Shown here piece after piece: positions 1-55,072 of a DNA stretch of 55,072 nucleotides. Each line of letters starts with the position of its first letter. Positions within the stretch are counted from its first letter, which is position 1. The stretch is taken from the IMG/VR virus record IMGVR_UViG_3300025410_000023, positions 1 through 55,072 of that record. One strand, 5' to 3'. The notes under the pieces were generated by a model, which was not told the origin of the DNA, did no database searches, and was given only the letters and a program-made list of their open reading frames with translations. A program made the translations under genes and the position numbers. Source of the stretch: a virus.

Positions 1-943
1 TGCTGCCAGTTGATGTATAAGTAGGTGCGCTTGTTCCTGCCGATACCAAAATTTGTCCAGCAGTACCTGGACCTGCAAATGCTGTTGTATTGGCAGCTGA
101 TTGATATACTATTTGACCAGCAGTTCCGCCGTACAATGTTTGAGCATTTACAGAACTATTAACATAGATGTTACTTGTATTTACAAAACTTGTAACACCT
201 GGAGCTGTTTGATAAAGAAATTGACCAGTTAACCCGCCTACAATATTTGTAGCACTATTAGCAATTAATGTACCGATTGTGTCATTAGTAACAATTAATG
301 ATTCATTAATAGAAATGCCGCCATTGGCTGACCCTGTAATAACAGTAGATCCAATATAAATTGATCCAGTAGTTACATACAATGAGTGAAAAGGATTAGT
401 AAGCGATCCTAAGTTAATATTATTATTACTAGGTAATACATTTTTAGATACAGTTAATGTACTATTGACAAATAATCCAGATTGTACATTATAATAAGGA
501 GCATTTGCACCTGTGTCTGCTTCTAGTGATTCATAATCTCCGTTAGCAGTAGATCCTACCAAATACAAATTATCTGAATTAAGTGGAGTATTGACAAATA
601 CATTGTTAGCATTAACACCTGACCCAGAAGTTAAACTACTTAGACTTGTCCAAGAAATATTAGTACCATCAGTGGCTAACACATAACCAGCGCTACCAAT
701 TGGAAGAAAACTGGTAGTATTGTTGGCAGATTGGTACGGTAAACTACCTGCGGCGCCACCTACCAAATTAATTGCATTGGTAACGGTGCCAATAGTACTA
801 ACCATCTCAGTTCCACCATGAGTTGACCCGTTGTGAACTCTAATTACACCTCTGTCAATATCGATGCTAAGTTCGCCAACCGCACCTACAAAATTATTAT
901 TCTGTGCTGTGGTTCCTCTTCTAAACTGTACTTGTGTTGGCAT
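1..943 (-). CDS. Tail-fibre-like virion protein with Mtd_N-type start (C-terminus cut off by window edge)
   Basis: The reading frame is open from ATG at 943 to base 1, so 314 codons are visible and the C-terminus lies outside. It begins MPTQVQFRRGTTAQ and goes on to GAVGELSIDIDRGVIRVHNG; this resembles the small N-terminal domain of the Bordetella phage major tropism determinant (Mtd_N), which is common at the start of phage fibres. It then carries three copies of a module of the type GGxxGxLPYQxxxxTTxF (around residues 55, 240 and 280) that recurs in the 1408-aa and 699-aa fibres of this window. No enzymatic motif is visible. It is the last visible gene of a minus-strand fibre series, 24 bp behind its neighbour. 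The role (fibre or tail decoration, host contact) is inferred from composition and context. Confidence 0.8.
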   Translation of the reverse strand, partial: MPTQVQFRRGTTAQNNNFVGAVGELSIDIDRGVIRVHNGSTHGGTEMVSTIGTVTNAINLVGGAAGSLPYQSANNTTSFLPIGSAGYVLATDGTNISWTSLSSLTSGSGVNANNVFVNTPLNSDNLYLVGSTANGDYESLEADTGANAPYYNVQSGLFVNSTLTVSKNVLPSNNNINLGSLTNPFHSLYVTTGSIYIGSTVITGSANGGISINESLIVTNDTIGTLIANSATNIVGGLTGQFLYQTAPGVTSFVNTSNIYVNSSVNAQTLYGGTAGQIVYQSAANTTAFAGPGTAGQILVSAGTSAPTYTSTGS

Positions 944-967
944 TTTATAATCCTATATCATTTATTT

Positions 968-1492
968 TTATACTAGTAATCCTAAATCTGTTGTAATTAA
1001 AGCTCCAGAAGGTGCCATACAATCAAAATTAACTTCTAAAGATACTCCGAACGCATCTGTTAATATTCCATCAGTTGGATAATCTTCGCCTAAACCATAA
1101 TCACCGGTAGGGAAAGGTGGGTATCCTGATCCACCTGGTCCACCTGATGCAGGTGTTGACCAATTTAAATTAGCATTTCCGTCTGTGGTTAATACCTGTC
1201 CATATCCGCCATCAACATCTGGCAGTGTATATATGGTTGATCTTGTTAATGTGGCTATAGATTTGAAACCTACATAATTAGAATTATTAGCATCATACAG
1301 GCCGAGTTTCCCGTTATTGGTTGCATAAAGATTTGATGCATGAACCGAGCCACCTGCACCAATGCCACCGCTTACAATTAACGCACCCGTGTTGGTAGAA
1401 TATGCTTCTACATTAGATAAAAATGTTGCTGTTGTAGTAACCACTAACCCGTGCTTAACTACAAAGTCCTTACTGACTGCTGATATTGCCAT
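968..1492 (-). CDS. Small fibre-like virion protein (174 aa)
   Basis: The start is placed at ATG 1492 (MAISAVSKDFVVKHGLVV) and not at the TTG 18 bases upstream. This N-terminus matches that of the 1408-aa fibre (MALTSLTQDFIVKAGLVV), and AAGGGAAG lies just before it as ribosome binding site. It contains one copy of the fibre module STNTGALIVSGGIGAGGSV (about residues 31-50), then a short segment VLTTDGNANLNW and a Gly/Pro-rich stretch (GGPGGSGYPPFPTGDYG, about 116-132). It looks like a minimal member of the same fibre family, sharing the N-terminal docking segment. A late promoter 43 bp upstream and a terminator beyond it suggest its own transcript. Exact function is not known. Confidence 0.75.
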   Translation of the reverse strand: MAISAVSKDFVVKHGLVVTTTATFLSNVEAYSTNTGALIVSGGIGAGGSVHASNLYATNNGKLGLYDANNSNYVGFKSIATLTRSTIYTLPDVDGGYGQVLTTDGNANLNWSTPASGGPGGSGYPPFPTGDYGLGEDYPTDGILTDAFGVSLEVNFDCMAPSGALITTDLGLLV

Positions 1493-1534
1493 TAGCTTCC
1501 CTTTCCACAAAACGGCTGCGAATTATATATTAAG

Positions 1535-1542
1535 TATTTATA
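1535..1542 (-). promoter_or_regulatory. T4-type late promoter
   Basis: Read on the minus strand this is TATAAATA, a perfect match to the T4 late (gp55-dependent) -10 box. It lies in the 123-bp gap upstream of the 174-aa fibre-like gene and just downstream of the terminator of the 1408-aa fibre gene. A gp55 homologue is encoded at 30655-31572. Confidence 0.7.
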
Positions 1543-1562
1543 CGCTTTGTTGTAAAACGATT

Positions 1563-1596
1563 TTGTAAAAAGAAAACAGGGTCCAAAGACCCTGTT
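1563..1596 (-). terminator. Rho-independent terminator after the 1408-aa fibre gene
   Basis: A perfect 9-bp stem (AACAGGGTC / GACCCTGTT, 1575-1583 with 1588-1596) with a 4-nt loop is followed on the minus strand by TTCTTTTTAC. It lies 20 bp past the stop of the 1408-aa gene. Confidence 0.85.
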
Positions 1597-1615
1597 AATT
1601 TGTGTTAATTATTGA

Positions 1616-4600
1616 TTAACAATAACTTTCCTCACCAGTTAAAATACTTTGACGTACTACATTTACTTTCATACTACTAGATGCATTATTTGGTTTAAAT
1701 GTTATTACAACATTGCCGCTGTTAATAGATCCATCAAATGTACCAAGTTCGCCGTTATTTGTAATAACACCGTACTGGCTGATATAAACACTTATACCGT
1801 CTTGTATAACCATCATTTCTTCAGTGTGTATATTTCCGCTATCAACAATTTGTACAATATATTTGGCACTGGTATATACTGAGGCATCCCAGGTATCAAT
1901 TGTTTTAGCAGTTGATCCGCTAAATCCGTTATATGTACCACCGGATTGCATACTATTAGTAATGAATACACCGTCAATTGTTTTGTTAATAGGTTCTTGT
2001 CCAAGGACATCGCCAGCATCATTCATACCAGTATACAGTATTTTACCAACTGCTACATTTCCTAATGCCTTGATACCTCCAGCTGTTTTAATACTTGCAC
2101 TAACTGAGCCTAGATTAGCTCCATAGCTAGATAAACTGGCGTCTAATGTACTCGATACAATAAATTTATTAGCATAAATTGTACCAGTTGATATAACATC
2201 AACAAAAGTACCAGTGTTACTGCTAATTGTATCTAGTCCAACCCCTTGCATAAAGATTGTACCATTTACATTTAAGTCACCACCAATCGTAGCCGTTGTA
2301 CCTACATATAAATCTTTAGCAATGCCAACACCACCTAGTGTTTGTATAGAACCTGCTGATGCAGATCCTAATGTTGGTGATGTACTGTTTACAAGTAATG
2401 CGTTTGTTACTGTAGCCGCGCTTAATGTTGCGCCACCATTAGCACTTAAGAATCCTGTAATTGTTTCATTACCTGTGACCGCAAGATCTCCACCGATTGT
2501 AGCTGTTGTACCTACATATAAATCTTTCTTAATGTAAGCACCGCCTTTTGTACCAATAGATGCTAGATCGTTTACACCACCTAATGTTGGCTCAGTAGAA
2601 AATACAGTAATATTTTGATTAATAGAAACCCCGCCGTCAACTGCCAAAGATCCATTACCACTGTAATCGGCACCAGTTCCGCTGGCAATCCAAACATCTC
2701 CACCAAAATAAGCACCACCAGTTATGGATACATCAGCACTTGTATTACCTTGTGAACCGCTGACTCCTGCACCACCTGAAAGCTGTGTTCCAAAATGTAA
2801 AGCTAGACCAACATTTGCACCGCCATTTGGCACATCTAAGGCTGGGCCTGCGCCAACATCACCTGATCCATTAATAATTGTACCAACAGCAACATATAAA
2901 CCACCGTTGGCTACTCTTAGAGCCGCATCAGTTCCGGATGCATTTTGTGCACCAGTAACTTCTATGTTAGTAACCTCCATTAACCCTGTACTACCGTATC
3001 CTGATGTTGGGTTGTATGTAAAGGTTGTATCGTCAACTAATTGGTTTGATCCATTGATGTATGGAACAGTATAAGTATTGCCATAATTTAATACAACAGA
3101 ACCGCTAGCTCCTAGTGTTAATGTACCGTTGTATGTTGACATATCAACATTGTATACTCCGGTTAAACTACCACCTGTCATAGTAATATCGCCAGCAACA
3201 CCGCTAATGTTTAAACTTGTTCCAACTGTTAGTGTGCCAGCACCATTATAAGTTAAACCACTACTGTCACCTAGTGTTCCAGATCCGTCTGTGTTATATA
3301 CAACACCACCCAAAGTTACTAATGCTGTATCTTTGAAACTAGTAACTGATAAAGTAGTACCATCAAATGTTAAATTACTGCTGCCTACTAGATACGATCC
3401 GTTGTAGTATGAAACTTCGTTGGTGCTTAAGTTCGTTGGATCTACATAAGGTGCAGTAAATACAGCACTTGAATTAGATACTCCGCCTAGTGTTAAATTA
3501 CCGCTGTTATCTAATGTTAGGGTAGAATCGCCACCTTGAGTTGACAATATAGCACCAGTGCTATTAACAACAACTAGTGTGTTACCAGCATAATCTAACT
3601 GCGAATATCCACCAGTACTATTACTATATAGTTCAATTCCTAATCCAGGAGTTGCTACAATTTGAGTATCAGCATTGCCAGGAGCATTGGTGTTAACACC
3701 ATATAATTGTAAATTACCATTAAGTTGTAGGTAATAGTTGTCATAATGCCATTCAAAGTTACTATCAAAAGATGTAGAGCTTGTGGCAATTTGATAAGGA
3801 ACTTCGTACTGTGCTCCTCCTGATAGATTGGCAGCTTCACTAGAATTACCTACTGTTGTACCACTGGCACTTTGCCAAGTAGCAGTTGTAGCACCTGCAA
3901 CCCAGGTTAAAACCTGACTATCTGCTGTACCTGCAGGAATAAATGTTGTTGAACCGTCAGCATTTTGAATTGGAATCTGACCAATAGCACCACCACGTAA
4001 ATTTGTGGCTGTGGTTACATTGGCAGTCAAAATGTTAGTACCCGAGTTGTAAGTCATTCCTCCAACATTAGTCAAGTTACCTTGTGAATCAGAGAAAACA
4101 ATACCGCCAGGAATATTCAAATCAGTTGCTTGTAAATAAGTACTAGATACTTTACCGTTAACATATACGTTACCATCAATACCAACTCCACCACTTACAA
4201 TTAACGCACCGCTTTGATAATCAGTACTTACTGTAGTATCAACCAATAGCATACTGCCAGCTTTTAATGTGGCATAAGTTTCGCCTACAAACACGCCAGT
4301 AGATGTAGTTTCAGTACCGTTACTATAGAATTCAAAATACTTAGTATCGTCGGCTAGTACAAAAGCCGCATTTAAGTCCTGGCCGTTATAGTAGTGGAAA
4401 CGAATACCAATATCCTTACCGTCGTCTACAGTCCACTGACCATCAACACCAGTTGGCGGAACATGTAATTCAATTAAGTTATCTGTATAAACTGTGTTTG
4501 TGCTGGAAACATAAGTTGTAGCACCTTGGAACCACACATCATTCTTGAATACTGCCTCGCCACTAACACTTAATCCACCATCAATTCCAACACCACCGGC

Positions 4601-5842
4601 TACATAAATTGAGTTACTTGCATTTGTTCCTGTATTACTAGCTGTATCCATTACAACTAAATTTTGACCAATATAGGCACCACCGTTGCTTAATACCAGT
4701 GTACCATTTTTACCGGTACTAGCACGAGTATTTCCATCAATCCAAACATTTCGATTAACATACAAACCACCAGCCTGAATGCTAACTGCCGAGCTACTGG
4801 TTGATCCACTGCTGGTAGGAGTATTTGAGCCTGTGACAATGACATTACCAGCACCAGTTGGTTGTAGTTTGATATTGATATCAGAAGCACTACCGTGTGT
4901 ACCTAAAATTACACCAGTGCCGGCATTTGAACCAGTAACAGTCAAATAGTTACTACCGCCGCCGACTACAGCAAAACCAGTGGTATTACCTACACTAGCA
5001 CTCTGTCCCAAGTTAAATGTAATATTACCAGTACCGCCTGAACCTACTACTAATCCTACTCCAGCCTCGCCACCTGCACGAATAACACCGTTTCCGCCAG
5101 TAGCTCCACCAAATACATTAACATAGTTAGGACTATTAGCACCTAGTGTAGATGTTCCGCCAACCCATAAATCTTGTCCAATGCCTGTTCCACCTACTAC
5201 TTGCAAAGCACCAGTTTGTGTTGTAGTAGCATTTGTGGAATCATTAGCTAAAACTTTCTTTGTAAATATTGCACCACCTGCTACAGTCAATGCTGGTGCA
5301 GGATCTGTTATATCTCCTGTACCTTGAACCTGTAAATCAGCACCTGTATAAACTGTACCAGTAGTTTCGTCTATAGTAATTGCTACTTTAGTAGTTCCAC
5401 TACCATTTTGAGAAAAAACTCTCAATTGATTTGCGGCATCAACATCAATATTCCAGGTGCTGTTTGATTGACCTGTTAATCCACCAATTCCTGCATATCC
5501 TAGTACAAGTTGTCCACCTTCACTTTGTCCAGCGGCATTAATAGTAACATAATTGCTAGCAGAAATAAATCCTGTAGCTGTTGTATTACCAGTTAATGCT
5601 TCAATTGTAAAACTACCGTTGCCGACATTAACATCGCCGGCAACGTTTAAAATATTTTGTAGATTTGAAGGACCGTATATGGTAGCAGTTGACGCTAACA
5701 TTAGGTCTTTAGCAAACGCGGCTGCCCCGTTTACTTGTAAAATTCCAGTATTACCGGTAGATGTTGTAGCAGGGTTTGTGATTCCTTGAACTACTAGACC
5801 TGCCTTAACAATAAAATCTTGAGTGAGTGATGTTAGTGCCAT
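1616..5842 (-). CDS. Large tail-fibre-like protein (1408 aa) with about 14 GG-type repeats
   Basis: The protein starts MALTSLTQDFIVKAGLVVQG, shared with the 174-aa protein. Through its length it carries about 14 copies of a loose motif of the form G(A/S)LxVxGGVGIxxDLxVxG, for example TGALQVVGGTGIGQDLWVGG, SGALIVSGGVGIDGNVYVNG and LGGVGIAKDLYVGT. Such arrays are typical of beta-structured fibre shafts of marine T4-like phages. The last about 110 residues (AKYIVQI, GVITNNGELGTF) match the C-terminus of the neighbouring 266-aa protein, so a shared C-terminal domain is likely. Composition is very rich in Thr, Ser, Gly, Ala and Val. GGGAAA before the ATG is the ribosome binding site. A distal-tail or fibre role in host contact is inferred. 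Confidence 0.8.
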   Translation of the reverse strand: MALTSLTQDFIVKAGLVVQGITNPATTSTGNTGILQVNGAAAFAKDLMLASTATIYGPSNLQNILNVAGDVNVGNGSFTIEALTGNTTATGFISASNYVTINAAGQSEGGQLVLGYAGIGGLTGQSNSTWNIDVDAANQLRVFSQNGSGTTKVAITIDETTGTVYTGADLQVQGTGDITDPAPALTVAGGAIFTKKVLANDSTNATTTQTGALQVVGGTGIGQDLWVGGTSTLGANSPNYVNVFGGATGGNGVIRAGGEAGVGLVVGSGGTGNITFNLGQSASVGNTTGFAVVGGGSNYLTVTGSNAGTGVILGTHGSASDINIKLQPTGAGNVIVTGSNTPTSSGSTSSSAVSIQAGGLYVNRNVWIDGNTRASTGKNGTLVLSNGGAYIGQNLVVMDTASNTGTNASNSIYVAGGVGIDGGLSVSGEAVFKNDVWFQGATTYVSSTNTVYTDNLIELHVPPTGVDGQWTVDDGKDIGIRFHYYNGQDLNAAFVLADDTKYFEFYSNGTETTSTGVFVGETYATLKAGSMLLVDTTVSTDYQSGALIVSGGVGIDGNVYVNGKVSSTYLQATDLNIPGGIVFSDSQGNLTNVGGMTYNSGTNILTANVTTATNLRGGAIGQIPIQNADGSTTFIPAGTADSQVLTWVAGATTATWQSASGTTVGNSSEAANLSGGAQYEVPYQIATSSTSFDSNFEWHYDNYYLQLNGNLQLYGVNTNAPGNADTQIVATPGLGIELYSNSTGGYSQLDYAGNTLVVVNSTGAILSTQGGDSTLTLDNSGNLTLGGVSNSSAVFTAPYVDPTNLSTNEVSYYNGSYLVGSSNLTFDGTTLSVTSFKDTALVTLGGVVYNTDGSGTLGDSSGLTYNGAGTLTVGTSLNISGVAGDITMTGGSLTGVYNVDMSTYNGTLTLGASGSVVLNYGNTYTVPYINGSNQLVDDTTFTYNPTSGYGSTGLMEVTNIEVTGAQNASGTDAALRVANGGLYVAVGTIINGSGDVGAGPALDVPNGGANVGLALHFGTQLSGGAGVSGSQGNTSADVSITGGAYFGGDVWIASGTGADYSGNGSLAVDGGVSINQNITVFSTEPTLGGVNDLASIGTKGGAYIKKDLYVGTTATIGGDLAVTGNETITGFLSANGGATLSAATVTNALLVNSTSPTLGSASAGSIQTLGGVGIAKDLYVGTTATIGGDLNVNGTIFMQGVGLDTISSNTGTFVDVISTGTIYANKFIVSSTLDASLSSYGANLGSVSASIKTAGGIKALGNVAVGKILYTGMNDAGDVLGQEPINKTIDGVFITNSMQSGGTYNGFSGSTAKTIDTWDASVYTSAKYIVQIVDSGNIHTEEMMVIQDGISVYISQYGVITNNGELGTFDGSINSGNVVITFKPNNASSSMKVNVVRQSILTGEESYC
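2273..2527 (-). repeat. Internal near-identical repeat in the 1408-aa fibre gene
   Basis: Two copies of a segment of about 45 bp coding KDLYVGTTATIGGDL lie at about 2273-2317 and 2483-2527, offset by exactly 210 bp (70 codons). The DNA is nearly identical (cctacatataaatcttt in both), which suggests a fairly recent duplication within the repeat array. Confidence 0.7.
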
Positions 5843-5856
5843 TTATATTTCCCTTG

Positions 5857-6657
5857 TTATACAACCATTCCGGTTCGTAGTACACTTATTAATTTTGTTG
5901 TTGCAGTAGACGGAGTGAAATACAATCTTACATTATTATCATTCTGTACATCTGCCGCAAAATTTCCTAATTCTCCATTAGTTGTTAATAATCCATACTC
6001 TGTAGCAAACACAGTTTGATTATTATCAACCAACAACAATAATTCTATAACTTGAAAATGTGCTGTAGGACCGGATCCAGAATCAATCTGTATCAAGTAT
6101 TTTGCGGCCCTATACTCAGCGATGCTGTAGGTGTCTATTATTATTGTCGCTGTGGTATTTACCGAAACTAGCGTAGAATCAAACACTGAGTCCGCAATTC
6201 TTAGGCTTTCTGCTGTGACTCTTCCACCAATTCCTACTCCGCCGTTTACAACCAAAGCTCCTGTGGTAGTTGAAGTAGAGTTAGTGAGGTTACTTATATA
6301 TACAGCATTCGTTGTTGAATTGCCTCTGTTAGTAACACTTTGTAATGTAGATGTATCGCTGATAACAGCATATCCAGTTGATGTATTAACGTTAATATCT
6401 GTTCCGGATTTGATTGTTGCTAGTACTGTAGAAGATGTTAATACAGAAATCCCGCCAACATAGATACTGTTACTATTAATGGCAACTGTAGTTGTTCCTG
6501 TACCTATAACAATAGTATTAGTTGCTGTTACAGTATTAAATGTTTGATTTCCACTATTGTATCTTAACCAAGCGTTTCCGCTCCATATATAGGTCATACT
6601 GCCTAATTTGTAAGTTTGACCTACTGAAGGATTTGATGGAAAATTTAATGAAGACAT
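5857..6657 (-). CDS. Fibre-like virion protein (266 aa)
   Basis: Begins MSSLNFPSNPSVGQTYKLGS and continues MTYIWSGNAWLRYN, the FPxxPxVGQxY...WxGxAW pattern often found at the start of phage fibre and adhesin proteins. One shaft module, TTTGALVVNGGVGIGGRV, lies near residues 131-148. The C-terminal about 110 residues (AAKYLIQI, FATEYGLLTTNGELGNF, VLRTGMVV) are related to the C-terminus of the 1408-aa protein. It lies 14 bp upstream of that gene in the same direction, so the two are probably co-transcribed. AAAGAG precedes the ATG. It may be a short fibre or an assembly partner with the same tip domain; this is inference. Confidence 0.75.
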   Translation of the reverse strand: MSSLNFPSNPSVGQTYKLGSMTYIWSGNAWLRYNSGNQTFNTVTATNTIVIGTGTTTVAINSNSIYVGGISVLTSSTVLATIKSGTDINVNTSTGYAVISDTSTLQSVTNRGNSTTNAVYISNLTNSTSTTTGALVVNGGVGIGGRVTAESLRIADSVFDSTLVSVNTTATIIIDTYSIAEYRAAKYLIQIDSGSGPTAHFQVIELLLLVDNNQTVFATEYGLLTTNGELGNFAADVQNDNNVRLYFTPSTATTKLISVLRTGMVV

Positions 6658-6667
6658 ATTTTACTCT

Positions 6668-8767
6668 TTATGCTATTTGTGTTATTTGTAACCAGAACCT
6701 ATCGTTACCATCTTGTATATACTGCATTTCTGCGGCAATGGTAGGATCTATCCAAAAATCTCCTACTCTAGGATTTGCTGGAGGAATACCATTGGCAGAT
6801 ACTGTAACTCTAGGTGAATATACTAGATTTTGTTCAAATGTGTTTCCGTCATTGCTATAGATACTACCTGGAACATTTAACACATTTGTACCTGTGACAA
6901 AGTAAGTTCCAGTAGTTTGAGTCGTAGTAACATATGTCAATGCAAGGTCACTGTCCAACGGACTATAATCTCCAATACTTTCAGTGAGTCCTAAATAATA
7001 TGTAGTGTCTGGTAATACATCATTAATGAATATACTAACAGCATTAGTAGAAGTAGATGAAGAAATATTATTAAGATTAGTCCAGGTTGCTGTTGTTCCG
7101 TTGCTAACAAGAACAGTATTTGCTAAACCAATTGGAATAAATTTAGTTATTCCAGTTGCTTGTTGATAAGGAATTCCGCCTACATTACCTCCGGCCAAAT
7201 TAGTTGAAGTTGTAATAGTTCCTGTGATAATTGCTTTAACTCTCATACCAGAGTAAACATCAACTTCACCAGTAATCATCATTCCGCCAGTGATACCAAC
7301 ACCACCTAATACCGTTAACGCCCCTGATGGTTCTAAAGAATTAACTGAACCTCCACTAACATATGCACTAAATCCTGTACCATTTACTGGTTGTAATAAA
7401 TTTTGGTCGTAATATAAACTAAAAGAAGTTGCTGTATTATAACTTGCATAATAAATTTGATCATTTAGTTCAGTTGTACCGACTATCCCTGTAATAACAA
7501 TTTCTGTACCTGTGCCAATTTCAAATACATCGCTTGTATATATAACTACAGGATTAGTTCGATTGACATTAATAACATTTGTTAGATAATAAGTAGCGGT
7601 AACTGCTGTCTCTAATCCAATACCTACATCACTGTTTAATTGAGTATATCCGTCACCATTATAATAATATGCACTGCCGATACTAATTTGATTATCTAAC
7701 CCGTCAACAAGTTGATCGCCACCAATAGCAATATTAGCATTACCGGATATCATATTATTGGCCACTTCGTGTCCAATTAATAAATTATAAGATCCTGTTG
7801 TAAGATTAACAGCGAGGTGATCACCTAAGAAAAAGTTTTGACGACCATTGATTAAACTTGATCCTGCACCATTACCAACTGCTATATTTGAATCATACAC
7901 TGCACTAACAGAAATTTCTCCACCACTAGCATAGGGAGTAAAACTAGATCCGTCTAGTGGAACGTTGGTGTTTATATCGTGATATAATCCAAGATTATTG
8001 CCTGTTAATGGTTTAACATAATAAACATTGTTGTTTAATTCTGTTGTCCCAACAATACCTGTTATTGTTACCTGTGTTCCAGTTATTAGATTATTTCCTG
8101 GAGCAACTACTGCGGTAGAAGTACTTAATATAACTCCAGTGATTGTGGCTGCTAGAAAACTATGATAAAAACCAATTTGACTTAATGCGCTATCGCCAAT
8201 AGCAATTGAATTTGATAAATCTGTACCAGAACTCAATGCATAGCGGCCAATAGCTATGTTTTTATAAGAAGTTTCAATTCCGGTTAATGCATCGTAACCA
8301 ATGACAATACTTTCTTGTCCATTATGTGTTTCATTAATTTGTGGAGAAGCAGTACCTTGAATAACAATGTTATTAAGTCCTTGCCATCCTTGTCCAATCG
8401 TCAACCCATTAACGTGAATATCTTCGCCTGTCCATAAACTGTTAGCAATTCCAACTCCGCCGTTGACAACTAATACTCCAGTATTTGTACTGGTATTTGC
8501 AATATTTCCTGATACAATAACTGTTCCTGTACCTGTACCAATGATTTGAATATTTTGATCTGACAAATTGCTGAACATTGTACCGTGATCAAATTGTATG
8601 TTACCTAAACTTGATCTATAAGTTGTTTGTAACAAAGAATCCGTAACAACGGTATATCCAGTACTGGTTGTATCAGTAGGAGGCAACTGAGGTTGTGCAC
8701 CTTTTAAATTAATATAGGTGTTACTTCCTCCTGATCTTAGTGTTGATCCACTTAGTAATTTTGGCAT
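6668..8767 (-). CDS. Fibre/adhesin-like protein with YadA-head-like repeats and two E1-FCCH-like domains (699 aa)
   Basis: After a shaft module (TGVLVVNGGVGIANSLW, about residues 96-112) there are YadA-head-like repeats: SIVIGYDAL, NIAIGRYALSSGT and NSIAIGDSAL near residues 155-200, with more (NIAVGNGAG, NLLIGHEVANN, NIAIGGDQL) at about 290-360. Two insertions of about 75 residues share the pattern VTITGIVGTTELNxxxYY...SLYxD...GxxFxxYxSGG (about 205-285 and 395-475); they resemble the FCCH domain often annotated in phage structural proteins. A GGxxGxIPYQ module follows near 540. The C-terminus has PANPRVGDFWIDP and FWLQITQI, a common phage fibre ending. GAGAAA precedes the ATG. It is probably a trimeric fibre or adhesin. 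Confidence 0.75.
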   Translation of the reverse strand: MPKLLSGSTLRSGGSNTYINLKGAQPQLPPTDTTSTGYTVVTDSLLQTTYRSSLGNIQFDHGTMFSNLSDQNIQIIGTGTGTVIVSGNIANTSTNTGVLVVNGGVGIANSLWTGEDIHVNGLTIGQGWQGLNNIVIQGTASPQINETHNGQESIVIGYDALTGIETSYKNIAIGRYALSSGTDLSNSIAIGDSALSQIGFYHSFLAATITGVILSTSTAVVAPGNNLITGTQVTITGIVGTTELNNNVYYVKPLTGNNLGLYHDINTNVPLDGSSFTPYASGGEISVSAVYDSNIAVGNGAGSSLINGRQNFFLGDHLAVNLTTGSYNLLIGHEVANNMISGNANIAIGGDQLVDGLDNQISIGSAYYYNGDGYTQLNSDVGIGLETAVTATYYLTNVINVNRTNPVVIYTSDVFEIGTGTEIVITGIVGTTELNDQIYYASYNTATSFSLYYDQNLLQPVNGTGFSAYVSGGSVNSLEPSGALTVLGGVGITGGMMITGEVDVYSGMRVKAIITGTITTSTNLAGGNVGGIPYQQATGITKFIPIGLANTVLVSNGTTATWTNLNNISSSTSTNAVSIFINDVLPDTTYYLGLTESIGDYSPLDSDLALTYVTTTQTTGTYFVTGTNVLNVPGSIYSNDGNTFEQNLVYSPRVTVSANGIPPANPRVGDFWIDPTIAAEMQYIQDGNDRFWLQITQIA

Positions 8768-8779
8768 TCTGTTTCTCTA

Positions 8780-9163
8780 TTATGAGTTAGCTGTCTCTAG
8801 TACACTTAGTACTAGTTGTAGTGTTCCTTCACGATCTGCAAAGGCACGTATACTATCTAAACTTTCAACAATCATTTTACCTGACAATGGAGTTCCTGCA
8901 TCATTGTTAGGAATTCCAAAATCTTTGACCAAATAACTATCTGTATTAGGCGCTTGGTACCCATTACCTTGAGCATCTGCTAGTACAGGTCTATTTCTAT
9001 GATGTATGAAACTAACATTTTGTGTTTGTGTTCCGATATTAGATACTTGCGCCATTAGTATAATAGCAGTAACACCAATAGGTGCTGTATATACAGTAGC
9101 GGTTGTAGATGTAGACAGTATAGATGTCTTAGTTTTAAACGTGTTTAATGGAAGCTGAGCCAT
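8780..9163 (-). CDS. Small conserved virion protein (127 aa)
   Basis: MAQLPLNTFKTKTSIL...TVYTAPIGVTAIILMAQVSN is a pattern I recognise from small virion proteins of marine T4-like phages; no enzymatic role is known. The ORF has AGGAAAG before the ATG and sits tightly between the 1815-aa and 699-aa genes (gaps of 12 bp), so it is probably co-transcribed and co-assembled with them. A compact beta-sandwich or decoration fold is plausible from the alternating hydrophobic pattern, but that is inference. Confidence 0.7.
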   Translation of the reverse strand: MAQLPLNTFKTKTSILSTSTTATVYTAPIGVTAIILMAQVSNIGTQTQNVSFIHHRNRPVLADAQGNGYQAPNTDSYLVKDFGIPNNDAGTPLSGKMIVESLDSIRAFADREGTLQLVLSVLETANS

Positions 9164-9175
9164 ATTCTTTCCTTA

Positions 9176-12100
9176 TTATGATGTGCCTTCAATAGCTAAT
9201 ATGAATGGAGTCATATTAGCAAATAATGATTGTGTAAATGTACGTCCGCTTAGTACTCCAGTTGCTTGACTAATTACCAGTCCGCGACCAATACGGAAGT
9301 CTCCGTTTTGATCAGTTGAAGTGAAAAATACTTTACCACTATTTAACTGAACAGTTTCTTTTGATTGTACAGGATCTGCACGACCTACTTGAGGCAAAGA
9401 CCCATAGTTAGTACCAGCACCAACATATTCAAACAAGTATCCAGAAGCACTGATATAACTTCTTTGATAAAAATTCACATTAGCTCCGTCTGGGAATAAA
9501 TCTGTTCTTGTTATTGCTTCGCCTAATTCTACAATATGATAAGTACCTGGTCGTGACCAATAACTTAATCCAGAGTAAACACTATTATAAGTACCACCTG
9601 TTTCTAAATCATAGATCAGTCTTTGTAATATAAGTTTTACATCTCTATTACATTTATTTTGTATATAATCAATTTGAGTTTGTGTTAATCCGTTGAATAC
9701 CTGACTTTGATTTGCTTGTACATATGCAAATACTTCGGCAGCTAAGAAATCAAAGTTTGCTGTAATTAGTGTAACTGCACTGCCTGCACCTGAAACAATT
9801 GTACCTGTTTTTGTTACAGCACTAGGAGGAACAACCGATTCTGCTGAATCAATATCAGTAGCTGTTAAAATATTTCTAATAATAGTAAATCTTAGATCAA
9901 TAAATGGCTGTGCACCTGAACCACCTGTTACTAACGGTAATTTTACCTGCGGAATATCTGTCTGCAATGTAGATACTGTTTGATTATCAATAATTTGATC
10001 TACAAGTGTATTTAGATATCCAATTGATGCATCGTGTGCGGCAATTTGTCCTGGTGTAGTAGGTCCTTGATAATTAGGATCTGTGTTAAGATCTAAAATA
10101 TTAGTTCCAACTTTGTAAGGATTATTTGCTATAGTGCTAGATAATACTGTATAATAACTATTTCCACAGAAATACAATGTGAAATAATTTGGATTTGTAG
10201 GATCACCACCACCGCCGGTCAATGCCTGATTCAATGTAATACTATTATAATTAACATCTGTGACAACTGTTCCTGTTGCCGCATACCACACTCCATTATC
10301 ATCATATTGGCGACCATATTGATCTCTAATAAAAACACTATTGCCTATAGCAACATCGGTTGTATCAATGTCAACTAATACAATAGTAGATGTTGTTAAT
10401 GTACCAGTGCTAGGTTGTGCATTTAAGAAACCAGGAAGCGTTTGTTCATTTAAATGATCCTCAGGAGGAATTACTTCCATAACCAAAGCAATATGTGGAC
10501 GATCAGCAGTATCGGGAACAAATATTTCTACAGTTCCTCTATTTGGCCAGAATCCTGAAGGATAATATTGATCTAATCCATCTTGCCCTGGACTAAATGG
10601 ATATGCTCTGTTTACTGGATTAACCACAGTACCACTAAATGATCTTGCTCCATATCCTTTGGCAACTAAACATAAATCACCAAAATTACTGTTAGAGTTA
10701 GTAATAGAAGCAATACCGCCATTATCTACCTGTACCGCAGTGGAACAAAAAATTGTAAACACAGAAACTAACTGTGCATAACCACTGTTGGTAATATGTA
10801 TTCCTCTTCCGCCTTGTGATAATTGAGTAAACGCATCGTAAACAAATGATTGAATTGGACTACGATCTGAAACTACTGCTCCGTCAACCAAAGATCCGCC
10901 CATAGCACCAATTGGATCTAATTTACGAATTGCCCAGGTTGATGTATTGCCAGTATATTGAAAACTTGCCGCATCTACATCATCATCTAACATAGGATAA
11001 ACACCTACGTTTCCAAAATATAATGTAGCATTTGTTCCAAATCCAACAGTAGGCTGATCTAATCCAATAACAAATGTATTTTGATCAAACCCAGGTTGGA
11101 CTGAAGTAACTTTTGGTGCTAATTTAACATCAGCTCCATTGATTCCGGTTAATGCAAATAATCCTCCACCAGCATAAACAGCAGGAGCCGCGTTTGGACC
11201 ATTTGCTACAATATTTTTAATTGTTTCAAAATTTCTATTAACTGCTTCTGTGGGCATATACGCGTTGTTAGGCGGTATGCTAAAGAAAGGATTAATAATT
11301 TGTGTAGCATAAGTACCTGTAACTGTGGCTGTTGTTTGATTATTAATAATATACTGAGCCATTTCTTTGATATAGCTAATGGCTGCTGTAGTAGTTGTTG
11401 CTTGATTAGCAACATAATTATAACCTTTATTCCAATATGAAAGTGCGGCTTCGATTGACTTTTGATTACCGCCTAATAATATATCTTGACTTACTGCATC
11501 AACTAACAATCCAGTATCTCTATAATATAAATTTTGATCATATATAAATGAGCCACTGTTGTAAGTTTCATCAATCCAAGCAATTACTTCTGCTGTTAAG
11601 AAATCTCTGTTAGCCTGAATAATATTGTAAGCATTAGAAACATTGGCATTTGCCGAAGCAGATAAACTAATAGGTGTTAAACTGATTCCTGTAGGACCAT
11701 TTGCAATTATATTAGTGATTGTACTAATTGCTGTTGCAATTATAGTTTGCTCTGCAGAAGTAGCAGATGGTAGACCTAATACTGGCGGTACTTTGTTCTG
11801 TATAGTTGTAGGAGTTCCACCTGTGATCAATGTTCCTATTAAATCTCTTAAATGATTGAAAGAATTTACAGTAGGTGATTCTTCTCCAGGAATAACAATG
11901 CTAGATCCGTTAAGAGTATAATAAGATAATCCACTCTGTATTGCTTGTCTATTACCACCATACAATAAATCAAATGCTACGCTGTCAACCATATAACCAA
12001 CATCTCGTTCACAGGTTGCAGTATTATAAGTAAATCCAGGAGCTGTTGCTGAAATATAAGCAATAACTTCAGCCTGCATATATGATTTATTTGCTTCTAA

Positions 12101-14623
12101 CAATGCATAAGCATTTTTAACACTAACTAAATTACTAGCTGTTCCGTTAGGAATAATTTTATCAGTCCACCCTTCGGTGTCTCCACCTAATATATTCAAT
12201 ATAATAGCAAATTCACTGTTAACAATACCTACTTCATTGCTGGTAGCGGCTTCTAAATTAGTAACCTGTGGTACCACACTTTGATATCTAGGAACTAAAT
12301 CATTAGCAGGTGTAATATTTTGAATAACTTTGACTGTAAGTTCTTTTAAGTAATTTACAGCATTAGTAGTTGTTGTAATTTCTGAACCAATTTGTCTTGT
12401 ATAATTTCCTTGATTATAATATTGTGAACCAGCAAATGTACTTTGACTGTATCCCGCAGTTGGGAACAATAAGTCTGATGAAACGCTATCAATGATTACA
12501 CCCAAGTCTCTACGACACTTAATTTGATTATAAGGTAATTGCTTAGGTGGATAACATAAATTCCAATTAATATAATTTAATGTATTTTCTTGTATAAATG
12601 TTCTGTTGGCCTGCAACAATATTTCTGCACTTACAAATGCCGCATCTGGTCCAGTACTCTTATAAACATCAGGAGCATTTGCAGGATTAGTAATTGTTGC
12701 AGTAATAATACCATACAAATTTATAATTGATGCTGTACTTACATCACCGCCTACAAGCGCAGTATTAATAACCTGAGCTACTCCGCCTGTGTAAGTATTT
12801 GTAGCCATGGTATTTTGAATAATTTCTAAACTACGATCACGAATATATTCAATTGCCGCTGTAGTTTGTGCTTCTTGTCCGGCAATAACACTAACTACTC
12901 CATTGTAATATGCTAATCCGCTTTCTACAGATTTTTCATTGCCACCGAAGGCAGCATCATAGGCTGTGTTTTCAATTAAAATTCCTACATCTCTGTAGCA
13001 TTTTTCGGTGCTATAATTGAAATTATACCATATGCTTGTTGGATCATTGCCATAAGTATTAATTTGATCAGTGATCCAATCAATTGTTTGTTCTTGTAAA
13101 AATTGTTTATTGGCCAGTAACAATGTACGGGCATTAAAGAATCCCGGATTTTGTTGCCCAGCATTTACACTCATACCTTGAACAATAGTTCCTGTGCTTA
13201 CAACAACAGTTAACGTTGTTACATTTGCGGGCCAAGAACCCATACCAACTGCGACAGGAACCTGTACAGTTTGATCAGGAACAAACATTGTTCCATCTTT
13301 TAACCAAGGTCCACTTAGATTTGTACAGTTTTGAATATATGGACTGTGAAATAAATCAATACGTTGTCCTTCTGGTAGTGGAGGAAATGCAGTAGCATAT
13401 GCACCACGATTAAATCCAGGAGCATAAGGTCCATCTAATAACCCACTACGACCATTTAAGAATTGCATAAATGCCAAATAACATCCAGAATTCATATGCC
13501 ACAAATCTTGAGTCTTATTAATTGGCTCAACACTTGTTGTACGTAGATCACTGCCCATAACACTAGTGTATGGTTTTAATGGAATAGGATTATCTTCTAA
13601 ATAATGTCCAGGAGCAACACGGATTTGTGTGCCAGGTTGATAGTATGGAGACTTAACTGCACCACTAATTGTACGGCAAGCACGACCTGCATCTTGAGCG
13701 CGACCATCGTTGGTATCGTTTCCATCCATTGTTACATATAAAACATTGGTAACAACAGGTGCAGTACCAATTGGATTTTTACCTCTTGCTCGAATATCAC
13801 CAAATATATCAGTTAATCCTGCACCAAGTGTTATAGTTCCTGTACTTGCTGGTAATCCTAAAAAGTTTGTGTAAACATCATCTAAGTAAGAATCAGCAAA
13901 ATTATTTGCAGGATAAATTGTTCCACCAATTGTAACATCTTTTACAATGCTGGCTCCACCTTTGACCTGTAATGCACCTGTATCTGTTGACGTAGAAGTT
14001 TCATCAGCAACAATAGATATGCGGTCAACACTTAATTCTCCACCCCTATTTTCACCTGTATTTGGATAATATACTAATCCTCTGCTTCCTGAATCATATT
14101 GTCCACCAATAAAACTTTGGAAAGGACTACTAATATCTTCGTATACGATTCCATTTGTAGGAGCTTCTTGTGCAAATAATAAGTAATAAGGTTGATTATT
14201 ATCCGAAGTATTAATTGATAGCTGAGTCGAAGTTGTTGCTGTATTGGCGTTTGAAACACGCCCGTAAATAATTCCACCAACAGACAGATCTTTTTCAATA
14301 CCAACACCTCCAGAAAAATAAGCACCTGCTTCTTTTCTTTCTGCTTGTGTATTAAAATATGTACCATCATCTGGCCAATGAGGATCTCCGGTAGGATTAT
14401 CATCTCCACGTTGTCCAGCAGGACCGGATACGTTGTTACCTGCATTATGAGTACTTACTACAACAAAACTACCTGTATTATTACCTTGTAATACCTCAAC
14501 ATTACCACCAGGAGCACTAATCGTAACGTTGCCGCCCGTTGATATAACGGTAACACCACCTGCTCCTTGTATAGTTTGGCTACCGCCTGATTGTACGTGT
14601 TTTGTTCCTGAAGTACGAGACAT
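9176..14623 (-). CDS. Giant fibre/baseplate-type structural protein with parallel-beta-helix segment and five internal repeats (1815 aa)
   Basis: Starts MSRTSGTKHVQSGGSQTI. One shaft module (TDTGALQVKGGASIVKDV) is near residue 215. At about 295-370 comes VLYVTMDGNDTNDGRA, then TQIRVAPGHYLEDNPI and VMGSDLRTTSVEP, the signature of right-handed beta-helix (pectate-lyase-like) domains. Then a repeat of 100-170 residues appears five times, starting near residues 498, 668, 838, 1000 and 1618. Its pattern is LLxANRxFxxxExxxxI...C(R/E)RDVGxxxDxxxxDLxxGGNxxS(I/V)xxGLxYY. The C-terminus (QNGDFRIGRGLVISQATG) is of a type I know from large virion proteins of marine T4-like phages. AGGAAC precedes the ATG. 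Any polysaccharide-binding or degrading activity is inference from the beta-helix only. Confidence 0.75.
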   Translation of the reverse strand: MSRTSGTKHVQSGGSQTIQGAGGVTVISTGGNVTISAPGGNVEVLQGNNTGSFVVVSTHNAGNNVSGPAGQRGDDNPTGDPHWPDDGTYFNTQAERKEAGAYFSGGVGIEKDLSVGGIIYGRVSNANTATTSTQLSINTSDNNQPYYLLFAQEAPTNGIVYEDISSPFQSFIGGQYDSGSRGLVYYPNTGENRGGELSVDRISIVADETSTSTDTGALQVKGGASIVKDVTIGGTIYPANNFADSYLDDVYTNFLGLPASTGTITLGAGLTDIFGDIRARGKNPIGTAPVVTNVLYVTMDGNDTNDGRAQDAGRACRTISGAVKSPYYQPGTQIRVAPGHYLEDNPIPLKPYTSVMGSDLRTTSVEPINKTQDLWHMNSGCYLAFMQFLNGRSGLLDGPYAPGFNRGAYATAFPPLPEGQRIDLFHSPYIQNCTNLSGPWLKDGTMFVPDQTVQVPVAVGMGSWPANVTTLTVVVSTGTIVQGMSVNAGQQNPGFFNARTLLLANKQFLQEQTIDWITDQINTYGNDPTSIWYNFNYSTEKCYRDVGILIENTAYDAAFGGNEKSVESGLAYYNGVVSVIAGQEAQTTAAIEYIRDRSLEIIQNTMATNTYTGGVAQVINTALVGGDVSTASIINLYGIITATITNPANAPDVYKSTGPDAAFVSAEILLQANRTFIQENTLNYINWNLCYPPKQLPYNQIKCRRDLGVIIDSVSSDLLFPTAGYSQSTFAGSQYYNQGNYTRQIGSEITTTTNAVNYLKELTVKVIQNITPANDLVPRYQSVVPQVTNLEAATSNEVGIVNSEFAIILNILGGDTEGWTDKIIPNGTASNLVSVKNAYALLEANKSYMQAEVIAYISATAPGFTYNTATCERDVGYMVDSVAFDLLYGGNRQAIQSGLSYYTLNGSSIVIPGEESPTVNSFNHLRDLIGTLITGGTPTTIQNKVPPVLGLPSATSAEQTIIATAISTITNIIANGPTGISLTPISLSASANANVSNAYNIIQANRDFLTAEVIAWIDETYNSGSFIYDQNLYYRDTGLLVDAVSQDILLGGNQKSIEAALSYWNKGYNYVANQATTTTAAISYIKEMAQYIINNQTTATVTGTYATQIINPFFSIPPNNAYMPTEAVNRNFETIKNIVANGPNAAPAVYAGGGLFALTGINGADVKLAPKVTSVQPGFDQNTFVIGLDQPTVGFGTNATLYFGNVGVYPMLDDDVDAASFQYTGNTSTWAIRKLDPIGAMGGSLVDGAVVSDRSPIQSFVYDAFTQLSQGGRGIHITNSGYAQLVSVFTIFCSTAVQVDNGGIASITNSNSNFGDLCLVAKGYGARSFSGTVVNPVNRAYPFSPGQDGLDQYYPSGFWPNRGTVEIFVPDTADRPHIALVMEVIPPEDHLNEQTLPGFLNAQPSTGTLTTSTIVLVDIDTTDVAIGNSVFIRDQYGRQYDDNGVWYAATGTVVTDVNYNSITLNQALTGGGGDPTNPNYFTLYFCGNSYYTVLSSTIANNPYKVGTNILDLNTDPNYQGPTTPGQIAAHDASIGYLNTLVDQIIDNQTVSTLQTDIPQVKLPLVTGGSGAQPFIDLRFTIIRNILTATDIDSAESVVPPSAVTKTGTIVSGAGSAVTLITANFDFLAAEVFAYVQANQSQVFNGLTQTQIDYIQNKCNRDVKLILQRLIYDLETGGTYNSVYSGLSYWSRPGTYHIVELGEAITRTDLFPDGANVNFYQRSYISASGYLFEYVGAGTNYGSLPQVGRADPVQSKETVQLNSGKVFFTSTDQNGDFRIGRGLVISQATGVLSGRTFTQSLFANMTPFILAIEGTS

Positions 14624-14650
14624 ATCTGTTCCTTTAGAGTATTTATTAGT

Positions 14651-15178
14651 TTAATGGATTCGTAACTCTACTGAGTCCACCAACACCGGATCTTTGTGAG
14701 GCCAATCTGGATGAGCCTGAAATCTAAAGATTACTCCAAAAGTTGAATCCTGGACTGTTGTTAAATTTAAATTTTCTATGCCCCACGTATCAGTAGGACC
14801 GCCATATATTTTTTGAGGATTAATCTCTAATGTAGCAAGATTATCACTTATTGATTGCTCATTCAAACATAGTTCAATAGTATCATCTGTTGCACGACCA
14901 TATCTTCTTGATGTTAATCTAAGTTCAATACCCGATACAACTGTTGGAAGATTAACAAAATTAAAACCTGTGGCTCTTACATAATAAGTTTTATTTTTAA
15001 TGTCAATCTTTGGACTTCTAGCAGTATGAATTAAATTACCCATTGATTGCAATGATCTATTATCCAAATTTCTTAGTTCATTGAAATTATTTGATGCGTT
15101 CCAAGATATGTGAAAAGTTTCACCCCCTTCTTCGACATATTGAGTAAATTGTGTAGGCAAGGTCCAAAGTGTGGTCAT
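14651..15178 (-). CDS. Virion structural protein (175 aa)
   Basis: MTTLWTLPTQFTQYVEEGGETF continues with YYVRATGFNF, SGIELRLTSRRYGRATDD and FGVIFRFQAHPDWPHKDP. This resembles a conserved virion protein of marine T4-like phages; the function is unknown. An upstream in-frame ATG at 15208 would add 10 residues (MYNINPLNTG). I prefer 15178 because a late-promoter-like box (15193-15200) lies between the two starts and because the downstream sequence begins like the relatives I know. Neither start has a clear Shine-Dalgarno sequence. The gene is separated from the upstream one by a terminator. Confidence 0.7.
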   Translation of the reverse strand: MTTLWTLPTQFTQYVEEGGETFHISWNASNNFNELRNLDNRSLQSMGNLIHTARSPKIDIKNKTYYVRATGFNFVNLPTVVSGIELRLTSRRYGRATDDTIELCLNEQSISDNLATLEINPQKIYGGPTDTWGIENLNLTTVQDSTFGVIFRFQAHPDWPHKDPVLVDSVELRIH

Positions 15179-15192
15179 ACCAGTATTTAGCG

Positions 15193-15200
15193 GATTTATA
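15193..15200 (-). promoter_or_regulatory. Late-promoter-like box
   Basis: TATAAATC on the minus strand matches 7 of 8 bases of the T4 late box. It follows the terminator at 15217-15240 directly and lies only 14 bp before the preferred start of the 175-aa gene. Confidence 0.45.
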
Positions 15201-15216
15201 TTATACATACAAAATG

Positions 15217-15240
15217 AAAAAGGCCCCGAAGGGCCTTTTT
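15217..15240 (-). terminator. Rho-independent terminator (symmetrical)
   Basis: A 10-bp stem AAAAAGGCCC / GGGCCTTTTT with loop CGAA lies 15 bp past the stop of the 319-aa gene. The flanking A and T tracts make it able to act on either strand, but only the minus strand has a gene running into it. Confidence 0.85.
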
Positions 15241-15255
15241 GTTAATCTAATTAAA

Positions 15256-16215
15256 TTAGATTGTATGAGATATACTTACTGTACCAGTTGTTGCTGTAGC
15301 AACATTCCATCCCGCCACTTGATTATTATCATAGGCAAAACTAGTGCCTTGCTGATATTGAACCAAATATGCTTTGTGTGCTGTTAGTTTTTCAACAAAG
15401 TATGTACTTCCGTTTACATCTGTAGCAATAATATTCATGTATCCTGCTGTTAATGTACTAGTTGTTGCTAGCTTACATTGTCCAACACCTTGTGATGTTT
15501 TTACAAGATAACGACGACTTGCTTCTTGTTTAACAATATCGTACTCAACTGCGCTAGAACCGCCATCTTTTACTTGTAAAAATGCGTTACCTTTAATTGC
15601 AGAACCATATTTTTCTAAAGTTTGCATTGTTGGAGTTGGTGCACCAGGACCTGTACCAACAACATTAGTATTGTTAAAACTTAGTGCTGGAATTGTGCCG
15701 TATCCGCTACCGTTAGCTGTTACATTAATTTGTTTTACACGATACTTAACGTGTGCTTGATTGTTACCGTCACCACCTTGAATTTCATATGTATCGGCCG
15801 CTACTGGAATTGTTGAGAAGCTACCACGATTAAATGGTACAATATTTTGTACTTCTTGCTGGCCTGAACCAACGTGTGTAATGTTAAATGTTGCGCCGCC
15901 GCCTAGACCTGTTAACAATGTTCCACCGTTAGTTGTTGTTGAATAGCTGTGACCTGATAGACCATTTGTAACATAAACACTTTCAACCTCCCAAATTACC
16001 TGAGCGGTTGCTTGTATGCCTGTTGGCTCATCTGGTGCCGGAATTACTAATACAGGTACGTGAGTTGCTGTTGAGCAAACTAAAATACTACCTAATTGAG
16101 TTGGATTAGCAATGCTTTCGATACCTTCTCCACCGATACCACTTGTATTACCTACGTGTTTAAATTGTTCATTATTTAGATTACCAAAAAATTTGGCTTT
16201 AATTGGACGTCCCAT
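15256..16215 (-). CDS. Virion structural protein next to the capsid gene (319 aa)
   Basis: Begins MGRPIKAKFFGNLNNEQFKH. It is rich in Gly, Thr, Val and Asn. It holds a segment VKQINVTANGSGYGTIPAL (about residues 157-175) of the same 'I..V.I.N.G.GY...P' type that appears several times in the 4301-aa protein. No transmembrane segment or catalytic motif is visible. The strong AGGAGAAAATAAA ribosome binding site suggests abundant synthesis. It lies directly downstream of gp23, from which it is separated by a terminator and a structured leader, and ends at its own terminator. It may be a head decoration, neck or fibre-associated protein; the sequence does not decide. Confidence 0.7.
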   Translation of the reverse strand: MGRPIKAKFFGNLNNEQFKHVGNTSGIGGEGIESIANPTQLGSILVCSTATHVPVLVIPAPDEPTGIQATAQVIWEVESVYVTNGLSGHSYSTTTNGGTLLTGLGGGATFNITHVGSGQQEVQNIVPFNRGSFSTIPVAADTYEIQGGDGNNQAHVKYRVKQINVTANGSGYGTIPALSFNNTNVVGTGPGAPTPTMQTLEKYGSAIKGNAFLQVKDGGSSAVEYDIVKQEASRRYLVKTSQGVGQCKLATTSTLTAGYMNIIATDVNGSTYFVEKLTAHKAYLVQYQQGTSFAYDNNQVAGWNVATATTGTVSISHTI

Positions 16216-16242
16216 TTTATTTTCTCCTTTAAGAATATGACA

Positions 16243-16291
16243 GTTCTATTGCCTACGCGGTAGGGACCGCATAAACCCCTTTCGGGCGAAC
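16243..16291 (-). promoter_or_regulatory. Structured 5' leader with mutually exclusive hairpins
   Basis: The 89-bp gap between the gp23 terminator and the 319-aa gene is much more G+C-rich than its surroundings. It can form a CCC-GAAA-GGG hairpin (16277-16286) and either of two overlapping 5-bp hairpins: CCTAC/GTAGG (16252-16264) or GCGGT/ACCGC (16257-16270). GTTC/GAAC (16288-16291 with 16243-16246) could close the whole element. The Shine-Dalgarno sequence lies 14-21 bases further on. Known riboswitch consensus sequences that I could recall do not match. Confidence 0.4.
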
Positions 16292-16304
16292 AGTGTATTT
16301 AATA

Positions 16305-16328
16305 AAAAACGCCTCAAAGGGCGTTTTT
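16305..16328 (-). terminator. Rho-independent terminator after major capsid gene
   Basis: A 9-bp stem AAAAACGCC / GGCGTTTTT with a 6-nt loop is followed on the minus strand by TTATTAAATAC, 29 bp past the gp23 stop codon. Confidence 0.85.
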
Positions 16329-16356
16329 ATTTTTAGGTAAAACCTTAAGTATTTGA

Positions 16357-17532
16357 TTACTTGAAGCTTACGTTTGCTGTTGTGATAGCAACTTTACCTA
16401 GGTAATCACCTGCGTTACCTAGTGAAGAAGCAGTATTTGTCAACTGGACATAGCCGTAGCGTGTCAAGAAGCCAACTACTGGTTCGAATGTTGCTGGATC
16501 AAGAACAACACCAGAACTCATCAATGGAATATATGGGCAATAGAATGCGGCAGCATCTGCCTCGCTAGCACCTTTATAACCAATCAATACTTGGTTGTTA
16601 TCTTGAGCAGATGTGTCAGACATATAAGCGTCAACATAAACACGCATTGCACCGTTCAATGTACCAACAAACTTAGTGTTTGTTGGAGCTTCGAATGTAC
16701 CTTCTGTTGTACGAGCAAAAGCTGAAGTAGTAGCAGATTGTAGAATTGTCAATGCTTGGTTAGAAACAACAGCCCAGTTACCAGCACCACGACGTGTACG
16801 TTGAGCAATCAAGTTGCTAACACGGTTGATTTGGATAGCTAGAGCGGCGTGCTCATCACCAACGAATGTAGCTGTACCAGAAACCAATGATTGGTCATAG
16901 ATTTCTTCTACATTTGCTAAAGAACGTAGGCTGTTAAGGATCTCTTGATCGATTTCAGCTGTGATCTCTTGTGCCAATGCGGCCATGATTTCAGCTTCGA
17001 TATCGATACCTTGTTGTGCTTGTGCATCTTGAGCAGCCTCGAATGTCCAACGAGCTGATAGCTTGCGGCTCTTAGCTTCAACTGGTGTTTTCAAGATTTG
17101 GATGCTCATACGCTTGCCTGGTTGACCTTCTAAGCTAGCTGTTGAGCTTGCTACTGGGTTTGTACCATCACCAGAGTATGCACGAGCAATGTTGAATGGG
17201 CTCAATGCCTCTTCACCAGCGCTAACTTCGCTTGTGGGGTCAGCATAACGAACACGTAATGTGTGGATCTGAGCAACAGGTCCAGTCATTGGTTGAACAC
17301 CAATGATTTCGTTAGCAATAACTGTTGGCATTACACGACGGATAACTGGTAGAATAACACGATTAAGTGTAGCTACGTTACCTGCGCTTGTTGCACCTGC
17401 TGTTGCAGACTCACCCAAGTACTTACGTGTATTCTCTAAGCATACGCTCATAGAAGCACGACGGTTACCAGATAGGCCTTCAAGCAGAGCTTCTTTGGTC
17501 TCTGACCATCTTTCATTTAATAGTTGTGACAT
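16357..17532 (-). CDS. 23: Major capsid protein gp23
   Basis: The product (391 aa) has the T4 gp23 pattern: MSQLLNERWSETKEALLEG, then LPVIRRVMPTVIANEIIGVQPMTGP, YADPTSEVSAGEEAL and the conserved core VEAKSRKLSARWTFEAAQD...AEIMAALAQEITAEIDQEIL. It forms the HK97-fold capsomers of the head. A predicted gp21 cleavage site of the L-x-E type lies in KYLGE|SATAG, so the mature protein would start at Ser42 and the first 41 residues would be the assembly delta domain. It is shorter than T4 gp23 (521 aa); much of the T4 insertion region appears absent. AGGAGAC before the ATG is a strong ribosome binding site. It is the last gene of the 20-21-22-23 series and ends at a terminator. Confidence 0.96.
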   Translation of the reverse strand: MSQLLNERWSETKEALLEGLSGNRRASMSVCLENTRKYLGESATAGATSAGNVATLNRVILPVIRRVMPTVIANEIIGVQPMTGPVAQIHTLRVRYADPTSEVSAGEEALSPFNIARAYSGDGTNPVASSTASLEGQPGKRMSIQILKTPVEAKSRKLSARWTFEAAQDAQAQQGIDIEAEIMAALAQEITAEIDQEILNSLRSLANVEEIYDQSLVSGTATFVGDEHAALAIQINRVSNLIAQRTRRGAGNWAVVSNQALTILQSATTSAFARTTEGTFEAPTNTKFVGTLNGAMRVYVDAYMSDTSAQDNNQVLIGYKGASEADAAAFYCPYIPLMSSGVVLDPATFEPVVGFLTRYGYVQLTNTASSLGNAGDYLGKVAITTANVSFK

Positions 17533-17555
17533 TTTTTGTCTCCTTGAATTATAAA

Positions 17556-18641
17556 TTACTTTAGACCCGCTAACTTGCGGATATCTAAAATGTTATCTAA
17601 GCCTACCTCAGGCTTTGTTTCACGATTACCAGTTACTTCTGTGCTTTCGATTAGAGTAGTTTTTGCTACACGTCTCTTATCGCCTTCCATTACTGTGGGT
17701 AGGTACTTGTCAAAAGCATCTGCAAGTTTCTTAGTCTGTGTAGACTCTAGAAGTTGTTGCATCAACTCTCTCTTATCAGCACTTAGAGGTGCCAGTAATT
17801 CAGCCATAACAGCTTTGCGCTCCATTAAATCTTTGGTAACACGAATTTCGCGTTGTGTAGATTCAACTAATTGAGCTTTTTCTGAAATAGCTTGTTTTGC
17901 TTCAGCAAGTTCTTGTTCTTTCTTAGAAATAATCTTTAACAATTTACTTGTTTCAGATTTTTCATTTAGATAAGAACTTGAAAATTCTTGAGCAAACGCT
18001 TCATAAATTTTACGTCCAAAATCATTGCTACGAGCACTATCAATATCTTCTTTCAACTGTGTGATTTCAGATGTTAACTTTTTAGTAACTACATTTTCAA
18101 CAACTTTAGCCGAACGCTTAATGAAGTTTTGTTTGATCTCATCAAATTTGCTTTTAGCTTCACGAACTAACTTAACTTTTGTTTCAGCTAGATCTTTCTT
18201 ATCTGCGGCAAATTCGCTGATTTCTTTTGATAGAGCGTGTACTACGAACTGCTCTAATTTAGTAAAATTCTCAGCAACTTTTTTACGATCGCTTTGGAAT
18301 TCAACCAATTCTTTTCCTAATTGCTTGATAACAAAACTTTCTAATTTCTTAGAATCTGTTGTCATCTTTTGTTGATAAGCAACTTTAGCTTCTGCTAGAG
18401 CTTTTTTATCTTCATGCAACTCGGACATTTCTACGCCTAGTCTATCACTTAACATCTTGTCGATTGCTTCAACCATAACTGTTTTGTCATGATTGTATTT
18501 TTGTGCAAATTCTTCACGAAGTTCTGCGGTAACTTGGTCGCGTGTTTCTTGAAGTTTAGTAGCAAGAGCGGCTTCGACAACTTGTTGTGTCTCTGCTGTC
18601 ATTACACCTGACTCCACTAACTGTTTGAATGCGTCCAACAT
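17556..18641 (-). CDS. 22: Prohead core scaffold protein gp22
   Basis: A 361-aa protein, highly charged and almost wholly helical or coiled-coil (repeats such as LAEAKVAYQQKM, FVIKQLGKELVEFQSDRKKVAE, FVVHALSKEISEFAADKKDLAE). It begins MLDAFKQLVESGVMTAETQQ and ends NRETKPEVGLDNILDIRKLAGL, as in gp22 of marine T4-like phages. T4 gp22 (269 aa) is the main internal scaffold, degraded by gp21 during head maturation. It lies between genes 21 and 23 as in T4, with AGGAG before the ATG. It contains at least two internal segments of about 45 residues that look like repeats of each other (around residues 85-130 and 130-170). Confidence 0.93.
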   Translation of the reverse strand: MLDAFKQLVESGVMTAETQQVVEAALATKLQETRDQVTAELREEFAQKYNHDKTVMVEAIDKMLSDRLGVEMSELHEDKKALAEAKVAYQQKMTTDSKKLESFVIKQLGKELVEFQSDRKKVAENFTKLEQFVVHALSKEISEFAADKKDLAETKVKLVREAKSKFDEIKQNFIKRSAKVVENVVTKKLTSEITQLKEDIDSARSNDFGRKIYEAFAQEFSSSYLNEKSETSKLLKIISKKEQELAEAKQAISEKAQLVESTQREIRVTKDLMERKAVMAELLAPLSADKRELMQQLLESTQTKKLADAFDKYLPTVMEGDKRRVAKTTLIESTEVTGNRETKPEVGLDNILDIRKLAGLK

Positions 18642-18657
18642 TTATTTCTCCTCGGGC

Positions 18658-19290
18658 TTATTTTAGACCTTTAATAATTTGCAAGAGACTTTCTTGCAAG
18701 TATTTCTGGGCCTTTGGATCTTCTTTTACTTCTTGCGCAACACGGAATGCTCTTGCACCGCCACGAGCATTCATTAAATGTTCGTAAACAGGTGTAGGAT
18801 AAGCTCCGGGCGCACTGGGTTGAGCAACTACGTCTACAGTAATAATTTCGAAGTCAGATACATGGCCGTTCATGTCATTAACATTGCCGCTACCACGAGA
18901 ACTTACGCCAAGTTTTACACCGCTTTCGAGCATAGTACGTACTAAGTTACCCATCGGAGTAGGAAGGATTTTCATCTTTCCATATCCATTAGGACCTTCC
19001 ATCCACATTTGAGTGATCATATGGGATACACGGTCCAAATTTACTTTTAAATCATCAGGATGATCAACTTCACCAAGAACGCTATAGCCGTTTTGAATTT
19101 GATCGTTTAGTGTTTTAACTGCACGTTCAATTTCATCAACCGGATATACACGTTGATTAGCATTACGGATACCACCTTGAATAGCAATTCCTTTTAGGTA
19201 AAGACTTTTGCCATCTTTGTCATCAGACTCGAGTATAACTCCAGCCTGATCAAAACTTAGGTGTTCGCGTAGATAACTTATTTGATGCAT
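18658..19290 (-). CDS. 21: Prohead core protease gp21
   Basis: The 210-aa product has the signatures of the T4 gp21 serine protease family: NANQRVYPVDEIERAV, His77 in GEVDHP, Ser130/Ser131 in LGVSSRGSG, and Asp153 in ITVDVVAQPSAP, which fit the catalytic His-Ser-(Asp) arrangement. It cleaves scaffold, core and capsid precursors at (L/I)-x-E sites inside the prohead. GAGAAG precedes the ATG; the gene lies 13 bp after the acidic core gene and 16 bp before gene 22. T4 gp21 has similar length (212 aa), so it appears complete. Confidence 0.95.
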   Translation of the reverse strand: MHQISYLREHLSFDQAGVILESDDKDGKSLYLKGIAIQGGIRNANQRVYPVDEIERAVKTLNDQIQNGYSVLGEVDHPDDLKVNLDRVSHMITQMWMEGPNGYGKMKILPTPMGNLVRTMLESGVKLGVSSRGSGNVNDMNGHVSDFEIITVDVVAQPSAPGAYPTPVYEHLMNARGGARAFRVAQEVKEDPKAQKYLQESLLQIIKGLK

Positions 19291-19303
19291 CCTGCTTCTC
19301 TAA

Positions 19304-20308
19304 TTATAGTTTTTTCAAGAAAGGCTTGCTAGAACTAACAGATGTTTGTCCTGCTTTGTCGCCTGTACCAGAACCTACTGGACCTGGAGTCTTATTGTTA
19401 CCAGGATAACCTGCACCAACTTTCTTTAGGTTTTTAACACCAGCAGTACCGCCTGGTTTGCTATTGGCTTCCCAATCTTTGCCAGTGTATTGCTCTGATT
19501 TCTCAGGAGTAATACCGTTGTTTACTTTGTTTGGTGTTGTACCAACATTGTGTTGACCGTCTTCACCGTCACCTTGTGCTACGTTATTAGCATTAGCACC
19601 AGTTGTTGGCTTACCTTTTCCAGAACTTACTGGACTTTTACCTTCTGTAGGTGATGGTAATGATTCGCCAGTGTTAGCACCTGCGTATTGACCTTGTGTC
19701 TTTTGAGCATTTTTGTCCCAGTCGTTTCCAACTTTTTCAACATACTCACGTGTCATACGACGGCTTTCCATTGTGCCCATCATTTCGTCTGTTTCTTCTT
19801 CGTCATCAAAATCGTGATCGTGTTCGATGCCCATATCGGCTTCTTCACTACCCTGAGCTTGTTCTAATTCTGCAAAGGCAGCTTCTAGATCAGCAATAGC
19901 ATTCTTGATATCATAGATTGCGCTATCTTCTTCTGACTCATGTCCTTCTTCGTCGTCGCCGGACATAACATCAGCACCAAAATCGTCTGTTGCATCACCT
20001 GCGGCAAAATCGTGTTCTTCACTTTCGTCGTCCATTTTGTAGCTGTCTTCTAGCTCTTCATGGCTTTCGTCCATTTCTTCGTCGTCTTCCATAGACTCGT
20101 CCATTTTTTCATCGTCTTCCATAGACTCGTCCATTTCTTCGTCGTCTTCTTCACGACTTTCATCGGCTTCTTCATCTTCCTCTTCTGAGATAAGATTTTC
20201 ATAGATATTTCTTGACTTCTCAACAACGATTTCATGGAAAAGCTCGTTGGCTTTTTCCATCTCTTCGTTTACGAGATAGTCTAACAATTGTTCAAATTTG
20301 GTAGACAT
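19304..20308 (-). CDS. Prohead core protein (gp67/gp68-like) with acidic and Gly/Pro-rich extensions
   Basis: The first about 40 residues, MSTKFEQLLDYLVNEEMEKA...LFHEIVVEKSRNIYENLI, match the gp68-type prohead core proteins of T4-like cyanophages. They are followed by an extremely acidic stretch (about residues 42-180; many EEDDEEMDES repeats), recalling the small acidic T4 core protein gp67. The C-terminal half is basic to neutral, rich in Gly, Asn, Lys and Pro (PGGTAGVKNLKKVGAGYPGN). T4 has two separate genes, 67 and 68, in this place between 20 and 21; here one 334-aa protein holds both characters. ISE near residue 41 is a possible gp21 cleavage site. AGGAG precedes the ATG. Confidence 0.75.
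   Translation of the reverse strand: MSTKFEQLLDYLVNEEMEKANELFHEIVVEKSRNIYENLISEEEDEEADESREEDDEEMDESMEDDEKMDESMEDDEEMDESHEELEDSYKMDDESEEHDFAAGDATDDFGADVMSGDDEEGHESEEDSAIYDIKNAIADLEAAFAELEQAQGSEEADMGIEHDHDFDDEEETDEMMGTMESRRMTREYVEKVGNDWDKNAQKTQGQYAGANTGESLPSPTEGKSPVSSGKGKPTTGANANNVAQGDGEDGQHNVGTTPNKVNNGITPEKSEQYTGKDWEANSKPGGTAGVKNLKKVGAGYPGNNKTPGPVGSGTGDKAGQTSVSSSKPFLKKL
20081..20140 (-). repeat. 30-bp tandem repeat in acidic core gene
   Basis: Two almost identical 30-bp units (20081-20110 and 20111-20140), each containing tcgtcttccatagactcgtc, encode consecutive SMEDDE(K/E)MDE decapeptides. Weaker partial copies flank them. In-frame unit gain or loss would change the length of the acidic stretch. 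Confidence 0.75.
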
Positions 20309-20493
20309 TGCTTTATTCTCCTTAATATGGTTGCGGCAAGGCTGTGTTGTATTTACTAGGTTGGAGAAATATATGCACGAAATAGGCCTAAAACGAGCCG
20401 TTTTGACCGTAATGACGCAGATTTTAATCTGGTTTTTTAACTTTTCTGTCTAAAATATTTAGTTTTTAGCAAAAAAAGTTAAACTATCAGTTA
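20309..20493 (-). other. 185-bp intergenic region with several hairpins
   Basis: No ORF is supported here. Read on the minus strand there are AACTTTT/AAAAGTT enclosing CTAAAA/TTTTAG, then CAGATT/AATCTG, then AAAACG/CGTTTT, all before the Shine-Dalgarno of the core gene. None has a convincing U tract on the minus strand, so I do not call a terminator. It may be a structured leader or a processing site between the small ORF and the core gene. Confidence 0.4.
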
Positions 20494-20736
20494 TCATACG
20501 GCTACTCCTGGTGGAGGAGCGGCGTACATTTTACGTACTAAACCTAATTCTTCGTTGTGTTCTTTATCGTGTGCTTCACTTGCAAGACGTATATCATTTA
20601 ACATACGTAGTGTTAAACGCATCTTTCTTAGATCACCATTCTTTAAAACACCAGTATCATTTTGACTAAGATAACGATTGTTTTCTTGCGGATCTGCGTG
20701 ATTCCGATTAAAGTACATAAATTCTTTTAGTATCAT
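20494..20736 (-). CDS. Small conserved head-cluster protein (80 aa)
   Basis: MILKEFMYFNRNHADPQENN continues RKMRLTLRMLNDIRLASEAHDKEHNEELGLVRKMY and ends APPPGVAV. I recognise this as the small protein of unknown function that sits between the portal gene and the prohead core gene in T4-like cyanophages. It is mostly helical and charged, with no membrane segment. There is no Shine-Dalgarno, and a perfect late-promoter box ends only 8 bp before the ATG, so translation may start near the 5' end of the transcript. Function unknown; location suggests head assembly. Confidence 0.75.
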   Translation of the reverse strand: MILKEFMYFNRNHADPQENNRYLSQNDTGVLKNGDLRKMRLTLRMLNDIRLASEAHDKEHNEELGLVRKMYAAPPPGVAV

Positions 20737-20744
20737 AATACAAC

Positions 20745-20752
20745 TATTTATA
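20745..20752 (-). promoter_or_regulatory. T4-type late promoter
   Basis: Perfect TATAAATA on the minus strand, in the 21-bp gap between the portal gene and the 80-aa gene. It would supply late transcription of the core, protease, scaffold and capsid genes independently of the portal gene. Confidence 0.65.
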
Positions 20753-20757
20753 GATTA

Positions 20758-22488
20758 TCAAGCAGTTGGAGGCGTTTGATCACCGCCTGGAATTTCTCCA
20801 GCTATTGGTTCTTCTTCACCTTCTAAAGGAGCAGGTGGTGCATTAGAATCTAATGCTCCTAAATCACCGTTAATGTTATTTGCAGTAATGCCAGCACCAC
20901 GTAATTCAGCACTTGCAGATGTATGTGCTTCGCTGTCAATGTTTTCATCTCTCCACATTTTTTCATTTTCTGCAATCTCTTCTGCACTAAGACCTAAGAA
21001 TCGTTTCAATGCAAAACGTTTGCTTACAAATGGAATAGCTACCATGGCAGCAAATGTGTTTACACGAGCAGTATCCATTTCTGCCTGACGATAACTTGCA
21101 AAGTTTTGTGGAGGATTAAATCTAATATCAAAAATATTACCATCAATATTAATGCCTTTAGTATGTAGATACACTTTAAATTCTGTATCAAACTCATCGT
21201 GCATTAAACTTTGAAGTCGTTCGCAGTATTTGTTGAATCGGAGTTCTTGTATATAGGCTGTCCCGACTCGTCCGTCATTAAAGTTGCTTCCTCCATCATC
21301 TGACCCAGTAGGAAGATAACTGCTAGGGATCCTAAGAGCTCTAAAGAGTTTATTAGTAAAGTACTTAAGGTCATCGATTTCTCCTAAATTTGTTCCGCCT
21401 GGTAAAATTTCAACTTTACTTCCCCTACCTTCTGCGGTTTGTGGGAAAAAGTAATCTTCGTTAATAGATAATGGATTATAACTTGTATCTACAACACTTT
21501 GACTTCCGCCCGTTGAACTAGGAATTCTACGTTGATTAACTTCGTTTTTAACACGTTCTACAAAACTCATAGCCAAGTGACTTGGCATATTACCTACATC
21601 AATATAGAACACTCTGCGCTCTGGTGCACGTTGTACACGATAGATAATAATAGCGTCTTCTAGTAATTCTTTTTGTTTAAAAACTTTAAAAATACTTTCC
21701 ATCAAGCTATTTCCAAATGGAAAATTATTATCTAGTCCCTCGCTCATACTAATATGAATAACGTGTCTAGCATCAATTGTATATTGATTTTGAGCTTGAC
21801 TGAATCTGCTTGAATTAGCATTGGTAGGAAATGATCCAACCATACCTCGTGATCCACCTGCGCCACCTTGACCAGTTCCGTATCCACCGCCGAATGTGCT
21901 ACCACCGCCTTGTTGATTGCTGGGATTAATAGCTGTTGTAGAAAGTGTTTCTAAATTAGGATTAAAATCACGGATAACATACTGTTCAGGCTTTTTACCT
22001 TCACTTTCGTTAACAATAATCTTGTCTACTTTTTGTGGATCTACATACATCCAGGCCTGTGTTTCTGGATCACGGACAAAAAATACATCACCATACTTAA
22101 ATGCATTACGTACAATTTTAAATATACGTTTATCAAACTTGTTTAATTTTGTCCACTGTTGTAGATATTTTTTAATAATTTTAATTTCAGTAGAAGTTGC
22201 TTGTTCTTTAAAGAATACATTAAATGGAGTTCCGTTTTCATCGTTAGATTGTGTGCAAAATTCAGCTAAAATATCTAATGCCGCATTAACTTCGCTGTCC
22301 CAATCCATGGTGTCGTACTGACCATATCTCTCTAAACGGTTAGGGTGACCTGAATAAACATCTGGCAAATAGCTAGAATAGTTGGTTCTACTTAATTGCC
22401 CACCACCGCCACCTCCGACCATTGCTCCGCTAACAGGACTTAGTTTGCCTGATGTATTCACTGGGGTAAAATAACGTTTCCAACTCAT
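20758..22488 (-). CDS. 20: Portal vertex protein gp20
   Basis: The 576-aa product has the T4 portal pattern: RYGQYDTMDWDSEVNAALDILAEFCTQ, FKYGDVFFVRDPETQAWMYVDP, VFKQKELLEDAIIIYRVQRAPERRVFYIDVGNMP and LRIPSSYLPTGSDD. The portal dodecamer forms the unique head vertex through which DNA passes, and T4 gp20 also starts head assembly. The start MSWKRYFTPVN at 22488 is preferred; a GTG ten codons upstream would overlap the preceding gene. Two low-complexity insertions, GGGGGGQ near residue 30 and a Gly-rich stretch near 190-215, are not in T4 gp20 (524 aa). The tail-end of the upstream gene lies only 4 bp away. Confidence 0.95.
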   Translation of the reverse strand: MSWKRYFTPVNTSGKLSPVSGAMVGGGGGGQLSRTNYSSYLPDVYSGHPNRLERYGQYDTMDWDSEVNAALDILAEFCTQSNDENGTPFNVFFKEQATSTEIKIIKKYLQQWTKLNKFDKRIFKIVRNAFKYGDVFFVRDPETQAWMYVDPQKVDKIIVNESEGKKPEQYVIRDFNPNLETLSTTAINPSNQQGGGSTFGGGYGTGQGGAGGSRGMVGSFPTNANSSRFSQAQNQYTIDARHVIHISMSEGLDNNFPFGNSLMESIFKVFKQKELLEDAIIIYRVQRAPERRVFYIDVGNMPSHLAMSFVERVKNEVNQRRIPSSTGGSQSVVDTSYNPLSINEDYFFPQTAEGRGSKVEILPGGTNLGEIDDLKYFTNKLFRALRIPSSYLPTGSDDGGSNFNDGRVGTAYIQELRFNKYCERLQSLMHDEFDTEFKVYLHTKGINIDGNIFDIRFNPPQNFASYRQAEMDTARVNTFAAMVAIPFVSKRFALKRFLGLSAEEIAENEKMWRDENIDSEAHTSASAELRGAGITANNINGDLGALDSNAPPAPLEGEEEPIAGEIPGGDQTPPTA

Positions 22489-22492
22489 ATTA

Positions 22493-24769
22493 TTATGCCA
22501 TTTCAAATAAATTACCACCTAGTGCTCTAGTAGCATCATAGGTTCTTTTGGTATTTTCTGCAGTCTGTTTTAGTTGTGCTAATATCTGCAAGTTAATAGT
22601 ATTTAACTGTTGTAATGATTGTGAAAGGCCAGACTGACTTGCAGTATCTATAATTTGTGCCATTTGGCTAGGAGTAATTACAGATTCACCTTCGGCAACA
22701 TTTAATGTTGCATCTGATTTTTCCCACCAACTTCCTGTCATTCCGATTGTACCGCTGTGTCTTCTGCCGCGACCATATTTTAGGGCATCTTCTGGATTTA
22801 CAGTTCTATCAGATTGATATTGTTCAAATAACGATGTTTTGCTCCTATCTACCCAACCTGCTATTCCCAACTCTTGTAATCCGTGGCCTCCTAATCGTTG
22901 CTTTTGTTGATCAAGCCAATTTTGATATTGTTGTGTCTGTTCTGTAGCTTGTCTTAACATTCTTTGTTGTTGACTTTCTCCAACTCCAGTTTTTTCATAG
23001 ATCCAATCACTGATAGAATCAATAGCAACCTCAAGGGCTTTCTTTAGATATGGAGTTATAAAATCAACAATTTTTTCAAATGTACTAATTAAAGTAGGTT
23101 TTACTTCTTCCCACATTTGAGTAAATGCAGGTTTTACTAACTTCCAAACTTCGGATAATCCTGAACCGATTCGATCAATTGTAGCAAAAATAGCAGCCTT
23201 CCAATCTTGATTTGGACCAAAGGCCGCTTTGATAATATCCACAGATTTACTAAGCCAATCTACCACATTAGTAACTGCAACATACAACGGAGATCCTTCT
23301 CTTAAATTTGTACTAATAAATTCTACCATTGCTAAACCGATATTTAAAATAGTTGGCATTAATGGTTGAATAGCTTTGTAAACTAAATTCATCATGCTCA
23401 TGCCTAATATTTTGATTCCTTGTTCAGTAACTCCTAAATTTGCCGCATAACTATTTGCAGATTTTAACTGATCTAATGCTGTTTCTTCTAGTGATTTTTC
23501 AACAGTCTTACTACCGTGAATTATATTTCTTCCAGATTGTATTAGTGCCTGAGGTAGCATTTCACCTTGTATTGTTTGTCCTGCTAGACCTAATTGATCG
23601 GCAAATTTTACAGATGCTACTGCTGTGTTACCTAATATAGAAGTAATTTGTTTACTCTTATCAGCAGATGACGCAGTAGATGCAAGTATTGATCTAATCT
23701 GAGCACCTATTTCTATACTCATTCCGCCGGTAGCAATTGCAATTTTAGTCGAAGCTTCATTTAATGGAGTATCAATTCCTCTGACTTGATTTTTTACTAC
23801 ATCAACTAAGTCTTTTCCTCCAACTGCTGCCGCAGAGGCTAACGCTTCTCTAACTTCTCCAGCTTTTTCTGGACTTAAACTATCGAGATATAATTGCCAA
23901 ACCTGATCATCTTCGGCCTTACGAACTTCAGCATCAATTTGGTCTCTACGTTTACCTGTAATTTTACTGAGTTCATCTAAGTTAGTCATATAATCAACAG
24001 TTAACTTAACCAGTTGATCTGTGGTGGCCGCATTTTGTTTACCTAATACGCCTTGGGCTTTCATCATTCCTGCTAGCATTTCAGATGCTTGTTGAGCAGT
24101 ATAACCCATTCCAAAAATTATGTTTTGATATCGACTATCCGGGCCTATTAATTTTGCATTAGCATCGACAAATTTGTTAATACCTGCCTGTACATTTAAT
24201 CCTGCTGATGCAAATACTTCAGAATTTTTACTAACAACAGATTGAAATTCATCCAATGACAAATATGACCTTGCGGCCATTGCTCGAATATCGTCCAAAC
24301 TTCCGGCAAAGCTAGCACCAGATTCAGTTAAGTTATGGTATACATCTAATAATAGTTCTTGATATTTAATCATGTCAGCAAATAACTGTGCTAGTGTTCC
24401 TACTCCTAGAGGAAGTTGATTGAATACTTCAAAGAAATCACTGAATTTAGCTTTGCCCTCTGCGGCCATCTTTGAAAAATCATATAGTTTAGACCCAAGA
24501 TTTACAAACTGGCCAATTGTACTTCCGATTATATTTCCCAATGTTGAAAAAAGTTCAGAAAGTAAATTACCTGCGCCCTGGAGTGCTTTAAACATTATAC
24601 CTACAGGCCCTGGTAATCCACTAGATGAGCCTCCAGTTGATCCACTAGATCCTCCTCCCGTTCCAGGAGTAAACTTACTCATTAGACGTTGTAAAGTCAG
24701 TAAATTAGCATTCATAGCCTGAGCTACTGCTAATAATTCTGCTAGTGTTGCTTCGGTTGCACCGTTCAT
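22493..24769 (-). CDS. Tape-measure-like tail protein (758 aa)
   Basis: A long, mainly helical protein with an N-terminal Gly/Ser linker (residues 36-50), hydrophobic helical stretches near 55-130 and 445-520, and many helices in between (ITGKRRDQIDAEVRKAEDDQVWQLYL). The C-terminal part has a motif typical of phage tail tape-measure proteins, TGSWWEKSDATLNVAEGESVITPSQMAQII (about 675-705). It lies upstream of the portal gene and divergent from a baseplate hub gene with chaperone-like features. In T4 the corresponding protein is gp29 (590 aa); clear similarity to it cannot be judged by eye. At 1.5 angstrom per helical residue it would span about 110 nm, which is a plausible contractile tail length (inference). 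Confidence 0.6.
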   Translation of the reverse strand: MNGATEATLAELLAVAQAMNANLLTLQRLMSKFTPGTGGGSSGSTGGSSSGLPGPVGIMFKALQGAGNLLSELFSTLGNIIGSTIGQFVNLGSKLYDFSKMAAEGKAKFSDFFEVFNQLPLGVGTLAQLFADMIKYQELLLDVYHNLTESGASFAGSLDDIRAMAARSYLSLDEFQSVVSKNSEVFASAGLNVQAGINKFVDANAKLIGPDSRYQNIIFGMGYTAQQASEMLAGMMKAQGVLGKQNAATTDQLVKLTVDYMTNLDELSKITGKRRDQIDAEVRKAEDDQVWQLYLDSLSPEKAGEVREALASAAAVGGKDLVDVVKNQVRGIDTPLNEASTKIAIATGGMSIEIGAQIRSILASTASSADKSKQITSILGNTAVASVKFADQLGLAGQTIQGEMLPQALIQSGRNIIHGSKTVEKSLEETALDQLKSANSYAANLGVTEQGIKILGMSMMNLVYKAIQPLMPTILNIGLAMVEFISTNLREGSPLYVAVTNVVDWLSKSVDIIKAAFGPNQDWKAAIFATIDRIGSGLSEVWKLVKPAFTQMWEEVKPTLISTFEKIVDFITPYLKKALEVAIDSISDWIYEKTGVGESQQQRMLRQATEQTQQYQNWLDQQKQRLGGHGLQELGIAGWVDRSKTSLFEQYQSDRTVNPEDALKYGRGRRHSGTIGMTGSWWEKSDATLNVAEGESVITPSQMAQIIDTASQSGLSQSLQQLNTINLQILAQLKQTAENTKRTYDATRALGGNLFEMA

Positions 24770-24796
24770 AGATTAAAAACCACCATTAAATACATA

Positions 24797-24804
24797 GATA
24801 AATA
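24797..24804 (+). promoter_or_regulatory. Late-promoter-like box upstream of gp26-type gene
   Basis: GATAAATA matches 7 of 8 bases of the T4 late box and lies 41 bp upstream of the ATG in the 76-bp divergent gap. Confidence 0.4.
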
Positions 24805-24815
24805 GTACGTCTATT

Positions 24816-24823
24816 CATTTATA
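24816..24823 (-). promoter_or_regulatory. Late-promoter-like box upstream of tape-measure-like gene
   Basis: TATAAATG on the minus strand (7 of 8 bases) lies 46 bp before the start of the 758-aa gene. With the plus-strand box at 24797 it would make a compact divergent late promoter pair. Confidence 0.45.
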
Positions 24824-24845
24824 GTTTATTTATCGGAGAAAAAAT

Positions 24846-25715
24846 ATGCAGACCGTTTCAGGAATTCCTCGTAATAACCCATTGGCCAATTATATGCGCC
24901 AACCAAAAATTTATATCACATTACCTAGTCAAGGTCAATACTGGACTACGGGTAGTATTGTAATGCCTGAATCAGGAGAATTACCTGTGTTTTCAATGAC
25001 TGCAAGAGATGAGTTGTTGTTTAAAACACCTGATGCACTAATGAACGGGCAGGCTGTTGTAGATGTTATACAAAGTTGTATTCCTGCTATTAAGAATGCC
25101 TGGGACTGTCCTACTATAGATTTAGATACAATTTTAATAGCGATTAGACTAGCAACATATGGTACTAAAATGCCATTCACACATAAAATTCCTGTTATAA
25201 ATGAAGAAGTAGAATATGACTTAGATCTAGGAATGTTATTAGAACAACAACGAAATAACTATTGGATTGACCAAGTTGTTATTAATCCTGAATTTATTAT
25301 TTGTGTACGTCCGTTAACATATAAGCATATGACTCAAACTAGTATAAAGAGTTTTGAAACAACTAGAATACTTAATATGGTCAACGACAATAATATACCT
25401 GATGATAAAAAATTAGAAATGTTTAATACCAGCTTTAATAATTTAACCAAAGTAACTATTGATTTATTATCTGAAAGTGTGTATAAAGTTATAACTGCTG
25501 ATTCCGAAGTCACCGATAAAAAATATATCAAAGAATTTGTTGCCAATGCTGACAAGGATATTTTTGAACAGGTACAAAAACATCTCAACGAAATGAAAAA
25601 TCACAATGATCTTAAACCTTTAGAATTTTCAACTTCTCCAGAACAACAAGAGCAAGGCGCACCTGCTACCTACAGCATTCCTATTAATTTCAACGATTCT
25701 GATTTTTTCGGATGA
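24846..25715 (+). CDS. 26: Baseplate hub / tail assembly protein, T4 gp26 type
   Basis: The 289-aa product shows the T4 baseplate protein family pattern (gp26/gp51 group): PKIYITLPSQGQYWTTGSI, then LPVFSMTARDELLFKTPDALMNGQAVVDVIQSCIP and LDTILIAIRLATYGTKM. In T4 gp26 works in assembly of the central baseplate hub. The C-terminal third is charged and helical. CGGAG lies before the ATG. The gene stops inside the ATG of the next ORF (ATGA overlap). Just before the stop there is a T TTT TTC heptamer followed by a hairpin, so a minority longer product joined to the next ORF is predicted. It is divergent from the tape-measure-like gene, which fits a tail assembly chaperone role. Confidence 0.8.
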   Translation: MQTVSGIPRNNPLANYMRQPKIYITLPSQGQYWTTGSIVMPESGELPVFSMTARDELLFKTPDALMNGQAVVDVIQSCIPAIKNAWDCPTIDLDTILIAIRLATYGTKMPFTHKIPVINEEVEYDLDLGMLLEQQRNNYWIDQVVINPEFIICVRPLTYKHMTQTSIKSFETTRILNMVNDNNIPDDKKLEMFNTSFNNLTKVTIDLLSESVYKVITADSEVTDKKYIKEFVANADKDIFEQVQKHLNEMKNHNDLKPLEFSTSPEQQEQGAPATYSIPINFNDSDFFG

Positions 25716-25741
25716 GGCTTTTGACATTATCTTTGTCAGAA
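25703..25741 (+). promoter_or_regulatory. Predicted -1 ribosomal frameshift site
   Basis: The heptamer T TTT TTC (25703-25709) is in the right phase for simultaneous -1 slippage of two tRNAs. It stands 3 bases before the TGA of the gp26-type gene. After a 9-base spacer, TTTTGACA (25719-25726) and TGTCAGAA (25734-25741) can form an 8-bp stem with one G-U pair and a 7-nt loop. A -1 shift enters the frame of the 75-aa ORF exactly (CGG ATG AGG), giving a fusion of about 364 residues. Confidence 0.55.
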
Positions 25742-25939
25742 ATTGAAGAAGAAATTAAAAAAATTGACAATGAGTCAAAAGCCTTAAGAAAAGATATCTA
25801 TAAGTTAGCTTGGTTTATGCGCGGTTCTGTTAGTATAGAACAAGCATTTGGAATGGATATAGGAGACAGGAATATAGTCTCCGATTTAATAAAAGAAAAT
25901 TTAGAAACAACCAAAGAATCGGGCTTACCGTTCTTTTAA
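25712..25939 (+). CDS. Short conserved T4-like ORF downstream of gp26-type gene (75 aa)
   Basis: MRLLTLSLSEIEEEIKKIDNE continues with DIYKLAWFMRGSVSIEQAFG and ends LIKENLETTKESGLPFF. The combination LxWxMRG...IKENLETTKxSGLPFF is one I recognise from short ORFs of T4-like phages; the function is not established. The ATG overlaps the stop of the gp26-type gene (ATGA), giving translational coupling, and the frame is -1 relative to it, so the ORF may also be made as a C-terminal extension. It ends with a stop that overlaps the stop of the convergent gene. The layout resembles the second part of tail assembly chaperone pairs. Confidence 0.75.
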   Translation: MRLLTLSLSEIEEEIKKIDNESKALRKDIYKLAWFMRGSVSIEQAFGMDIGDRNIVSDLIKENLETTKESGLPFF

Positions 25940-26505
25940 ATACCTTTGTTTCTTAAACGTTGATCCATTGCCTGGATTGCTGCTTTTAATTGATCAACTT
26001 CTTGATCGTTTGAAGATCCTGCGTGAGAAACAGCAGGAGCACCTGCACCGCCTCCTGCTGTTGAGAATGATTGACCTGCTCTAGCTGTATCGTACCCACG
26101 TTTAAGTCCGCCTGCTAATGCACCCAATGGACTTGTAACTGCACCTACTGCTGAGGAAGCAACATCACCTACTCCACGTAACCCTGCACCTATACCTTGA
26201 CCAACACTGCCTATACCCTGTCCTACACCTTTAAGTCCAGTACCTACATTTTTGGCTAAATCACCAGTAGCTGTGGCAACATTACTTAATCCTGGTTGAA
26301 CTTTCTTTGCTAATTGTCCTGCATAGTTAGTAATAGCGGGAATATTCTGAGCCGCATTAGCCGCCCCTTTTTGTACAACATTGCTAACACTTTGAGCGCC
26401 TCGTCCTAAAGCACTTGCTCCAGCTTTCAAGGCATTACCTACGCCTGCTAGATTTAGCTCATTTACTTGATTTTGTTCGATAATAATTAATTCATTGATT
26501 TTCAT
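25936..26505 (-). CDS. Gly/Ala-rich protein of unknown function (189 aa)
   Basis: MKINELIIIEQNQVNELNL is followed by a long low-complexity, amphipathic Ala/Gly/Val stretch (GVGQGIGSVGQGIGAGLRGVG) and a short helical C-terminus (EVDQLKAAIQAMDQRLRNKGI). The MKINEL start recurs in small late proteins of marine T4-like phages, but I cannot name this one. It has its own perfect late promoter, so it is probably a virion or assembly protein. The Gly/Ala repeats could form a membrane-active or tape-like helix (inference). It converges with the 75-aa ORF, the two stop codons overlapping. Confidence 0.6.
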   Translation of the reverse strand: MKINELIIIEQNQVNELNLAGVGNALKAGASALGRGAQSVSNVVQKGAANAAQNIPAITNYAGQLAKKVQPGLSNVATATGDLAKNVGTGLKGVGQGIGSVGQGIGAGLRGVGDVASSAVGAVTSPLGALAGGLKRGYDTARAGQSFSTAGGGAGAPAVSHAGSSNDQEVDQLKAAIQAMDQRLRNKGI

Positions 26506-26532
26506 ACAGGAAGTCCCAAAGTGATATATTTT

Positions 26533-26540
26533 TATTTATA
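26533..26540 (-). promoter_or_regulatory. T4-type late promoter
   Basis: Perfect TATAAATA on the minus strand, 27 bp before the ATG of the Gly/Ala-rich protein gene. The hairpin AAGTGAAC/GTTCACTT lies just upstream of it. Confidence 0.7.
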
Positions 26541-26983
26541 TACTTAAAGTGAACTACGTTCACTTGCTTTATCGCTATCGCTCAAAGCAACTTATTTAAT
26601 GTTGATTACTACGAAGTAGTTTAAGTATTATCCAGATTCCTTGGTCACACTTCGCCCGCTCAAGGGCAAAAATGACATTATCCGAGTTCGAACAGTCACT
26701 TAGTGTTAGAGCAGTTACAGTGGCGGTTGACCGGTACCACGAGCTCCGTCTTCATTCAACGGCAGTTTAACTATATACACTAACATATAGGTAAACCCAG
26801 GGTTTTTCTCCCTTCCTTTTTTGCCTTTTTCTATTATTCAAACAACTAAACCACGGCGAATTTGTGATCTTGGTCCTGTCAAGGATACTAGTTGAGTACT
26901 CTTAGCGGCGAGAGGTTTCCGTCCCTGTGATCCAAGATCCAGGTCTAGGGCATCCGAAATTAGCTGATGCTTGCTGATACCGC
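26541..26983 (-). ncRNA. Unassigned structured non-coding element (strand inferred)
   Basis: This 443-bp stretch has no supported ORF and is richer in G+C than its neighbours. Read on the minus strand it can form many helices: GATCTTGG with CCAAGATC (about 60 bases apart, enclosing CTCT/AGAG), CTATAT/ATATAG, CCGT/ACGG, GAGC/GCTC enclosing GTGG/CCAC, GCCC/GGGC, ACTAC/GTAGT, GCTTT/AAAGC and AAGTGAAC/GTTCACTT. The loop of the CTATAT hairpin (TTAGTGT) is complementary to ACACTAA about 80 bases further on, a possible pseudoknot. It lies between a GIY-YIG-like gene and a late promoter, both on the minus strand. I found no tRNA cloverleaf, tmRNA tag, RNase P core or group I intron core. Confidence 0.5.
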
Positions 26984-27421
26984 TTATGAGCCTAATGTTT
27001 TCTTGATTATGTGCGAGCCATGTACACGGACTGATATTTGTCCATTATAGTAGTCTGTAGATTCTAATACTTTGCGGTCGAATTGTTCACGGGCCTCAAT
27101 GTAACTACATTCTGCTTTACTTTTACAGTAATATAATATCTCTCTACTAAAATTGTCTTTGCCTATTAGTGTAACATCTTTAGTTAGTTCGGGACTACTA
27201 CCGAAGTAGTCTTTCCAGTCACTATCTATTTTGCTACGAATTTTCTTCTTTTTCTTTGTACCGTTTTTTAATTTTATAGTTTTATAAGTGGTTTTAGAGA
27301 ATTTTGCTAATTTTTTGCCTATGTATTTTCTGTCATTGGTTAAGTTAGTAATAATGTAAACAAATCCTACACAATCTTCTGGTAATTCTTCAACTATTTG
27401 TCCTTGGTAAGTCCATTCCAT
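26984..27421 (-). CDS. GIY-YIG nuclease-like protein (145 aa)
   Basis: GFVYIITN (residues 19-26) and KYIGKK (32-37) give a GIY-YIG-type motif. They are followed by the pattern W(K)DYFGSSPEL...DNFSREILYYCKSKAECSYIEAREQ and a C-terminal YYNGQI, which I know from small GIY-YIG-like proteins of T4-like phages (Seg-like endonuclease relatives). Such proteins cut DNA at specific sites; whether this one is a free-standing homing nuclease or a resident repair-type enzyme cannot be told. The basic insertion KLKNGTKKKKKIRSK (about 51-65) may bind DNA. No strong Shine-Dalgarno is seen. It follows the gp46 cluster and precedes the structured non-coding element. Confidence 0.75.
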   Translation of the reverse strand: MEWTYQGQIVEELPEDCVGFVYIITNLTNDRKYIGKKLAKFSKTTYKTIKLKNGTKKKKKIRSKIDSDWKDYFGSSPELTKDVTLIGKDNFSREILYYCKSKAECSYIEAREQFDRKVLESTDYYNGQISVRVHGSHIIKKTLGS

Positions 27422-27436
27422 TGATTACTAAATGCC

Positions 27437-27736
27437 TTAAATATTTTTTGTACCTTTCGGTTTAGGCCCTCTTTTTTGAGGGTTGGCTTTTTTATAAGCC
27501 TTTTCTTCTCGTCTTTGTTCTCGAACTAGTCTCAATCGTTCTTGATATGCAAGTCGAGAAATTTTTAACATTTCTTTTTCAAGAGACACCATTGCTCTTA
27601 ATTGCTTACGTACCTGTAGACCTATATCATAACTGGCCACAGATATAAAACTTTTATGGTAGTTATGCAAATTAACTGCACGTTCTATATATTCTGAATA
27701 TAGTTCTTTATAACGATCTAAGTACTTATTCGACAT
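27437..27736 (-). CDS. Small basic conserved protein next to gp46 (99 aa)
   Basis: MSNKYLDRYKELYSEYIERAVNLHNYHKSF is followed by a charged helical middle and a basic end, KRGPKPKGTKNI, with an AT-hook-like RGPKPKG core. I recognise the N-terminal pattern from small T4-like marine phage proteins of unknown function. The ATG at 27736 is chosen; the frame also has a TTG two codons upstream. It overlaps the 3' end of gene 46 by 11 bp, so it is probably translated with the recombination genes. DNA binding is suggested by the basic tail only. Confidence 0.7.
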   Translation of the reverse strand: MSNKYLDRYKELYSEYIERAVNLHNYHKSFISVASYDIGLQVRKQLRAMVSLEKEMLKISRLAYQERLRLVREQRREEKAYKKANPQKRGPKPKGTKNI

Positions 27737-29507
27737 AATCAATATCGTTGCTATAATTGGTAAATCCGTTTTCTTTTACAACTCTAAGTACATTATTAAC
27801 TCGACTTACTAGCTCGTCTTTATGACTAATAAGATATATATTTTTATTTCGTTCTCTGGCCATTTTCTTTAAAACAGCTAATGCACTTTCAACACCCGCA
27901 CTATCCATACCAGAGTCTACTAATTCATCGATGAATAGTAAGTTTATATTTTGATACAATCCTTCCCAAACATCTCGGAAAGCAAAACTTAGACTTAAGA
28001 TTAATCGATTGCGCTCGCCGCGTGATAAATTATCAAAATCTAAGTCTTGCCCTAACTGGGTAATTTCTACACTAAGATCATTTTGGAATAACACCTTATG
28101 TGGTAATCCTAATGCATCAATATAATGACTTAATCGTTTATTCAAATAGGTTAAATTTTGATCAATAATCTTTTTCCTTATAAAACTATCTTTGTTTGTT
28201 AGTAGTTTATATAAAAATTCTTGATGGTCTTTCAATCTAGTTGTTGTATTAATATGATCCCAAGTAATTTCTTGAATAGCAGTATTCTTTAATTCTTCTA
28301 TTTGCTCTTGATATGGATTGGCTTCGTCAATTTTTGTAATAAGTTCTTTTTCTAAACTAGCAACATTATTTTTATGACCCAATGCTTCAGCTTCGGTATC
28401 ATAAAATGTCTGCGGTTTATGTGGCTGATCACCTATTTTTTCAAGTTCGTCGCTGATTTTTTGTAGGTCATTGCCTACTTTAGTAGCATAAATTTGTGCT
28501 TCGTCTAAATGTTGTTGAGCAATTGACGACATTTCTTCGTGTTTGTGATCGTGAAGTGCTTGCTCGCAAGCTGGACAAGTTTTATCAACAAGTTTTCCTA
28601 GCTCATTGGTATACTTGGTCACTGATTTATTGGCCTGAGATAATGCACTTTCTAATGTTGCCTTTTGTTTATTAAGGTTTCTTAGTTCATTATCATTATC
28701 TTCCCAAACTTTTAGTGCTTGGTGAGCCAGCAATTCAGCTTCGATATCAACACTTTCAAGTTTCATTATTGCTTTACCCAAAGATTCAATGTCTTGATCT
28801 TTCTTAGAATCCCAAACAGAACTTTTAATTCCTAGGCTATCGATACTTTTTTGCACATTTTCATTGGCTTTTTTAATTGCTTCAATTCTTAATGTTTCTG
28901 CCTGTATTTGATCTTTCGATTCTTTAATAGCCAACTTTAAATTTTCAGCTTTTTCGCTTAATTGAGTTATACCTAATAATTGTTCAATGATTTCTCGTTG
29001 ATCTGCGGCCTTCATTGACAAGAAAGGTTCTGTATATGTATTAAGAGCTACTAAATGTTTAAACATTGTATGGCTTAATTCTAGCATTTGATCAATTGCT
29101 TTTTGTGTTTCTCTACTATCGCCCTGAGCATCATCTTCAATTTCGTCAGATTTTAACTCTTGATCATTTACATATAACTTAAGAATATTCGGCTTACGAC
29201 CTCTTTCAATACGATAATTATAGCCATTTTTTTCAAATTCGACTGTAACCAACATACCTTTTCCGTTGGTCTTATTGATTAAATTTTCTTTACGTATATT
29301 AGTAAGTGCTTGCCCATATACTGCATAACTCAACGCATTGATAATAGTTGTTTTTCCTGTGCCATTACGAGACCCGGTATCGTCACCACCTAAATCTACA
29401 TTCTCACCTAGTACAAGAGTAAGATGTTCTTTGGCAAAATCTACAGCCTGGGTTTGATTACCTACGCTCATAAAATTTTTAACAGTGATATTTTTAATTT
29501 TAAACAT
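27726..29507 (-). CDS. 46: Recombination endonuclease subunit gp46 (SbcC/Rad50-like ATPase)
   Basis: The 593-aa product has Walker A GSRNGTGKT (residues 45-53), a long coiled coil, a zinc-hook CPAC near residue 310, the ABC signature LSRGERNRL near 494 and Walker B NLLFIDELVDSGMD near 522. With gp47 it forms the Mre11/Rad50-like complex that processes DNA ends for recombination-dependent replication and helps break down host DNA. T4 gp46 has 560 aa. Its ATG overlaps the stop of gene 47 (TAATG), so the two are translationally coupled. It belongs to the operon driven by the promoter before gene 55. Confidence 0.96.
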   Translation of the reverse strand: MFKIKNITVKNFMSVGNQTQAVDFAKEHLTLVLGENVDLGGDDTGSRNGTGKTTIINALSYAVYGQALTNIRKENLINKTNGKGMLVTVEFEKNGYNYRIERGRKPNILKLYVNDQELKSDEIEDDAQGDSRETQKAIDQMLELSHTMFKHLVALNTYTEPFLSMKAADQREIIEQLLGITQLSEKAENLKLAIKESKDQIQAETLRIEAIKKANENVQKSIDSLGIKSSVWDSKKDQDIESLGKAIMKLESVDIEAELLAHQALKVWEDNDNELRNLNKQKATLESALSQANKSVTKYTNELGKLVDKTCPACEQALHDHKHEEMSSIAQQHLDEAQIYATKVGNDLQKISDELEKIGDQPHKPQTFYDTEAEALGHKNNVASLEKELITKIDEANPYQEQIEELKNTAIQEITWDHINTTTRLKDHQEFLYKLLTNKDSFIRKKIIDQNLTYLNKRLSHYIDALGLPHKVLFQNDLSVEITQLGQDLDFDNLSRGERNRLILSLSFAFRDVWEGLYQNINLLFIDELVDSGMDSAGVESALAVLKKMARERNKNIYLISHKDELVSRVNNVLRVVKENGFTNYSNDIDYVE

Positions 29508-30520
29508 TATAGATTATTATATATTTCTAGTAGAGTTGATTTTTCAAATTGTGTTGAATCTATATTAACCAATTGTTCTGTGACAATCTGGTCAACACTT
29601 TCAAACAAAGTATCTAGAGTATCGCTGGTAGAACCTTCTAGATTAACTTTGTCTTGTTGTAGTCCTATTTCTCTAATATCGTAATTTTTAGTAAACTCTT
29701 CTTTGATAAAATTTGCTTCTTCGAAACTAATGTCGATGTCTAAATTAACTCTAAAGTACATTTTACTTTTCATTAATTCTGCCTGACGATCGATTAGTTC
29801 GCTCAACTTAATAGTTCTATACTTAGGGCAATCTGGCCAATTAATAAACTCTGGCTTACCACCCCACTCTAATATCATCATTCCACGATCATCGTCCCAC
29901 GCATCAGCAAAATTATGTGGAAAAGCGTTTCCTATATAGATAATATGTTCTTGTTGCTGTCTTTTATGAAAGTGTCCGCTGAATACATAATCTGGGCCTT
30001 TAAAAACATCAGATGTAAGCTCACCGTGATCGGGCATTTGTACCATAGCATTCATAAAGAAGTGAGGCAATTCAAAATGTCCGAATACATATTTGCTTTT
30101 TATATCCTTCATAGTCTTCCACTCATCCCCAACTAACCACGGAACAAGGGTAACATCATCAAGAGTTGTAATACCATCTACAACAGTAACTCCTGGAATG
30201 TGACGACCAAACGCCGATGAATGAATGTCGCGCTTGTCTTTGTAAAACAAATCGTGGTTGCCAGGAAACCAAAAGAACTGTTCAAAAGAAGAACCTAATT
30301 TTTCTAAGCATCTTAAACTAGAATCTAAAGTAAAAAGATTCAAACTATTTCTATTATGTGACCAGTCTCCCATAAAGATACAGGTTTCGCAATTATTTTT
30401 TTCAGCTTCTTCGATAAACCAATCTACAAATTCTTCACAATCTCGAAGATGTACAGAACTATTAGATTTAAGTCCTACATGAAGATCTGTAAAGACAGCA
30501 ACTTTCTTAAATAATCCCAT
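29507..30520 (-). CDS. 47: Recombination endonuclease subunit gp47 (SbcD/Mre11-like nuclease)
   Basis: The 337-aa product has the phosphoesterase motifs in order: DLHVG (12-16), GDWSHN (about 51), GNHD (about 93), and the C-terminal GHFE and GHFHKR (about 187). These bind the two metal ions of Mre11-type nucleases. It partners gp46. T4 gp47 has 339 aa, so the protein is complete. GGGAAG precedes the ATG, which overlaps the stop of the small upstream ORF (TAATG). Confidence 0.96.
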   Translation of the reverse strand: MGLFKKVAVFTDLHVGLKSNSSVHLRDCEEFVDWFIEEAEKNNCETCIFMGDWSHNRNSLNLFTLDSSLRCLEKLGSSFEQFFWFPGNHDLFYKDKRDIHSSAFGRHIPGVTVVDGITTLDDVTLVPWLVGDEWKTMKDIKSKYVFGHFELPHFFMNAMVQMPDHGELTSDVFKGPDYVFSGHFHKRQQQEHIIYIGNAFPHNFADAWDDDRGMMILEWGGKPEFINWPDCPKYRTIKLSELIDRQAELMKSKMYFRVNLDIDISFEEANFIKEEFTKNYDIREIGLQQDKVNLEGSTSDTLDTLFESVDQIVTEQLVNIDSTQFEKSTLLEIYNNL

Positions 30521-30654
30521 TAAACTTCCCTAGCTTTATAACCATTATAAAATTCTCCGTTTTTTGATTTTTCTAATACGGTATTAGCCCATTGACCTGT
30601 CTGCCGTTGAAAATCGCTTTTATTTAAAAAGTTTAACAGGCACAGTGAATAAAG
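30520..30654 (-). CDS. Small ORF in frame behind gp55, without a canonical start codon
   Basis: After the TGA stop of gene 55, the same frame stays open for 44 codons and ends in a TAA that overlaps the ATG of gene 47 (TAATG). The translation ends in protein-like sequence: KSDFQRQTGQWANTVLEKSK, then NGEFYNGYKAREV. This stretch has no ATG, GTG or TTG in the frame. Either it starts at an unusual codon (CTG occurs at codons 4 and 6), or it is made by readthrough of the gp55 stop, or it is the remains of a gene that lost its start. The stop/start overlap with gene 47 speaks for a real, recently functional gene. Function unknown. Confidence 0.45.
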   Translation of the reverse strand, partial: LYSLCLLNFLNKSDFQRQTGQWANTVLEKSKNGEFYNGYKAREV

Positions 30655-31572
30655 TCAAGTCTCTGTTTCGTCCTCTTCTATACCTTCTTCGTCCTCTGGT
30701 ACATCTTCACTTTTTGGCATACGCATATTTTTATAAAGTTCTGCTTGCCTTGCAGTTTCTTCTGCGTACTCGTGTGAATGTTGTCTGGTAGAACTAGGAG
30801 TTAATCCTGCCTCTTCTAACAAGTCGTCTCGAATATTTTGGCTTTTCTTTTCAAGATTTAAAATTCTTGTAAAACTGTTGGTAACAGCGGCTGTATAATA
30901 AGCAAACGGATTTTCGGATTTAGACTCATCAAACTGTAGTCCAATTTGACTTAACTGTAGGATAGCTTGACCTTTCATTTCGTCAACATAAGTGTATCCG
31001 CGCCAGTTGCTACGCTGTGCATAACGCTCTGATAATTTGATAAACATTTTACCAAGATTTTCTGTGATACGTCCGTGATCTTTACTAAAATGCCCAGTAT
31101 CTACAGGTCCTTTCCAATGGCTTTTTCCAACGCAGACTAACTCGTCCTGATCGTCGAATTTCCAATGTTGATACGGTGGAAAATTTACTTTGTCATGACT
31201 ATCTGCCGTAATTTTTAATGTTTTTTTACGACCTGGTGATAATGGAATATGATCAAATGTCATTATTCGGATTATAATATCTTTTTTATCTATGGTTTTA
31301 TAATCAGGAGTACATTCGGATAATTTAATTTTTTTATCTCCTGACAGCCGAGCCGCAGAAAATGCGTAAATTCCTAGTCTCTTTGCACGATTGCGTTTAG
31401 CTTCGGCAATTGTTCTAATGTTTACTTTGTCAAGATTGGGTAGAATAATATCGTATTGCTGATATTCGGGTTTGGTAAAACTTGAATATGAGCATTTACT
31501 TTTATGTATCTCTGCTAATAAATCTCTATTGTTTAAGTATTTTACTTTCCTTGTGGTGAATATTGGAGTCAT
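30655..31572 (-). CDS. 55: Late sigma factor gp55
   Basis: The product (305 aa from ATG 31572) has the conserved gp55 core: RYAQRSNWRGYTYVDEMKGQ, then LQLSQIGLQFDESKSENPFAYYTAAVTNSFTRILNLEKK and DDLLEEAGLTPSSTRQ. gp55 replaces the host sigma factor and directs RNA polymerase to TATAAATA late promoters. It is longer than T4 gp55 (185 aa): an N-terminal part of about 165 residues, including DKVNFPPYQHW and CVGKSHWKGPV, precedes the core, and an acidic tail (EDVPEDEEGIEEDETET) follows. The GTG 19 codons upstream is rejected as start because it lies inside the -35 to -10 promoter region. AAGGAAA precedes the ATG. Confidence 0.9.
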   Translation of the reverse strand: MTPIFTTRKVKYLNNRDLLAEIHKSKCSYSSFTKPEYQQYDIILPNLDKVNIRTIAEAKRNRAKRLGIYAFSAARLSGDKKIKLSECTPDYKTIDKKDIIIRIMTFDHIPLSPGRKKTLKITADSHDKVNFPPYQHWKFDDQDELVCVGKSHWKGPVDTGHFSKDHGRITENLGKMFIKLSERYAQRSNWRGYTYVDEMKGQAILQLSQIGLQFDESKSENPFAYYTAAVTNSFTRILNLEKKSQNIRDDLLEEAGLTPSSTRQHSHEYAEETARQAELYKNMRMPKSEDVPEDEEGIEEDETET

Positions 31573-31597
31573 CTTTTTATTATTTTCCTTATATTTG

Positions 31598-31625
31598 AGT
31601 ATAACACAAATCTGTTGTGTGTCAA
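31598..31625 (-). promoter_or_regulatory. sigma70-type promoter for gp55-gp47-gp46 operon, with inverted repeat in spacer
   Basis: On the minus strand TTGACA (31625-31620) and TATACT (31603-31598) are separated by 16 bp, close to the host vegetative consensus. The ATG of gp55 lies 26 bp after the -10 box. A perfect 6-bp inverted repeat, ACACAA/TTGTGT with a 5-bp centre, spans 31604-31620, from the spacer into the last base of the -35 box; it could be an operator. Confidence 0.75.
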
Positions 31626-31682
31626 CCACAGTATTAAATTAGCAGTTTATTTATTGGTTAAATAGCAATATAAGGAACAAAT

Positions 31683-32474
31683 ATGTCAGCACAAGATTTA
31701 CTTAATAATCCAGCCGTTCAAAATTCATTGCAGGTTGCAGGTAATAATTCAGATGTTACTGCATCCAGAATGGCAGTAAACATTCCGGGTGCCCAACCGC
31801 AAGCTAATAAACCGGCAGCATTTAACATACGAAGTGCGCAAGGTAGTGTTAGGAAACAAGATCTTCGAGTAAGAATTATAGTACCTTCGGATTATATTAC
31901 TTGGAGAACCAGGGGCGGTGCTCGAGGAGATATTGATCAGTTAGATGGAATTATATTTCCTTATACTCCTCAAATAACCTATGATGTCAGAGCTGATTAT
32001 TCGTCGTTGAATCCCACACACGGAAACTATACACAGTTTTTCTATCAACATAGTCAGGTTGGTGTGTTGAATATTTCTGGAAAGTTTACAGTACAAAATG
32101 CACAAGATGCACAAACATATTTGTCTACAGTACATCTGCTTAAAGCATTGACAAAAATGAGATTTGGCAACGACAGTGATGCTGGTGCACCTCCTCCTGT
32201 TTGCAGATTATATGGATATGGTGCATTTATGTTAGGTAATGTTCCAATTGTTATCACAAGTTACAGAATAGATTTGCCTGATAGTGTAGATTATTTCACA
32301 CTAGGAAAAAATGTTGACGATCCATTCTACGGGCAGGCATCTGTGCCGGTATCTTCGACTGTGAGTATTACCTGTGCTCCTGTTTATAGTAGAAAAGAAT
32401 TGCAAGATTTTTCAGTTACAGGATGGCTTAATGGTGATTTTAACAGTAAAGATAATCCCAAAGGATACCTATAA
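31683..32474 (+). CDS. Baseplate tail-tube-type protein (gp48/gp54-like)
   Basis: The 263-aa protein contains GIIFPYTPQITYDVRADYSS, then NYTQFFYQHSQVGVLNISGKFTVQNAQDA, HLLKALTKMRFGND, APPPVCRLYGYGAFML and YRIDLPDSVDYF. I recognise this series from baseplate tail-tube proteins of marine T4-like phages (annotated gp48 or gp54), which join the tail tube to the hub. The N-terminal about 50 residues are low in complexity and rich in Asn, Ala and Gln. AAGGAAC precedes the ATG. Its stop overlaps the start of the next gene (TAATG). Which of the two T4 counterparts it matches cannot be fixed by eye. Confidence 0.6.
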   Translation: MSAQDLLNNPAVQNSLQVAGNNSDVTASRMAVNIPGAQPQANKPAAFNIRSAQGSVRKQDLRVRIIVPSDYITWRTRGGARGDIDQLDGIIFPYTPQITYDVRADYSSLNPTHGNYTQFFYQHSQVGVLNISGKFTVQNAQDAQTYLSTVHLLKALTKMRFGNDSDAGAPPPVCRLYGYGAFMLGNVPIVITSYRIDLPDSVDYFTLGKNVDDPFYGQASVPVSSTVSITCAPVYSRKELQDFSVTGWLNGDFNSKDNPKGYL

Positions 32475-32776
32475 TGTCTGCTACATACCTAAGAACCAGT
32501 CCTTATTTTTCTACACCAATTACCAGCGGATATCTTGATGTAATGTCATTTTCAAATATTCCTGCACAGACTGATGATCTAACTTTTGTAATCACCAAAG
32601 ACTACGAATATCGTCCTGATTTATTAGCCTATGATCTGTATCAAGATTCTAATCTATGGTGGGTATTCGCTGTACGAAATGTTAGTATAATTAAAGATCC
32701 TGTCTATGATTTTACAGCAGGTTTAAGCATCCGCCTTCCTAAATTAAGTACTTTAAAATCATCTTTGGGAATATAA
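32474..32776 (+). CDS. 53: Baseplate wedge protein, gp53-like (100 aa)
   Basis: The pattern YEYRPDLLAYDLYQDSNLWWVFAVRN continues with IIKDPVYDFTAGLSIRLP. It is characteristic of gp53-type baseplate proteins: a LysM-like fold with YRPDxxAYxLYxDxxLWWxF. T4 gp53 has 196 aa; here only the core domain is present. TAATG overlap with the upstream gene and a 1-bp gap to the next gene indicate translational coupling. Confidence 0.8.
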   Translation: MSATYLRTSPYFSTPITSGYLDVMSFSNIPAQTDDLTFVITKDYEYRPDLLAYDLYQDSNLWWVFAVRNVSIIKDPVYDFTAGLSIRLPKLSTLKSSLGI

Positions 32777-32777
32777 G

Positions 32778-35456
32778 ATGGCAACATCATCTAACATAGA
32801 AAACAAAACACCTAACAAGCAAAGTAATGCTACCACAGGCACGACTATTAATTCTACGTTAGATGTTAATAATGTTACTTCTGAAAATGTATTAAATCAA
32901 TATAGATCATACACTTACAAATTTACCTTGGCTGGTTTAGATAAAGGAAAAGCAAATGATCCATTGTCATATAGAAATGGAGAGTTGGATTTAGTTATTT
33001 TAAAATCTGGCGGTAAAGGATCTGATTATGCTATGAAAACTACACAAAGTAGTACTTCTACTCCGTATAGTTCTACAACTGTTTCTAACAGTAATGGAAC
33101 ACAGGCTCGAGCCGCACAAGGTATACAGGCAGCACTGGATAATTTTAATCAAAATAGTCCAGGTAGATTTGATATGTATATCGATAATGTAGAGCTAATT
33201 ACAACAATGGCATTTTCGGAAGCAAGTAATACTACATTTGTAACAGGAATATCATTTGATGTATTTGAGCCATACAGTATTAGTGGGTTTATAGAAGCAT
33301 TACATACTGCCGCAGTGGCCGCAGGATATCTAACATATATGGGTGCTTCATTTTTACTAAAAATTGAATTTATAGGATATAATGACAAAGATAATATTCC
33401 TAAACCAGAATTTGTAGAAAAAAGTAGTAGATATATTCCTTTCGTATTTAAAAAAGTAGAAGTTGATGTATCCGAATCTGGTACAAGATATAGATGTCAA
33501 GGAGTGCCGGTTAATCAATTTGCATTAGGAGAATATAATCAATTAAAAGCACCTGTTAAAATGGTTGGAAGAACTGTTAAGGAAGTTTTAGAAAATTTAA
33601 TGACTGTGCGTTCTAAACAACAAGAAAATGAAGACACCATATACAAAAAAGATAATAATCCAACTATTAATAGTGATACATTTGAAATAAAATTTCCCAC
33701 GGTAGATGAAGAAACAGGAGAAATTGATTATAGTAAAGATAATCCAATAGCTGGATACGAAATTACAAAATTATTTAGAAAACGTCAGGTATATTCTTTT
33801 CCAGACCCCGGAACCACTGATAAACCAACTGGTTATAAATTAGATCCTCGTAATAATGCATACACTGACCCAAGATCTACACTTTATAATCAACAGCCGA
33901 CTGTTGAACAAATGACAGCAGACCCGGTTAATTATAAGTATGAACCAAATAATTCCGCTATTACATTTGCCAACGGTGCTAATATTCACGCAATTATTTC
34001 TTCTGTGATCAGAGATAGTGAGTACTTTAGAGAAATAGTATCAAATTTAGGCGACCATATAGATCAAGAAAATATGGTCAGTTTTTGGAAAATTAATACA
34101 AAGATTAAAATAGGAGAGATGGATGCTACATTAGGACGTCCGTCTCAAACAATAACCTATGTTGTTACTCCGTACAAAGTTCATCTAACACAAATTCCTG
34201 GATATATGGGTATGACAGTTGATCCTGCTAAAACTCAACCTCTAGCACTACGAACTTACAATTATATCTATTCTGGAAAAAATACAGATGTATTAAATTT
34301 TAAACTTAATTTTGATACAATGTTCTACGAAGCGTTACCAAAATCATTGGGTAATAATGAAGGAGTTTCTGCAAGAGACAGTGCTGGAAGAACTGAAGAA
34401 AATGATCCTAAGTTGGATATGAGAAGTATACAAAATTCTTTAAATGCAGAATTAGGTATTCCTTTGATAAAATTTACAGATACTGCTAGTAATTTAAATG
34501 CTACAGATGGAAATGCTGGGCCACCTGCTATCGATCCTTGGTCAATTTTGGCTAAAAATGCATTTAGGTCTCTAATTACAAATGCTCAATATAATATGCT
34601 AAAGGGAGATCTTGAAATTATAGGAGATCCTTTTTATCTTGTTACAGGTGGAATTGGTAATTATGATCCAAAAATGTCTCGCAAAGGTGAAACTGTGGAT
34701 GGAGAAGCAGACACAAATTATGGACAAGTGTTAATAAATTTAAATTTTAAAAATCCTATAGATATTAATCCTTTAGATGAAGGAGGAAGATTAAATTTTG
34801 AATCTAAGAAACTTTCTTTTTCAGGAATTTATATGGTTAACCGTGTAAGGTCGGTGTTTAAAGATGGTGTATTTAAACAGCATCTTGAAGTTGCAAGACT
34901 TGTTGGAACTAACAATGACATCAAAGGTCCAGAAGACTCTACAGAAAGCGTATTCACTAAGAGAATAAATCCTTTGACAGTTACAACACCCGATGCTAGT
35001 AAAGCAGTTCCGTTAAACAGACGACAAACATCTTTAATGAATGCTATACAAGGAATCAACAATGCTGTTGCTAGTATTGCTTCTGTGGAAGCAAACGTAG
35101 TAAGTGCAGTTACAGGTGCAGTTGCAGGAGTAGCAAATGCAGTGGGTAGCGTATTAGCTGTTCCGGGGCAAGCATTAGCACAGGCTACACAATCGATAAC
35201 AAATGCACAAAATGGTATAGGTAGTGCGATATCTTTGGTATCTGGAAAATTAGGATTAACTCCACAACAGTTATTAACGCTGTCTCCCAAAGATATTGCA
35301 TCGTTGGCTACTTATTCTAGATTAGTTCCTTCTAATGTAGATATAACAGCAGAGGAAGATCAAGGAGTAATAATGCCGTCTGATATTAACAAGGTAAAAG
35401 ACTTACCTCCGGTATCTCCTAAAACAGTTGCTCCTAATCCGCCAACAGTACAATAA
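32778..35456 (+). CDS. Probable baseplate hub protein (gp27-type position), 892 aa
   Basis: After a low-complexity start (1-40) comes a beta-rich region with RFDMYIDNVELITTM, ISFDVFEPYSISGFIEALHTAAV and FLLKIEFIGYND (about residues 133-200). Further on is DPFYLVTGGIGNYDP (about 618) and FSGIYMVNRVRSVFKDGVFKQHLEVARL (about 680). The last pattern is typical of hub proteins, where a modified tail-tube domain is followed by a 'Y.V..V.H.F..G.F...L...R' strand. The C-terminal 150 residues are Ala/Val-rich and low in complexity. The gene precedes a gp5-like spike gene, as hub and spike genes often do. T4 gp27 has only 391 aa, so the assignment is by motif and position. Confidence 0.6.
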   Translation: MATSSNIENKTPNKQSNATTGTTINSTLDVNNVTSENVLNQYRSYTYKFTLAGLDKGKANDPLSYRNGELDLVILKSGGKGSDYAMKTTQSSTSTPYSSTTVSNSNGTQARAAQGIQAALDNFNQNSPGRFDMYIDNVELITTMAFSEASNTTFVTGISFDVFEPYSISGFIEALHTAAVAAGYLTYMGASFLLKIEFIGYNDKDNIPKPEFVEKSSRYIPFVFKKVEVDVSESGTRYRCQGVPVNQFALGEYNQLKAPVKMVGRTVKEVLENLMTVRSKQQENEDTIYKKDNNPTINSDTFEIKFPTVDEETGEIDYSKDNPIAGYEITKLFRKRQVYSFPDPGTTDKPTGYKLDPRNNAYTDPRSTLYNQQPTVEQMTADPVNYKYEPNNSAITFANGANIHAIISSVIRDSEYFREIVSNLGDHIDQENMVSFWKINTKIKIGEMDATLGRPSQTITYVVTPYKVHLTQIPGYMGMTVDPAKTQPLALRTYNYIYSGKNTDVLNFKLNFDTMFYEALPKSLGNNEGVSARDSAGRTEENDPKLDMRSIQNSLNAELGIPLIKFTDTASNLNATDGNAGPPAIDPWSILAKNAFRSLITNAQYNMLKGDLEIIGDPFYLVTGGIGNYDPKMSRKGETVDGEADTNYGQVLINLNFKNPIDINPLDEGGRLNFESKKLSFSGIYMVNRVRSVFKDGVFKQHLEVARLVGTNNDIKGPEDSTESVFTKRINPLTVTTPDASKAVPLNRRQTSLMNAIQGINNAVASIASVEANVVSAVTGAVAGVANAVGSVLAVPGQALAQATQSITNAQNGIGSAISLVSGKLGLTPQQLLTLSPKDIASLATYSRLVPSNVDITAEEDQGVIMPSDINKVKDLPPVSPKTVAPNPPTVQ

Positions 35457-35475
35457 TTTTATAATGAGGTAATAA

Positions 35476-37551
35476 GTGTTAAAAACAGAATATAGAGGCA
35501 AGGCCAAATTACCATCATCTGGGCCATATCTAGCTGAAATAACCAATCATTTAGATCCTACATATATGGGTGCCCTCGAAGTTGCGCTAACAAAAGGTAT
35601 CCCTGGATCAGTTAGTTTTCAACCAGCAACTTACACAGTACAATATCTTAGTCCATTCTATGGAGTTACATCTATAAGATTTGAAGGAAATGACAGTAGT
35701 AATTTTCAAGATGTGCAAAAATCTTATGGTATGTGGATGGTGCCACCAGATGTAGGTACACGAGTATTGGTTATTTTCTTAGACGGAGATCCTAATCAAG
35801 GATACTGGATAGGATGTGTTCCTGATGCATTTCAAAATCAAATGGTACCTGGTATTGCAGCCAGTAAGATGTCTGCAATGACACAAGAACAGTTAGACAA
35901 ATATGGAACAACCAATGTTCCTGTTGCAGAATTTTTAAAAGGTACACAAAAACTCAATAGTCCATCTATTGATAAAATTCCTAAACCTGTTCATCCTTTT
36001 GCTGATAGATTATTGGCACAGGGGTTGTTATTGGATACAGTTAGGGGTGTTACATCTAGTAGTGCTCGAAGAGAAGTACCTAGTGGTGTATTTGGTATTT
36101 CAACACCGGGTCCATTAGATCCAAACGGCAAAAAAGGAAAAATTGGCTACGAAGGTAATAGACAAGGATTAGTTTCTCGTCTAGGTGGAACTACATTTGT
36201 TATGGATGATGGAGATGTAAACGGCCAAAACGAATTGGTTAGATTAAGGACTAGAACGGGGCATCAACTATTAATGCACAATAGTCAAGATTTGATTTAT
36301 ATTGCAAATGCCGCAGGAACTGCTTGGATTGAACTAACAAGCCAAGGTAAAATAGATATCTATTCCGCTGATGCAATTTCTATTCATAGCGAAAGTGATA
36401 TCAATATGAGAGCTGATCGAGATTTTAATATCGAAGCAGGACGTAATCTTAATATGGTAGCACGTCAAGGAGTGCAATTGGAAAGTGCTTCCGAGCTACA
36501 CATAATTTCTGACGATGATGCATATATACAATCTAGTGGACAAATAAATGTATACGCAAACAATGATGTTGATATTGGATCAGAAAGTGATATTAATATT
36601 AATGGATCTACGTCTGTAAAAATTGGAAGTGCAAATGAAGTACATTTAATTTCAGATGGTATAATGTATCAACAATCTCTAGGAAACTTTAATGTCAATG
36701 CCGGGGGTAGTTATTTTGAAACAGCCGCAGAAATACATATGAATGGACCAACTGCGGCAACTGCTACGACACCTTCAGCACCTGATCAAACATCTGTGTT
36801 AGCAAGGCATACACTACCTAATAGACAATTTGGTACCTGGGGAAATGGTACAAAATTTAAAGCCACAGATCTTGTTACTATACTTCCAAGGGTACCTACA
36901 CACGAACCATACGATCAACACGAAAACATTAATCCAACTCAGTATAGTTCCAGTAATTTAGATTTACAATTATCTGGTGGTCCGTTGTCTCAAATTTCAG
37001 GAGGACTAAAGGCTAGTATATCAGGAGTATATAATAGAAATCCAGCAGTAACAGGTACTCCTCCAACACCTACTGGTAACACGGAACAAGATAACATTGC
37101 GGCATTCCTATGGATGATTAGGGCCTGTGAAGGAACCGCAGAACCTTTAGGATATCAGGCACAATTTCCAAGCACACATTTTGCTATTGATAACCCTGAT
37201 CTTCCTTGCTATCAGTTTAATGATCATCCTGGAACTGTACAAGTTGCTAATGGTCTAAGATCAAGTGCGGCAGGAGCATATCAATTCTTAATATCAACTT
37301 GGAAATCTTGTAAGAAAATTCTTGGATTATCTAATTTTAATCCTGCCAATCAAGATTCTGCTTGCATCTTATTGTTGGCTCAGAATAATTCATTAGACGA
37401 TATCAAAGCAGGTAGATTTACAATTGCTGTTGAGAAAAATAAACGAACCTGGGCAAGTTTACCTGGAGCAAATTATCCAGGGCAAGGCACTAGGAGTGTT
37501 GCATTTACTCAACAAGTTTATAAACAAGCAGGAGGAACACTCGTAGCTTGA
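35476..37551 (+). CDS. 5: gp5-like baseplate spike with C-terminal lambda R-type lytic transglycosylase
   Basis: The 691-aa product starts at GTG (GAGG 9 bases upstream). Residues about 1-115 form a gp5-type OB domain (HLDPTYMGALEVAL...MWMVPPDVGTRVLVIFLDGDPNQGYWIGCVPD). About 235-420 is a repetitive beta-helix needle (IDIYSADAISIHSESDINMRAD, IYVNANNDVDIGSESDI-like repeats). Residues about 540-691 resemble the phage lambda R endolysin (GH104 family): AFLWMIRACEGT with Glu552 at the catalytic position, FNDHPG, SSAAGAYQFLISTWKS, FNPANQDSACILLL and TWASLPGANYPGQ. In T4 the lysozyme domain is of a different family (GH24) and lies between OB domain and needle. The spike pierces the outer membrane and this domain would open peptidoglycan. 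Confidence 0.88.
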   Translation: MLKTEYRGKAKLPSSGPYLAEITNHLDPTYMGALEVALTKGIPGSVSFQPATYTVQYLSPFYGVTSIRFEGNDSSNFQDVQKSYGMWMVPPDVGTRVLVIFLDGDPNQGYWIGCVPDAFQNQMVPGIAASKMSAMTQEQLDKYGTTNVPVAEFLKGTQKLNSPSIDKIPKPVHPFADRLLAQGLLLDTVRGVTSSSARREVPSGVFGISTPGPLDPNGKKGKIGYEGNRQGLVSRLGGTTFVMDDGDVNGQNELVRLRTRTGHQLLMHNSQDLIYIANAAGTAWIELTSQGKIDIYSADAISIHSESDINMRADRDFNIEAGRNLNMVARQGVQLESASELHIISDDDAYIQSSGQINVYANNDVDIGSESDININGSTSVKIGSANEVHLISDGIMYQQSLGNFNVNAGGSYFETAAEIHMNGPTAATATTPSAPDQTSVLARHTLPNRQFGTWGNGTKFKATDLVTILPRVPTHEPYDQHENINPTQYSSSNLDLQLSGGPLSQISGGLKASISGVYNRNPAVTGTPPTPTGNTEQDNIAAFLWMIRACEGTAEPLGYQAQFPSTHFAIDNPDLPCYQFNDHPGTVQVANGLRSSAAGAYQFLISTWKSCKKILGLSNFNPANQDSACILLLAQNNSLDDIKAGRFTIAVEKNKRTWASLPGANYPGQGTRSVAFTQQVYKQAGGTLVA

Positions 37552-37557
37552 TGCTCC

Positions 37558-37565
37558 GATAAATA
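37558..37565 (+). promoter_or_regulatory. Late-promoter-like box directly before gp25
   Basis: GATAAATA (7 of 8 bases) ends 5 bp before the ATG of gene 25. If used, transcription would start at or next to the start codon. No Shine-Dalgarno is present there. Confidence 0.35.
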
Positions 37566-37570
37566 TCACT

Positions 37571-38008
37571 ATGCCTTATAAAAATTTAGAAATTACAAAT
37601 GCCGCAGTGGTATATCAGCAACCTACTCAACAAACTCATTTTTACAAAGGGTTTAGTTCAGTAGACGATACTAATACCGGATCTAGATTATACGATTTAG
37701 ATCTAATCAAACAAGATATTATAAATCAATTTAATACAAAAAAAGGTAGTAGGGTTATGAATCCTACTTTTGGAAGCAGTGTGTGGGATTTGTTAATGGA
37801 ACCGTTAACTGATCAAACACAAGATGCGTTAAGAGCTGATATTACAAAAATTTGTACCAGCGATCCTAGAGTAACTCCTATACAAATGGACCTAACAGAA
37901 TATCCAAACGGATATGTACTTGAATTGACTTTATTGCTTAATGCTACTAATCAATCAACAAGTATGAAACTAACATTTGATCAGAGTATAGGACTAATTA
38001 CACAATAA
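37571..38008 (+). CDS. 25: Baseplate wedge protein gp25
   Basis: The 145-aa product has the gp25-family pattern: DLDLIKQDIINQFNTKKGSRVMNPTFGSSVWDLLMEPLTDQTQDALRADI and a C-terminal hydrophobic strand region. In T4 gp25 (132 aa) joins the inner baseplate wedge core with gp6 and gp53, and gp53 (32474-32776) and gp6 (38058-41477) are indeed near. The N-terminal about 30 residues are an extension compared with T4. Confidence 0.92.
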   Translation: MPYKNLEITNAAVVYQQPTQQTHFYKGFSSVDDTNTGSRLYDLDLIKQDIINQFNTKKGSRVMNPTFGSSVWDLLMEPLTDQTQDALRADITKICTSDPRVTPIQMDLTEYPNGYVLELTLLLNATNQSTSMKLTFDQSIGLITQ

Positions 38009-38028
38009 AGTACCTGGTTTATTTTAAC

Positions 38029-38036
38029 AATAAATA
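38029..38036 (+). promoter_or_regulatory. Late-promoter-like box before gp6
   Basis: AATAAATA (7 of 8 bases) lies 21 bp before the ATG of gene 6 in the 49-bp gap, which otherwise holds no clear Shine-Dalgarno. Confidence 0.35.
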
Positions 38037-38057
38037 TGGTATAAACTAATAAAATAT

Positions 38058-41000
38058 ATGACTATTCCAGCAACCAATTCACAACTACTTGTCGCAGAAG
38101 ATTGGCAAAAAATATACCAATCTTTTCCTAACGCCGAGTTTCAAAGTTATGATTTTGAAACATTAAGAAGAATAATGATTCAATATCTTCAAGAAAATTT
38201 TCCTGAAGATTTTAATGATTACATTGATAGTAGCGAATATATTGCATTAGTTGATCTTATTGCATTTCTTGGACAAAATTTAAGTTTTCGTGTAGATTTA
38301 AATGCACGTGAGAATTTCTTAGAAACAGCGCAACGTCGTGATAGTATTTTAAGATTAGCACAGTTGATTAGTTATATTCCTACACGTAATGTACCTGCTC
38401 AAGGTTTGCTAAAATTAACAGCAGTTTCAACAACTGATAATGTCTATGATTCTACAGGTGTTAATTTAGCTAATACAACAGTATCGTGGGATGATCCTAC
38501 TAATGCAAATTGGTATGAACAAATAGTTAGTGTATTAAATTCATCTATGGAAGGTGGATTTAGTTTTGGAAAGCCGTATAATCGTCAAACAATAAATGGA
38601 ATATTAACCGAGCAATATCGTATTAATAGTAGTAACACAGATATTCCTACATTTGGATTTCAAAAAAATATTAATGGCACATCGATGAATTTTGAAATAA
38701 TTCCATCATCGATGTCTGGTGAAACTTCTATATATGAAGAACCACCTAAGCCTAAAAATACTTTTAGTTTCATTTATCAAAACGATAATCAAGGATCTAG
38801 TAGTGTTAACACTGGATTTTTTGTACAGTTTAAACAAGGACAAACTGGAGTATCTAATTTTTCTATTACAAATCCTGTTGCCAATGAGATTGTTGGTGTT
38901 AATGTTACAAATATAAATGACAACGATGTTTGGCTTTGGCAACTAGACCCTAGCGGTAACTACTCAACCTTGTGGACAAAAGTTCCTGCTGTAACTGGAA
39001 ACAATATTATCTATAATAGTTTGAATGTTTCTGAACGAAACATTTATAGTGTGACTTCTAGAGATCAAGATCAAATTGATTTAAATTTTGCAGATGGTAG
39101 TTTTGGTAATTTGCCACAAGGACAATTTGTTTTATTTTATAGACAAAGTAATGGATTAACCTATACTGTTAAGCCTGAGCAAATGTCGGGGATTGTGATT
39201 ACAGTTCCTTATGTTAATAAATCAGGACAAGCTCATTCGTTGACAATGACATTTGGTTTACAATATACAGTAAGCAATAGTGCTGGAACAGAATCAAATG
39301 CTAGTATACAAAGTAAAGCTCCTCAGGCGTATTATACACAAAACCGTATGGTAACTGCTGAAGATTACAATATTGCTCCGTTGACTTTAGGAAGTAACAT
39401 TCTTAAAGTTAAAAGCATTGCTAGATCCAATAGCGGATTGAGTAGATATTTTGAATTAAGTGATGTGACAGGCAAATATAGTAGCACAAATATTTTTGCA
39501 ACAGATGGTATACTTTATAAAAATACCAACGAACAAAATTTTGAATTTACATTTACAAATAAAAACGAAATATTTTCAGCAATTAAAACATATTTAGAAC
39601 CAGTAGTTGCATCTCCAGCACTTCGTTCTTTTTATCTTGATGAATATATAAGACCGTCTTTGGAGAACTTAAATTTAACCTGGGTACAAGACAATAAAAA
39701 TTCTAATCAAAGTAGCGGACATTTTACAGATTCTATTAGCCCAGTGAGCGTAGGTACATATACTTCTAGTAATTTAAAATATATTAGTGCTGGTGCGCTG
39801 GTTAAGTTTGTATCGCCCGCCGGAAAATACTTTAAACCAAACGGTACAATAGTTAATAATCCAGGTAGCAATACAATAGATTATATTTGGACCAAAGTTT
39901 ATCAGGTAGTCGGTGATGGTTCTAATTCAGGCAGTGGTGCACTTGCTACAGGGGCAGGACCTATTGTTTTAACAGATGTAATTGCGTCCGGTGCAATTCC
40001 TAGTGAAGTTATTCCTACTTTTATTAATTCTTTTACATATACATTTGAAAATGAATTAGTAAGTCTTTGTCTAACACAAAGAAATTTTGGTCTTGCATTT
40101 GATCAAAATACTAGAACTTGGACCATTATTCAAGATACAAATATTGATTTGATAAATCCTTTTAGTCTTGCATTACAAGGTAACAACGATAATTCAAACA
40201 AAGATTCTAGTTGGTTAATTGCTTTTACCTGGACAGGAAATAGTTACAAAGTAAGATATAGACTTACAAATTATATTTTTGAAAGTGAACAACAAACATC
40301 ATTCTTTATTGATCCTAACTCTGTCAATTATGATTATGTCAATAACACAGTAATTAAAGATAAAATCAATGTTCTATCTATTAATTCTTTAAACACCTCT
40401 ACTAGTATAGGATTAGGAAAAGACTACCAATGGCAAATTGATAGTTCTATTGTAGAACCTGATGGATATGTTGAGCCTAAAAAAGTCCAAACAAGTTTTT
40501 ACGATTATAATAGTTCAGGACAAATTCTTGATCCAGATTCATTTAATGTTATTGTTCAACCGCTGACTACGAGCACACAAACTTCATACAGAGATAAATT
40601 TGTTTATTTTCAAACATCGAGTAGTGGAGAAAGATATTCATTGGTTGATAGCGGAGAATTTTTAGCATATCCAACTGAAACAGAAGCTCAGGCAGATGCG
40701 CAAAACTATCCTCCTGCTGACGGGCAGTTATATTATTTTTATGATCCATCAATTAATGTTGTAAAAAGTTATTCAGCATCCGGAGCACTAACTGGAACAC
40801 CTTGGACTTATCGATCTGAATATTTTGCATATCCAGGAAGAAGCGAATTAAAATTCCAATATGTTCATAATAGCGGGGAAGATCGTAGAATTGATCCAAG
40901 CAAGAGCAATATTATTGATGTTTATATGTTAACTGCGGATTATGATACTGCATTTAGAAACTGGTTAATCAATGGCGGAACACAACCACTAGCACCTACA

Positions 41001-41477
41001 AGTGCAACACTTGAACAAAATTATTCTTCTGCTCTTGAGCCAATAAAAACTATCAGCGATGAAATTGTTTTTCAACCTGTTCAATATAAAGTATTATTTG
41101 GCAGTTATGCAGATATAAATTTACAGGCAACTTTTAAAGCGGTTAGAAATTCTTCAAGAACAACTAGTGACAATGATCTTAAGAGCCGAATATTGATAGC
41201 CATTGAAGATTTCTTTGGGCTTCAAAATTGGGAGTTTGGTCAATCATTTTATTTTAGTGAACTAGCAACTTATGTTATGAATGTTATGACCCCTGATATA
41301 ACAAATTTTGTTATAGTTCCTAATTCATCAAATAATTTTGGTAGTTTATACGAGGTTGCTTGTCAAAGCAACGAACTGTTTATCAACGGAGCAACCGTTA
41401 ATGATATAACAATTATTGATGCTATTACAGCATCACAATTAAAAACAACAGCCATAGTTACAACTAGTGGAAGTTAA
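38058..41477 (+). CDS. 6: Baseplate wedge protein gp6
   Basis: The N-terminus has the gp6 pattern: YDFETLRRIMIQYLQENFPEDFNDYIDSSEYIALVDLIAFLGQNLSFRVDLNARENFLETAQRRDSILRLAQLISYIP. The C-terminus has YTVKP...AEDYNIAPLTLGSNILKVKSIARSNSG and, near 990-1100, IKTISDEIVFQPVQYKVLFG...LKSRILIAIEDFFGLQNWEFGQSFYFSELATYVMN, as in gp6/gpJ-type wedge proteins. In T4 gp6 dimers form the inner baseplate ring. At 1139 aa it is much longer than T4 gp6 (660 aa); the extra sequence lies in the middle (about 150-330 and 560-960). It is followed by the giant gene after a 2-bp gap. Confidence 0.9.
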   Translation: MTIPATNSQLLVAEDWQKIYQSFPNAEFQSYDFETLRRIMIQYLQENFPEDFNDYIDSSEYIALVDLIAFLGQNLSFRVDLNARENFLETAQRRDSILRLAQLISYIPTRNVPAQGLLKLTAVSTTDNVYDSTGVNLANTTVSWDDPTNANWYEQIVSVLNSSMEGGFSFGKPYNRQTINGILTEQYRINSSNTDIPTFGFQKNINGTSMNFEIIPSSMSGETSIYEEPPKPKNTFSFIYQNDNQGSSSVNTGFFVQFKQGQTGVSNFSITNPVANEIVGVNVTNINDNDVWLWQLDPSGNYSTLWTKVPAVTGNNIIYNSLNVSERNIYSVTSRDQDQIDLNFADGSFGNLPQGQFVLFYRQSNGLTYTVKPEQMSGIVITVPYVNKSGQAHSLTMTFGLQYTVSNSAGTESNASIQSKAPQAYYTQNRMVTAEDYNIAPLTLGSNILKVKSIARSNSGLSRYFELSDVTGKYSSTNIFATDGILYKNTNEQNFEFTFTNKNEIFSAIKTYLEPVVASPALRSFYLDEYIRPSLENLNLTWVQDNKNSNQSSGHFTDSISPVSVGTYTSSNLKYISAGALVKFVSPAGKYFKPNGTIVNNPGSNTIDYIWTKVYQVVGDGSNSGSGALATGAGPIVLTDVIASGAIPSEVIPTFINSFTYTFENELVSLCLTQRNFGLAFDQNTRTWTIIQDTNIDLINPFSLALQGNNDNSNKDSSWLIAFTWTGNSYKVRYRLTNYIFESEQQTSFFIDPNSVNYDYVNNTVIKDKINVLSINSLNTSTSIGLGKDYQWQIDSSIVEPDGYVEPKKVQTSFYDYNSSGQILDPDSFNVIVQPLTTSTQTSYRDKFVYFQTSSSGERYSLVDSGEFLAYPTETEAQADAQNYPPADGQLYYFYDPSINVVKSYSASGALTGTPWTYRSEYFAYPGRSELKFQYVHNSGEDRRIDPSKSNIIDVYMLTADYDTAFRNWLINGGTQPLAPTSATLEQNYSSALEPIKTISDEIVFQPVQYKVLFGSYADINLQATFKAVRNSSRTTSDNDLKSRILIAIEDFFGLQNWEFGQSFYFSELATYVMNVMTPDITNFVIVPNSSNNFGSLYEVACQSNELFINGATVNDITIIDAITASQLKTTAIVTTSGS

Positions 41478-41479
41478 AA

Positions 41480-44400
41480 ATGGCAGAAAAAATAATTAAA
41501 TCAGTTGAATTACTTCCAGAATTTTTACAAACAACTAAAAATTCTAAATTCTTAGCTAGTACTATTGACCAGCTTATTCAAAAACCTCAGTTAGAGCGCA
41601 TTGAAGGTTATATAGGATCTACAAATACTCCTACTTATACAGCAACAGATGTTTATATAACCGAAACGTTGCCATTACGTAGAGATTATCAATTAAATCC
41701 AGCATTAGTAGTTAAAGATATTAATGGAAATGTCAATGATGTTGTTGCATTAGATGACTTAATAAATGAAATTAATTTGAATGGTGGATCTGCAGAAAAT
41801 TTTGATAGAATATTTAGATCAGAATTTTATTCTTATGATCCTAGAATTGATTGGGATAAGTTTGTAAATTATCAAGAATATTATTGGCTAGTCAACGGAC
41901 CAGATACAATTACAATTGAAACTACTGATTCGTCAACATTATACATTGATGTTGACCTTATTGGAAAAGCAACATACACATCTCCAAATGGTGTAACATT
42001 ATCAAATGGAATGAAAATTCAGTTCGGTACAAATGTATCGCCGGAGTCATACCAAGGTCAAGAATATTTTGTTGAAGGTGTCGGAACATCTATAGTTTTA
42101 GTAGATTCTAGAAATTTAACCAGCAATGAAACATTTTCAACTGTGTTTAGTGAAACATTTGATTCAGTTCCATTCGATGAGTATCCATTTGATGGGTATA
42201 AACAATTACCTATAAATCCTGAATATATTACAATTAATAGAGCAAGTCCAGATTTAAATCCTTGGTCTAGATATAATCGTTGGGTACACAAAGACATTAT
42301 TACCACAAGTGCATTGTTAACAGGACAGCAACCAGTCTACCCTACTAATATGCGAGCCAAACGACCAATCATAGAGTTTGCGGCAGGGATGCAACTTTAT
42401 AATTTTGGATCAAAAGGAATTGGTAATGTTGATCTTATTGACAGCAAAACTACCAATGCATTTAATACTGTAGAAGGTTCTGCAGGATATTATATAGATG
42501 GTGTATTACTAGAACAAGGTCATAAAGTAATTTTTACTGCTGACACAGATAGTCTAATAAGAAACAATATATATGAAGTTGTATTTGTTGATATTGCTGG
42601 ACAACTAAGATTAACTTTACAAAAAGTTGAAACTCCTTCTGCTGGATCAGTAATTGGAGTTAATCTTGGAACAAAATATGCTGGTACAAGTTGGTGGTAT
42701 GATGGAACCAACTGGAATTATTCTCAGCAACATACTTCATTAAATCAAGCACCATTGTTTGATTTATTTGATGACTTAGGAAATAGTTATAGTGATACTA
42801 GGTATTACTCTAGTAACTTTAAAGGAAGTCAAATATTTGGATATAGTATTGGCTCTGGTACTGCTGATTTAGTGTTAGGCTTTCCTTTACAATATAGAAA
42901 TAGTGTAGGAGTTGGAACATATCTGTTTAATAATTATTTTATGACAGACACTATCACTATTTCTACTACAAATCAAACTGTAGAAACTATATCAACTGGT
43001 ATTACATATTTTAAAATAAATGATCAATATTTCAATGTATGGAAAGAAGCCGTTGAATATCCTATACCTGTATTAACTAGTTTATTAACAACTGCAACCT
43101 CTGAACAATCGTATTATGAAACACCATTGGGCCTTACAAACAATCCGTTAAATGGTCCCATACCTGCATTTACGCTCAGCGAAATTACAGATCACGTTAG
43201 CACTATGGCTAATCGAGATCCTGATTTTATTGGAGTAGTTCCTGGGGATAATAATTTAAGAGATTTGGCTGATCCTTCTAGTTACGGTACTCGATTCATA
43301 TCTAATATAAATCCAATTGCATTTGCTCATCTTTTCATAGGAAAAAAAGAGCATAGTGTCGTGGATGCTGTGACCAAAGTTGCTGACCAATATAATCAAT
43401 ACAAATTATCATTCCTAAGAAAAATTTCTAATCTTGATATTCAAACAGACCCGATAACAGCAGTTGATACAGCATTAACTGAAATTAATTTTGAAAAAGA
43501 TTTATTGTCTCCTTACTATCTATCAGATATGATAGCATATGGTACTGACAAAATTACTAAAACCTGGACTGTTACTAACACCAATAGTAAAATATTTCCT
43601 ATAACATCAGATTATGATCCTAATGCGTTAACATTAAGATCAGTATTGGTATATCTAAATGGAATTCAATTAATAAGAAACAGAGATTATCAATTTATTG
43701 TTGCAGATGCATCAGTTGAAATTCTTGTAGATATTGCAATTGGTGATACAATTGTAATAAATGATTATACAGATACAAAAGGATCTTTTGTTCCTCCTAC
43801 TCCTTCAAAACTAGGATTGTATCCAAAATTTACTCCTAGCATTTATGTTGACAATACTTATGTAACACCTACCACTGTGATACAAGGTCACGATGGTAGT
43901 ATTATGGTTGCATATAATGATTATAGAGATCTCATTATATTAGAGTTTGAAACTAGAATCTACAATAACATAAAAGCAGAATATAGATCAGAATTATTAG
44001 ATATTAATTCAGTTCTTCCTGGTGCATTTAGGAATAACGATTACACTCAAGATGAAATCAAACAAATTTTAGTAAAAGAATTTATTAAATGGACAGGTCT
44101 TTATAATGTTGATTATGTAACCAACACAGCATTTAATGAGACAAATCCTTTTACCTGGAACTACACTGAGAGTTATAACAACACGTTAAGTATTCCATTA
44201 GCAGGTAGTTGGAGAGCAATATACAAACATTTTTATGATACTGACAGACCAGATACTTGTCCTTGGGAAATGTTAGGATTTTCTGAAGAGCCAGAGTGGT
44301 GGACCAATGAATACGGTCCTGCTCCTTATACATCAGGAAATGATATCCTATGGGGCGATCTTGAACAAGGTATTATTAAACAAGGATCCAGAGCAGGAGT

Positions 44401-47400
44401 AAATTCAATCTATGCTCGTCCACAACTAAGTCAGTTATTGCCAGTTGATGATAGCGGAAAGTTAGTTGATCCTACAGTATTGTTGGCATCAGACATTACT
44501 CCTTATAGCAGAAGACAGCCTTGGGTATTTGGTGATCAGGGCGCGGCAGAAACTGCGTGGAGACGCAGTAGTTATTGGCCATTTGTTGTACAAAAATTAA
44601 TAGCATTAACTAAATCTGCTACATATGCATCATTGATGTATGATCCGATTAGAATCAATAAAAATATTGCAGGTCAATGGACATATGGCTCTAATTATGA
44701 ATTTTTAAATTTACAAAATGTTTATATTCAAGGACCAAATAATACATTAACCAGTGGTTATAGCGTTTTTGTTAGTGAAGTGGGTCGCCAGCGTACAGGA
44801 AATTATGATACAGAATTACAAAGTGATTTAAGTAACCTAACATTTAATTTATTTTATAAAGTAGGTGGATTTGTTAACAAATCTAAAATACAAATTATTA
44901 TAGATGCTATTGATCCTACAAGCACAAGTCCTGGAGCATTGTTAAATGCTGAAGATTATAATTTAATTCTTAATGTAAGCAATCCTATTAAATCATCAGC
45001 AATATCAGGAGTCATTGTACAAAAGAACAATGGAAAATTACTTGTTAGAGGTTTTGATACATCGTCTCCTTACTTTACAGTATACGGAGTAATTCGAAAT
45101 TCTAATGCCTCATCTATCACAGTTGGCGGTATATCATCATCCTATGTAAATTGGGCAGAAAGTTCAACTACAGGTCAAACAGGTTTATCAGCAGTTGATA
45201 CAACCACTGCAAATGCGGCAATAGCAGGAACATTTTATCAACAAGGACAAATTGTTAAGTATAAAAATTCTTTTTATCGTGTAACAACTAGTCACAGGAG
45301 TACTGAAAGTTTTAATCCTGCATACTTCCAAATATTGCCAGGATTACCAACAACAGGTGGAGCAACTGTAAAAACAGCAACAAAATTTGATGGAGTAGCA
45401 GTTAATATTCCATACGGGACAGAGTTTAATACGATTCAAGAAGTCTATGATGTGATACTTGGATACGGTGCTTGGTTAGAAGATCAAGGATTTATTTTTG
45501 ATGAGTATAACACCGATTTACAAACAGTATTAAATTGGGATTTTACTGGCAAAGAATTTTTGTACTGGACTACCCAAAATTGGGCAAATGGAAGTATTGT
45601 AGCATTAAGTCCATTTGCTGATCAAATTAAATTTCAATTGGCAAATTCTGTAGTTGATAATATTTTTAATAGTTTTTATGATTACAGTATATTAAAAGCC
45701 AATGCCGTTGCGTTCCCTCAAAAGGCATTGTCTGTTTCTAGAGATAATGGAATTTGTACAATTAAAACACTCAATTCAACTGACGGAATTTTCTTTGCCA
45801 AGTTGAATAGTGTACAAAAAGAACACGCTATCATATTCAATAATGCAACATTGTTTAATGATACTATATATGATATTCAATCTGGATACCACCAGCATAG
45901 AATGAAATTGGTTGGATTTAGAACAGCAAACTGGAATGGAGATTACTTCAGTCCAGGGTTTGTCTATGATTCTGCTATTATTTCTGATTGGAAAACTTAT
46001 ACAGATTACAACGCAGGTGATGTTGTTAGATTTAATGGTAATTATTACTCAGCAAATACTAATTTAGTTGGTACAACTTCTTTTGAATTCTCAAGTTGGA
46101 CAGTGTTGGGATCAAAACCAGTTGCCGCATTATTACCAAACTTTGATTATAAAATTAATCAGATTGAAGATTTTTATAGTTTAGATATTGATAACTTTGA
46201 TGCCGGTCAACAACAAATGGCACAGCATCTAACAGGATATACTCCTCGTACATACCTAAACAATATTTTTACAGATCCTATTGCACAATATAAATTCTAT
46301 CAAGGGTTTATTAGAGAAAAAGGAACTAAAAACGCAATTAGTAAATTAGCCAAAGCTACAATACATAATCTACAAGGACAAATAGATTATAGAGAAGAAT
46401 GGGCATTCCGTGTTGGATATTACGGATCATTTGAAACATTTAAAGAATTAGAAGTACCATTAGTAGAAGGAACTTTTGCAGACAATCCGCAAACAATTAA
46501 TTTTGTTGATTCTGTGCCTGTACCTCCTGCAGAGTTGATTAATTATAGTTTACCTAGTGATTTAGTTATAACTCCTTCAAATTATCAATCATCTGATACG
46601 TTTGTAACAACATCAGATATAGATGTAATGCAATTAAACACAGCAGGATATGCCAGATTTGATGATGTTAATTTAACTTCGTTTACTGAAGATGGACTGT
46701 TAACTTTTACAACCACTAATTCTATCAGCGAAGGTAGTATTATTTGGGTTGCAAATAAAAATAATAACGATTGGGATGTTTTAAGATATACTTTATCTCC
46801 CTCAAGAATTATAAGTATGACTCCTGATCCAATAGTAAATGATCAACTTAATTTTGTCACAGATGGTATTCACGGTTTATCAGCAGGTGATATTATTTCT
46901 GTCAGCGAATTTGACAGTACAATGGACGGAATATATAAAATATCTTCGATCCCGTCATTGAGTGAATTTAGTATTACTAGTACATCTACCGTTGCCATCT
47001 CTCAATTAATACCATCTAATCCTGGATTGTTGTTTACATTTCCTAGCGTTAGATACGATGGGTTTGATTTGTTGCCCGACGATAAAAACTTATTATCTTT
47101 AGAAGAAAATTCTAAAGTATGGGTTGACAATAATGGCACCGGACACTGGGCAGTGTATGAAAAAATTAAAAATTATAACGATTATGCTGTAACAGGATCT
47201 ACGTCCCCAGTTGACCAACGACTAGGTTGGAGTATTAGTAATAGAAAAAATTCTGATATTTTCTTAGTTGGTAGTCCTGGATTTGTAAGTTCTAATAATA
47301 CTGGAAGTGTATTTGTATACGGCGAAGTTCCGTACTCTGTTAACGAAAAATTTAGATACGGTATTAATTCTAATAAAACATATCATCACGGTTCGGATAC

Positions 47401-50400
47401 AGGATTTGGATGGTCTGTTGCCTACGACGAACAAGAATTTAATAATACAGGATATGGATTATTATTTGCAGGTGCTCCATTAACTGATAGAATATTATCC
47501 AATGATGCTCCTGGCGGGTTAAGGTTTGCTAGTTCTACAGGTACTACTTCTACATATGTACAAGAAGGTCTTGTAAAAATTAGTAGTATTTCTCCTATAC
47601 TTGTTGAAGAAAATACAGAAAAAGTATTACTGAGCCCTAATCCATCAAACTATGAACGTTTTGGAAGTAGTATATATCAGGCAAACACAGATCAAGGTAA
47701 ACTGCTATTAGTAGGTGCTACACAAGCATCTGGTATAGGTGTAGGTTCTGTGTATTCATACTGGATGACGACTACTGGTGGTAATATTAATATTGCTTAT
47801 AATGGAATATTATCAGCAACTGGAGTATCAGCAGGAAGTCAATGGGGATATACAATTAGTGGTTCTAATAATGCAGAGATAATTGCAGTAGGTGCTCCCG
47901 GTTATTCTAATAGAACAGGCCTAGTAAATATCTTCACAGGCACAGCTACTAATTACCTCCAAACGATTAATAGTCCTTTTGGCAAATATGCAAAGTTTGG
48001 CGAATCTATTTCTGTAAGTTCAACTGGTGACTATCTGTTTATTTCTGCACCGGAAGCAAGAGGCGACGATCAATCATATGGTAAAGTTGCTGTATATAAT
48101 ATGTCTTCTGGCACATATTCATTGATACAAATTATCAATAATCCTGTAGCAGGAGTAGGAATGAAATTTGGCCAATCTCTAGGAATAAGTCCTAACACAG
48201 ATGAATTAGTAATTTCTGCAATAGGTACAAATAGACATATTTCTGATACATTTGATAGATACTCTGTGTTGCTAGGAAACTATGTAAACGACTCAAACAG
48301 CGAATACAGTGATTCTCAAACTACATTTGATCTAGGATCAACATCTTTCTTTGATGATGTTATATATTCTGGTACGACTTATGTTTATAATAAGAAGGCA
48401 AATTTATTCAAACTTGCTGATGAATTAACTCCTGTTGATACAAATACTGGAACTAATTTTGGTTTCAGTGTTTCTGTAAATGCAAATAGCATTTATGTAG
48501 GAGCTCCAGCTTATAAAAATAATACAAATCCAGATACTGCTACAAGTGCATTCTATCAATTTTATAAAATCAATACAGGTACCCAAAGCTGGAGTTTAAT
48601 TAGATCTCAAGACGATTTAGTAGTAACAGATACAATACAAAAAGTTTCTTTAATTGATGCATTCAATGAAGAACTTGTTGATTATCTTGAAGTTATAGAT
48701 CCTGTAAAAGGAAAAATTTCAGGACTAGCAGAACAAGAATTAAAATATCGTTCTTCTTTTGACCCTGCTGTTTATTCATTGGGTACAAGTGCCACAGTTA
48801 ACGATCCTAATACAAATTGGTCCAACGAGCAAGTTGGAGAGCTATGGTGGGATTTATCAACAGCCAAATATGTATGGTACGAACAAGGTGAAGTAGAATA
48901 CCGTAAAAATAATTGGGGTAAATTATTTCCAGGTTCGAGTATTGATGTATATGAATGGGTTGAATCAACAATACTACCTAGTCAATGGGCTAGCCTAGCA
49001 GATACCGCTGTTGGGTTAAGCAATGGTATTAGTGGACAACCTAAATATCCAAATAACGATATTGTTGCAGTTAAACAAATTTATAATCCATTAAGTGATT
49101 CATTTACAAATTATTATTACTTCTGGGTAAAAAATAAAACAACTGTTCCTAATGTAAAAAATAGAAGAATATCTGCGTTTGATGTTGCAGAAATAATTAC
49201 CAATCCTAAATCATATGGATTAATGTATATTTCTGCATTATCTAGAGATGCAGTCGGAGTTGCTAATGTTGGAAACTTATTGGTTGATGATAGAATACAT
49301 TTAAACATCACATCAGATGTTATTGATAATACAATTCCTCGTCATACTGAATGGTTGCTGTTACAAGAAGGGTCAGCAGAAAGTGTACCTAACACATTAC
49401 TAGAGAAAAAACTTATAGATAGTTTAATAGGTCATGATAGCCTGGGAAATCTTGTACCTGATCCTGCACTGTCTGAAAGAGCAAAATATGGTATTGGTAT
49501 TAGACCAAGACAGACTTTGTTTAAAAATAGATATTCTGCACTAAGAAATATTATTGAATTTGTAAACAATGTGTTGGTTGATCAGAGAATTACAGGTAAT
49601 TACAGTTTTGTAAATCTTAATAAACAAGAACAAATTCCTGATGTAACAACTCACGAATATGATCAATCGGTTGAAGATAACGAAGCATTATTATTAATTG
49701 ATACACAATTATTTGCCACAGCACAATTATCTTGTACTGTAGAAAATGGTAAAATAACCAGTGTTACAATTAATAATCCAGGATATGGATATAAAATTAG
49801 TCCTACAGTTTCTATCAACAGTAGTACGGTTGCATCTATTAGTACAACAATTGATGCAAATGGGCGTGTTGTTTCTGTTAACATTGAGAATGCTGGTAGT
49901 GGTTTTACAGTTCCTCCTGAGTTAACAGTAAGACCTTATACTGTTATTGTACAGGCCGATTCTACCTATAACGGTAAATGGACTAAATTTATATTTGACA
50001 CAGATTTTAAAACTTGGGTAAGATCACATACTCAGGCTTATAATACAACTTTATATTGGAATTATATTGATTGGGTTGATTCTTCATATAATCCTTTTGT
50101 AGATATTGCATATACAATAGATGAATTATACGAGCTTAATGAAATAACTGTATCTACTAGACAATATGTTAAAGTTAAAAATGCAGGATTAGGTTATTAT
50201 GTTATATTAGAAAAAATAGATACTGGCAACGGAACATTTGATTCTGATTATAATATTGTTTATTCTCAAAATGGAACAATAGAGTTGTCATCTAATTTAT
50301 GGGACATTAGAAATACAAATCTTGCTTATGATGAAAATACCTACGATCAAACATTGTATGATCAAACTCCTGATGCTGAATTATTGTATATTTTAACAGC

Positions 50401-53400
50401 ATTGAAACAAGATTTATTTGTAAATGACTTAAAAGTTAATTGGAATTTATTATTCTTTAGAGCAGTTAAGTATGCACTATCAGAACAGAAATTATTAGAC
50501 TGGGCATTTAAAACATCATTTATCAATGTTACAAATTATGCTGGTGGGTTGGATCAACGATTGGTATACAAATTACAGAACAGTAGTTATTATGAAGATT
50601 ATGTAAATGAAGTTAAACCTTATCATACGCAGATAAGAACATTTACTACTAATTATACATTAACAGATCCTAGTGGATCATTTATAACTGATTTTGATTT
50701 ACCTGCAATATATGATAAATCTTCTGACAAGTTTATAACAGTAGATACAAGTAGTTCATATATTTCTCAATATCCTTGGAAATCCTGGGCAGATAATTAC
50801 TCTGATTTTGTGTCTGAAATATCATTAGGAAATTCAGGAGCAGGATATACCGAAGCTCCGCAGATAATTATTTCTGATCCAGATCTTGAAGGAGGTACTA
50901 CTGCTACTGCCGAAGCATATGTAAGCTCCGGCGCAATTTCTCAAATTCGAGTAATTAATTCAGGTAGCGGATACATAACCACACCCGAGGTTAGTATATT
51001 AGGTGGCGGATCAGTTATAACTACTGCAACAGCATATCCATACATTGCAAATAACAAAGTAAGATCTACTACAATTGGATTAAAATTTGACAGAACTAGC
51101 AAAGTATCACAGGCTGGAAATGTCGTAACATCTGATAGTTTTAATTGTAATGGCACAGATTCGGAGTTTTCATTAACTTGGTTAGCCGAGTTAGATAAAT
51201 CTAAGATTGTGGTTACTCTTGACAGATCATTGATATTAAATTCTGATTATACAATTAAAAATTATGTAAAAACTTATAATGGTTATGCAAAACATTATAG
51301 TAAAATTTCATTCTTAAATTATGTTCCTAAGTTAGGACAGGTATTATCAGTTACTTATAATAAGAGTCAAAGTGTGTTAAATGCTGTTGACAGAATAGAA
51401 AATTATTATACAGCTACATCTGGTATGCCAGGCCTAGATTTAGGACAACTAATGACCGGAATTGATTATCCTAAAACTAGAATAACAGGATTGATGTTTG
51501 ATTACACTACCCAATGGGATATCAATGGTTATGATACAGCATTGTGGGATGACAATTTTGGATTCTATACAGTTACAACGTCAACTAACAGATCCTATAA
51601 TACTACAGGTACTTCATCAACTATTAAATTATCGGATATATCAGGAGTTACAATTGGACAAAGTGTAGCAGTAATAAGCACCACATCTAATGTGTTTAGT
51701 GGAACTAATCCTAAAGTTGTAGGTGTAGATCCAATCACAAATGTAGTTACAATTAATACTACCACAGTTAATGTTATAAGCACAGGTTCTGTAATAGAAT
51801 TTTGGAGTTATAATACCGATTCTAGTGTATTAGACAGTTCAATAAGAGGTGGCGATTTAGGATATACAACTGCATTAGGAATTAATCCATCTGATATTAT
51901 CATCGATGGTGATGGATTCTTAACACCTAACACGAGCTATGCTCCAGAAGAAATGGTGCCTGGAGAAGTTGTTGAAAGTTTAGGCATTAATGTATACACA
52001 AAGAGTCCACAAGCGTCTCCAGTTATAGTATCATCATATATTGATGTAGTAGCAGGATCGACTACGACTAGAGTTATGAGTGTTGTTCCTCCAAATAGTG
52101 CCAGCGTTATGGTTACATATAATGGAACAATTTTTAGCTATACTGCAACAAATATAACTTCGTCGACAATGTATAACATTAATTGGGATCTAAACAAATT
52201 AATTATTCCTCCACAACCTGTGTCGGGAAAATTAGGTTATACTATAGTAACTATAGGTAGCAATAGCACTGAAAATCAAACAGGATTAACAGACTCTCAA
52301 AGCATAGTAACTGACCAAACTACAATTGAAATACAAAGTATATCTGGTGTTAATACAGTTAAGACTGCTTATGTAACAGTTAACGGTCAATCTATATCCG
52401 CTGTAACTACATCATCAAATTATGGATACGTATTGACTTCAGCAAATAATAACAATCGTAGAGCGGCTGTTATTGTTTATAATTTACCAGCTGGTGAAAA
52501 CAGAGTTAGTGTTTGGTTCTTTGGTACTGATCATAAAACATTTAATGAAATTAACGAACAGATTATTAAAATTAATACACTATCTACTGCTACTGTATAT
52601 ACAGAATTTCCAATAGCATTAACTCAACCTCCAGGCAATATTAAACCTGAAGTAGCCAATGCAATTGTTGATTTTGCTGATAGTAATGGTAGAAAATTAT
52701 TAGTTCCTCCGCACATCGATTACTATCAGGTGTATGATAGAAATACAAATACATTCCAAATAACTGATACTGTAGGATATAATGGAGATACCAATGATTT
52801 TGGATTAGAAAATGTACGTGCATACATTAACGGGCAGGAATTATTAAGAGGATTTGATTTCTCGGTAAATTCCACTGGCCTTGTTACTATAATACAACCA
52901 GTACTAAATCCGGGTGATGTTGTAGCAATTTTGTATAAATCATCTTCACCATCTTATCCTACTACAAATCTTCCTAGACAAGATTATGAATATGATATTA
53001 TTGGAAACAATCTTTTATTATGTGCGCCCCCTACATATTCTAATTATTTTGGATGGAATACCAATTGGAGTGGCGAGATTAGAGTTATAACATATACCGA
53101 TCAAGACGATATGTTAATGAGAACAGAAAAATTCTTTGGAAATTCAAATCATAGATTTAAAATTAGTCGTCCAGTGTTAGATGAAAATTATATATGGGTA
53201 AGTCTAAATGGTATACCTTTGGTTAATTTTGTTGATTTTGAAATTTTAGATGACAGTGTTACTGTCCAAATATCTGATAAATTTACAATTGGAGCTAAAG
53301 ATCAAATTGTAATTAGAACATTTAATAGTACTGATTTGTCCACCACGGTATTGGGTTATAGAATATTCAATGATTTGTTTAATAGAACACAATTTAAACG

Positions 53401-54385
53401 TTTGAGTAAACAAAACACTACCTATCTAACTAGTCCATTATTTTTTACAGATACAGAAATAAATGTTGCTGATGCAACAGTATTAACACAACCAATTGTT
53501 GATAAAAATATTCCTGGTGTTGTAATTATTGATGGAGAAAGAATTGAGTTTTTTAAAGTCAATGGTAATATATTAGGACAACTTCGTAGAAGTACATTAG
53601 GTACTGCACCTAAATTCTATAGTCAAGAAAATACAAAAGTTATTGATCAAGGAACTGATCAAACAGTTCCTTACAGTGAAACAATTCTTGTACAAAATAC
53701 ATTAACAACAACAAGTACAGTCTACACAATTTCAACAAATAGTAATATAGTTCAATATTATACAGGCTTAGCAAATACAGCAACATTTGTAAATAGTGGA
53801 ATAACATTATCTACCATAGTAAATGCTACTGATCAAATTAGTGTTTATTATGGAGGCAGATTGCTAAACAAAGAAGGAACGTATCATCAAGACATCTCAG
53901 TTTCATATGATAGTCCTGCAATAAGCTCAGTTGGATTTGTAGATAACATAACTTCTTTGCCAGTTACTGGAATATTAAATACTTCATTTGTTGTTACATC
54001 AACAAATGAAGTATGGGTATTTGAAAATTCTAAGGAAGAAAATTCATTTAGAGGATACGTATACAAAGGATTGAAGTATCAACCTCCTGAGTTTACTGTT
54101 AATACATCTACTCAGCAAATTACATTAAATATTCCTGAAGGTGTCTACCCAGACATAAAATTAACTGTGGTAAAACGTCAGGTTGAAAGATCGTCAGTTT
54201 GGAATACAGAAGTTAACAGTACTAAAACATTATCGTTAATAGATAGTGATACTTTACAGGCTGTATTTTTACAGGATAGTCCTGCTGAATTGCCAGATAA
54301 TTATTATTACGGAGGTGATCCTGCACTTGAAGATGATACAGGAATTGCTATTATAGATCAATCAGGATCTCCATTAGAAGGATAA
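41480..54385 (+). CDS. Giant baseplate-region virion protein (4301 aa) with seven-bladed FG-GAP beta-propeller
   Basis: The frame is open for 12.9 kb behind gene 6, in the place of the wedge genes 7 and 8 in T4-like baseplate clusters. The N-terminal region contains [34 protein letters not shown] (about 108-142) and, near 905-960, [22 protein letters not shown], patterns I know from very large marine T4-like and jumbo phage virion proteins. Near 1590-1690 comes [17 protein letters not shown]. Residues about 1912-2387 form seven FG-GAP repeats. Two '[15 protein letters not shown]' segments lie at about 2752-2816 and 3117-3177. Near 4007-4057 is [28 protein letters not shown]. No enzymatic motif is visible. 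A baseplate wedge or peripheral role is inferred. Confidence 0.8.
47215..48640 (+). other. Seven FG-GAP-like beta-propeller repeats inside the giant protein
   Basis: Seven units of about 50-95 residues each begin with a (F/L/W)GxSx-type strand and contain a hydrophobic xxVGAP-type strand. They start GWSISN, FGWSVA, FGSSIY, WGYTIS, FGESIS, FGQSLG and FGFSVS; the paired strands are [43 protein letters not shown] and IYVGAP. Seven is the number of blades of the integrin alpha propeller. The DxDxDG calcium loops of typical FG-GAP repeats are not conserved. Confidence 0.7.
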
Positions 54386-54389
54386 AGAA

Positions 54390-55072
54390 ATGTCAAATAT
54401 TAATCAATTACCAACGCTTAGTACTGCTACCAGTGAAACATATTTTATGGTGGTCGATAATAGATTGGCCAAACGTTTACCCGCATTTTCAGTTGGACAA
54501 GGACCACAAGGACCGACTGGTCCACAGGGTGCTCCTGGTATAGGTACAAATGGAGCAACAGGTCCAACAGGGCCAGTAAGCACAGTTCCGGGACCTACTG
54601 GACCAACTGGGCAAGGAGTAACTGGTCCCACTGGATCGCCGAGTAATGTACCAGGTCCCACTGGAGCAACTGGACCAACTGGACAAGGGGCAATTGGTCC
54701 CACCGGATCACCGAGTAATGTACCAGGTCCCACTGGAGCAACTGGAGCACAGGGTGCGACTGGCCCAAGTGGCGGTCCTCCTGGTCCACAAGGACCTACA
54801 GGACCTACTGGTATTGGAGCAACAGGACCCACAGGCGCAAGTTCAGTAGGCCCAACTGGTCCACTAGGCCCAACTGGCCCTCAAAGTAATGTTGCTGGTC
54901 CGACTGGTCCACAAGGGGTGTTGGGTCCAACTGGAGCTACTGGACCGGGTGTTGCGGCAGTATATGTACCTGCTAGTAGTACCAGCACAGGTGTAGTAGG
55001 AAATGTTGCCTATGACAGTAATTTTGTCTATATATGTGTTGCTCCTAACACCTGGCGCAGAGCTTTTGTATC
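54390..55072 (+). CDS. Collagen-like fibre protein (C-terminus cut off by window edge)
   Basis: [21 protein letters not shown] is a short phage-type N-terminal segment. From about residue 37 to 190 it carries Gly-X-Y triplets ([13 protein letters not shown] and many GPTGPTG), as in collagen-like phage fibres that form stable triple helices. Then comes [39 protein letters not shown], a module often seen in marine phage fibres. AAGGATAAAG precedes the ATG, 4 bp after the giant gene's stop. It is probably part of a fibre at the baseplate. Confidence 0.85.
54600..54743 (+). repeat. 72-bp tandem duplication in the collagen-like region
   Basis: Two units of 72 bp (54600-54671 and 54672-54743), each with gagtaatgtaccaggtccca, differ at only a few bases. 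One unit is 24 codons, eight Gly-X-Y triplets, and includes a GSPSNV interruption. Gain or loss of a unit would keep the triplet phase. Confidence 0.85.

Follow-up and report, generated by a model that had tools for sequence, protein, structure and literature searches.

Tail assembly chaperones exist in a short and a long form, and many phages make both forms by frameshifting; downstream of the slip, a stimulatory RNA structure is common in -1 frameshift genes and not obligatory. Xu, Hendrix and Duda reportedly described lambda gpG/gpGT and other frameshifted tail assembly chaperones in 2004. In lambda, a -1 shift late in the short gene, beside the tape-measure gene, gives a short major product (gpG) and a long minor product (gpGT).

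In T4, the long and short tail assembly chaperones are gp51 and gp26 respectively, according to papers that cite Vladimirov, Gautam & Davidson 2022 (Virology 566:9-15). One such paper (PMC10885494) states that some T4-like phages do not frameshift but have separate genes for the short and the long chaperone, and according to another (PMC12846349) the TAC-N genes of T4-like phages are known to carry poly-T slippery signals. Cyanophage 'gp51' was reported to have only ~20% of the length of T4 gp51 (Sullivan et al. 2010, PMC3037559), and the accessible portion of that paper notes this shortness without a frameshift explanation. The word frameshift does not occur in the main text of the genome papers for the phages RaK2, CBB and Atu_ph07.

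Here we describe a gp26-type gene in the window, by which we mean the whole stretch of 55,072 nucleotides that was analysed (IMG/VR virus record IMGVR_UViG_3300025410_000023). With a probability that we put at roughly 0.9, the gene encodes a tail assembly chaperone of the T4 gp26/gp51 family, produced in two forms from one gene by a -1 frameshift. An earlier note on this DNA had expected such a frameshift to link T4 hub assembly factors with the tail chaperones of other phages; that link holds by homology, but it is not new, having been made by Vladimirov et al. 2022, as judged from the citing papers. Both the general mechanism and its link to the T4 hub genes are prior work, and the present case is real and widespread and of a known kind. 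What is apparently new is its reach into the RaK2-like jumbo phages and its association with a divergent tape-measure-like gene.

The junction in the window

The 289-aa protein matches phrog_150 'baseplate hub' (E 2e-14) and PF12322 T4_baseplate, the latter with 43.2 bits against a curated cut-off of 24.5. The 3' end of its reading frame is GAT TTT TTC GGA TGA, which holds a heptamer at 25703-25709 in X XXY YYZ phase upstream of the frame-0 stop, and a separate 75-aa ORF (25712-25939, + strand) lies inside the extension that would be read after a slip (Table 1). Two observations made earlier from the letters are confirmed in the window sequence: T TTT TTC occurs in slippery phase 3 bases before the stop, and the ORF that follows, overlapping by ATGA, is read in the -1 frame. 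A slip at the heptamer would join 286 frame-0 codons to 78 further codons, and -1 programmed frameshifting very probably makes the resulting 364-aa fusion beside the 289-aa protein.

Table 1. Features of the predicted frameshift locus and its neighbours, in window coordinates.
Feature	Position	Strand	Basis or remark
gp26-type gene, 289 aa, short (TAC-N-like) product	24846..25715	+	phrog_150, PF12322, AlphaFold model
Putative slippery heptamer T TTT TTC	25703..25709	+	frame 0 GAT TTT TTC; after -1 slip TTT TTT CGG
Frame-0 stop	25713..25715	+	one codon (3 nt) past heptamer
Predicted -1 frame extension (TAC-C-like), 78 codons from slip	25703..25939	+	constant length, homology to jumbo-phage tails
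Local 8-bp hairpin	25719..25741	+	25719-25726 pairs with 25734-25741, 9-nt spacer
Downstream RNA region	25716..25763	+	GGCTTTTGAC (25716-25725) can pair weakly with 25754-25763, the stem register of relatives
Tape-measure-like protein, 758 aa, divergently transcribed	22493..24769	-	same divergent position and profile homology in relatives
Portal protein (gp20-type), conserved neighbour	20758..22518	-	phrog_213, E 3e-114; order kept in named jumbo phages

Taken by itself, the window is weak evidence. TTTTTTC is not enriched in it (21 copies found, 20.75 expected), and the -1 phase of the following ORF carries little meaning because any ATGA overlap fixes that phase automatically. Apart from the site at 25703-25709, no T TTT TTC lies in phase in the window's ~16,800 ORF codons. 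The hairpin that the earlier note had drawn, with its 9-nt spacer, is present, but it does no better than shuffled sequence, folding at -7.3 kcal/mol with a z of about -0.5 (dinucleotide shuffles), and its position is not conserved among relatives; against synonymous recoding, the downstream structure of the window has a z of -0.6. Support far above chance for the predicted frameshift comes only from comparison across relatives.

Three other features of the window were observed in passing. In a 101-aa ORF on the minus strand (27437-27742), A AAA AAT stands in phase 3 nt short of the stop, and a 145-aa ORF lies shortly downstream; a single ORF of 4,301 aa (41480-54385, +) follows the gp6-type baseplate wedge gene; and ARAGORN places a tRNA-Ser (GCT) at 4911-5000 (-) inside a same-strand ORF of 1,408 aa, which is possibly a false call.

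Conservation of the slip site and the -1 frame

Across ~180 relatives, T TTT TTC occurs in 183 of 185 FF-ending junctions, a count that includes near-identical loci and does not represent independent events, and T TTT TTT occurs in the other two. The heptamer is kept down to ~25% protein identity, at junctions from freshwater contigs, cyanophages, KVP40-like vibriophages and the RaK2-like, Atu_ph07 and PA5oct jumbo phages. Every testable junction in the close metagenomic relatives has it (79/79, the window counted); outside this set are L167, in which a duplication interrupts gp26 before the site, and L181, which is truncated. It is likewise found in L013 and L015 (~48% identity), in one Phosso-like locus, in KVP40-like R10Z, Cronobacter LPCS28 and Acidovorax ACP17, and, for the cyanophages, in four named phages, a 595-kb metagenomic phage and 79 metagenomic loci. 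The jumbo phages with T TTT TTC are Atu_ph07, Phosso, PA5oct, RaK2, 7t3, SCTP-2, 121Q, Vibrio 2.275.O, CBB, XaC1, Hallingskeid, BF, GAP32 and XbC2, while XacN1 and CM1 have T TTT TTT at the same site and a frame-0 stop ~30 nt later. Hence the heptamer and the -1 phase, on whose conservation the earlier note had staked its prediction, are retained in essentially all FF-ending junctions. The frame-0 stop follows the heptamer by 3 nt in 45 of the close relatives' loci and by 12 nt in the remaining 34, and by 3 to 33 nt in jumbo phages; with stops 12 nt away in some close relatives and many relatives having no start codon, the ATGA overlap is incidental.

At the end of T4 gene 26 no slippery site was found, and Ackermannviridae phage CBA120 has no canonical heptamer at its junction, only ATT TTC. 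In the latter (L204), the -1 frame stays open beyond the end of gp26 and encodes a gp51-like tail (3289-3471). Synechococcus phage S-SCSM1 (L038) shows an apparent insertion of ~11 nt past the gp26 stop (3724-3740) that breaks the -1 frame, and its gp51-like tail continues in the +1 frame, possibly through a real change, possibly through a sequencing error.

After dereplication to 55 close relatives, the two Phe codons and the codon in front of them, which together form the slip site, each reach a synonymous identity of 1.00, compared with 0.50 +/- 0.15 for codons upstream. Various residues (D, N, S, H, A, R, Y, G, T) stand in front of FF, and every one of them is encoded with T in the third position; given each gene's codon usage, the chance of this third-position T together with TTT is ~10^-26 over 72 sites, which are partly redundant and not fully independent, making the true figure less extreme. 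It might be supposed that an invariant FF and T-rich codon usage preserve the heptamer by protein constraint alone, and FF is indeed invariant in the protein and the genomes are A+T-rich. However, full identity at positions free to vary synonymously is hard to obtain in this way, the other FF dipeptides in these genes are written as the heptamer in just 1 of 11 cases, and Acidovorax phage ACP17 keeps the heptamer despite GC-rich flanks, so that protein constraint alone is scarcely credible as an explanation. Comparison shows selection at the putative slip site that goes beyond the encoded amino acids. Downstream, the -1 tail is open and, counted from the slip, has a length of exactly 78 codons in all close relatives whose tail is complete; conservation starts at the slip site itself, upstream of any start codon. 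Tails of the window clade match those that jumbo phages have in the -1 frame (hhalign prob 99.3), and phrog_18291, of unknown function, is the predicted frameshifted C-terminal domain in RaK2-like phages (E 2e-36 at 4313-4534 of the 121Q locus, L025). A separate downstream protein could also arise by ordinary translational coupling, through termination and reinitiation at the ATGA, the T-run being incidental. The window has the ATGA, an ATG falls within the first 10 codons of the -1 frame in 30 of 79 close relatives, and GenBank records annotate separate ORFs, with no joined gene among those examined. Yet such an ATG is missing from the other 49 of the 79, and in roughly a third of close relatives the first 25 codons are free of ATG, GTG and TTG alike; with so many tails devoid of an early start codon, reinitiation is therefore not the general route. 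Coupling also fails to account for conservation that begins at the slip site, for a heptamer invariant at synonymous positions and for T4 gp51, in which the cyanophage-type C-terminal domain is covalently part of the protein, and we regard it as very improbable. The comparison shows the -1 domain to be under selection, with fusion as the only route to it in many relatives. The -1 ORF of the window has an ATG, so both routes are possible there and may include some free C-terminal product by reinitiation.

Evidence for RNA structure beyond the heptamer differs between lineages. In the window clade, 50-nt segments starting 10-22 nt past the first base of the heptamer have a mean z of about -1.7 to -1.95 (mononucleotide shuffles); in the same scan, z stays close to 0 upstream and between +40 and +90 and is -0.8 at +120. 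The 58 nt after the heptamer have a mean MFE of -13.1 kcal/mol, compared with -7.3 kcal/mol in synonymous-codon resampling (sd of family means 0.4), and a stem register in which nt 7-16 face nt 45-54 is paired in 0.689 of cells, compared with 0.586 +/- 0.016 under the synonymous-codon null. One subclade has a GGCUCUUAAC/GUUAAGAGCC stem, in which L189 has G-C in place of A-U. Cyanophages have hairpins of the GATCC-ATAT-GGATC type, with a mean z of -2.2 at this position, and RaK2-like and other jumbo phages have little structure on average (mean z -0.9; Atu_ph07 -4.0). RNAalifold returned no common structure over 55 close relatives (zero energy). The support for a predicted structure is therefore confined to these statistics and to one stem register and, as the structure varies by lineage, it would help in some lineages without there being a fixed hairpin.

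Relation to T4 gp26/gp51 and to the tape-measure-like neighbour

The profile of the predicted fusion aligns end to end with that of the cyanophage fusion (prob 98.3), phrog_634 is common to the cyanophage -1 tail (E 3e-29) and the C-terminus of T4 gp51 (E 1e-23), and T4 gp51 and gp26 are both PF12322 proteins; thus, one frameshifted gene would correspond to the T4 pair 26 and 51. The tail of the window clade and jumbo phages reaches the cyanophages only within the full-length fusion profile; comparing profiles of the tails alone, window clade against cyanophages or T4 gp51, gave no significant match. A first gp26 alignment of 18 diverse proteins (A1) was too divergent for scanning the collection, and closer sets were used. 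By homology, the short form belongs to the gp26 family and the long form is the putative gp51 counterpart, linked through the cyanophages, which makes a chaperone role likely. The AlphaFold model of the 289-aa protein (pLDDT 81.5) best matches T4-like baseplate hub assembly proteins in a viral library, and a Foldseek comparison of this model with the PDB gave nothing significant. The HK97 tail assembly chaperone 2ob9 aligned with Z 5.0 over 102/107 residues, ranking 29 among unrelated rows, which is within noise.

In nearly all loci of the window clade, a long ORF (~670-1,130 aa) lies on the opposite strand and starts within ~35-155 nt of gp26. The same holds for most jumbo phages checked, the exceptions, in the stretches examined, being Atu_ph07, XacN1 and Vibrio 2.275.O. 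The 758-aa protein of the window is homologous to the RaK2-like set by profile comparison (prob 99.8), a method that detected no homology to T4 gp29 or to the cyanophage gene. A chaperone gene usually lies immediately upstream of the tape-measure gene; in the window clade the two are adjacent and divergent, which lowers the case for a classical lambda-type module but not that for a pair working like gpG/gpGT. In the CBB virion proteome (PMC5259590), CBB_251, the homologue of the 758-aa protein, is a major virion protein, covered to 50% by 29 peptides. In RaK2, the protein of this neighbouring gene, gp088, was not detected (PMC3622015). Synteny and the one virion proteome lead us to predict that the pair serves the divergent 758-aa protein.

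The shift could be real and the protein nevertheless a structural component of the baseplate hub, the fusion being a minor hub subunit with no chaperone function. This is how the names read: the database families are called 'baseplate hub', and CBB_250, the gp26-type protein of CBB, is labelled 'structural protein' in its record. Against this, neither CBB_250 nor CBB_249 (the tail) is listed between CBB_247 and CBB_251 in the examined part of the virion table, which is consistent with a chaperone, and their neighbour CBB_251 is abundantly represented there (PMC5259590). Furthermore, in cyanophages and KVP40-like R10Z a long tape-measure-type gene lies directly downstream of the pair, and proteins of the T4 gp26/gp51 type are reported as chaperones by papers citing Vladimirov et al. 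We therefore consider a purely structural role improbable.

On the chaperone reading, most ribosomes would stop at 25713 and give the 289-aa short form (like T4 gp26, TAC-N), and a fraction would slip back one base at T TTT TTC to give the 364-aa long form, consisting of the N-terminal part of the short form joined to a C-terminal domain (like T4 gp51, TAC-NC). Downstream RNA structure would help the slip in relatives, the window's own structure being weak. By analogy with lambda gpG/gpGT, both forms might coat a tape-measure protein, probably the 758-aa neighbour, recruit tail-tube subunits during assembly and then leave. The short/long pair resembling G and GT that the earlier note had proposed is strongly supported at the level of its genomic signature, by the conserved heptamer, the -1 frame and homology; how often ribosomes slip, that the fusion is made and that it binds a tape-measure protein are inferred.

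Place of the locus among known systems

This reading would correct how a tail-assembly gene is annotated across a phage group that is both large and abundant, for which the GenBank records examined hold no joined gene, and would give phrog_18291 an identity as a frameshifted C-terminal domain. A frameshifted tail would likewise explain the reported shortness of cyanophage 'gp51' (PMC3037559). The locus also offers an evolutionary test case, in that most lineages appear to make the same short/long pair through ribosome slippage, where T4 uses two genes. We lean, with some reserve, towards a history in which frameshift expression of the gp26/gp51 chaperone is ancestral to the whole T4-related lineage, from cyanophages to phages of 500-600 kb; T4 genes 26 and 51 would then be a derived duplication with the fusion fixed in DNA, and in RaK2-like and related lineages the chaperone would have become uncoupled from a now-divergent tape-measure gene.

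The proposed likeness to lambda is one of mechanism and not of demonstrated sequence homology; the tape-measure-like gene of the window is divergent, and the lambda slippery sequence differs from T TTT TTC. In Vandenendeviridae and Andersonviridae (phage Adele), the open -1 frame is conserved over 200 bp, like that of the window, and the end of TAC-N has an invariant poly-T slippery motif, GTTTTT; these belong to another phage group, in which, unlike the window, the chaperone lies upstream of the tape-measure gene (PMC12846349). Kyanoviridae and Schizotequatrovirus have gp26 followed by a short 'gp51', with T TTT TTC again set one codon ahead of the stop, and the cyanophage -1 tail is homologous to T4 gp51; in cyanophages and KVP40-like phages the tape-measure-type gene is directly downstream on the same strand, whereas that of the window is divergent. 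T4 itself, as in the window, has a short form in the gp26 family and a long form that corresponds to gp51, but its two forms are encoded by separate genes, 26 and 51, where in the window one gene and a predicted -1 shift would give both.

What the first reader, a model, noticed from the sequence alone, without database searches (positions are those of the whole stretch)
26541..26983. A 443-bp structured, unassigned non-coding element between a GIY-YIG-like gene and a late promoter
In an otherwise tightly packed phage genome this stretch has no ORF, a higher G+C content and at least eight possible helices. These include an 8-bp long-range pairing (GATCTTGG/CCAAGATC) and a 7-bp loop-to-downstream pairing (TTAGTGT/ACACTAA) that could form a pseudoknot. 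Its 3' boundary is a perfect late promoter for the next gene, so it is not simply that gene's leader. Large ornate RNAs (GOLLD, ROOL) are known from phages, but I could not match this element to any known family.
Basis: partly seen in the sequence, partly recalled or inferred. Interest (0 to 1): 0.7.

Follow-up and report, generated by a model that had tools for sequence, protein, structure and literature searches.

The report
Large phage RNA with twin 7-mers
The unassigned stretch is a real, conserved RNA of about 440 bases found in freshwater T4-like phages and a few bacterial genomes; its first third is a known but neglected RNA family, its larger remainder is not described, and it carries two 7-base words that change together over evolution so that they always stay identical to each other.

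Summary
It is read from the minus strand. Its 5' third (26975-26840) is Rfam RF01718, Polynucleobacter-1 (107 bits, cut-off 37). The other ~290 nt match nothing in Rfam, yet are conserved and contiguous with RF01718 in many dozens of phage contigs. They show strong compensatory change and a G-U excess that marks RNA on the minus strand. Energy alone shows nothing (z = -0.8). So RF01718 as deposited is the 5' domain of a larger RNA. It lies after the gp47-gp46-segE operon of freshwater T4-like phages, also where segE is missing, and in a few Methylococcales genomes. At the same phage locus two other 5' domains, unknown to Rfam, share the 3' module. The striking feature is a pair of 7-mers (ACTC-X7 ... 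ATCT-X7, about 50 nt apart). They were identical in 160 of 160 class-1 and 84 of 89 class-2 elements despite many different X7 words; all 23 changes at one position hit both copies. Base pairing does not explain this. Most likely it is a trans-acting structural RNA; its function is inferred only.

The parts
26840..26975 (-). 5' domain = Rfam RF01718 Polynucleobacter-1 (model positions 1-141 of 141)
   Evidence: cmscan 107 bits, gathering 37, E 2.9e-22; alignment
26950..26970 (-). hairpin P1 (26970-26966 with 26954-26950)
   Evidence: 97-100% paired; two pairs covary beyond every tree-null value
26843..26894 (-). closing helix CAACUA/UAGUUG (26894-26889 with 26848-26843) around two hairpins
   Evidence: 98-100% paired, three pairs E~0 against the tree null
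26765..26796 (-). long hairpin (26796-26784 with 26777-26765); its loop enters pseudoknot 1
   Evidence: all 12 pairs counted show changes on both sides
   Evidence: 92-99% paired in 94 homologues; 99.3% paired, 4 of 6 pairs with two-sided changes
26727..26759 (-). pseudoknot 2 (loop-loop): 26759-26756 with 26730-26727
   Evidence: 26758-26728 TA 58 / CG 36, E~0; 94.6% paired, 3 of 4 pairs with two-sided changes
26709..26746 (-). central helices 26746-26743/26712-26709 and 26740-26737/26723-26720, carrying the near-invariant GGUACCGG..ACCGCC
   Evidence: 95.7% and 100% paired; column pairs 242/278 and 243/277 E~0
26677..26683 (-). X7 copy 1, GGATAAT, preceded by ACTC (26687-26684)
   Evidence: identical to copy 2 in 160/160 class-1 elements not preselected for identity; co-change on the tree
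26650..26671 (-). spacer hairpin between the copies (26671-26663 / 26657-26650), followed by GUGACC
   Evidence: alignments; weakest helix counted, 74% paired
26627..26633 (-). X7 copy 2, GGATAAT, preceded by ATCT (26637-26634); exact 3' edge of the conserved body
   Evidence: identity in the 30 nt before this edge averages 1.00 in close pairs, 0.79 in the 30 nt after it
26547..26586 (-). 3' tandem hairpins after a variable linker
   Evidence: terminal stem 26565-26547: six pairs covary, 98-100% paired
26533..26540 (-). T4-type late promoter octamer TATAAATA of the next gene, just outside the RNA
   Evidence: 3 in the window against 10.7 expected
26984..27421 (-). neighbour: SegE-type GIY-YIG protein, not an obligate partner
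   Evidence: Pfam PF19835; within 120 nt in 89 of 101 RNA-seeded loci, absent in 4; six loci around its relatives in cultured phages have no match to the 3' domain model

Best explanation
The element is a large non-coding RNA of about 430-440 nt in this phage, transcribed from the minus strand, made of a 5' RF01718 domain, a central pseudoknotted domain, a twin-site module (ACUC-X7, hairpin, AUCU-X7), a variable linker and two 3' hairpins. SHOWN by comparison: the RNA nature, strand, extent, both pseudoknots, and the strict coupling of the two X7 copies. INFERRED: it acts in trans as a discrete structural RNA rather than as a leader or terminator of one gene, because the neighbouring genes differ among carriers while the RNA stays. 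INFERRED, much weaker (about 0.35): the scaffold displays two copies of the same 7-nt word so that both engage one nucleic-acid partner, or one can stand in for the other. That partner would have to be specific to the element rather than the host, since one bacterial genome bin carries two such RNAs with different X7 words.
For: RF01718 hit. Contiguous conservation of the rest in loci found through the neighbouring protein and through the RNA's own 3' sequence: of 115 RNA-seeded loci with room upstream, 80 matches reach the RF01718 domain. 31 column pairs exceed a tree-based null at E<0.05, 21 of them in predicted helices. A second alignment gives 89.7% of cells paired against 37-49% when slid, covariation 0.486 against at most 0.110. 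G-U 11.1% against A-C 3.1% in helices indicates RNA and its strand. One copy in each long phage contig tested. A 3'-domain covariance model finds class-3 and bacterial RNAs, e.g. 64 bits in L128 and 99.5 bits in L203. Changing context: no segE in 4 of 101 loci, a gene of the opposite strand right after it in 24 of 103, an integrase, resolvase or a divergent small gene nearby in Methylococcales. X7 identity 160/160 and 84/89, double changes only at the X7 positions, different X7 in two RNAs of genome G090.
Against: No transcript is known. No partner was found: no complement or third copy of X7 clearly enriched within 3 kb or in the window; in the 86-kb contig G213 the word GGATGAT occurs only as the two copies themselves. 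In most phages the RNA still follows segE closely, so a 3'-UTR role is not excluded. The bacterial contigs seen by name come from metagenome-assembled genomes.
Confidence: 0.72

Rival explanations
1. A cis-acting 3' untranslated element or processing/stability signal of the gp47-gp46-segE operon, or a long leader of the late gene behind it.
For: In 89 of 101 loci it starts within 120 nt of segE; Weinberg 2010 (PMC2864571) lists Polynucleobacter-1 as 'y y ?' in its table, of which I take the second mark to be cis-regulation.
Against: Persists without segE, with other genes in between, and in bacteria beside a divergently read gene. No intrinsic terminator is called at its 3' end. The late promoter lies after it, so it is not in that mRNA.
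Confidence: 0.2
2. A guide-like RNA: the conserved body is a scaffold ending at X7 copy 2, X7 copy 1 is an internal guide, and copy 2 is the matching DNA site at the element's edge, so each must mirror the other.
For: Conservation stops exactly at the end of X7 copy 2. In genome G090 two contigs overlap by exactly 141 nt and part at that base, and the tail is shared between two RNAs whose bodies differ. The identical run is 7 nt, or 8 when the next base agrees.
Against: No associated nuclease or recombinase is constant; segE is dispensable. The phage locus is inherited in place. The variable linker may simply be unconstrained.
Confidence: 0.12
3. The two strands A-YYY-X7 lie side by side in parallel in the folded RNA and pair base to identical base (A-A, G-G, U-U, C-C, with C opposite U at the three YYY positions).
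For: Explains the coupling without any partner. Copy 1 always has CUC where copy 2 has UCU; tolerated exceptions include A opposite U at the last X7 base and U opposite A just upstream.
Against: No natural RNA precedent of this length known to me. Purine-purine and pyrimidine-pyrimidine pairs interchange at the same position (U-U, A-A, G-G at the last base), which is geometrically awkward.
Confidence: 0.1
4. Concerted evolution only: template switching between neighbouring short repeats copies one X7 over the other, with no functional link.
For: Short nearby direct repeats can be homogenised by recombination (general knowledge); changes in X7 are always double.
Against: Invariant differences directly at the edge (ACTC against ATCT) are never copied; identity holds from phages to bacterial loci with quite different X7 words.
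Confidence: 0.08
5. A DNA-level element such as an origin or recombination site, the helices being DNA hairpins.
For: The 3'-terminal hairpin shows almost no G-U intermediates.
Against: A 3.6-fold excess of G-U over A-C in helices on one strand, and two covarying pseudoknots.
Confidence: 0.07

Closest known systems
RF01718 Polynucleobacter-1 RNA (Weinberg et al. 2010, PMC2864571)
   Same: 26975-26840 scores 107 bits over the whole model; same freshwater setting
   Different: Rfam models 141 nt; here it is only the 5' domain of a contiguous ~440-nt RNA, mostly in T4-like phages. I found no later paper on it in the held library.
GOLLD and ROOL (large ornate phage RNAs, PMC12286853)
   Same: Large multi-pseudoknot phage RNA of unknown function; [quoted passage not shown]
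   Different: No Rfam match, smaller, not beside tRNA genes here (only a tRNA-Ser at 4911-5000); twin identical 7-mers. Whether it forms oligomers is untested.
IscB/TnpB omega RNAs and IS110 bridge RNAs
   Same: Scaffold RNA with a sharp boundary to variable sequence and a short matching word at the boundary (analogy from memory)
   Different: No such nuclease or recombinase gene is constant at the locus; no Rfam match
Group I introns
   Same: A few core-like words in the class-1 and class-3 5' domains suggested this to me (from memory)
   Different: No Rfam match at E<=5; no room for a P3 strand between the P7-like strand and the next hairpin

Membership tests
RF01718 Polynucleobacter-1 | covariance score above the curated cut-off over the full model | tested here: met
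   107 bits against 37, model 1-141
RF01718 Polynucleobacter-1 | family helices keep pairing across homologues | tested here: met
   94-100% paired in P1, CAACUA/UAGUUG and the GAUCAC hairpin, with covariation
RF01718 Polynucleobacter-1 | the RNA is the 141-nt unit that Rfam models | tested here: not met
   Conservation and covariation run on without a break for ~290 nt. The domain belongs to the family; the RNA is larger than the family.
GOLLD / ROOL | match to the Rfam covariance model | tested here: not met
   No hit at gathering score, nor at E<=5 in 26400-27100
GOLLD / ROOL | RNA-only homo-oligomeric complex | not testable with these tools
   needs native gel or cryo-EM
Group I or group II intron | catalytic-core match | tested here: not met
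   No Rfam intron hit at the RNA in classes 1-3
tmRNA | tRNA-like domain and tag | tested here: not met
   ARAGORN finds only a tRNA-Ser at 4911-5000; no Rfam hit
Guide RNA (omega/bridge type) | constant association with a nuclease or recombinase gene | tested here: not met
   segE missing in 4 of 101 loci and no constant nuclease or recombinase beside the bacterial copies

The most novel reading that the evidence does not exclude
A widespread class of phage and mobile-element RNA carries a 7-nt word twice and is under selection for the two copies to be identical to each other, whatever the word is. This is covariation by identity, not complementarity: either a guide-and-mirror-site arrangement, two sites for one element-specific strand, or a parallel-strand contact. 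Each would be a new principle for a natural RNA of this kind.
Probability: 0.35. Interest if true: 0.9.

Novelty: new variant of a known kind. Interest (0 to 1): 0.66.

Why it matters
RF01718 has stood since 2010 as a small Burkholderiales/freshwater motif of unclear role. Here it becomes the 5' domain of a large structured RNA of common lake phages, with interchangeable 5' domains on a shared 3' module. The twin 7-mers make the function directly testable: change one copy, then both. If identity itself is selected, covariation tools that look only for complementary pairs have been missing a class of RNA constraint.

Tried and rejected
Thermodynamic evidence: none. Group I intron idea: no Rfam support and no P3. 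Ribosome bypass between the two X7 words (each often reads sense codon + UAA/UGA): rejected, because in-frame stops lie close upstream in most elements and the spacing is not phase-conserved. Complement or third copy of X7 as partner: not clearly enriched within 3 kb, in the window, in nine phage contigs or around the bacterial RNAs. Partner in the freshwater-2 RNA of the same window: no complement seen. Phage records in INPHARED: no blastn hit for classes 1, 2 or 3; cultured relative Melnitz lacks RF01718. Viral relatives of the bacterial neighbour protein: none. Caution: and the class-1 pattern preselect identical or nearly identical X7 and must not be used as a test of identity; one search is the test. 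A covariance-model search without a model and wrong-length structure strings gave nothing.

Full report
What is there. The 443 bases between the SegE-type GIY-YIG gene (26984-27421, minus) and the late promoter of the next gene (26533-26540, minus) contain no gene-like ORF of 40 aa or more. Read from the minus strand, 26975-26840 is Rfam family RF01718, Polynucleobacter-1, over its full model (107 bits, cut-off 37, E 2.9e-22). The rest matches no Rfam family even at E<=5, apart from one chance hit far below its cut-off. RF01718 was described in a table as a Burkholderiales and freshwater motif of unclear class (PMC2864571); I found no other paper on it in the held library.

The known part is one third of the RNA. 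80 viral contigs were fetched with the SegE-like protein. In most of them RF01718-like sequence follows segE and continues without a break into a conserved ~290-nt 3' part. Of 115 such loci with room upstream, 80 matches reach the RF01718 domain. So the 5' and 3' parts find each other from either side.

It is RNA, on the minus strand. On 94 non-redundant full-length homologues I compared a G-test with a null that keeps the tree, the number of changes per column and the gaps. 31 column pairs exceed it at E<0.05, 21 of them in RNAalifold helices. Cells in helices are 79.8% Watson-Crick, 11.1% G-U and 3.1% A-C, which fits RNA from this strand. A separate MAFFT alignment of 23 diverse 3' domains with a structure named by me gave 89.7% of cells paired against 37-49% for slid partners, covariation 0.486 against at most 0.110, and 24 of 41 pairs with two-sided changes. 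The structure was derived from related sequences, so the slid control is somewhat generous on cells paired; the two-sided changes are the stronger evidence. Folding energy is uninformative (z -0.82).

TTAGTGT/ACACTAA is real: 92-99% paired with covariation and 99.3% paired in the second alignment. A second loop-loop pairing, 26759-26756 with 26730-26727, is equally supported. GATCTTGG/CCAAGATC is not: its pairs form in 25-90% of homologues without covariation.

Twin 7-mers. Four of the significant column pairs covary by identity, not complementarity, all at the same offset. Three of them are positions of a 7-nt word X7 that occurs twice: after ACTC at 26683-26677 and after ATCT at 26633-26627; the fourth lies just upstream and is looser. 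In class-1 elements matching a pattern that does not look at X7, the copies were identical in 160 of 160 with ten different words. In class 2, where the pattern fixed only copy 1, they were identical in 84 of 89, the five exceptions having A against T at the last base. The most diverged class-1 case, L042, also differs at the last base. On the tree, all 23 changes at the first X7 position hit both copies, as did 9 of 9 and 7 of 7 at two others. That is as strict as the best base pairs (17 of 17 and 24 of 25). The identical run is 7 nt, or 8 when the next base agrees (which requires at least 6). The three bases before X7 are CTC in copy 1 and TCT in copy 2 in all 94 aligned homologues. No third column of the RNA shows comparable covariation with the X7 columns. 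No complement or further copy is clearly enriched near the RNA or in the window; in the 86-kb contig G213 the word occurs only as the two copies.

Three 5' domains, one 3' module. Class 1 is RF01718 plus the central and 3' domain, as in the window. Class 3 (for example L097, L105, L128) keeps the central and 3' domain behind a different 5' domain. Class 2 (L010, L025, L060 and 82 pattern hits) is longer and shares only the twin-site module and 3' hairpins, with words ACATGAA and ACATAAA. Rfam finds nothing at the RNA in the class-2 and class-3 loci examined. A covariance model of the class-1 3' domain finds class 3 (52-64 bits in L128, L105 and L097) but not class 2 with significance.

Where it lives. 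Phage copies sit after gp47-gp46-segE. segE lies within 120 nt in 89 of 101 RNA-seeded loci and is absent in 4. After the RNA comes either a gene of the opposite strand (baseplate hub) or, often, a gene whose product starts with a shared leader such as MKINELIIIEQ or MRITELIIENNQIDE. Each long phage contig tested has one copy. In 201 genomes of the order of the Methylococcales bin, RF01718 is found in 3 and the 3' model in 4. These copies carry X7 words AGATGAA, ACTTAAA and ACAGAAA, again doubled. Four of them lie beside a divergent gene for a small protein with a similar leader, MRINELLDD. One genome bin, G090, holds two such RNAs with different X7 words, which speaks against one host-wide partner.

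Edge of the body. In 36 close pairs, identity in the last 30 nt up to the end of X7 copy 2 averages 1.00 and falls to 0.79 in the next 30 nt, to 0.40 in the sharpest case (its pattern requires identical X7 words within an element). In G090 two contigs overlap by exactly 141 nt and part at that base. So X7 copy 2 is the 3' edge of the conserved body; the 3' hairpins follow after a variable linker.

How it may work. Shown: a large pseudoknotted RNA, minus strand, with twin words kept identical. Inferred: a trans-acting structural RNA, because the RNA outlasts changes of neighbours. Speculative: both words engage one element-specific strand, or copy 1 mirrors a DNA site at copy 2. A parallel-strand contact, concerted evolution and binding by one protein were considered and rank lower.

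Noticed in passing
window 16213-16289 (-): A second known structured RNA, RF02980 freshwater-2 (57.8 bits, cut-off 49.9), apparently the leader of a gene that starts just behind it, after a strong hairpin-plus-T terminator.
   Followed up: partly
L010, L018, L023, L025, L051, L054, L060, L063, L072, L076 (between segE and the next gene): A different, longer conserved RNA (class 2) at the same locus, unknown to Rfam, with the same twin-site 3' module; 82 viral stretches match a pattern from it.
   Followed up: partly
L092, L097, L100, L105, L108, L128, L139, L142: A third 5' domain class with the class-1 central and 3' domain, unknown to Rfam; its 5' domain was not modelled.
   Followed up: partly
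window 25936-26505 (-) and the first gene after the RNA in many loci: Products share a short N-terminal leader (M[KR]IxELIxExQxxDE) followed by unrelated sequence, reminiscent of capsid-targeting sequences of T4 internal head proteins; possible variable injected cargo.
   Followed up: partly
L362, L363, L364, L202 (Methylococcales), about 130-180 nt upstream of the RNA, opposite strand: A conserved 106-138 aa protein (alignment A1) with a similar leader and PVKPFP...NPKxDP...NVFPE motifs, no Pfam hit for the two tested, no viral hit; further genomes of the order carry relatives of it.
   Followed up: partly
L435/L436 (G090 contigs C36 and C30): Two contigs overlap by exactly 141 nt and part at the last base of X7 copy 2, a likely branch point in the assembly.
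   Followed up: partly
window 26984-27421 (-): Relatives of this SegE GIY-YIG protein are annotated 'NAD synthetase' in PHROGs and many phage records, apparently a propagated misannotation.
   Followed up: no
window 54451-55072 (+): G+C 0.56 stretch encoding collagen-like Gly-X-Y repeats with a 72-bp tandem repeat, probably a tail fibre.
   Followed up: no
3'-terminal hairpin of the RNA, window 26565-26547 (-): Stem swaps whole base pairs among phages with almost no G-U intermediates, unlike the other helices.
   Followed up: no
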